Shown here: in pieces, positions 1 to 33,959 of the stretch
Layout: the number at the start of each line of letters is the position of its first letter
Position numbering within the stretch: the first letter of the stretch is position 1
NCBI GenBank assembly: GCA_903875055.1
Contig: CAIQUX010000114.1
Span: forward strand, 1 to 33,959
Reading direction: 5' to 3'
Source: an uncultured Bacteroidota bacterium
GTDB taxonomy: Bacteria > Bacteroidota > Bacteroidia > Chitinophagales > Chitinophagaceae
Length of the DNA stretch: 33,959 bases
Translations under genes and position numbers: made by a program
The notes under the pieces: model-generated
Seen by the model: the letters and a program-made list of their open reading frames with translations, nothing else
Database searches by the model: none
Told to the model about the DNA's origin: nothing

Positions 1-12
1 ATCTGAAACACA

Positions 13-1095
13 TTGATACAAACTAAACATTTCTCTTTCCGATCCATCAGGCAATTCTTTTGCATTGTGTTGTTTTCTTATTCGTTTATTCCAGCCAGCG
101 CCCAATATTATAATTCGGCTTTCGGTAAGAACGGTCTGATTCTGAAAAGCGCTTTGCATACCATCATTCAAGGGCATACGGTAGGGACTTATGCCGATTT
201 ATGGACAGACTATTTTACGACGGACAATAAGGGTGGCAACATATTGTGGGACATCTATTCGGACATTCCTGGTGGTGTGCCTGCTTATACCTATACCCTT
301 GGTTCAAACCAATGCGGTACCTACAATAGTGAAGGTGATTGTTACAACCGTGAACATATTTGGCCTGCCAATTATTTCAACGACAATCTGCCGATGTATA
401 CGGATGTTCAAATGATATACCCTACAGATGGCTGGGTCAATAATAAACATGGCAATTTGCCCTATGGGAAAGTCAATTCAGTAGCATGGACCTCACAGAA
501 CGGCTGTAAAACCGGTTCTTCCTCCACGTATTCCGGTTCCTCTCTTGATGTTTTTGAACCGATCGATTCCTTTAAAGGTGATATAGCCCGCGTTTACTTT
601 TATATGAGCACCCGATATGAAGGCGAAGATGCCGGTTGGTTGAATTGGGAAATGGCCAATGGGGCCGAACTTACTCAGGATGCCATCACCATATTATTAG
701 CCTGGCATCATGCAGATCCCGTGAGTCAAAAGGAAATCGACAGAAACAATAACGCTTACGGAATTCAGGGAAACCGGAATCCGTTTATTGACTATCCGCA
801 ATTTGCCGATTGTATCTGGGGCACCGGCGATTGTACTAGTTTAAGTTTGAAGAATGTCGAATTGAATTCACTCTTAAAAATCTACCCGAATCCTGCGACA
901 GAAACATTTTATATAGAAGCGAATGAACATTGTACAATTTCATCCTACACCCTCTATAATCTGACCGGACAAAAAATAGCAGAAAGACTTGCTTCGAACA
1001 AATCGGTTGATATACATGAGTTACCGACAGGAACCTACATGCTGATGTTGAATACAAATAAGGGAGTTGCAAAGAAGTTACTTGTGAAAGAATAA
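13..1095 (+). CDS. Secreted endonuclease I family nuclease with T9SS sorting domain
   Basis: A 360-residue protein. After a basic start and a hydrophobic stretch ending in PASAQ (signal peptide, about residues 1-31) comes an EndA/NucM-type endonuclease I domain, about residues 50-275. It carries the NREHIWP motif, whose His is the catalytic general base of this family, and later the NKHGNLPYGKV stretch. The last 75 or so residues form a type A T9SS sorting domain (IYPNPATETFYIE ... LPTGTYMLML ... KKLLVKE). By family, it is exported through the outer membrane and cuts DNA/RNA non-specifically, probably for nutrient or phosphate scavenging. The start is the TTG at 13: an in-frame stop lies at 4-6 and no ATG precedes the nuclease domain, so a non-ATG start is needed to keep the signal peptide. 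It is followed 12 nt later by the yggS-like gene. Confidence 0.9.
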   Translation: MIQTKHFSFRSIRQFFCIVLFSYSFIPASAQYYNSAFGKNGLILKSALHTIIQGHTVGTYADLWTDYFTTDNKGGNILWDIYSDIPGGVPAYTYTLGSNQCGTYNSEGDCYNREHIWPANYFNDNLPMYTDVQMIYPTDGWVNNKHGNLPYGKVNSVAWTSQNGCKTGSSSTYSGSSLDVFEPIDSFKGDIARVYFYMSTRYEGEDAGWLNWEMANGAELTQDAITILLAWHHADPVSQKEIDRNNNAYGIQGNRNPFIDYPQFADCIWGTGDCTSLSLKNVELNSLLKIYPNPATETFYIEANEHCTISSYTLYNLTGQKIAERLASNKSVDIHELPTGTYMLMLNTNKGVAKKLLVKE

Positions 1096-1107
1096 AACCA
1101 GTTTTTC

Positions 1108-1764
1108 ATGTCCGTTTACAACGATATACTTACTGAACTTGGAAATGTCAAGCTCATCGCCGTTTCGAAAACAAAACCTATCGAGTCAATAATGACTTTA
1201 TATGACGAAGGACAACGTATGTTTGGAGAGAATAAGGTAAAGGAAATGACTGAGAAATATGAAACGCTACCTAAAGATATTGAATGGCATCTGATCGGTC
1301 ATCTGCAAACTAATAAAGTAAAATACATTGCCCCGTTCGTGAATATGATTCATGCGGTGGACAGCTTAAAACTCTTGTTTGAAATCGAAAAGCAAGCGGC
1401 TGCCTGTCGACGTACCATCAAGGTGCTACTACAGATGCATATTGCGCAGGAAGAAACTAAATTTGGTCTTGATACAAAAGAGCTAATAGAAATTCTTGAA
1501 TATTATACCACGAATCCTGACTTGTTGAAACATATCCGTATTGTCGGATTGATGGGAATGGCTACTAACACTGATAATCAGGAAATGGTTCGAAGAGAGT
1601 TCAAGGATCTTAAGAATAAATTTCTTTATGCAAAACAATCCTATCTGGTCGGCTATACCGATTTCACCGAATTGTCGATGGGTATGAGCAGCGATTACAA
1701 GATGGCTGTTGAAGTAGGAAGTACCATGGTCCGTATTGGAAGTCTGTTATTCGGAAGCAGATAA
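1108..1764 (+). CDS. yggS: YggS/PLPBP family PLP-binding protein
   Basis: 218 residues covering the single alanine-racemase-like TIM barrel of the PLP homeostasis protein family (YggS, PipY, PROSC). The PLP lysine is K21 in IAVSKTKP. Further family blocks are FGENKVKEM, WHLIGHLQTNK, GLMGMAT, FTELSMGMSSDY and the C-terminal VRIGSLLFG. By family it is a cytosolic, non-enzymatic PLP carrier that balances vitamin B6 and amino/keto-acid pools. It is slightly shorter at the N-terminus than the roughly 230-residue enterobacterial form. It starts at an ATG 12 nt after the nuclease stop, so co-transcription is likely, although the functions look unrelated. Confidence 0.95.
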   Translation: MSVYNDILTELGNVKLIAVSKTKPIESIMTLYDEGQRMFGENKVKEMTEKYETLPKDIEWHLIGHLQTNKVKYIAPFVNMIHAVDSLKLLFEIEKQAAACRRTIKVLLQMHIAQEETKFGLDTKELIEILEYYTTNPDLLKHIRIVGLMGMATNTDNQEMVRREFKDLKNKFLYAKQSYLVGYTDFTELSMGMSSDYKMAVEVGSTMVRIGSLLFGSR

Positions 1765-1800
1765 TTATTATTCTTACAATTGATACGATACCTTGTCCAA

Positions 1801-2454
1801 ATGCAAATTCCTTTTTATAAAAAGATCCTTAGTTTTCTCATTCCTATCACTCTTGAAAAGACCATAGGGAACAATATGACCGTGCTGCTGGTACAGCTCT
1901 ACTTTAACCAATTCATGTTGGTGACACCGAGAGCTATTTATTCCTATGGTATTCGTTACAATCCTTTCAGGAAGCCTTTTGCAGGTATGAAAAATGAATT
2001 AAAAGAAGTCAATAGTTTTCTGTTGTTGGGTACTGGTTTAGGCAGCGCTCTCAAAATATTGCAACAGACTTATGATTTGTATCCGGAAGCGGTTCTCGTG
2101 GACAATGATGAAGATGTATTGAATTTCAGTCAAAAGTATATGGACTTGAATATCCGTGGCCATGTGCAATGGGTTTGCAACGATGCTGTCAGTTATCTAA
2201 ATTCGGCTTCAAGAAAATTCGACCTGATCGGTGTCGATATTTTCAAGGATCTGGTACAGCCGAATTTTGTCACGACTACTTCATTCTTTGGACTATGCGC
2301 TGCTGCATTGGAAACCGATGGCACTTGCATCTTCAATATGATACTGGATGATGATAACAAGATTATTGAAATTGAAAAATCACTGACTGAACATTTCACG
2401 GAAGTGAATTTCATTCTAGACAAGGTAAATACCTATTTCATTTGTCGACTATAA
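1801..2454 (+). CDS. Spermidine-synthase-like SAM-dependent methyltransferase fold protein
   Basis: 217 residues from the ATG at 1801; a TTG at 1780 would add seven residues. The core is a Rossmann methyltransferase of the spermine/spermidine synthase superfamily: glycine-rich motif I FLLLGTGLGSAL, acidic motif II VLVDNDEDVL, a CNDAVSYL segment and the motif IV region FDLIGVDIFKD. The N-terminal beta domain usual in true spermidine synthases is reduced to about 70 residues. I therefore call the fold but not the reaction; Bacteroidota carry many such truncated paralogues of unknown substrate. It lies 36 nt after yggS on the same strand and its end converges on the OxyR-type gene. Confidence 0.75.
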   Translation: MQIPFYKKILSFLIPITLEKTIGNNMTVLLVQLYFNQFMLVTPRAIYSYGIRYNPFRKPFAGMKNELKEVNSFLLLGTGLGSALKILQQTYDLYPEAVLVDNDEDVLNFSQKYMDLNIRGHVQWVCNDAVSYLNSASRKFDLIGVDIFKDLVQPNFVTTTSFFGLCAAALETDGTCIFNMILDDDNKIIEIEKSLTEHFTEVNFILDKVNTYFICRL

Positions 2455-2497
2455 ATGCATGACAGAGAATCTTATTTCTTTTCATTTAGATCATATT

Positions 2498-3439
2498 CTA
2501 ACTGATTTGAAGAATGTTAGTCTTCTTTTTTTTGCTTCTCATTGCTTCCGGAATATTCGACACAATACTTTCTGTGAATGAAATGGCCAGTTTATTTTTG
2601 GTAAAATACTTATTTGTGACCAGACTGATTTCACGCACTGGTGTGGGATCCTTAAAATATCGAACCTGCTCCATGATCTCTTCAGGGAAATCAGCCAGAC
2701 TTAATTCGGGAATTACGGTAAGCCCTCCGTTTACATCCACCATACGCATGAGTGATAAAAGTGAACCTGAATTATAATTGAAAATATTCTGAGCTCCATA
2801 AAATTTTTGTTTGCCACAAAGATTTATCACCTGAAAACGCATACAATGCTCATCGCCAAGCGACCACATTTCGTTCACATCGATATCCTTGGGGTCAATC
2901 AGTTTATTCTTCAGGATTTTGTGACCTTTTGAGGCATACACGACGTATGGCTCGAGATACATCGGGCTTTCCTTCAGTGACTTTTCAAACAAGGGGGTAC
3001 TCAGGATACCGAAATCAATCTCCCCATCTTTCAGTTTATGAATAATCTGGTCGGTATTCATTTCAGTAATCGTGATTTCAACAGCAGGATATTTCTTGAC
3101 AAATGACTTTAAAGCCCTGGGTACAATACTTGGAGCCACAGTGGGTATGATTCCGATATTCAGCGACCCTATCAGTTCATTTTTCTGAGAAGAAATCAAT
3201 TCATCGATTTTATCACGTTCAAACAAGACTTTTTTAGCCTGGTCGATAATCATTTTACCCATATCGGTGGCGATGATAGGATGGTGGTTTCTGTCAAAGA
3301 TCTTGATACCAAGTTCCTCTTCCAGCTTCTGTATTTGCATGCTGAGTGTAGGTTGGGTAACAAAACATTTTTCTGCGGCCAAGACAAAACTTCCGTTTTT
3401 CTCAACAGCCACGATGTATTCTATTTGGGTAATAGTCAT
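2498..3439 (-). CDS. oxyR: OxyR-type LysR family peroxide regulator
   Basis: 313 residues from the ATG at 3439. The reading frame is open to 3520, but the LysR wing-helix begins right at this Met (MTITQIEYIVAVEKNGSF). The N-terminal helix-turn-helix covers about residues 1-60 (TQPTLSMQIQKLEEELG), followed by the linker helix and a periplasmic-binding-like effector domain. The effector domain contains GDEHCMRFQVINLC: two cysteines nine residues apart, the same spacing and setting as C199/C208 of Escherichia coli OxyR, which form the peroxide-sensing disulfide. I infer a working thiol switch controlling oxidative-stress genes. No catalase or peroxidase gene is beside it, so its targets lie elsewhere. 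It is divergent from the SET/ATP-grasp operon, sharing 197 nt of upstream DNA. Confidence 0.9.
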   Translation of the reverse strand: MTITQIEYIVAVEKNGSFVLAAEKCFVTQPTLSMQIQKLEEELGIKIFDRNHHPIIATDMGKMIIDQAKKVLFERDKIDELISSQKNELIGSLNIGIIPTVAPSIVPRALKSFVKKYPAVEITITEMNTDQIIHKLKDGEIDFGILSTPLFEKSLKESPMYLEPYVVYASKGHKILKNKLIDPKDIDVNEMWSLGDEHCMRFQVINLCGKQKFYGAQNIFNYNSGSLLSLMRMVDVNGGLTVIPELSLADFPEEIMEQVRYFKDPTPVREISLVTNKYFTKNKLAISFTESIVSNIPEAMRSKKKKTNILQIS

Positions 3440-3601
3440 TGAATGAATTTTAGGGGTTAAAGGTAGGAATTCAAATTCATACTGTTTATTATCGTTTCTT
3501 ATAGCGTATCTTATTGACACAAAAGGGCTGCTTTTTCTAGTGTTTGCAAACCTGATACATTTTGAGTTTTAAAAAGAATAAGGAAGTGATTAAACTTAAA
3601 T

Positions 3602-3609
3602 TACTTTTG
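3602..3609 (+). promoter_or_regulatory. Bacteroidota-type -7 element of the SET/ATP-grasp operon
   Basis: TACTTTTG matches the Bacteroidota -7 consensus TAnnTTTG exactly. It lies 27 nt before the ATG at 3637. It also argues against a TTG start at 3562, which would lie upstream of the promoter. I see no clear -33 TTG at the usual distance. Confidence 0.55.
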
Positions 3610-3636
3610 CGGTCAAAGCGCCCAAAATTAAATAGA

Positions 3637-4134
3637 ATGTCAATTATACCTAATGCTCAGCAAACCATTGCTGAGGAACAATCCGAACCTCTGTCTGAGG
3701 TTCGCACTGATGTCACTACAGGACACCGGTCATTATTTTCAAAGAAAGTATTTCACCCGGATGATGTCATCAGTCATTTTTACTGGGAAGAGGTCCGCAA
3801 CACGCCGACCTATCTGACAGTTCAGATTGGAGAAGACAGGCATGTGGAACTCCTGCCAACCTATTTGGAATGCGCCAATCATAGTTGCCACCCGAATGCT
3901 TTTTTCGATACGACCAAAAAACAACTGGTTTGTATACGACCCATTCAAGTGGCAGAAGAAATCACCTTTTTCTATCCCTCCGCAGAATGGGATATGGATC
4001 AACCCTTTGACTGTCACTGCAAAAGTGCCGAATGTATAGGACATATCGCCGGGGCTAAATATCTGTCACCAGATCAGACACAGCATTATAGGTTTACCGA
4101 TTTTATCAGACAAAAATTACATGCCTCTAACTAA
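3637..4134 (+). CDS. Stand-alone SET domain protein (putative lysine methyltransferase)
   Basis: 165 residues. The first 25 look unstructured. From about residue 26 there is a compact SET domain: an N-SET turn TGHRSLFSKKVF, the hallmark NHSCHPN at 81-87 that threads the SAM-binding pseudoknot, ITFFYP with the expected catalytic Tyr at 113, and a post-SET CHCKSAEC (C126, C128, C133) that would bind zinc together with a core cysteine. SET proteins methylate lysine side chains with SAM; no substrate is evident here. The Asp that usually precedes the Tyr (LxxDY) is replaced by Phe. It is the first gene of a four-gene operon: its TAA is directly followed by the ATG of the ligase gene. A related SET domain is fused to the third gene, so the pair may act on the same product or carrier. 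Confidence 0.85.
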   Translation: MSIIPNAQQTIAEEQSEPLSEVRTDVTTGHRSLFSKKVFHPDDVISHFYWEEVRNTPTYLTVQIGEDRHVELLPTYLECANHSCHPNAFFDTTKKQLVCIRPIQVAEEITFFYPSAEWDMDQPFDCHCKSAECIGHIAGAKYLSPDQTQHYRFTDFIRQKLHASN

Positions 4135-5226
4135 ATGGAATTTCCACAAAAAAAAGATCAATATAAGATCTGGGTGTTTGCCCCTTTTCTCGTAACTGAT
4201 GATCCGAATCTGCAATTTTATTATGATTATACTCAAAGTATAGAAGAATATAAACGTGTATTTGAGGTCTTAGACTGCGAATGGGAGTGGGTGAATATCA
4301 CCATGTCTAATTATGAAAATGAAATTGAGCGGGTTGAAAGAAATAAAGAGAAGAAAAATCTTGTCATTAACCTTTGCGACGGCGACGAAATCAATGAAGT
4401 GCCAGGTGTTTCAGTGATCCATGCTTTGACGAAACATCATCTGGCTTATACAGGTGCCGACTCCTATTTCTATGAAATCACTACCTCTAAGATTATCATG
4501 AAAAAGGCTTTCGATCTTTATCAAGTAAAAACTCCGGGCTGGATGATTTTAGATGAAATGCCTGATGAAAGCAAGCTGAAGGAAATAGGTGAACCAGCTA
4601 TTCTGAAGCCTGCCGTTTCGGCCGGAAGCATGGGGTTAAGCATAAAGAATGTGGTTAGTTCAGTAGAGGAATTGAAGGCAGTATTGCAAGACATTCAACA
4701 AGGCTATCATGGATGGCGACTTCATGAGTCAGGTCTTATCCTCGAACAATTCATTACAGGAAGGGAATTTACCACCTTTATTACGGGATCGACGACGAAC
4801 CCGGAAGAGATCAGATTCTATCAGCCGGCTGAACGTGTTTTTCATCAATCCTTACCCGACAAAGAACAATTTCTTTCCTTCGACCGGCTTTGGGAAACAT
4901 ATGACAATGAGAGTGCTATGCCTGGAGAGGACTTTTTTTATCAATATGCTGAGGTCGCTTCTTCTGAATTAGTTCTTGCCTTGAAAGACATAAGTCTTAA
5001 GGCGTTTCATGCAGTGAAAGGTATGGGTTACGCACGTCTCGATATACGGATGGATAAGGCGAGCGGTGAATTGTATGTACTCGAGATCAATGCGCAATGT
5101 GGTTTAAGTGAAGATGAAGACTATACCTCCATCGGTGCCATATTGCGTTTCAGTCATGTTACATTCGCACAATTGATTGCAGCGCTTTTGGAAGATGCCT
5201 TACGACGTCAAAAAAATACCGATTAG
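4135..5226 (+). CDS. ATP-grasp ligase, D-Ala-D-Ala-ligase-like
   Basis: 363 residues with the layout of D-alanine-D-alanine ligases: an N-terminal pre-ATP-grasp domain (about 10-110, with NLCDG at 79-83 and VIHAL, AYTGADS) and an ATP-grasp domain (about 115-350). Visible parts are the ATP-binding lysine K158 in ILKPAVSAGSMG, the flexible glycine-rich loop 163-167, LILEQFITGREF (E204, R210, E211) and the magnesium-binding GYARLD (D303) and LEINAQC (E317, N319). Such enzymes join a carboxylate, via acyl phosphate, to an amine. In true Ddl the last motif is followed by x-x-P-G; here it is x-x-C-G. Both that change and the context argue against a cell-wall role, so the substrate is probably different. 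It starts immediately after the SET gene stop and ends 3 nt before the next ligase gene. Confidence 0.88.
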   Translation: MEFPQKKDQYKIWVFAPFLVTDDPNLQFYYDYTQSIEEYKRVFEVLDCEWEWVNITMSNYENEIERVERNKEKKNLVINLCDGDEINEVPGVSVIHALTKHHLAYTGADSYFYEITTSKIIMKKAFDLYQVKTPGWMILDEMPDESKLKEIGEPAILKPAVSAGSMGLSIKNVVSSVEELKAVLQDIQQGYHGWRLHESGLILEQFITGREFTTFITGSTTNPEEIRFYQPAERVFHQSLPDKEQFLSFDRLWETYDNESAMPGEDFFYQYAEVASSELVLALKDISLKAFHAVKGMGYARLDIRMDKASGELYVLEINAQCGLSEDEDYTSIGAILRFSHVTFAQLIAALLEDALRRQKNTD

Positions 5227-5229
5227 ATT

Positions 5230-6657
5230 ATGAAAGTCTGTGTACTCCAACCTGATTATGTTACAACTGATGTGGATTATAGAAACTATGATCCGCCGCG
5301 CGACCTGTCATTATTGCTTCCGGATGATGAGGTGAAACATGTCTTCCTCAATAAGCTGACAACTTACAAACAACTGAAGGATCTTAGCATGCAACGTTTT
5401 GATATCTATGTCAATCTATGCGAGGGTTATTTGGATTGGTCCGTACCTTCCATCGATGTCATTCATTCACTTGACCGATTGAATTTGCCTTATACTGGTC
5501 CTGACGCCACCTTATATGATCCAACAAAAGTGTTGATGAAATACGTGGCCTATTGTGCCGGTATTAAAACGCCTGTTTTTATTGAATTTGATCAACAGAA
5601 AGAATTAGCTGCACAAGTAAAATCAATTGATTTTCCACTGTTTGTAAAACCAGCTAAAGCCGGTGACAGTCTGGGTGTGGATTCGCTTTCATTAGTCAAT
5701 AATGATTTCGAACTTGACTCGAAAATAAAATCATTACAAGCGGAAGGCTATCACGATATACTGATAGAGGAATATATAGCCGGACGCGAATTTACTGTGT
5801 TGGTGGCAGCAAACCCAGCTCCGGAGCAAGGGTGCACCGTTTTCAAACCGGTGGAATATGTATTCCCTTCATCGTATAAATTTAAAACCTATGCACTGAA
5901 GACGTCGGAATTACATACAGATGTAAATGTACCTTGCGACGATGAGGAACTGGAACAGCGACTTCGATCAGCTGCCGAAAAAATATTCAATACGTTTTCA
6001 GGTAAGGGGTATGCCCGTCTTGATTTCAGATTAAGCGCCGATCAGCATCTTTATTTTCTCGAGATCAATTTTACCTGTTCTGTTTTCTATGAACAAGGTT
6101 ATGAAGGCTCTGCCGATTATATTCTCCGCTATGATCCTATGGGTAAATCCGGATTTCTATCTCATATCATCGCCGAAGGTTTGGCCAGACACAAGGCAAA
6201 GCAGAAAAAGTATAGGGTGAAAGGCAACGCCATTATGGGCTATGGAATATTTGCTAATCAGTTGATACCGAAAGGGGATGTAATTTTCAAGATCGAAGAA
6301 AGTGCCCAACGTATCGTCACGAAACGACATATTCAAACTCACTGGACACCTGAACAACAAAAAGATTTCAGACACTATGCTTATCCCATTTCGGATGAAG
6401 TCTATATCCTTTGGGATGAGGATCCGCAACACTGGGCTCCGCAAAATCACAGTTGTGAACCGAATACGATTTATAATGGACTTAACCTGATTGCCTTACA
6501 GACAATTCATGAGGAAGAGGAGTTGACCCTTGATTACGCTTTATTGCTGGATGAATCCATCGGTACATTCGAATGTCATTGTGGTAGCAAACATTGCCGT
6601 AAATTGGTTGGTGGTACCTTAGGCAACTCGGTTTCAAGCAGAGAAAAGAAATTATGA
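5230..6657 (+). CDS. ATP-grasp ligase fused to a C-terminal SET domain
   Basis: 475 residues in two parts. Residues 1-320 are a Ddl-like ATP-grasp ligase: NLCEG at 62-66, IHSLDRLNLPYTGPDA, K140 in LFVKPAKAGDSLG, IEEYIAGREF (E180/E181, R186, E187), GYARLDF (D265) and LEINFTC (E278, N280). Residues about 328-463 are a SET domain: IMGYGIFANQLIPKG, NHSCEPN at 406-412, LTLDY with the catalytic Tyr at 436, and post-SET CHCGSKHC (C449, C451, C456). All catalytic signatures of both halves look intact. The fusion suggests one product or carrier is both ligated and lysine-methylated; this is inference. As in the previous gene, the residue at the Ddl proline position is cysteine. Its stop overlaps the start of the membrane gene (ATGA). 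Confidence 0.9.
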   Translation: MKVCVLQPDYVTTDVDYRNYDPPRDLSLLLPDDEVKHVFLNKLTTYKQLKDLSMQRFDIYVNLCEGYLDWSVPSIDVIHSLDRLNLPYTGPDATLYDPTKVLMKYVAYCAGIKTPVFIEFDQQKELAAQVKSIDFPLFVKPAKAGDSLGVDSLSLVNNDFELDSKIKSLQAEGYHDILIEEYIAGREFTVLVAANPAPEQGCTVFKPVEYVFPSSYKFKTYALKTSELHTDVNVPCDDEELEQRLRSAAEKIFNTFSGKGYARLDFRLSADQHLYFLEINFTCSVFYEQGYEGSADYILRYDPMGKSGFLSHIIAEGLARHKAKQKKYRVKGNAIMGYGIFANQLIPKGDVIFKIEESAQRIVTKRHIQTHWTPEQQKDFRHYAYPISDEVYILWDEDPQHWAPQNHSCEPNTIYNGLNLIALQTIHEEEELTLDYALLLDESIGTFECHCGSKHCRKLVGGTLGNSVSSREKKL

Positions 6658-7508
6658 AAGGTGCAGGTTATATAAAACAGATCATGAGTGAACACAAGCT
6701 AAAGCTTTTGGTTACCTATGTGCTCTTCACGCTTGAAATGAGTGGTGATCTCATGAAGCCATATTTTATTGGCAAAGCCGTTAATGATTTGCTCAAAGGT
6801 AGTTTTGAATCATTGATCATATTCATCGCGTTGCATTTGGGTTGGATGGCTATTGGCATGATACGGATGCGTTATGATGTGCGCACGTATACCAGCATTT
6901 ATAATGCCGTCATGCTCAAATTCCTGTCAGGTAAAACAATTAAGAGTGATATCTCAAAATTAAGTGCGCATTCGACACTCACACGTGAGCTTATCGATTT
7001 CCTGGAGTTTGATCTGGTGTATATACTGGAAGCCGTTTTTAATATTTTCGGTTCGCTGATCCTGCTTTTCTTTTACGATATCCATGTGGTGTTTGTCTGT
7101 ATGGCAATTCTTATTCCAATTTCGTTCATCAGCCGATGGTATAGCAAGCGGATGAGCAAACTGACCCATTTCAAGAATAATGAAATCGAGAAGCAAGTCG
7201 ATGCCATCAGTTCATTTGACAAGAAGGAAATTGAACGTCACTATTGGGCGCTTCGCAAATGGCATGTACGTATTGCCGATCAGCAAGCCTTCAATTTTGG
7301 CGTCATGGAGACCATCGTTGCATTGCTTATCGGACTGTCGCTTTATATTTCCACAAGACATTCGAATCTTTCTGTGAATGAGGGTGAACTAATTGGTATC
7401 TACTTCTACATCATTAAATTCAACAAAGGCCTTGAAACTATTCCGTATATACTTGAAAAATATGTGAGTCTGAAGGATATTGTAAGTCGCATCATCAGTT
7501 TTGAATGA
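6654..7508 (+). CDS. ABC transporter six-transmembrane domain protein lacking an ATPase
   Basis: 284 residues resembling the transmembrane half of type I ABC exporters and nothing else. Hydrophobic helices are visible at about 16-40, 55-72, 122-140, 143-163 and 222-240, with a last helix near 250-265, and the intracellular loop segments are typical. The chain ends after the helices (DIVSRIISFE), where an exporter would continue into its nucleotide-binding domain; no Walker A, signature or Walker B motif is present. No separate ATPase gene is in the window. It may use an ATPase encoded elsewhere, or act as a membrane anchor or non-ATP-driven carrier. Its 4-nt overlap with the ligase-SET gene ties it to that pathway, perhaps for export of the product. 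Confidence 0.8.
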   Translation: MKGAGYIKQIMSEHKLKLLVTYVLFTLEMSGDLMKPYFIGKAVNDLLKGSFESLIIFIALHLGWMAIGMIRMRYDVRTYTSIYNAVMLKFLSGKTIKSDISKLSAHSTLTRELIDFLEFDLVYILEAVFNIFGSLILLFFYDIHVVFVCMAILIPISFISRWYSKRMSKLTHFKNNEIEKQVDAISSFDKKEIERHYWALRKWHVRIADQQAFNFGVMETIVALLIGLSLYISTRHSNLSVNEGELIGIYFYIIKFNKGLETIPYILEKYVSLKDIVSRIISFE

Positions 7509-7541
7509 CATTCAAAAAAGGTTGTATCAACTCAGCAGAAC

Positions 7542-7568
7542 ATCGAACAGTTCGATAATGTCACTTTT
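7542..7568 (+). terminator. Possible weak terminator between converging genes
   Basis: ATCGAA-CAG-TTCGAT can form a 6-bp hairpin, followed 8 nt later by a run of Ts. It lies in the 59-nt gap between the end of the ABC-membrane gene and the end of the leftward cytochrome/monooxygenase gene. The stem is short and the T-run is detached, so the call is tentative. Confidence 0.3.
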
Positions 7569-9148
7569 TATTCCAGAATAAGTTTGCCACTGATGTGTTG
7601 CTTACCTGCCTGTATCTTATACACATACATACCAGGTGAAACCTTTTTTCCTGAAGCATCACGACCATCCCAAATATGGCTGTGTGATCCTGATGCTTCG
7701 ATTCCGAATGAAAGCTGTTTTATTTCCTGACCAAGGTTATTAAAGATGCTGATTCTTACATATTGTGACGTAAGAAGGGAGTAATCAATGCTGGTTTCGG
7801 AAGTAAACGGGTTGGGATAGGCATGAACCGTAATGAAGACAGGTTCGGTATGGCTTGTGCCGGTCGGATAAAACAAAGGGTCATTTGCTAAGATGGCTGC
7901 AATATCGACATTCTCATCGCCTGCCTGATAATAGGCAAACAGATAGCTGTCAAACAGCATTTCATCGGAAGTGAATAAACCCGGAGACACTGCAACATTA
8001 TGATCGGGTGTGTTCGGGTTATTGATCGTATTGTCAAACTTATGACCTGAGAATAAATGATAGCCTTGTGGGAACTTCACCATATTCTTAAAAGTATATT
8101 GACCTTGCCAATGGAAGTCCCATGATGGAATCCTGATCAGCGGAATCGTGTCTGTATTTTTATAGGCAAAATTGATGATCGAGGTACATGTCTTGTGCGA
8201 GTGAGGAAATGCTCCATATAAGGATATGTCAATAGGTATACCGGCTGTTCCTGTTGGATACTTGGCGGTAGCAGTGACACTGTCGTTGGCCGGAACAAAG
8301 AAACTCCAGTTTTGTAAGACAGTCTGGAAATACATTTCCCTGATACTTGGTTCACCTATAGGGTAGAAAAACAATCGTAATTCCGAACTGTCTTTCTGAC
8401 CGGCTGTACCTTCAGGAATATGTAACTGAAACGACATCTTTGAACCGGCTTTTATCCTGAACCCAAATTTTATTGGCAACACACCTGGTAATACGGTTGG
8501 CCCCATACCGGGAGCGAAATCACCGATATTGATTTGCCCCTGAAAATTGGTGCAGTTACCCGAATAATCATCAACGGCTGTTCCTGTAGTATCGATGGTA
8601 ATGACCGCATGATGTATGATGGCAGCATTGCCCGGTATATACTCGAATGCTCTGATATAGCGGTCCTGTGTAAGATTGACAGGTACGTTCACGCAAATAT
8701 ATTTATCGGTGCTAGTCGATGTGCTGGTGAATTTTGGTAAGGATAAGATAAGGTCCGGTGTTCCGTTTAATTGCGCATTGCCATACACAGGTACAGGAGG
8801 AGCCAATGTGGTATCACCGGCGACCATACCTCCGTCTATCCAATTCACCAAAGTAGCTTTGTCTGCTGCACTCAAAACTCGTTCATGTGCATAGTGCTTA
8901 TAACTTGGATCGGCCGGCCAAGGTGGCATTTTTAAACTTTGAACGTCCGTTTTGATGGAACTGCCAAAAGGAACTACTTCACTGTAACGTGTCAATGGGA
9001 ATTGTAAACCACCGGCGTGATGGCAACTTGTGCAATTAGCAATAAAAATGGGTGCTACGTCTTTATATGTTTGAGAAAAGGCATAGAAGCTGTTTAAAAG
9101 CAAGCAGTTCAGAAGAGCAAGAAATGAAAATCGGATACATTTTTTCAT
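7568..9148 (-). CDS. Secreted c-type cytochrome / copper type II monooxygenase-like fusion with T9SS domain
   Basis: 526 residues. Signal peptide about 1-26 (ends YAFSQ). A single-haem cytochrome c-like domain follows, with CTSCH at 39-43 and a possible axial Met in LKMPPWP (M74). Residues about 125-435 resemble the two-domain fold of peptidylglycine/dopamine monooxygenases (copper type II, ascorbate-dependent). All the copper ligands of that family can be matched: HH at 179-180, QLH (H243), PHSH (H316, H318) and DEM (M397). The last 85 residues are a T9SS/FlgD-like sorting domain (AYPNPF ... GMYVYKIQAG ... KLILE). By family the enzyme would hydroxylate a substrate carbon at the cell surface, with the haem perhaps supplying electrons. 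The matching of ligands was done by eye. Confidence 0.8.
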   Translation of the reverse strand: MKKCIRFSFLALLNCLLLNSFYAFSQTYKDVAPIFIANCTSCHHAGGLQFPLTRYSEVVPFGSSIKTDVQSLKMPPWPADPSYKHYAHERVLSAADKATLVNWIDGGMVAGDTTLAPPVPVYGNAQLNGTPDLILSLPKFTSTSTSTDKYICVNVPVNLTQDRYIRAFEYIPGNAAIIHHAVITIDTTGTAVDDYSGNCTNFQGQINIGDFAPGMGPTVLPGVLPIKFGFRIKAGSKMSFQLHIPEGTAGQKDSSELRLFFYPIGEPSIREMYFQTVLQNWSFFVPANDSVTATAKYPTGTAGIPIDISLYGAFPHSHKTCTSIINFAYKNTDTIPLIRIPSWDFHWQGQYTFKNMVKFPQGYHLFSGHKFDNTINNPNTPDHNVAVSPGLFTSDEMLFDSYLFAYYQAGDENVDIAAILANDPLFYPTGTSHTEPVFITVHAYPNPFTSETSIDYSLLTSQYVRISIFNNLGQEIKQLSFGIEASGSHSHIWDGRDASGKKVSPGMYVYKIQAGKQHISGKLILE

Positions 9149-9192
9149 GCGTTTTTGGTTTTTGTTTTAATGAAAGAATAGAAGAGTTGCCT

Positions 9193-9200
9193 CAAATGTA
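9193..9200 (-). promoter_or_regulatory. -7 element for the cytochrome/monooxygenase gene
   Basis: On the minus strand TACATTTG matches TAnnTTTG exactly, 44 nt before the ATG at 9148. I see no good -33 TTG. Confidence 0.45.
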
Positions 9201-9377
9201 AATTTAATATTTTGGAATCATGCCATGCGAATACTGATTTTAGATGACTAACCTTTTGCTCTACTTGTATTCAAGATGTATATGTTATGATAAAGGTCAG
9301 TTCCCTTGATGAGTGCTGTCAATCATCTGTATTGGATAAATGAGTACCTTGCATTAGTTAACCTTAAAGCAATAGTC

Positions 9378-9614
9378 ATGAAAAGCGTAGGTAAAATCAT
9401 TTCAGCGTTGGCAGCGGGTGTGGCTGTCGGTGCGTTGTTAGGCGTGTTGTTCGCGCCAGATAAGGGTAGTGAGACAAGAAAGAAGATGGATAAGCGTGGC
9501 AAAAAGATGGCAGACGATTTGAAGGATACTTTTAATGCGGCAAAAGAGAAATTGGAAGGACTTAAAGAAGAGTTGAAGCAAGCCGGAAAAGAGAGCCCAA
9601 ATGAATTTATTTAG
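9378..9614 (+). CDS. YtxH-like small envelope stress protein
   Basis: 78 residues from the ATG at 9378; the frame stays open upstream to 9306, but the YtxH-like signature begins at this Met. Residues 3-27 are a glycine/alanine-rich hydrophobic helix (SALAAGVAVGALLGVLFAP), directly followed by DKGSETRKK and a long charged amphipathic helix (KMADDLKDTFNAAKEKLEG). This is the layout of YtxH-domain proteins, small membrane-anchored proteins often induced by stress and with no known enzyme activity. It is the first of three closely placed small genes (35 nt, then a 17-nt overlap). Confidence 0.8.
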   Translation: MKSVGKIISALAAGVAVGALLGVLFAPDKGSETRKKMDKRGKKMADDLKDTFNAAKEKLEGLKEELKQAGKESPNEFI

Positions 9615-9649
9615 CAAGTCACAACATTGACTGATAAAAATGAGACAAC

Positions 9650-10006
9650 ATGGAAAAAGTGTTCGCAAAGGCAGAAGAATTAGTTGGTAATATCAGGGGT
9701 TATATCAATGCCCGGATTGACGAAGTGAAATTCGATGCCGCTAAGAAAGTTTCGGCTGTACTGTCTAATCTGATAGCGGGGTTGTTGGTGTTCATCGTAT
9801 TTTTATTTTTCATCCTTTTTGCAAGCGTGGCCGTATCGCTTATTTTAGGTGAATGGATGGGACATATGTGGGCGGGTTTCTTATGCGTGGCCGGTTTGTA
9901 CTTTTTAGTAGGGATGATTGTATGGATGGCACGTGGAAAACTGATTCGACTACCGATTATGAATGCCTTGATAAGACAATTATTTACTAATGATGAAGAA
10001 GATTAA
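9650..10006 (+). CDS. Holin-like membrane protein (phage holin superfamily III-like)
   Basis: 118 residues: an amphipathic N-terminal helix (about 1-38), then two transmembrane helices (about 43-68 and 74-98) and a basic, then acidic tail (FTNDEED). This is the shape of the Holin-X-like family that bacteria often encode beside YtxH proteins; despite the name it is usually not from a phage, and nothing phage-like is nearby. Role unknown, probably envelope maintenance. It overlaps the next gene by 17 nt, which implies translational coupling. Confidence 0.75.
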   Translation: MEKVFAKAEELVGNIRGYINARIDEVKFDAAKKVSAVLSNLIAGLLVFIVFLFFILFASVAVSLILGEWMGHMWAGFLCVAGLYFLVGMIVWMARGKLIRLPIMNALIRQLFTNDEED

Positions 10007-10289
10007 AAATATCAGAGAATTACAAGAGGCAAAAACGGAGATTCTGAAGCGGCAGAATGAATCCGAAAGCAGGATTCGAAGTAATTGGATAGATTTAAAG
10101 GAAGCCATGATGCCCAGAAATATAATCAAAGAAACGCTTAATGAGACTGCCATGCAAAAAACAGAAGACGTCCTCACAAGCGATAGTCTTCTTAAGAATA
10201 CAATGATGTATGGGCTCACTTTGTTGGCAAAAATGGTAACCGATAAGGTGGGAGATAAGGTGGGAAATTGGATTAAGAAAAAATCCTGA
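9990..10289 (+). CDS. Small charged protein of unknown function
   Basis: 99 residues, not recognised. The N-terminal half is charged and predicted helical (RELQEAKTEILKRQNESESRIR), and the C-terminal half has a mildly hydrophobic segment (NTMMYGLTLLAKMVTDKV) and a basic end. There is no cleavable signal peptide. Two adjacent ATG codons make the exact start uncertain by one residue. Its start lies inside the holin-like gene, so it is probably the third member of a YtxH/holin-like/unknown envelope operon and may associate with the membrane through its C-terminal helix. Confidence 0.7.
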   Translation: MMKKIKNIRELQEAKTEILKRQNESESRIRSNWIDLKEAMMPRNIIKETLNETAMQKTEDVLTSDSLLKNTMMYGLTLLAKMVTDKVGDKVGNWIKKKS

Positions 10290-10313
10290 TTCGTCACCCT
10301 CAGTTTTGCGAGT

Positions 10314-10949
10314 TTAGATGATTCTGTTCTTGAGTACTTTTGAGATAGCTTCTGGGGCTGAGTGAACCTGTAATTTTTTATAAATCCGTTTGATATACAT
10401 GTTCACTGTAGTATATGTAATGTCCATCGCGTCGGCAATCATCTTATAACTAAGTCCGTTCACCAGATGGCTCAGGATAGTTCGTTCTTGTTCATTCAAT
10501 TCGAAAACCTCAATATCGTTCTTGGATTGGTCTTTAAATTTGGCCAAGACTTTTTTAGCCACGGTAGCTGTCATGGGTGCCCCACCCTTCATTACTTCTC
10601 TGATGCCTTCGAGTATTTTTGAACTCGGACTTGTTTTCAGGAAATATCCGTCAGCGCCAGCTTCTATTGCTGCAAAAATCTTATCAGTATCATCGAAGAC
10701 AGTCTGCATAATTATTTTCAAATCCGGATATGTTTTTCTAACTAGTTTGACTCCTTCAATACCGCTCATTTCAGGCATGTTAATATCCATCAGGATGACA
10801 TCAGGCATAGTACTGAGAATATCATCCTCAATATGAAGGCAATCTTTGAAAATTCCTGTGCAGGCCATTTCCTGCTGCATATTGATCAGTATTTTCAGAC
10901 TTTCACGTCTGTCTTTATTGTCGTCGTATATAATTACCTTAACGGGCAT
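10314..10949 (-). CDS. NarL/FixJ-type response regulator
   Basis: 211 residues. Receiver domain about 1-120: acidic pocket DD at 9-10, phosphorylation site D55 in VILMDINMPEMSG, and K105 in GYFLKTS. C-terminal LuxR-type helix-turn-helix about 148-208 (LNEQERTILSHLVNGLSYK, ITYTTVNMYIKRIYKKL). It lies 75 nt downstream of the propeller histidine kinase gene on the same strand and is its likely partner. The intergenic gap holds a separate promoter with a CTAATATTAG box placed for activation, so I infer autoregulation, with the same protein acting at the surface-protein promoters at 14265-14333 and 21207-21275. That target assignment is inference from shared sites. Confidence 0.92.
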   Translation of the reverse strand: MPVKVIIYDDNKDRRESLKILINMQQEMACTGIFKDCLHIEDDILSTMPDVILMDINMPEMSGIEGVKLVRKTYPDLKIIMQTVFDDTDKIFAAIEAGADGYFLKTSPSSKILEGIREVMKGGAPMTATVAKKVLAKFKDQSKNDIEVFELNEQERTILSHLVNGLSYKMIADAMDITYTTVNMYIKRIYKKLQVHSAPEAISKVLKNRII

Positions 10950-10953
10950 GTTG

Positions 10954-10961
10954 CAAAAGTA
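10954..10961 (-). promoter_or_regulatory. -7 element of the NarL-type regulator gene
   Basis: On the minus strand TACTTTTG matches TAnnTTTG exactly, just 4 nt before the regulator's ATG, so the transcript would have an extremely short leader or none. A TTG at 10980-10978 lies 16 nt upstream. The regulatory box core ends 26 nt upstream of this element. Confidence 0.55.
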
Positions 10962-10985
10962 GAATTAAATAGGCTATCAAGATGG

Positions 10986-11000
10986 TACTAATATTAGGAC
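10986..11000 (-). promoter_or_regulatory. Regulatory box (CTAATATTAG core) upstream of the response regulator
   Basis: On the minus strand this reads GTCCTAATATTAGTA, differing from the surface-protein boxes CTCCTAATATTAGTA only in the first base. The palindromic core is 10988-10997, with 26 nt between it and the -7 element, the same as at the other two promoters. No second box lies 22 bp away, so this is a single site. Confidence 0.65.
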
Positions 11001-11024
11001 AGAGACAATAGATAAAAATTAATT

Positions 11025-14000
11025 TTATACTGAAAAACGGAGCCGGATTTCAGTCCCTTCTCCGGGTTTCGATTTTATATCGATTGTGCCATTCAGATCC
11101 CTGCTTCGGCGCTGCATGTTCAGCAGACCGTTGCCTTCCTTGTTTTCAGTCATATCGAAACCAATGCCATCGTCTTTCATAATAAATAGTAAATCATCCT
11201 GATCTAATGTCACACTGATCCAGATTTTCTCAGCATGTGCGTATTTGACGACATTATTCAACGCCTCTTTGAAAATCAGGTAGAAATTTTTTCTGTCATT
11301 CATCTGCATTTTGATATCATTCAGATTAGGGTCAGCTTCAAAATAAACTTTCTTTTTTTGTACTTCGAGTACTTCATTGGCGAATGATTTCATCCGAAGG
11401 ATCACATTATCGAAGCGGTCATTCTTAGGGTTTACACTCCATACGATATCACTCATTACCACAAGTATATTACGTGAGCTATTACTGATACGTTCAGCCA
11501 GTTGCTGGAGGTCCCTGTCCTGCACCTTATTTTCGATGATGTCGCTGTATACCGATATGCTGCTGATGGTGGATCCGATTTCATCATGCAAATCACTGGC
11601 GATGATATTGCGCATACTGATCACCTTGAGAGACTGGTAAAGACGATATCTGTAAAAAGCGTATACGGAACCAGCTACGAAAAAGAACAAGAATGCTTTG
11701 AACCACCATGTCTTATACCACGGGGCTTTAATGATGATATGAAGCTTGGTACCTTCAGTATTCCATACTCCATCGCTGTTGCTGCCGATGACATGAAAAA
11801 CATATTCACCAGGATCAAGATTAGTGAAGGTGGCTGAATTTTTGGTGCCGTTATCGATCCAATCCTTGTCGAATCCTTCGAGGAAATATTTGTAATGTTT
11901 CTTGTCAGGGCTTGCATACTGAAGCAAGGCGAATTCAATTGTAAACATGTTTTTTTCTGCAGGAAGATTAATCGTCTTCGTATATTGAATCGGTTGATGC
12001 AGTATGCTATTGGATAATTTGAAATCTATCTTTTTGTTATAAATGGAAAAACCGGTCAGTACGATATTGTTCGGAGGCAGTATGCTTTTTAAGACGACTT
12101 TTGGGTCAAACCATGTAATGCCATCCACTCCACCAAAAAATAATAAGCCGTTTGTTGATTTGTAAAATTGGCCTCGGTTAAATTCATTTCCAGGCAAACC
12201 ATCTTCGGTCGTATAATTCCTAAACTTTCCCTGTTGCCTGTTGAAGCATGATAAACCCTGATTTGTGCTAAGCCAAAGATTTCCAGCTTCGTCGCTCACG
12301 ATGCCATAAATCACATTATTCGGTAGCCCGTCTTTCTCATCATATCGCCTGCATTGGCCTGTTTTAAGATTCATTTGATTAAGTCCACGTCCGTTCGTGC
12401 CTACCCACAAGTAGGTGTCTGGCTCTGATGGATCGGGGCATGACGAAAAAATAATATCACCGCTTAATGAGGATGCATCGGAGGGATTGTTCTTGAATTG
12501 GTGCCATTCATTTTTCACAGGATTAAAACGGAAAAGCCCCAGATTGGTGCTGAACCAAAATATACCTTTGGCATCTTCCAGCGTGCTGTTTAAAAAGGAA
12601 GAAATTTTATTTACATCTTTTTGCAAGGGAAGTGGATAGGTTGCTGTTATTTTTGAAGTGATGGCATCAGCTACAACAAATTTTCTCGAATGATCTGCAT
12701 CATAACATAATTGCCAAAGATTATTTCTCGAATCACTGAACACGGCTAACAACTGACCATCTGGATCCTTGTAGAGGATATCGGTATGGTCTTCAATGCT
12801 TTGTTTGTTGATGTCATATTTTAACAGCAGATACGAATTTTCTTTTTTTGATTCGACCTGAAGCCAAAGCATTCCGTTTTTAGTACGACAATAGACGATA
12901 GGATTTTCCCAGTCATTGTTCCATAATGAAGTTGGCAAAACAGGTTTGAGCGTCTTGTCTGATACATGGAGCAGAGAGGCTCCCGTTCTGAAATTGAAAT
13001 ACATGTTATGGTCAGTATCTTCAATAAATCCTGAGCCATCGGTTGGCAAGCTATAGAATTGCTCCAGCCTTTTATTGTATTTATAGATGCCATAACCGCT
13101 TGATCCTATCCATAAGATACCATCCCGGTCGACATAATGTATCAGTCCCTTAAAACCAGCCTTTGATGTCAAATCGTTGTTACGATAGCTAGTGCTCGCT
13201 AGGCTATGAAGGTCAAATACATGAAACCCATCCCTGTCATAATACATCACTTTATGTTGTTCGAACATGAAGGGCTCCTTACCGAAATAATCGATCAGAG
13301 GTTCGCCAGCGTCATTTAGTTTTTGCTGGAAAACGACCTGCTGTTTTTTTGTATCAAACAAAGTCAACGAAGAAGATCCTATGAGAACGATCTGTTGTGG
13401 TTCGATTCCGGGAAATACGGCAAAGACCCGTTGTCTGCCCATGCCAAAGGCGCTCATTGGTTTCCTCTCAAGTTGCCAGTTTGTCAATGTAGCATCCGGC
13501 TTACAGATGAATACGGTATCCGGTGTCGCTTTCCATATCGAATTATCCGGCATCCAGGTAACATTAGCCAGCAATCGGTTATCTGATTTTTGTTGCCCTG
13601 GGTTTTGTAGGTTGTTAAAGCTGAAAAGTTTACGGATTTTTTTCGGAATCGTTTCATAACTGTAACTTGGTGCAATTTGGCTGATATCATAGATGCAAAT
13701 GTCATGGTAATCAGCTACCAGCAATTTGTGATCCTTTCCAATGAGGCTGGTGATGGGATTATTTACAAGATTGTCAGATGGATCTCTTTCTATTGGATAG
13801 AAGCGTTCGCGTAATCTGTCAAAAAGGAATAGTCCTTTATTTCTTGTGCCGACCCAAAAATTTCCCTGTTCATCTTCCGTTACATGAGCGATAGAATTAT
13901 CAGGAAGTGAGTAAGCCTCTTCAGGGTTATATCGATAGACAGAAATATGATAACCGTCAAATTTATTAAGCCCATCTTTTGTCGCGAACCATAAAAAACC

Positions 14001-14168
14001 AGTCTTGTCCTGAATGATATCAGAAACAAACCCCTGCGATAGTCCGTTCTTATTATTGAACAGCTCAAATTGTGCTTCGATGGGCGCCACAACGTTTTGC
14101 CCTATAAGAACATGCTGAGATGCCAGAAAGGCGACGCATGTAAGTATGAACGATAAAGAAAAACGCAT
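11025..14168 (-). CDS. Propeller sensor histidine kinase (Reg_prop, Y_Y_Y, HisKA_3)
   Basis: 1047 residues from the ATG at 14168, which opens a clean signal peptide (MRFSLSFILTCVAFLAS); a GTG at 14210 would add 14 residues. Then come about 700 residues of two-component-regulator propeller repeats (blades such as TGFLWFATKDGLNKFDG and LWLSTNQGLSCFNRQQGKF), a Y_Y_Y domain about 745-812, one transmembrane helix at 823-838 and a HisKA_3 kinase with H861 in SDLHDEIGS. The HATPase has FKEALNNVVKYAHA, KDDGIGFD and GNGLLNMQRR. The domain order predicts periplasmic sensing and a phosphotransfer to the NarL-type regulator encoded just downstream. In Bacteroidota such propellers commonly sense glycans, but this one has no carbohydrate-use genes nearby. 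Its 5' end diverges from the first surface-protein gene across the paired boxes. Confidence 0.93.
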   Translation of the reverse strand: MRFSLSFILTCVAFLASQHVLIGQNVVAPIEAQFELFNNKNGLSQGFVSDIIQDKTGFLWFATKDGLNKFDGYHISVYRYNPEEAYSLPDNSIAHVTEDEQGNFWVGTRNKGLFLFDRLRERFYPIERDPSDNLVNNPITSLIGKDHKLLVADYHDICIYDISQIAPSYSYETIPKKIRKLFSFNNLQNPGQQKSDNRLLANVTWMPDNSIWKATPDTVFICKPDATLTNWQLERKPMSAFGMGRQRVFAVFPGIEPQQIVLIGSSSLTLFDTKKQQVVFQQKLNDAGEPLIDYFGKEPFMFEQHKVMYYDRDGFHVFDLHSLASTSYRNNDLTSKAGFKGLIHYVDRDGILWIGSSGYGIYKYNKRLEQFYSLPTDGSGFIEDTDHNMYFNFRTGASLLHVSDKTLKPVLPTSLWNNDWENPIVYCRTKNGMLWLQVESKKENSYLLLKYDINKQSIEDHTDILYKDPDGQLLAVFSDSRNNLWQLCYDADHSRKFVVADAITSKITATYPLPLQKDVNKISSFLNSTLEDAKGIFWFSTNLGLFRFNPVKNEWHQFKNNPSDASSLSGDIIFSSCPDPSEPDTYLWVGTNGRGLNQMNLKTGQCRRYDEKDGLPNNVIYGIVSDEAGNLWLSTNQGLSCFNRQQGKFRNYTTEDGLPGNEFNRGQFYKSTNGLLFFGGVDGITWFDPKVVLKSILPPNNIVLTGFSIYNKKIDFKLSNSILHQPIQYTKTINLPAEKNMFTIEFALLQYASPDKKHYKYFLEGFDKDWIDNGTKNSATFTNLDPGEYVFHVIGSNSDGVWNTEGTKLHIIIKAPWYKTWWFKAFLFFFVAGSVYAFYRYRLYQSLKVISMRNIIASDLHDEIGSTISSISVYSDIIENKVQDRDLQQLAERISNSSRNILVVMSDIVWSVNPKNDRFDNVILRMKSFANEVLEVQKKKVYFEADPNLNDIKMQMNDRKNFYLIFKEALNNVVKYAHAEKIWISVTLDQDDLLFIMKDDGIGFDMTENKEGNGLLNMQRRSRDLNGTIDIKSKPGEGTEIRLRFSV

Positions 14169-14264
14169 ATGGGCAATCAATTTTAAAAAATAGGTGTTGG
14201 CAACCAGCACCTGTTATAGATCAGGACGGCAAGATACAAATCCAATTGTTGCAAGACGTAATAA

Positions 14265-14302
14265 CTCCTAATATTAGTAGTGACATGTACTAATATTAGG
14301 AG
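14265..14302 (+). promoter_or_regulatory. Paired palindromic boxes between sensor kinase and first surface-protein gene
   Basis: CTCCTAATATTAGTA (14265-14279) and TACTAATATTAGGAG (14288-14302) are perfect reverse complements, 15 of 15 bases, separated by 8 nt. Each arm also contains the self-palindromic core CTAATATTAG (14268-14277, 14290-14299); the cores are 22 bp apart centre to centre. The rightward core ends 26 nt before the -7 element of the 14367 gene. The left box could also serve the divergent kinase gene: on the minus strand TGGATTTG (14244-14237) is one base off TAnnTTTG, 23 nt from the core. Confidence 0.75.
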
Positions 14303-14325
14303 CACGAATTTAAAAAATAGATTTT

Positions 14326-14333
14326 CACCTTTG
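14326..14333 (+). promoter_or_regulatory. -7 element of the first surface-protein operon
   Basis: CACCTTTG differs from TAnnTTTG in the first base and lies 33 nt before the ATG. There is no TTG at the -33 position, in keeping with dependence on an activator bound to the boxes upstream. Confidence 0.5.
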
Positions 14334-14366
14334 TCTCCTTAAAATATCAAACTAAAATCAGCCAAC

Positions 14367-17300
14367 ATGAAAAAACTTTATACACTTCTTTGTATTCTCG
14401 TCTTTCAGTTTCCACTTTTTGATGGTCACGCACAAGCACCACAGGGCATACCCTATCAGGCCGTTGCCCGTGATGTGAACGGTGGTTTGCTGGCCAGTCA
14501 CAATATCACCCTTCAATTCAGTATTCACGATGGCAATGCCACGGGTCCTGTGGTCTATCAGGAAACACAAAATGTCACAACTAATACACTCGGTTTGTTT
14601 TCTGTCAACCTCGGACAAGGAACTGCTGTTAGCGGAACCTTAGCCACCGTGAACTGGGGAAGCGGTGATAAATTTTTACAGGTTGAAATGGATCCTGCTG
14701 GTGGTACATCGTATACGGATATGGGAACCACCCAATTAATGAGTGTACCCTATGCCTTATATGCCGGCAATAGTTCCAATGGATGGAGTACCACTGGTAA
14801 TAGCGGAACTAATCCATTAGACAATGCATTGGGTACCAATGATTCAACTGACTTAGTCATCAAAACAGATAATTTTGAAACCGCCCGTTTATTCAGTAAT
14901 CCTGAAACCGGTGGCGGACTCAATACACCTACTGATCGACTGCGCCTCATGCGCTCAGGTATGGCCTATCAGAAATGGCCCATGGTTGCCAGCTTTCAGT
15001 TAGGAAGTTATGAACCCAATTTAGAAGGACGCACACAATTGGATATTGCCCTTTTGAATGGCCCTGGTGTGAACGCAGATAATAAAGTGATGTCCTTACA
15101 AGCGAATGGAAATGTGGGTATTGGTAATACCTCACCCACAGAAAGATTAGATGTCAATGGTATCGGTAAATTCGGACCTTATCTAAAAATAGGAACCGAT
15201 GTAGCGGAAGGTTATTTTCAGAATTCACAGGATGGTGCTTATCGTTCGTTACAAAGCGGTGGCAATCAGGGTTATTGGTTTCAGAATTATAATGGCGCTA
15301 ATACAACGATGTATGTGGGACTCAATGGTGCCTATCAGAACCATGTCGGTATCGGCAATGTCACACCGCAGCATACACTCAGTGTGGGTGAAGCCAGCGG
15401 TGATCTCCAAGCAGTCGCAGTCAGAGGATATTCAAACGATGGCAACTGGAAAGGTGGAGCGGCTTTTGGATATAATCAGGGATCAGTCGTGATGGGTGAA
15501 TTAGCAGGCGTACCAACGATCGGTGGTCATAATGCGAATCTGTCTGCATGGAATGATTTAGCAATAAATCCTGACGGAGGCAATGTCGGAATTGGAACAT
15601 CGAATCCAACCGCAAAACTGGATGTGAATGGTACGCTAAAAACGAATGAGTTTCAAATGCCAACAGGCGCAGCTTTTGGGAAGATATTGAAAAGTGATTC
15701 AATTGGAAATGCAAGTTGGCAGAATTCGGATTTGAGTAATTTAATTTCAGCCGCACCTGCTGGGGAGCTTTGTTTTCAGGAAGCCGGCATCATCCATTCA
15801 GGAGGTCAGCCTTATAAAGTAGTGGTAAAAGATCACTATGCCTTTGTTGCCAATTCGGCTGCAAATACCATCACGGTTTTTGATTTCAGCAATCCTTCCG
15901 CCATGACGTTATCTGCAACCCTTGCGGTCGGATCTTTTCCTCAAGGTCTGGCTATCGCTGGCAACACATTGTTCGTCACCAATGTGAATGGTGCAAATAT
16001 GAGTGTAGTCGACATCAGCAATCCGGCCGGCCCTTCCATCCTAACAACGGTGGCCACCGGAAATGGCCCCGGTGCCATTGTCATTAAAGGTAATTATGCA
16101 TACATAGCTAACGTAAGTGATAATACCATTGGTATTTATGATATCAGTATACCTGCAAGCACCAGTTTAGTGAATTCATTTGCTTCTTCCACTATAGTAA
16201 AAGATATGGCCATCACTGGTGATTATTTGTGTTATGTCAGTTTAATGGATCAGGCTTTTGTGATGTTTAATATTACAAATCCAACCTCTCCGGTACTTAC
16301 TTCAGTGAGTGCTGTTTATTATTACCCCATTGCATTAGCTATTTCTGGTAACAAAGCCTATATCACAAGAACCGTTCCACCGGCAAGCAATTCAATGACT
16401 GTCATTGATATCAGTAATCCGTCAAGTCCGGTATTTCTTGGTACAGCTGATTTCGGTGTGTATGCAAGAAGTGTTGCCGTTGCAGGAAATATAGTATATG
16501 TCACTGGAGAAGATGGGGTGGTAAAAGGATATAATGTCAGTGATCCGGCCAACCCGACGCTGATGAATACAGTTTCGATTGCAGGTGCAGGAACTAGTTT
16601 AGCCACCAAGGACAATTTGATTTTCGTCACGTTGTACAATACCGATAAATTTCAGATTCTTCGTACAGGTTGTCCTCAAAGTATTGCCATTGGCGTTGAT
16701 CAGAGCGTCAGCCTGGCACCATCTCTTTGGGTTCCGAATGGCGACGATATGTATAATGCCAATACCGGCAATGTAGGGATTGGTACCTCTACTCCGAACA
16801 GGACTCTTGATGTTCGCGGTGATATTGCTCAGGGTCAAGCAACAGACAGTATTCCTTCTCGCCGTATTGGTGTTATGGATGCGTCATCACAGACAGCAGG
16901 TATGGAAATTGAGAATACAACACTTGATGGGAACTATAGTCAGAAACTGCATTTCATTACAAATCACAACGCAAATGGTTTTGGCAGACGTCTGACGATA
17001 GATGAAGATGGGAATGTAGGTATAGCAACTACTTTACCAGTCAATAAACTTACCGTAGCCGGCAGCACAAATATTACTGGTAGTCTGGGTATTGGAATTG
17101 CATCAAGTAATTTTAAGTTACATGTTGCTGGTGATGATAATGCCATTAAAATAAGCGGATCAGGTAATCTTCAGGAATATGGTCAGCTGAACTTTGGTGA
17201 TTATAATTTTGTCTATCTCAAAGAAGATGTGAATGATCGATTGACTATACACGCAAATCGAATAGCGCTGGACGGGGGCAATGTTGGAATAGGCATTTTC

Positions 17301-18140
17301 AACCCATTGAATAAATTATCAGTAACAGGTGTTGGAGGGTTATTAGTCAATACAACGAATAGTGGTTCAGGTTCTTTTGATTGGATTGCAGGTAATTTCG
17401 GAGGTACTGCCGGCAATCGTGTAGTAATGGGTCTCTTGGGTGGAAATGCAACGATTGCAGCACATAATAGTACACTATCTGATTATGCCGATTTATACAT
17501 CAATCCGGAACATTACACCGGTAGGGTTCAGATTGGTAATAATGGTACTGTAGGTCTTACCCATGGAAAATTAAATGTGGTGTGTAGCGGAAACAATATC
17601 CCCAAAATAGCTCATTTTAAAAATATTGCTAATTCAGGTAACTGGCAATATGATGGTGGAATCAAAATTCAGGCAGGTAATGATGCAGGCTTGAACGGCC
17701 CTTCTATGATTGAATTTGACACACCTAACGGTCTTTCTATAGGGTCAGTAACTCAGACCAGTTCCTCCCATATTTCCTATTCAACTACCTCTGACCGTAG
17801 ATTGAAAGAAAATATACGTACCACAAAATTCGGCCTTGCAGATTTGAATAAAATTGAAGTGCGGGATTATGATTATATCAACGGAAGCAAAAATCAGACA
17901 GGTTTTATTGCTCAGCAATTGTATGAAATTTATCCGTCTGCCGTTTCCAAAGGTGGCGATGATCCAACGACTCACCCCTGGATGGTTGAGTATGGCGGCG
18001 TTACACCTTTGATTGTAAAATCAGTACAGGAATTATCGGCACAAGCAGATGAGAAGAATAAAGAAATGGAATTGTTGAAACAACAACTCGAAGCGCAACA
18101 AAAACAAATTGATGAATTAAAAGGCTTGCTTAAAAAATAA
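14367..18140 (+). CDS. Giant mosaic surface protein with LVIVD-like propeller and S74 autochaperone end
   Basis: 1257 residues. Signal peptide 1-23; then the N-terminal domain shared with the genes at 18151, 21309 and 29599 ([13 protein letters not shown] ... [11 protein letters not shown] ... MSVPYALYA, about 24-132). The middle has blocks with [18 protein letters not shown] motifs, including the block at about 260-330 shared with two neighbours, and about 478-765 of LVIVD/YVTN-like propeller repeats ([20 protein letters not shown]). The C-terminus is a Peptidase_S74 domain: SDRRLK with the Ser-Lys pair S1142/K1147 that in phage endosialidases cleaves just before the Ser after the trimer folds, GFIAQQL, and a final coiled coil ([19 protein letters not shown]). 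Probably a trimeric surface fibre. It is 10 nt from the next gene, so co-transcribed. Confidence 0.85.
15146..15355 (+). repeat. Shared fibre module, copy 1
   Basis: About 210 nt encoding a block with the motifs [26 protein letters not shown] and [10 protein letters not shown]. It is repeated with moderate divergence at 18886-19096 and 23526-23740 in the neighbouring genes. Long identical stretches (for example ttggtttcagaattataatg in copies 1 and 2) point to recent duplication or gene conversion. Confidence 0.8.
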
Positions 18141-18150
18141 AATTAACTCT

Positions 18151-21144
18151 ATGAAATTTACAAAATTACTCCTGATGCTGATCACTATCCTGATTGCTGG
18201 ATCAGCCTACGCCCAATCACCTCTTGCCATTCCTTATCAGGCGGTTGCTCGAGATATAAGTGGGAATATTTTATCAAACCAAAATATTGCTTTACGCATC
18301 ACCCTGATCGATTCTAATATTAATTCAATTGATTACCAGGAAACGCATCAGTTGACTACGAACGCATTGGGTTTGTTTAGCTTGAACATCGGACAAGGCA
18401 CGCCAGTAATTGGTGCATTAGGTAATGTCTACTGGCCCCTCAGTGGCAATGAACATGTGCAGGTTGAAATGGATCCTGCCGGTGGAACCAATTATATCGA
18501 CATGGGTTTCACAAAATTAAACAGTGTGCCTTTTGCATTGCATGCCAATACATCAAGCGATAATCGTTGGGCAATAACAGGTAATAATATTTCTAATTCG
18601 AATGCAGGGAATGTTGGGATCGGCAATACAACCCCACAGCATCCGCTGAGTGTGGGTGATGCAAGTGCAGACGGGCAACCTGTTGCTGTGCGAGGATACA
18701 GCAATAATCAGCCATTCTGGAAAGGTGGTGCAGCCTTTGGTTATAATCAGTCAAGCGTGATCATGGGTGAACTCAGTGGTGTTGCCAGCATTGCTGGACA
18801 TGATGCGACACTGAGCGGGTGGAGTGATTTATCCATCAATACAGGCGGAGGCAAGGTGGGCATCGGAACAGCAACACCTGTTGCCCGACTTGATGTCAAT
18901 GGAGATGGAAAATTCGGACCCTATTTAAGAATTGGAACAGATGTATCCGAAGGATATTTCCAAAACTCGCAAGACGGTGCTTATCGTGCCCTGCAAACCG
19001 GCGGAGATCAGGGGTATTGGTTTCAGAATTATAATGGCGTAAATACGTCCATGTATGTTGGATTAAATGGCACGTATCAAAACCGTGTGGGAATCGGAAC
19101 GACCACTCCTGAAAATTCATTACACATATATAATCCTGGTAATGCAACCAGAGTAACGATCGGTGCCGGAGATTTAAACGGAGGTTCGACTAATTTGATA
19201 CTAGGAACTTCTTCTGCTGGAAATGGACAATCTGAAATTCAATCCATTTCCGCGGCTGGTTCATCATGGGGAAATCTATTGCTGAATAAGAACGGAGGAA
19301 ATGTGGGTATCGGTATTTTCAATCCGGATGCACCGTTACATTTGTCAGGCGCGATTCATCTGAACGCCAATAATTCTCAGGGTGGTGATGGAATTATTTT
19401 TGATGAAGCCCCTTATGCAGCGAATGGACATTGGGTTATGGATGCATACGCAGCAGGCTTCCCGGCAGCCAATAAATTAAGGACCTATAATGACCGAACC
19501 GGAATCACTGTTCAGACTATCATGGATAATGGAAATGTTGGTATTGGTGATTTCCAATATTGGGAAAGTGCACTTGCCAAATTAGATGTGAAGGGAAATG
19601 TAAAAATTACAGACGGAACAGAAGGTGCCGGAAAAGTGTTAACCTCAGATGCAAACGGCTATGCAAGCTGGACAACACCGAGTACAACCATCAGTGGTAA
19701 TGCCGGCGGTGATCTGACCGATACCTATCCGAATCCATCCCTCACCACCACTGGTGTTACCGCAGGTAACTATCCTAAAGTGACAGTCGATGCGAAAGGG
19801 AGAGTCACAAACGGAAGTGCATTATCTTCTTCTGACATTCCATCTCTATCTGGCTCATATGTTGATTTGACATCAGCTCAAACGGTTGCAGGTACGAAAA
19901 CATGGTCTGATAATGCCATCTATAATAATAAGATTGGAGTCAAGGCAAACAGTCCGGTTGGTGAATTAGATGTACGGTCAGATATATCCTCTGGTGAAGT
20001 AATGGATCAGTCCCAAGTAAATCACTGTTGCTCATCAGGACCTAATCATCAGTCCTTCACAGCCGGCATTTCCGGCGCACTCACTAAAATAGCATTGTAT
20101 TTATATTCTCCATTTGGGAATACTTCGACATCACCGGTTACCATTTCTATTCTAAGTGGGTCTGGTATTTCCGGGACTGTCTTAGCCACCGAAAATTCTG
20201 TCATTCAAGGTGTAATTAATGGAGCTGAGCAAGTCTATACATTCACAAATCCTGCGACGCTTGTTGCCGGTAATCAATATACCATTAAAATTTCTGTTCC
20301 TTCATCAATCTTTATTTTTATCGGAGGTTCTACAGGCAACTTATATCCTAACGGAACAAGTTTTTATTCAACAGGTTTATCAAACACAGGATGGGATTTA
20401 TATTTTAAAACATTTGTTACGCCACCTTCGAATATAGTACCTGCCATTGCAGTAACTGGTGGAAAAGTGGGTGTTGGAACGCTGACCCCTGCAGCTAAAC
20501 TCGATATTGCCGGCAATGTAAAAATTACCGACGGAACACAAGGCACCGGTAAAGTATTAACCTCAGATGCAAATGGTGCAGCCTCATGGGCATCGGTAAC
20601 CTCATTAGAAACAGATCCGAAAGTGGGAACACTCGCTGCCAATAAAGTTCCAAAATGGAATGGAACATCTTTGCAAGATGGTATTATCACAGACAATGGT
20701 GCGAATGTAGGCATTGGCACAACCACCCCGGGCAGCAAACTATCTGTTGCAGGCAATACCGATGTTACAGGTAATATAAGCGGTGGTGCCAATATCACCT
20801 CTCCGAAATTTAATGTAACCCAGGTCTGGAATGAGCATCCGAACCTTCCGGACACATCTAGTTTTGTTACCGGTGGTGGCACCGTTATGCTTTGCGTTTC
20901 TGGTATGGGATACCGAAGTACAGTTGGCATGATTGGATTCAATATTCTGATTGATAATGTCAATAGAGGTACGTGTAAATCATGGGCCAATGAGATTAAT
21001 AGTCAAAAAGTGATTAGCTCAAATTTCCTTGTCATTACCGGCCTGACACCGGGTACACATGCCATCAAACTAAGTGCGATTGCACCTACAGTGTTTGATC
21101 TGAATGACTATTTTAGTTTAAGTGTGCTCGAGCTGCCATTCTAA
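18151..21144 (+). CDS. Mosaic surface protein without S74 end
   Basis: 997 residues. Signal peptide 1-22 (ends GSAYAQ), then the shared N-terminal domain ([16 protein letters not shown] ... [10 protein letters not shown]). Blocks follow: about 160-245 is similar to residues 331-415 of the previous protein ([31 protein letters not shown]); 246-315 is the shared fibre module; two near-identical [19 protein letters not shown] segments lie about 430 codons... that is, at 19600-19660 and 20518-20577; an ordered beta domain at about 620-760 ([19 protein letters not shown]) resembles one in the 29599 protein. The end (about 884-997) is a cysteine-containing beta domain, not S74 and not a T9SS tail, so trimerisation and anchoring must differ or rely on its operon partner. 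Role inferred: surface fibre or adhesin. Confidence 0.8.
18886..19096 (+). repeat. Shared fibre module, copy 2
   Basis: Encodes [35 protein letters not shown] and [11 protein letters not shown]. It is the counterpart of 15146-15355 and 23526-23740. Here it follows the TPQHPLSVG block, while in copy 1 it precedes that block. Confidence 0.8.
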
Positions 21145-21206
21145 AGGTGAATGGAATCTAAGCTAATTCAGTTGAGTTGTTGAATCACGAATTATTTCTT
21201 GCTAAA

Positions 21207-21245
21207 CTCCTAATATTAGTATCATGAACTCCTAATATTAGGAGT
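21207..21245 (+). promoter_or_regulatory. Paired regulatory boxes upstream of the third surface-protein gene
   Basis: CTCCTAATATTAGTA (21207-21221) and ACTCCTAATATTAGGAGT (21228-21245), the latter a perfect 18-bp palindrome. Core centres are 22 bp apart, as at 14265-14302. The second core ends 26 nt before the -7 element at 21268. This box is probably closest to the ideal binding site. Confidence 0.75.
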
Positions 21246-21267
21246 AAGAATACCCGTTTAATTGTTC

Positions 21268-21275
21268 GATTTTTG
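21268..21275 (+). promoter_or_regulatory. -7 element of the third surface-protein gene
   Basis: GATTTTTG differs from TAnnTTTG only in the first base, 33 nt before the ATG at 21309, the same leader distance as at 14326. No -33 TTG is at the usual distance. Confidence 0.5.
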
Positions 21276-21308
21276 TTCTACTAAAACAAGCATAAAATCA
21301 TTTTTATC

Positions 21309-24300
21309 ATGAAAAAAAATAGCACACTTTTTATTATTGGATTATTGTCCCTTATGTCATTGGTCTTCTCGGCAGATGCTCAGGCACCACAGGGTATTCC
21401 CTATCAGGCTGTGGCACGGGACGCCGGTGGTAGTGTTATGAGCAATCAAAGCATAGCGATGAGGTTTAGTATTCACGATGTTACTGCTTCAGGAGCAACC
21501 ATCTATCAGGAAACGCAAAATGTCACAACCAATTCATTAGGCTTGTTTTCAGTCACACTCGGACAAGGAACTCCGGTCATCGGCTCGTTCCCCTCTGTGA
21601 GTTGGGGAGTCGGTGATAAATTCCTGCAGGTGGAGTTAGATCCTACAGGGGGCTCTTCCTTTACCGATATGGGAACTACACAACTCATGAGTGTCCCATA
21701 CGCCTTATATTCAGGTAATGGTGGTTTATGGGATAAGAATGGCAATGACATTTTTAATACGAATATTGGTAATGTCGGGATTGGTACCAATACCCCTTCA
21801 AAGAAACTCGATGTAACAGGTGATGCGTTGATTCACGGCATTACTGTCGGTGTCGGTACAGGTAATAATGGTTATAGCGCCGCCCTGGGTTATGAAGCCC
21901 TTAATGTGAATACATCAGGATATGCCAATACCGCCATCGGTTACCAGACCTTGCGCCAAAATACAATTGGACTTTTTAATACCGCCATCGGTGCGGCAAG
22001 TCTCACAGCCAACACCATTGGTAACTATAATGTGGGATTAGGTGTCAATAGTCTTTCGTCCAATACCACCGGTCATTACAATACAGGATTAGGAACCTAT
22101 TCAATGATGTTGAATACTACAGGTCAACAAAATACAGCTCTTGGCTTTAGTTCCCTTCAACAGAATACTACAGGTAGTTTCAATTCCGGATTAGGGTTGC
22201 AGACTCTATTTTTTAATACAACCGGTGAGCAAAATACCGCTGTAGGTCATAATGCTATGATAAACAATACAACCGGTATTAGAAATACTACAGTCGGGAT
22301 GAACTCCTTGCAAGCAAACACGAACGGCAATAATAATTCAGCCTTAGGACGAAGTGCTTTGTTTGCCAATACCACTGGTAATGCCAATACCAGTATAGGA
22401 GAACGCTCCATGCTTACTAATCAGACAGGATCGTATAATACAGCGGTCGGAGATTCTGCTGCACTGAGTTATAATGGTAATGCGATCACAGCTATCGGAT
22501 ACCAATCGTTGGCAAATACAACCAGCGGCAATCAGAATGTAGCTGTCGGTTATCAATCATTAGTCAATAATACCACAGGAGCTGGCAATACGGCTATTGG
22601 ATACCAGGCCTTGAATGGTAATGGCGATGGTGCCAATAATACTGTCATCGGTAAGAATGCCAATGTGGCTTCGCCAAGTCTAACGAATGCGACAGCCATC
22701 GGTGCGAATGCTTCTGTTGCCCAGTCGAACAGTATCGTATTGGGAAGTGTCAATGGAGTGAATGGTGCCACAAGTGATGTAAATATAGGTATCGGCACTT
22801 CTGCACCCACAGAGCAGTTACACACAACAGGTGGTGTTCGCCACGAAAGCCTGAGTGGAATAGGTGCAAGATTGGTGTATTCAGATGCAAATGGTAAATT
22901 GATCAATAGAGCTAATGATACGCTGGCAAGTTATTCGGCTACGCCTAATGTGTTTGTTCCTTCGGGATGTGCGGGAATCACAACAAGTTCTATCACCATT
23001 TCAGGTTACCCTTCCTCTGTGGCTTCCTCAACGATTACTGTTCGTTTAAATATAGCAACCACTTGGGATGGTGACGTCAGGGCTTATCTGATTGCTCCCA
23101 ATGGGAATGTATTAAATCTGTTGTATTTCAACGGAGGAGGAAGTTATAATTTTACGAATACTGTTTTGTCGGATACTGCAACTAACTTACTTTCATCAGC
23201 ATTCGGACCTTTTACTGGCAGTTTTAAACCGGCCGCTAATATGGGCACCTATTGTAGTTCCACATCCAATGTCAATTCATTTTCCGCCATCGGAGGTGGA
23301 AGTATCAACCCGAATGGAGTATGGAGCCTTGTGGTGTATGATGATATCGTATATGATGCAGTTACGCTGAATAATTGGTCCATCAATATCGTACCTCCTT
23401 CTACACTATCACCCTTGAATGGAACGAATAACTATTTGCCTAAATGGGCAAACGGCAATCTGAGCACAGCGAGCAGTGTATTTGATAATGGGACGAATGT
23501 CGGTGTGGGTAATTCATCGCCGGTGGCTAAACTGGATGTCAATGGTGATGGAAAATTTGGAGCCTATTTAAAAATAGGGACTGATGTAGCGGAAGGTTAT
23601 TTTCAAAATTCAATAGATGGTGCTTATCGGGCTTTGCAAACCGGTGGGACACAAGGATATTGGTTCCAAAATTATAATGGCGTAAGTACGTCGATGTATG
23701 TCGGGTTGAACGGCACGTATCAGGGTAAAGTTGGCATCGGAACTACCACACCGGCGGCTAAGTTAGACGTAGTTGGTTCAACAAAAACAGCAACACTTCA
23801 AATTACCAATGGTGCCAGTAATGGTGCTGTGCTTACTTCGGATGCCAATGGCAATGCATCATGGGTTGCTCCAACAGTCAATAATGTTGGTTGTGTCATT
23901 CGTGCTCAATCATTTACAGCCTCTGCGAGTGGAACAGGTTATGCTGCCGGAGGTGCATTTGCTCCAACGACCATTACAGCAACTGGCATTTATGGTGATA
24001 CACGTTTAATTAACTCTGGAGCGATGAACGTCACCACCGGAAGTGCTACGAATACTGGTTTATTTACCGCACCTTCAGATGGTTACTACGAAGTCAGTGT
24101 GAAAGCAATAAGTGTAGCAAGTAGTGTTAGACTAATTTTATTGGGCTCTCTGAATGGCGCTTCCCCTGTTGAAATACTTGATCAACTCACCAGTAATCCA
24201 TGTGCAAGTTGTTCTGATATAAGTCATACTCAAATCATGTATATGCAAGCTGGTGATACACATCGTATTCTTCGATCGCTTAGTGGTACTGCTATTAATG

Positions 24301-24329
24301 ACATGGTAATAAGTTATCGAAAACTTTAA
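21309..24329 (+). CDS. Mosaic surface protein with YadA-like beta-roll repeats and P-domain
   Basis: 1006 residues. Signal peptide 1-25 (ends FSADAQ), then the shared N-terminal domain to about 135. Residues about 190-477 are a run of 24-residue repeats of the form NTAxGxxSLxxNTTGxx, like the left-handed beta-roll of YadA-type trimeric adhesin heads. About 550-697 resembles a proprotein-convertase P-domain (TWDGDVRAYLIAPNGN ... NPNGVWSLVVYDD ... LNNWSINI). The shared fibre module is at about 740-811. The C-terminal 140 residues look like a C1q/TNF-like beta sandwich (GLFTAPSDGYYEVSVKA ... YMQAGDTHRIL), a fold that usually trimerises. No S74 end. It has its own promoter with paired boxes and is probably regulated with the 14367 operon. 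Confidence 0.85.
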   Translation: MKKNSTLFIIGLLSLMSLVFSADAQAPQGIPYQAVARDAGGSVMSNQSIAMRFSIHDVTASGATIYQETQNVTTNSLGLFSVTLGQGTPVIGSFPSVSWGVGDKFLQVELDPTGGSSFTDMGTTQLMSVPYALYSGNGGLWDKNGNDIFNTNIGNVGIGTNTPSKKLDVTGDALIHGITVGVGTGNNGYSAALGYEALNVNTSGYANTAIGYQTLRQNTIGLFNTAIGAASLTANTIGNYNVGLGVNSLSSNTTGHYNTGLGTYSMMLNTTGQQNTALGFSSLQQNTTGSFNSGLGLQTLFFNTTGEQNTAVGHNAMINNTTGIRNTTVGMNSLQANTNGNNNSALGRSALFANTTGNANTSIGERSMLTNQTGSYNTAVGDSAALSYNGNAITAIGYQSLANTTSGNQNVAVGYQSLVNNTTGAGNTAIGYQALNGNGDGANNTVIGKNANVASPSLTNATAIGANASVAQSNSIVLGSVNGVNGATSDVNIGIGTSAPTEQLHTTGGVRHESLSGIGARLVYSDANGKLINRANDTLASYSATPNVFVPSGCAGITTSSITISGYPSSVASSTITVRLNIATTWDGDVRAYLIAPNGNVLNLLYFNGGGSYNFTNTVLSDTATNLLSSAFGPFTGSFKPAANMGTYCSSTSNVNSFSAIGGGSINPNGVWSLVVYDDIVYDAVTLNNWSINIVPPSTLSPLNGTNNYLPKWANGNLSTASSVFDNGTNVGVGNSSPVAKLDVNGDGKFGAYLKIGTDVAEGYFQNSIDGAYRALQTGGTQGYWFQNYNGVSTSMYVGLNGTYQGKVGIGTTTPAAKLDVVGSTKTATLQITNGASNGAVLTSDANGNASWVAPTVNNVGCVIRAQSFTASASGTGYAAGGAFAPTTITATGIYGDTRLINSGAMNVTTGSATNTGLFTAPSDGYYEVSVKAISVASSVRLILLGSLNGASPVEILDQLTSNPCASCSDISHTQIMYMQAGDTHRILRSLSGTAINDMVISYRKL
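23526..23740 (+). repeat. Shared fibre module, copy 3
   Basis: Encodes [35 protein letters not shown] and [16 protein letters not shown]; homologous to 15146-15355 and 18886-19096. Confidence 0.8.
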
Positions 24330-24401
24330 ATACATAGCACACACTTCAAATAAAAAACATTACTCTAACCAAATCAACTTTTTAAAACTAATTACTTTGT
24401 C

Positions 24402-25196
24402 ATGAAAAAAGTACAATCAATTTCATATATGCTGGCATTCATTTCATGCCTTAGCGTAGTATCGTCACAAGCCCAATCACTAAGTCCGCGGGTCATAGCC
24501 AGCGCAGGTGGATACAGCAGTAATGGAGCAGGTTCTTTGTCCTTTACGATAGGAGAAGCCAATACAAAAACATTGACATCAGCCACACATACGCTCACAC
24601 AAGGTTTTCAGCAACCTTTCAAGATGACCCTGAATCTGAAAGCCTTCATACAAGGCTACTACACCAGTTCTGGCACTATGGAAAATGTATTATTCAACGA
24701 AGGTGTTACACCATTTTCTGGTAATGAATGTGATACGATAGTGGTGCAGTTACGTCAACCTACTTCACCATATCTGGTGGTTTCAGAAAGTCAATCGGTG
24801 ATTCAAACCAATGGACAACTGACATTTTCAGGCACCGCCCCGATCGGACAATCATATTATGTGGTATTGAAGCATCGCAATGCCGTAGAAACCTGGAGCG
24901 CTAATCCGGTATTGCTGAATGAAAATACATTGTATGATTTTTCATCAGCTGCCAACAAGGCATTCGGTGATAATATGGTAGAAGTCGAACCAGGTATATG
25001 GTCGTTGTATTCTGGTGATATTCAAAAAGATGAGAACGTCGACTTGCTGGATCTGGGAACACTTGAAAGTGACATCAGTAATTTTACGTATGGTTATTTT
25101 GCTACGGATATCAACGGAGATGGAAATGTAGATCTTCTCGATTCGCCTTTGCTGGAAGAGAATATCAACGCCTTTGTGTTTTCCTACCATCCATAA
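24402..25196 (+). CDS. Secreted protein with dockerin-like calcium-binding tail
   Basis: 264 residues. Signal peptide 1-25 (ends SSQAQ). Residues about 28-73 are the domain often found before T9SS tails (VIASAGGYSSNGAGSLSFTI ... LTQGFQQPF). Residues 77-182 form a module (FIQGYYTSSGTMENVLFNEG ... YYVVLKHRNAVETWSANP) that recurs at the end of the gene at 32046. The last 60 residues hold two dockerin/EF-hand-like loops, SGDIQKDENVDLLDLG and DINGDGNVDLLDSPL, expected to bind calcium and possibly a cohesin-like partner. There is no T9SS tail. It lies 72 nt after the P-domain surface protein and is followed by a good terminator. Function unknown; a surface or matrix component is a fair guess. Confidence 0.75.
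   Translation: MKKVQSISYMLAFISCLSVVSSQAQSLSPRVIASAGGYSSNGAGSLSFTIGEANTKTLTSATHTLTQGFQQPFKMTLNLKAFIQGYYTSSGTMENVLFNEGVTPFSGNECDTIVVQLRQPTSPYLVVSESQSVIQTNGQLTFSGTAPIGQSYYVVLKHRNAVETWSANPVLLNENTLYDFSSAANKAFGDNMVEVEPGIWSLYSGDIQKDENVDLLDLGTLESDISNFTYGYFATDINGDGNVDLLDSPLLEENINAFVFSYHP
24630..24947 (+). repeat. QGYY...KHRNA...TWSANP module, copy A
   Basis: Encodes a module of about 105 residues with QGYY, NEG, LR, SP, TNG, KHRNA, TWSANP and YDFSS at matching positions in copy B (33642-33956). The linkage of the two genes suggests a common surface function. Confidence 0.75.
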
Positions 25197-25277
25197 ATTG
25201 AAATCTCAATTCCTGCATTAGTGTTTAGTAATACTTCAATCGAACAGCCTGACTTACTTCTTCCTGATTGAAAAACG

Positions 25278-25305
25278 AACGGACCTCACAAGGGTCCGTT
25301 TTCTT
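25278..25305 (+). terminator. Rho-independent terminator
   Basis: AACGGACC / GGTCCGTT form a perfect 8-bp stem around a 7-nt loop (TCACAAG), followed by TTTTCTT. It ends the transcript of the dockerin-like protein gene, 82 nt after its stop. The rest of the 352-nt gap to 25549 shows only a tentative promoter near 25500. Confidence 0.85.
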
Positions 25306-25499
25306 ATTCGTCATTTCTACTTCTCGATTATTTCGATGAGGTCTTAGTGATGGTAGTAGCAATTGAAAGGGTCATAATTTTTCAAAAATATGAAGGTAAT
25401 GAGAGTTGATATTACGGAGGATGAACTGTATCAATACGTTTTAGTCAACCGCTTATTACTGGGTTCAAACCATCTGCTACATTGAATTGCAATTTGGTA

Positions 25500-25526
25500 T
25501 TTGTTCAGGATATTCTCATTATATTG
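25500..25526 (+). promoter_or_regulatory. Tentative promoter of the LytS-type sensor gene
   Basis: TTTG at 25500-25503, then 16 nt, then TATATTG at 25520-25526, one T short of TAnnTTTG. If real it supports the ATG at 25549 rather than the TTG at 25501. No CTAATATTAG box is present. Confidence 0.3.
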
Positions 25527-25548
25527 TGCTGCAAGAGCTATAGTGTCT

Positions 25549-28500
25549 ATGTTTTCACCATCAAGTCTTAGGATCTATATAATAATTGGTGCGATATTTT
25601 TGAATGTCAACTTATCGGCACAAACCAGCTATCATATTACTGCCAGTCAAGGCTTAGCTACAAATCAGTTAACCGTTTTAATAAAAGGTCGCAATAATAC
25701 CATGTGGTTCGGAAGCTATAATGGGCTACACAAACATGAAGGCACTTACATACGCGTCTATAACAGAACCAATGGAGGAAACACTTCCCTGAGCAGCAGA
25801 GAAATCCATGCTGTGTTTGAAGATAAGCAAGGCTATATCTGGGTTGGTACGACAGGTGGTCTGGATAAACTGAATCCAACCACAAACTTTATTGAACACT
25901 ATCCGTTAAAATCAGCTAAGAGAAGTGATGATTATATCGGTTACATCATTTCCATTTTTCAGGATGATAAGGAAGATATCTGGGTTTGCACTGATGTAGG
26001 AATTTTTATTCTTAACTATCAAACAGGGGCGTATACTGAAGTTTTGGATAAAGAAAAATCTGGCAAGGGAATGCCCAGCGATTTTATGCTGTATAAATCT
26101 GCCATACGCACCAAGACTGGTTTGTGGATGTATACAACGGGTTATCTCGTGTATTATGAATTTAAATCCAAGCAGTTTTTCCATCAATTCAATAACCCGT
26201 TCCATAAACCCATTTTCAGTCTCTTGCAATCAGAAGGCGATAGCCCAAGAAGTGAAATGTGTATGGATAAGGACAGCAATCTGTTTTTCTTATTTAATCA
26301 TTCCACACTGGTACGTTACAATCTGCTGACAGAAAAAATTGACTCCTTTCATTTCGCCTTTCCGGCCAATGCCTGGAAATGCTGTTATTCTCTTGCAGCC
26401 GATTATAAGGGAAATATCTGGATTGGTTTCCGATACGGAGGTATTCTTTATTTTAATCAGGCAACTCAATCATTTACGTCGATTCGATATACAGATGAAA
26501 ATAGCCTTGTCAAATCAGATTATATCTATTCGATGTGCGAAGATTATCAACACAGAATGTGGGTAAGCACCAATAATGGAATGTTTGTAATAAACTATTA
26601 CGACAGCATTGTGAAACAAAAATACCTGAGCGATAAAAAAGAATTCATTAATCCAAATTATGAACCTGCTATTATTTCTGAAGACAAGAAGGGTCAATTG
26701 TATATTCCATTTCGAGCCGGAGGACTTTTTACTTACAATATCAACAACGAACAGATTCATTACTATCCGGTTAGGGATACCGCTGTCAGTGCATTCGGAT
26801 TCACGTTTGCCCAGTCGGAAGACCAATTACATATAGCAGCCAATCATACTCTTTTACTCGCGGACACTGTAAAAAGCAAACTGACTTTTATGAAGGATAA
26901 AAGCAAGCTGTTTACATTGATAGGAAAGCAACCCGGACAAGTGGCATGGGTGTATAAATATAGAGACAACAATGTTTACGTCAAAAAAACAGATGGCAAA
27001 ATATATTATTTCAATGGGGCAGATAGTCTTGAAACCATCATTGCTCAGGGGTTTTCAAAGCAAATGTGCGTTTCCTCAGATAGTCAGTTTCTGTATATCC
27101 TGAATTATGATTATGTACTTTATAGGAGAAATTTAGCCACTTTAAAAACGGATACATTTACTTTCAGAACTCAACTGCACGAAAAAGGTTTTGCGTACAA
27201 TACGCCATTAGATATCGCGGATGATGGATCCGGGAATATCTGGATGTGTTCACAAAACGGGCTCATCAAATTTAATCTTCAAAATAATACCACAGCAATT
27301 TATACCACGGCTGATGGCTTGCTACACGATTTTAGTTTTACCCTTTGTCTGGATTCGAAAAAACGGCTTTGGGTTGGAAACATGGGTGGGGTGAATGTGT
27401 ATAATAAAGCCAGCAACAACTTCATGAATGTGTATTCACAATCGCCGGATAGAATGAGTAATTATTTTGGAAGCAGTCTGCAAGCGAATAATGGACATCT
27501 GTATTTTCTGTTCGGAGGGCAACTAGTGAATATTAACCCGGATGCTTTTTTTGGACAAAAAAAAGAAGACCCCATTTTTCAGCTTGATGAAATACGTGTC
27601 AATGAAAAGCATTACAGCATGTCAGAATTGTCCCATTTATCTTATATGGAGAATAGATTGTATGTGCGGTTCGGCTTATTAGAATTTGCGAATCCTGAGA
27701 AAGTCAAGTATGCATACTGGTTAGAAGGTCATGATACATTATGGAGCCCGCTGGGCAATCGGACTGAATTAAATTTTAATGCATTGGCACCGAATGCGTA
27801 TACACTGCATATAAGGGCGAATGATATTTTCGGCAGAGAGGTTCGTAAGCAGATAGCAATACCTTTTACGATTCACCCACCGTTTTGGGAAACATGGTGG
27901 TTTTTGCTTTTTGTGATTGTACTTTTATTTGTTTCCGTTTGGATATTTATAAAATGGAGGGAGCGAAGTATCAAGTCAAAGGAAGAAATTAAAACGAAAT
28001 TGGAACAGCAGCGGGTCGCTCTGGCCAATATCAATACACAGCTGGCTGAAGCAACACTGGCAGGTTTGCGAAGTCAGATGAATCCGCATTTTATTTTCAA
28101 CGCGCTGAACTCCATCAAAAAATTTGTTGTCGCCAATGAAGCACTTTCGGCTGAAAAATATTTAAGCAAATTTTCAAAGCTGATACGCAGCATTTTAGAC
28201 AACAGCCAATCAGGAATTGTGACTATTGAAAAGGAAATTCAATTGCTGACTCTCTATCTCGATCTTGAACAGCTTAGATTTGGGCATCGGCTGAGTTATC
28301 AGATTGAAGTAGCGGATGACATTGCAATTCGGGATATAACCATACCTTCTATGCTGATTCAGCCTTTTGTTGAAAATGCAATTTTGCATGGCATCATGCA
28401 TAAGGAGTCAGGCGGTCAGGTCCTCATATCATTTAAAAATACAAAGGATGACATCAAAATAAGTATTGAAGATAATGGTGTGGGGAGAACCCAATCGAAT

Positions 28501-28689
28501 GAGTACAAGAGTGAATTTTCTGAACCTCATTTGTCTCTGGGTATTGAAGTTGCTTCTAAACGATTGAATGCCCTTTATGACGGAAGTGAATTTGCAAAAG
28601 GAATTCAAATCCTTGATTTAATAAATGAAGAGGGAGATGCATTAGGGACAAGAATTATTTTAAGTATTCCCAAAAAAGAAATTCAATGA
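25549..28689 (+). CDS. Propeller sensor with LytS-type histidine kinase domain
   Basis: 1046 residues from the ATG at 25549, which begins a signal peptide (LRIYIIIGAIFLNVNLSAQ); a TTG at 25501 would add 16 residues ahead of it. Propeller repeats fill about 30-690 (NNTMWFGSYNGLHKHEG, GYIWVGTTGGLDKLNP), then a Y_Y_Y domain, a transmembrane helix at about 783-802 and a coiled linker. The kinase is of the His_kinase (LytS/YehU) class, with H847 in RSQMNPHFIFNALNSIKKF, ATP-binding IQPFVENAILHGI and EDNGVGR. The stop overlaps the start of the LytTR regulator gene, so the two form one translationally coupled system. The class differs from the NarL-linked kinase at 11025 although the sensor halves look alike. 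Confidence 0.93.
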   Translation: MFSPSSLRIYIIIGAIFLNVNLSAQTSYHITASQGLATNQLTVLIKGRNNTMWFGSYNGLHKHEGTYIRVYNRTNGGNTSLSSREIHAVFEDKQGYIWVGTTGGLDKLNPTTNFIEHYPLKSAKRSDDYIGYIISIFQDDKEDIWVCTDVGIFILNYQTGAYTEVLDKEKSGKGMPSDFMLYKSAIRTKTGLWMYTTGYLVYYEFKSKQFFHQFNNPFHKPIFSLLQSEGDSPRSEMCMDKDSNLFFLFNHSTLVRYNLLTEKIDSFHFAFPANAWKCCYSLAADYKGNIWIGFRYGGILYFNQATQSFTSIRYTDENSLVKSDYIYSMCEDYQHRMWVSTNNGMFVINYYDSIVKQKYLSDKKEFINPNYEPAIISEDKKGQLYIPFRAGGLFTYNINNEQIHYYPVRDTAVSAFGFTFAQSEDQLHIAANHTLLLADTVKSKLTFMKDKSKLFTLIGKQPGQVAWVYKYRDNNVYVKKTDGKIYYFNGADSLETIIAQGFSKQMCVSSDSQFLYILNYDYVLYRRNLATLKTDTFTFRTQLHEKGFAYNTPLDIADDGSGNIWMCSQNGLIKFNLQNNTTAIYTTADGLLHDFSFTLCLDSKKRLWVGNMGGVNVYNKASNNFMNVYSQSPDRMSNYFGSSLQANNGHLYFLFGGQLVNINPDAFFGQKKEDPIFQLDEIRVNEKHYSMSELSHLSYMENRLYVRFGLLEFANPEKVKYAYWLEGHDTLWSPLGNRTELNFNALAPNAYTLHIRANDIFGREVRKQIAIPFTIHPPFWETWWFLLFVIVLLFVSVWIFIKWRERSIKSKEEIKTKLEQQRVALANINTQLAEATLAGLRSQMNPHFIFNALNSIKKFVVANEALSAEKYLSKFSKLIRSILDNSQSGIVTIEKEIQLLTLYLDLEQLRFGHRLSYQIEVADDIAIRDITIPSMLIQPFVENAILHGIMHKESGGQVLISFKNTKDDIKISIEDNGVGRTQSNEYKSEFSEPHLSLGIEVASKRLNALYDGSEFAKGIQILDLINEEGDALGTRIILSIPKKEIQ

Positions 28690-29432
28690 TACGCACCATT
28701 ATTATAGAAGATGAACCCATCAGCAGAGATCTGCTGACACTGATGCTCAAGAGACATGGGCAGGATATAGAACTCATCGACATCTGCGCTAACCCTGGCG
28801 TGGGCATGGAGAGTATATTCAGAAACAATCCTGAGTTAATTTTTCTGGATATTCAAATGCCCAAAATGAGTGGTTTTGATATGTTGAACAAACTTAAGCC
28901 ATTCAATTTTGAAGTGATCTTTACCACCGCCTTTGATCAGTATGCAATGAATGCCATTAAAATGAGTGCATTAGATTACTTATTAAAACCTATTGAACAG
29001 GAGGAGCTGACAGCTGCTATTCAAAAAGCAAAAGAACGATTAAAACAAAAAGATCCGCAACTGAATTATGAATTATTACTAAGTAATCTGAGTCAGAGGA
29101 GTCCATTAGATAAAACAATTGCCTTATCGACATCAGATGGAATCAGTTTGGTTAAGCTCATTAACATTATCAGAGTGGAAGCTCTAGGCCGTTATTCAAA
29201 ATTTTATTTGATTAACAATGAAATCATTTTAGTCTCAAGAACCTTGGGTGATTTTGAAGACTCATTGTCCACTAATCATTTTTTCCGGATTCATGATTCG
29301 TATCTGGTTAATCTGCATCATGTAAAGAAATATGCAAAAGGAGATGGTGGTACTGTTATACTTTCAGATAACACGGAGTTAGATGTGGCGCGTCGAAGAA
29401 AAGATGCATTTATTAAATTAATCTCCAAATAG
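28686..29432 (+). CDS. LytTR family response regulator
   Basis: 248 residues. Receiver domain about 1-120: acidic pair ED at 8-9, phosphorylation site D55 in LIFLDIQMPKMSG, FTTAFDQYA, and K101 in DYLLKPIEQEEL. The LytTR DNA-binding domain covers about 140-245 (IIRVEALGRYSKFYLINN, LGDFEDSL, FFRIHDSYLVNLHHVKKY). It works with the overlapping upstream LytS-type sensor. The next gene, a mosaic surface protein 166 nt downstream with its own -7 element, is a natural candidate target, but I did not recognise a LytTR binding site. Confidence 0.95.
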   Translation: MIRTIIIEDEPISRDLLTLMLKRHGQDIELIDICANPGVGMESIFRNNPELIFLDIQMPKMSGFDMLNKLKPFNFEVIFTTAFDQYAMNAIKMSALDYLLKPIEQEELTAAIQKAKERLKQKDPQLNYELLLSNLSQRSPLDKTIALSTSDGISLVKLINIIRVEALGRYSKFYLINNEIILVSRTLGDFEDSLSTNHFFRIHDSYLVNLHHVKKYAKGDGGTVILSDNTELDVARRRKDAFIKLISK

Positions 29433-29573
29433 GAAAGGATCACGCATTATGTTTCCAGGAAAAAAACGCTCAAAAGATCATTTTGCTCTCACCAATTATT
29501 ACCACATAGCAACCACTTAATTCGTTTTTTATACCAGCTGTTACGTTGTAAAAATGACTCGTTATGAGTACTG

Positions 29574-29581
29574 TATTTTTG
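29574..29581 (+). promoter_or_regulatory. -7 element of the fourth surface-protein gene
   Basis: TATTTTTG matches TAnnTTTG exactly, 17 nt before the ATG at 29599. A TTG at 29546-29548 lies 25 nt upstream, longer than usual. ACTC-GTTAT-GAGT (29557-29569) is a short inverted repeat just upstream that might be an operator. Confidence 0.45.
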
Positions 29582-29598
29582 AGTAAAATACGTTTAAC

Positions 29599-32049
29599 AT
29601 GAAAAGCAGAGGATTTGATTTGCCTGTTCAGGCAAAATTTAAAACCATTTTTTTCTTTGTTGTTTTTACAGTCATTGCTGGTAGTTTTAACAACAATGCA
29701 AAAGCCCAAGTTCCGCAGGGATTCCCATATCAAGCCGTCGCCAGAACTGCCACAGGTAATTTGATGTCAAACCAAACCATACAGATGCGGTTTAGTATAT
29801 TGGACGACAATATAAATGGGGCACTAACATATCAGGAAACTAGGGTAGTGATCACCAACGCGTTAGGGCTGTTTACACATACCATCGGACAAGGAACAGC
29901 AACAGCAGGTTCATTTAACACCATCAATTGGGGACTTCATCAAAAGTTTCTTAAAGTGGAGATGGATACATCAGGCTTATCCAATTATGTGGCCATGGGT
30001 ACCACACAATTAATGAGTGTACCCTATGCATTGTATGCATCAAGCTCTTCAAATGCGTGTGCGAAGAACGGGCTCAGCAAAACGGGAGATTCACTTTCTC
30101 TGGGTGGAGCACTCAGCGAAAATACCACGATTAGTTTAGACGGTCATGATTTGAATATCAATAATACCGCCGGGTCAAACGTACTTTCAATCAGTCAGCC
30201 TGACGCTACTAATTTCTTTTCTTTATCGCAGGTACCAATAGCCCAGACATTTACTGCTATAACAACCAGTCAGTTAAGCAGTGTAGAAATATTCTTAAAC
30301 TGGATCGCTTCTTCAACTGCCACCATAAGCATATCCAACGCGAATGGTACTGTATTGGAATCTGAAACGCTTACTTTTTCCAATATAGGTACCAACTGGA
30401 CATCCTTTACATTTGCTGCACATCCTTTATTGCAACAAGGGCAAGTATATACCCTCAGTTTCACAGGCAGTAACGGAGCAGCCATGTTCTATAGTCCTTT
30501 AAATCCATATGCCGGTGGGAGTTCAAATTTTAATTCCACACATGATTTTGGATTTAAAATTTACGTGATAAATAATTTACCGGTGCTTACAACTACCAAT
30601 CAGAATGTGGGAATTGGCATTTCGACACCCGAAGTGCGATTAGATGTAAATGGCCAATTAAAAATAAGAGGTGGTCTTCCAGGCATAGGGAAAATATTGA
30701 CCTCAGATGCAACGGGTTTGGCCTCTTGGCAATTACCGGTCTCCGATAGTAAATGGGATTATAATGGAAATGATATTACGAATAATAATTCAGGGAATGT
30801 TCGCATTGGTTCTTACCCTTTGTATCTTTCGCCTGAAGCTTTTAAACTGCATGTTGCCGGTTATGATAATGCTATAAAAATAACAGGAAGCGGACCTTCT
30901 TATGAATTTGGCCAACTCAATTTTGGAGACTCCAATAAGGTGTTTCTCAAAGAGGATGAGAACGACAAACTTTTATTTCATGCGAATCGGTTTTCATTTT
31001 TGGGCAATGTAGGTATTGGTACTTTCACTCCCTTGGCGGCTTTACATGTAGAGAATAAAAATGTGCTTTTTAGTAGTCCTTACCCGTTGCCAAATTTTCC
31101 GGGAGGTCCTCCTTTAATAGGTACAGGTTCTTATATGATGTGGTATGCCGATAAGGGAGCCTTCAGGGCTGGAGGAATTTCTGGGACTGAATGGAGCAAT
31201 ACGAATGTTGGCGTAAATAGTTTTGCAGCTGGTACCAATTGTATAGCCAGAGGCGATGCTTCAACGGCAATTGGAGGTGCAAATATTGCAGATGGACTCT
31301 ATTCACTTGCAGCTGGTTTTGCAAATCATACTATTGGAACTGGTTCTTTTGCAACCGGTAGTTCAAACACGATCACGCAAGATTATGGTAATTGTATTGG
31401 AACTGGTTCCTATGCGAATGGTCGTGGCGCCACTACAATTGGTTGGTATAATGTTGCAAATGGAGCAAATAGCACTGTAATAGGAATTCTCAATGATTCG
31501 ATTGTAGCCCCCCAGATTATTGCAAACTCAACAACTCCATTATTCATTATCGGAAACGGAACTGGACCCGCTAACAGAAGCAATGCCATGGTGGTTCGAA
31601 ACAATGGTCGTGTTGGACTCGGAAATAATGCAAATACCTATCAATTGGAATTGTCAACTAACAGTGCCGCTAAACCCAGTTCCAGTACCTGGACAATTTC
31701 ATCAGATGCACGATTAAAAAACATAGATGGCAACTACACCAAAGGATTATCAGATATCATCAAGCTTAACACCATCCTTTATCACTACAAAAAGGAGAAC
31801 GAACTTAAACTGCCCTCTGACCAGCAATCGTATGGCTTTATTGCACAAGAAGTTCAAAAAATATTTCCCGAATGTGTCAACCAAAACGAGGATGGTTTTC
31901 TGAGTTTGGATCTACATCCTCTTTTTGTTAGCTATGTAAATGCATTTAAGGAGCTGAATGAGAAAGTTGAAAAGCAAGATTCACAAATGAAAGAACTGCA
32001 AATCGAAATTGAACAACTTAAAAAACTAATTTTAATCCAAGAGAAATGA
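29599..32049 (+). CDS. Mosaic surface protein with beta-roll and S74 autochaperone end
   Basis: 816 residues. Long signal peptide (about 1-37, ends NNAKAQ), then the shared N-terminal domain (VPQGFPYQAVARTATGN ... MSVPYALYA). A beta domain at about 205-325 (AQTFTAITTSQLSSVEIFLN) resembles one in the 18151 protein, and about 415-480 (KLHVAGYDNAIKITGSG ... GQLNFGDSNKVFLKEDEND) matches the 14367 protein at about 917-980. Residues about 534-635 are YadA-like beta-roll repeats (SFATGSSNTITQ, SYANGRGATTIG). The C-terminus is Peptidase_S74: SDARLK with S702/K707, GFIAQEVQKIFPE and a terminal coiled coil. Probably a trimeric surface fibre. The last codons overlap the start of the next gene (ATGA). 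Confidence 0.85.
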   Translation: MKSRGFDLPVQAKFKTIFFFVVFTVIAGSFNNNAKAQVPQGFPYQAVARTATGNLMSNQTIQMRFSILDDNINGALTYQETRVVITNALGLFTHTIGQGTATAGSFNTINWGLHQKFLKVEMDTSGLSNYVAMGTTQLMSVPYALYASSSSNACAKNGLSKTGDSLSLGGALSENTTISLDGHDLNINNTAGSNVLSISQPDATNFFSLSQVPIAQTFTAITTSQLSSVEIFLNWIASSTATISISNANGTVLESETLTFSNIGTNWTSFTFAAHPLLQQGQVYTLSFTGSNGAAMFYSPLNPYAGGSSNFNSTHDFGFKIYVINNLPVLTTTNQNVGIGISTPEVRLDVNGQLKIRGGLPGIGKILTSDATGLASWQLPVSDSKWDYNGNDITNNNSGNVRIGSYPLYLSPEAFKLHVAGYDNAIKITGSGPSYEFGQLNFGDSNKVFLKEDENDKLLFHANRFSFLGNVGIGTFTPLAALHVENKNVLFSSPYPLPNFPGGPPLIGTGSYMMWYADKGAFRAGGISGTEWSNTNVGVNSFAAGTNCIARGDASTAIGGANIADGLYSLAAGFANHTIGTGSFATGSSNTITQDYGNCIGTGSYANGRGATTIGWYNVANGANSTVIGILNDSIVAPQIIANSTTPLFIIGNGTGPANRSNAMVVRNNGRVGLGNNANTYQLELSTNSAAKPSSSTWTISSDARLKNIDGNYTKGLSDIIKLNTILYHYKKENELKLPSDQQSYGFIAQEVQKIFPECVNQNEDGFLSLDLHPLFVSYVNAFKELNEKVEKQDSQMKELQIEIEQLKKLILIQEK

Positions 32050-33959
32050 AAAAAATATCCCTGATTGTATTCGTGTCGATATCCTTGTTTATTGTTCCTG
32101 TTCATAAGGTCAAAGCACAATCCTTCAATCCTACCTTAGCCACAATGCTTCAGGATACATTGACCTATTATAATTCAGCTATAGGAAATATAAAAGGCAT
32201 GACAGTGAGTGTGTTTCTGCCTGGACAAGGCATGTGGCAAAGCACCACCGGTGTTTCGTATGCCGGACATCCGATTACATCGGATATGAAGTTTGATATC
32301 GGCAGTAATACAAAATTATTTGTAGCAGCAGCCATGTTGAAATTGCAGGAACATAATATTCTTCATCTTGATGACCATCTCTATCAGTGGATTCCAACCT
32401 TTGCGAATATCAATCCAAACATAACCATCAGACAATTATTGAATCATACAAGCGGTGTCCCTGATGTGATTTTCAACCCGCCTTGGTTAGACACCGTTAA
32501 AAATAATCCCAATAGAGTGTTTACTCATAATGAAGTGCTCAGCTGGGTGACTACCTCTCTCTTTCCTGCTGGAACAAATTGGAGCTATTCCAATACCAAT
32601 TATGTGTTGGTGGATATGGTGGCTCAAAGTGCCACCGGAATGCCAATAGCCCAAATAATACGGGACAGTATTCTGAATCCTCTTAATATGGATAGTACAT
32701 TTTTCGATATTCACGAACCTGCTACCGGCACAGTGGCCCATCGATGGTGGAACGGTATCACCAGTCCGAGCCTCAGTGATTACAGTAATGTTTCCCGGGT
32801 AGGTTTAAATTCTGCCGTCATACCAGCCGGTGGAATATTTTCCACATCCTCTGAAATGGCGCAATGGTATAATGCTTTGTTTAATGGTCAAATATTAACA
32901 CCGGCATCGATGGTTCAACTTACTGCATTTGTTACGATATCTGGTAACAATGCGCAGCAATACGGATTAGGTTTATTCAGAGAAACTACGTTGGGAATAA
33001 CCTATTGGGGGCATGGAGGAGATACATGGGGTTATAAAAGCAAAATCATGTATGATTCCTGCAGCGGCTTGGTTGTATGCGGACTTTCAAACGCATACCC
33101 GTGTGGGATGACTTCCATTCCCTTCGTGCTTTATCGCGCAGTAAAAAGTCATGTGCCTGGTTGCGCCGGAATCATAACAGGATCATCAACGGTTTGCCAA
33201 GGACAAAATAACGTAACATACACAACCACAGGAATAACAAATGCAACAAGTTATATATGGACATTGCCAAATGGCGCTACTGGTTCTAGTTCTACAAACA
33301 GCATCACAGTCAATTACGGATCATCGGCTGCTTCGGGAAATCTTACAGTCAGGGGAAACAACAACTATGGTGTGGGGGCGGCATGTTCATTACCCGTTAC
33401 TGTGAATCTTTCTCCTACAATCACAATAAGCAGTACTTCAAATCCTATTTGCGCCGGATCAACCACCACATTGAATGCAACAGGTGCGTTAACGTATATG
33501 TGGCAACCGCTTGCAACATCCGGGTCTACCAAAATTGTTTCACCGAATGTGACCACCACGTATACCGTCACCGGCACTTCGTCAACTGGTTGTACTAACA
33601 CTGCCACTAAAATAATAACAGTCAATCCTTGTACATCAACCTTATATGTAAAACTATTTCTCCAAGGTTATTACGCAGGAACTGGCAACATGAATAGTGT
33701 TTTATTGAATGAAGGAATATCGGTGAATAGCAATAATACAGATTCAATTACCGTGGAGTTGAGAAATGCTAATTCACCTAACAATTTGGCAGCTACTTCA
33801 AAAACAGTCTTGAATACTAATGGTTTGGCAGTCTGTACTTTTCCTGTCATCAGTGGCAGTTACTATATCGTAGTCAAACACAGAAATGCACTTCAAACCT
33901 GGAGTGCAAATCCAATGACGATAGGAGCTGTTCCGGTATTTTATGATTTCAGTTCAGCA
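32046..33959 (+). CDS. Secreted serine beta-lactamase-family protein with PKD-like domains (partial)
   Basis: At least 638 residues; the frame is open to the window edge, so the C-terminus is missing. Signal peptide 1-25 (ends HKVKAQ). Residues about 30-370 are the class C beta-lactamase/DD-peptidase-like serine hydrolase fold: SNTK (S87, K90), YSN (Y181, N183) and HGG (323-325) are the three catalytic boxes. By family the activity could be a peptidase, esterase or beta-lactamase; the sequence does not decide. About 375-456 is a PKD-like domain (GSSTVCQGQNNVTYT), about 458-530 a second Ig/PKD-like domain (CAGSTTTLNATG), and 533 onward the QGYY/KHRNA module shared with the 24402 protein. By analogy a dockerin-like or T9SS tail may follow. 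The start overlaps the S74 protein's stop, so they are co-translated. Confidence 0.88.
   Translation, partial: MKKISLIVFVSISLFIVPVHKVKAQSFNPTLATMLQDTLTYYNSAIGNIKGMTVSVFLPGQGMWQSTTGVSYAGHPITSDMKFDIGSNTKLFVAAAMLKLQEHNILHLDDHLYQWIPTFANINPNITIRQLLNHTSGVPDVIFNPPWLDTVKNNPNRVFTHNEVLSWVTTSLFPAGTNWSYSNTNYVLVDMVAQSATGMPIAQIIRDSILNPLNMDSTFFDIHEPATGTVAHRWWNGITSPSLSDYSNVSRVGLNSAVIPAGGIFSTSSEMAQWYNALFNGQILTPASMVQLTAFVTISGNNAQQYGLGLFRETTLGITYWGHGGDTWGYKSKIMYDSCSGLVVCGLSNAYPCGMTSIPFVLYRAVKSHVPGCAGIITGSSTVCQGQNNVTYTTTGITNATSYIWTLPNGATGSSSTNSITVNYGSSAASGNLTVRGNNNYGVGAACSLPVTVNLSPTITISSTSNPICAGSTTTLNATGALTYMWQPLATSGSTKIVSPNVTTTYTVTGTSSTGCTNTATKIITVNPCTSTLYVKLFLQGYYAGTGNMNSVLLNEGISVNSNNTDSITVELRNANSPNNLAATSKTVLNTNGLAVCTFPVISGSYYIVVKHRNALQTWSANPMTIGAVPVFYDFSSA
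33642..33956 (+). repeat. QGYY...KHRNA...TWSANP module, copy B
   Basis: Encodes LFLQGYYAGTGNMNSVLLNEG, then LRNANSP, TNGL, YYIVVKHRNALQTWSANP and YDFSS, aligning with 24630-24947 without large gaps. Confidence 0.75.

Follow-up and report, generated by a model that had tools for sequence, protein, structure and literature searches.

A set of four genes in the window (the whole stretch of 33,959 nucleotides analyzed here, from an uncultured Bacteroidota bacterium of the Chitinophagaceae) is a real and conserved operon, and its genes form one functional unit. It encodes a small SET-domain protein (SET1), a stand-alone ATP-grasp ligase (ATPG1), a fusion of a second ATP-grasp ligase with a second SET domain, and an ABC-transporter membrane domain (ABCM) (Table 1). 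In our guarded judgment, it probably specifies a dedicated pathway to a methylated, peptide-like small molecule.

A conserved operon in one bacterial family

An earlier note on this DNA had described four closely packed genes, and each junction was as it said: 0 nt between SET1 and ATPG1 (4134/4135), 3 nt between ATPG1 and the fusion (5226/5230), and a 4-nt overlap between the fusion and ABCM (6654–6657), all head to tail. Both Ddl-like ATP-grasp ligases that it named match PF07478 above the cut-off, and the ABC membrane domain, likewise well above its cut-off, is the last of the four genes. The start of SET1 is most likely ATG 3637 rather than TTG 3562, where the open frame begins. The GC content of the operon (0.410 vs. 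0.406 for the window) gave no sign of recent foreign DNA.

Table 1. Positions of the operon's features in the window
Feature	Position	Strand	Description
-7 element, TAnnTTTG, exact match TACTTTTG	3602..3609	+	Upstream of SET1; weak
SET1	3637..4134	+	165 aa SET-domain protein, BurB-like; PF00856 26.9 bits (cut-off 22.4)
ATPG1	4135..5226	+	363 aa stand-alone Ddl-like ATP-grasp ligase; PF07478 53.6 bits (cut-off 24)
ATP-grasp-SET fusion	5230..6657	+	475 aa; PF07478 82.3 bits (cut-off 24), PF00856 42.9 bits
Fusion, N-terminal pre-ATP-grasp and ATP-grasp part	5230..6195	+	Residues ~1–322, limits approximate
Fusion, C-terminal SET and post-SET part	6226..6615	+	Residues ~333–462, limits approximate
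ABC_membrane_3 protein (ABCM)	6654..7508	+	284 aa, membrane domain only; PF13748 134.4 bits (cut-off 27)

The exact -7 element that the note had placed before the operon is present as a match, but among 50 loci 2 have it in the 120 nt that precede SET1, below the shuffled mean of 5.1, and we rate it weak because it is not conserved in relatives. Across the window, 43 matches were observed against 34.2 expected, an unclear excess, since 10 of the shuffles reach 43. With no conservation among relatives and no clear excess, we set the match aside as the operon's promoter.

Relatives of the fusion occur in 59 of the 195 sampled genomes of the window's family (truncated at contig ends in two). The system is an isolated gene set, and its enzymes are open to expression and assay. 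Gene neighborhoods were compared at 60 loci: the window, L035 (which lies outside the 195 genomes), and 58 others, with L034 omitted (same contig as L036). ATPG1 adjoins the fusion in 59 of the 60, with a gap of at most 200 nt in 56, and SET1 adjoins it in 52; for 6 of the 8 loci without a nearby SET1, the gene lies elsewhere in the genome, and such a displaced SET1 was counted in five genomes. Genome-wide, SET1 and the fusion were found together in 57 of the 195 genomes, the fusion only in 2, SET1 only in 2, and neither in 134. No other gene cluster occupies a fixed place beside the operon at the 60 loci. These counts bear out the claim of a single functional system. The expectation that homologues of the fusion keep their partners holds within the family; outside it and family f28, the partner set differs, and there the expectation partly fails.

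Profile and literature searches matched no characterized pathway to the operon, in agreement with the note's statement that it knew of none; a survey of amidoligases may have predicted it earlier. The words operon, ATP, neighbor, and Bacteroid- do not occur in the accessible text of PMC3980110, which reviews SET proteins of bacteria, and the accessible part of PMC4431377 names no methyltransferase. As to anti-phage defense, none of the four proteins matched a PADLOC family at 0.01, and this role was discarded.

The two ATP-grasp ligases

Both operon ligases share the ATP-grasp fold with Ddl (PF07478) and retain its Lys, Glu, Arg-x-Asp, and Glu-x-Asn; in the fusion, K140, E180, E187, R263, D265, E278, and N280 are invariant across 27 sequences. 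Against the NCBIfam Ddl models, however, the best scores fall far below the cut-offs for both ATPG1 (76 vs. 243 bits) and the fusion (89.9 vs. 245.65), whereas a separate Ddl in the same genome passes (330.3 vs. 310). The motif that follows the E-x-N triad in Ddl (P-G ... S-x-x-P), which we take to be the second D-Ala subsite, is missing in both ligases, and N-x-x-C stands in its place; the replacing stretches are QCGLSEDE..TSIGAIL-like and FTCSVFY..GYEGSAD-like. Unlike Ddl, moreover, one operon copy is fused to a SET domain. Judged by sequence, neither operon ligase is a housekeeping Ddl. In the ATP-grasp tree, one Ddl row was badly cut (235 aa) and the tree carries a warning of long branches; the sole branch that we used is the one separating the SET-system ligases. 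AlphaFold2 run on three-row alignments gave pLDDT values of 34 and 40.

These comparisons bear on a possible role in the cell wall, in which the ligases would make an altered dipeptide of the D-Ala-D-X type for peptidoglycan and the SET domains would methylate that dipeptide. Such a role would agree with the matches of both ligases to PF07478 and to Ddl structures, but the low scores, the replaced motif, and the separate Ddl disfavor it, and we consider it very unlikely. The maturation of a ribosomal peptide in the manner of graspetides, a class defined by its ATP-grasp ligases in the accessible text of PMC8939145, would need a precursor peptide. In the window, however, the 116-nt gap upstream of SET1 holds no ORF of at least 20 aa besides SET1's own extension, the operon is separated from the gene that follows it by 59 nt, and the ligases are Ddl-like; we rejected this route as highly improbable.

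The SET domains and the proposed pathway

SET domains are known mainly as histone-marking enzymes and, more broadly, mostly as protein methyltransferases. In the window, SET1 carries NHSCHPN with C126, C128, and C133 (numbered from ATG 3637), and the fusion, in which the Pfam SET match spans residues 337–436, carries NHSCEPN with C449, C451, and C456, as the note's claim of NHSCxPN and post-SET cysteines in both domains had it. Among relatives, N81, H82, C84, P86, and the three cysteines are invariant in 25 aligned SET1 sequences, and N406, H407, C409, N412, Y436, and the three cysteines are invariant in 27 aligned fusions; the motif's Pro is not invariant in the fusions. The hallmarks of lysine methyltransferases (NHSC..N, a central Tyr, and post-SET cysteines) are thus invariant or nearly so in both domains.

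A SET1 profile built from 25 of the 52 orthologues found BurB as its best solved relative (8.3e-19, positions 21–147 of 169), with a histone enzyme as runner-up (1.1e-8, positions 58–135), which places SET1 nearer to a BurB-type SET methyltransferase of free amino acids than to histone enzymes. BurB is a SET-domain methionine S-methyltransferase (PDB 9l4t and 9l4v; PMC12542666) that, according to the accessible text of that paper, acts on free Met and methylates neither MTHB nor MMPA. The statement that SET domains methylate lysines was in this respect too narrow. Like SET1, BurB is a small stand-alone SET protein, and the two have in common the HSC motif, the central Tyr, and the post-SET cysteines. 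The same text lists His93, His138 (adenine binding), and Arg133 (ribose binding) as SAM contacts of BurB and reports that Y124A nearly abolishes activity and Y124F keeps >60%, without calling Tyr124 catalytic. These SAM contacts are matched only in part among the 52 SET1 sequences: His93 is matched by His in 52 of 52, but His138 by His in only 4 (the window's included) and Arg133 by Arg in 1 (not the window's), with Gln in 46. The accessible part of the BurB paper names no ATP-grasp partner in its route, whereas SET1 has ligase partners.

One special case of a small-molecule pathway is that SET1 would make S-methylmethionine and the ligases would conjugate it, or a derivative, into a sulfonium peptide or osmolyte. 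The similarity of SET1 to BurB points this way, as does SET1 Tyr113, which is conserved in 52 of 52 and aligned with BurB Tyr124. Against it stand the poorly matched His138 and Arg133 positions and a motif of SET1's own, FFYPSxEW, and we regard this case as unlikely. In the fused SET domain, the comparison with solved structures ran slightly the other way, with MLL1 (5.8e-9) ahead of BurB (5.3e-8). A tree of the SET domains was weakly resolved and was set aside.

Enzymes of the TTL family and RimK add amino acids to proteins, and the operon might likewise modify a protein, the ligases adding amino acids to it and the SET domains methylating its lysines. MLL-type SET domains methylate protein lysines, and MLL1 is the top solved match of the fused SET. 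There is also a published precedent in TTLL12 (PMC3520985), the only protein we found in the literature that joins SET-like and ATP-grasp (TTL) domains. As the accessible text of that source has it, TTLL12 is eukaryotic, with a SET-like N-terminal part (91–249) and a TTL-like C-terminal part (353–642), and it has lost critical residues and showed neither methyltransferase nor tyrosination activity in vitro. Its domain order is therefore the reverse of that in the fusion, where the ATP-grasp comes first, the SET last, and the residues are retained. Since no neighbor recurs at a fixed place, moreover, no substrate protein is in sight beside the operon; the ligases belong with Ddl-type enzymes, which join amino acids; SET1 is nearest to a small-molecule enzyme; and the system is linked to a membrane gene. 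Protein modification thus seems rather unlikely, and less likely than a small-molecule pathway. The note had allowed for either a small peptide-like product or a tag on a protein; we favor the former, and nothing found here gives evidence of the latter.

For the small-molecule pathway, it is established that the genes are present, keep the residues typical of ATP-grasp and SET enzymes, and are co-inherited, whereas small molecules rather than proteins as substrates, the order of steps, and export are inferred. SET1 would use SAM to methylate an amino acid (or a similar small amine or thioether). The two ligases would join ATP-activated carboxylates to amines, giving a dipeptide- or amide-like core, and the fused SET would methylate either a building block or what the ligases have joined. 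In genomes that have it, ABCM (in another genus, a full ABC exporter) would then carry the product across the inner membrane. More tentatively, SET domains within such a peptide-ligase assembly may methylate a basic or sulfur amino acid on N or S both before and after ligation, giving an exported permethylated (betaine- or sulfonium-like) dipeptide and a new class of pathway. If so, SET domains would serve bacteria as general tailoring enzymes of small molecules, and BurB would be one offshoot. The operon suggests that BurB is not alone among SET domains in having a role in small-molecule chemistry, a point that bears on the origin of histone methyltransferases.

Transport and related loci

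The part of the earlier note that dealt with transport fared less well. A motif scan of the window's ABCM found neither Walker A nor LSGG, and hence not the ATPase of an ABC exporter, and a simple hydropathy scan gave about four distinct peaks in place of the six helices claimed, a number that would follow from the family. Movement of a product across the membrane was likewise an extrapolation, as ABCM has no ATPase motif and adjoins the core genes in 24 of the 60 loci. Nevertheless, the ABCM gene occurs in 26 of the 195 family genomes, and all 26 have the core genes. Moreover, locus L120, from genus g148 of family f18, has the order SET1, fusion, full ABC exporter (PF00005 present), and third SET; a homologous exporter gene is found in L119, L121, and L124, and L123 ends before that point. 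The 26 of 26 and the full exporter in a distant genus make the ABC link firmer than adjacency alone suggests, and the tight co-inheritance of the membrane protein offers a handle on transport.

Outside the window's family and f28, a profile of ATPG1 that detected the positive controls G004 and G399 found no copy in any of the 11 genomes with the fusion, and SET1 was absent at 1e-12 in 2 of the 11. G399 retains all three genes, the fusion at one locus and SET1 paired with ATPG1 at another. Among plasmids and phages, 488 and 14 records, respectively, matched the fusion, and none covers 80% of it; the 15 plasmid matches listed all carry a Ddl, Van, or other ATP-grasp annotation, and among the 14 phage matches, ddlB is the annotation of two and twelve have none. 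SET1 matched only 4 Streptomyces plasmids in these records.

Paired Ddl-like ligases, as in the operon, also occur in other genomes of the phylum at loci (L127, L129–L134, and L136) where the tandem pair, in all 8 cases fetched, is accompanied by a GNAT protein and an aminomutase of the KamA family. Here the aminomutase and acetyltransferase replace the SET domains, and the ligases are more distant relatives, across a strongly supported branch of the ATP-grasp tree from the SET-system ligases. We found no published description of these loci, and LAM_C at 1e-8 was found in 0 of the 195 family genomes. By analogy, ligase pairs combined with amino-acid tailoring may be counted in favor of a small-molecule pathway.

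In G390, a SET-SpeD-SpeE fusion adjoins another SET protein. The polyamine conjugates that this arrangement brought to mind were dropped because AdoMet decarboxylase occurs in 12 of the 195 family genomes, only one of which (G023) has the ATP-grasp-SET fusion. On visual inspection, the C-terminal part of the other of these two G390 proteins resembled an ATP-grasp; Pfam found no domain in it. As single cases, a SET gene lies beside a gamma-glutamyltranspeptidase gene in G445, and the fusion lies near genes for gamma-glutamyltranspeptidase, FGase, and a MATCAP-like protein in G398.

Gene layout and inheritance in the window's own family

In the window, the genes for a small SET-domain protein (SET1), a stand-alone Ddl-like ATP-grasp ligase (ATPG1), an ATP-grasp-SET fusion, and an ABC_membrane_3 protein (ABCM, PF13748) run in one direction with junctions of 0, 3, and -4 nt, as the earlier note had described, and the domains it assigned to them all scored above the Pfam cut-offs. 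The likeliest start codon of SET1 is ATG 3637, giving a protein of 165 aa, similar in length to most relatives; the frame stays open upstream to TTG 3562. The -7 element proposed to precede the operon is present as a match at 3602, but such matches were not clearly in excess, and it was conserved in just 2 of 50 loci.

Among 195 genomes of the window's family (f1), 59 carried the fusion (two truncated by contig ends), the other 58 proteins being 55-64% identical to the window's. Its distribution is patchy, since the two remaining genomes of the window's genus gave no match at 1e-10. We compared 60 loci (the window, L035, and 58 fetched loci, with as much as 7 kb of flanking sequence to either side). 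A fusion found mostly without its partners, the outcome named beforehand as contrary to a pathway, was not what this family presented: ATPG1 adjoined it in 59 of 60 loci, the single miss being a contig end, and SET1 lay nearby in 52, in one case (L077) downstream of ABCM. The gap between ATPG1 and the fusion was at most 200 nt in 56 of the 59; the remaining three had gaps of 527, 1015, and 1708 nt. ABCM was near the fusion in 24 loci. No further gene cluster at a fixed position was found around the 60 loci, the largest occurring in 24 loci at positions between -6129 and +4641.

Five of the eight loci without a nearby SET1 come from genomes that carry it elsewhere. In G190, it sits on a separate contig together with a piece of ATPG1; in G139 and G156, the fusion locus reaches the contig start, and SET1 was not found in the genome. 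Across the 195 genomes, SET1 (E<1e-60) and the fusion occurred together in 57, the fusion only in 2, SET1 only in 2, and neither in 134 (Fisher p 3e-44, uncorrected for relatedness). In one of the SET1-only genomes (G133), SET1 and ATPG1 run off a contig end, and in the other (G135), SET1 stands by itself.

The 26 genomes with ABCM all fell within the 61 that have the fusion or SET1 (Fisher p 8e-16 over 195 genomes, also uncorrected for relatedness), although in G044 and G133 it lies on a different contig from the core genes. This co-inheritance, together with a complete exporter downstream of the fusion in another family (f18), points to transport of the pathway's product. The membrane step put forward earlier therefore gains support from gene distribution, but the transport itself is inferred, and the window's ABCM has neither Walker A nor LSGG.

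Ligases, SET domains, and a candidate pathway

Both operon ligases conserve the usual ATP-grasp residues. Their best Ddl scores (76 and 89.9 bits) are far below the curated cut-offs, and the window's genome encodes a separate Ddl that passes; judged by these scores, neither is the housekeeping Ddl. A cell-wall ligase, to which the Ddl likeness might point, is unlikely. The P-G ... S-x-x-P motif that follows the E-x-N triad in Ddl has a role in binding the second D-Ala. ATPG1 instead carries a QCGLSEDE..TSIGAIL-like stretch and the fusion an FTCSVFY..GYEGSAD-like one, and their second substrate is therefore probably different. In a ligase tree, the two share one side of a branch (support 100/99), apart from the other Ddl-like ligases, a placement that carries a long-branch warning.

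Both SET domains retain NHSC, the central Tyr, and three post-SET cysteines, in agreement with the motif and cysteine set first claimed for them. A SET1 profile (25 of 52 proteins) matched best to BurB, a SET-domain methyltransferase of solved structure (8.3e-19, positions 21-147 of 169), well ahead of the best histone enzyme (1.1e-8, positions 58-135). BurB methylates free methionine, is inactive on MTHB and MMPA, and holds SAM through His138 and Arg133 (PMC12542666). Of 52 SET1 proteins, only 4 share the His and 1 the Arg (the window's has His, but Gln in place of Arg), so we refrain from calling SET1 a methionine methyltransferase. The fused SET showed no clear preference (MLL1 5.8e-9, BurB 5.3e-8). 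In TTLL12, a eukaryotic SET-like and TTL protein, the domain order is opposite to the fusion's, and critical residues are lacking (PMC3520985). Tagging of a protein is possible but less likely than a small-molecule product.

Gene content, the retained residues, and co-inheritance are observed directly; for the preferred small-molecule pathway, we infer substrates, step order, and export as follows. SET1 would methylate a small amine or thioether amino acid, amide bonds would be made by ATPG1 and the ligase part of the fusion, the fused SET would methylate the product, and a transporter would move it. A RiPP is unlikely. Precedents exist both for amide pathways with ATP-grasp enzymes and for a SET enzyme acting on a small molecule. 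The ATP-grasp-SET fusion and its co-inheritance with these partners appear to be new; a literature search, largely without subscription papers and one relevant survey, found no description of this gene set.

Other families and other ligase pairs

In a phylum-wide sample of 395 genomes, the full-length fusion (E<1e-130) occurred in 17: five of f1 (window included), nine of f18 (one genus), and one each of f28, f24, and f54. The f28 genome (G399) has a solitary fusion and a SET1-ATPG1 pair at a separate locus (L117, L135). All nine f18 genomes carry SET1 (one match partial). The gene order in f18 is SET1, fusion, full ABC exporter, third small SET; the exporter of L120 (PF00664 and PF00005) recurs in L119, L121, and L124, and the sequence of L123 stops short of its position. 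An ATPG1 profile at 1e-10 matched only the own fusion in all 11 genomes of f18, f24 (G398), and f54 (G523), and recovered ATPG1 at 1e-155 or better in the controls G004 and G399. SET1 was not found at 1e-12 in G398 and G523. Across families, the fusion is thus constant, SET1 usual, and ATPG1 and transporter type variable, which favors a modular pathway over one that is strictly fixed. Where ATPG1 is absent, a single ligase must suffice, and the product may therefore be simpler.

Eleven fetched loci held other Ddl-like ligases, eight as tandem pairs and three singly. A GNAT and a KamA-family aminomutase lay beside all eight pairs, and neither was alongside the three single ligases. The tandem loci are a second, separate instance of paired Ddl-like ligases with amino-acid tailoring and look like an undescribed pathway to a beta-amino-acid peptide or osmolyte in other genomes of the phylum. 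Two aminomutases scored with NCBIfam passed the cut-off for the KamA family and fell short of the one for lysine 2,3-aminomutase, so lysine as substrate is only a guess. LAM_C was found in 0 of 195 f1 genomes at 1e-8. Two additional SET genes lie elsewhere in the window's genome (C250, C162).

Coordinates of the operon genes, tandem ligase loci, and other observations
Feature	Location	Strand	Remark
SET1	window 3637-4134		
ATPG1	window 4135-5226		
ATP-grasp-SET fusion	window 5230-6657		
ABCM	window 6654-7508		
Tandem Ddl-like ATP-grasp, KamA-family aminomutase, GNAT	L127, L129-L134, L136		about 3.2-8.7 kb in each; 8/8 tandem loci
SET, AdoMet decarboxylase, spermidine synthase triple fusion	L147:6465-8318	-	
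Second SET protein adjoining the triple fusion	L147:4989-6440		C-terminal part without Pfam match
SET gene adjoining gamma-glutamyltranspeptidase	L148:4237-6520	-	
ATP-grasp-SET fusion	L118:3753-10717	-	near gamma-glutamyltranspeptidase, N-formylglutamate amidohydrolase-like, and MATCAP-like proteins
Proteins of 997, 1006, 264, and 816 aa	window 18151-25196, 29599-32049		no Pfam match at 1e-10
Reg_prop-propeller sensor histidine kinase, then LytTR response regulator	window 25501-29432		4-nt overlap
PF00144 beta-lactamase-family protein with PKD-like domain	window 32046-33959	+	truncated at window end
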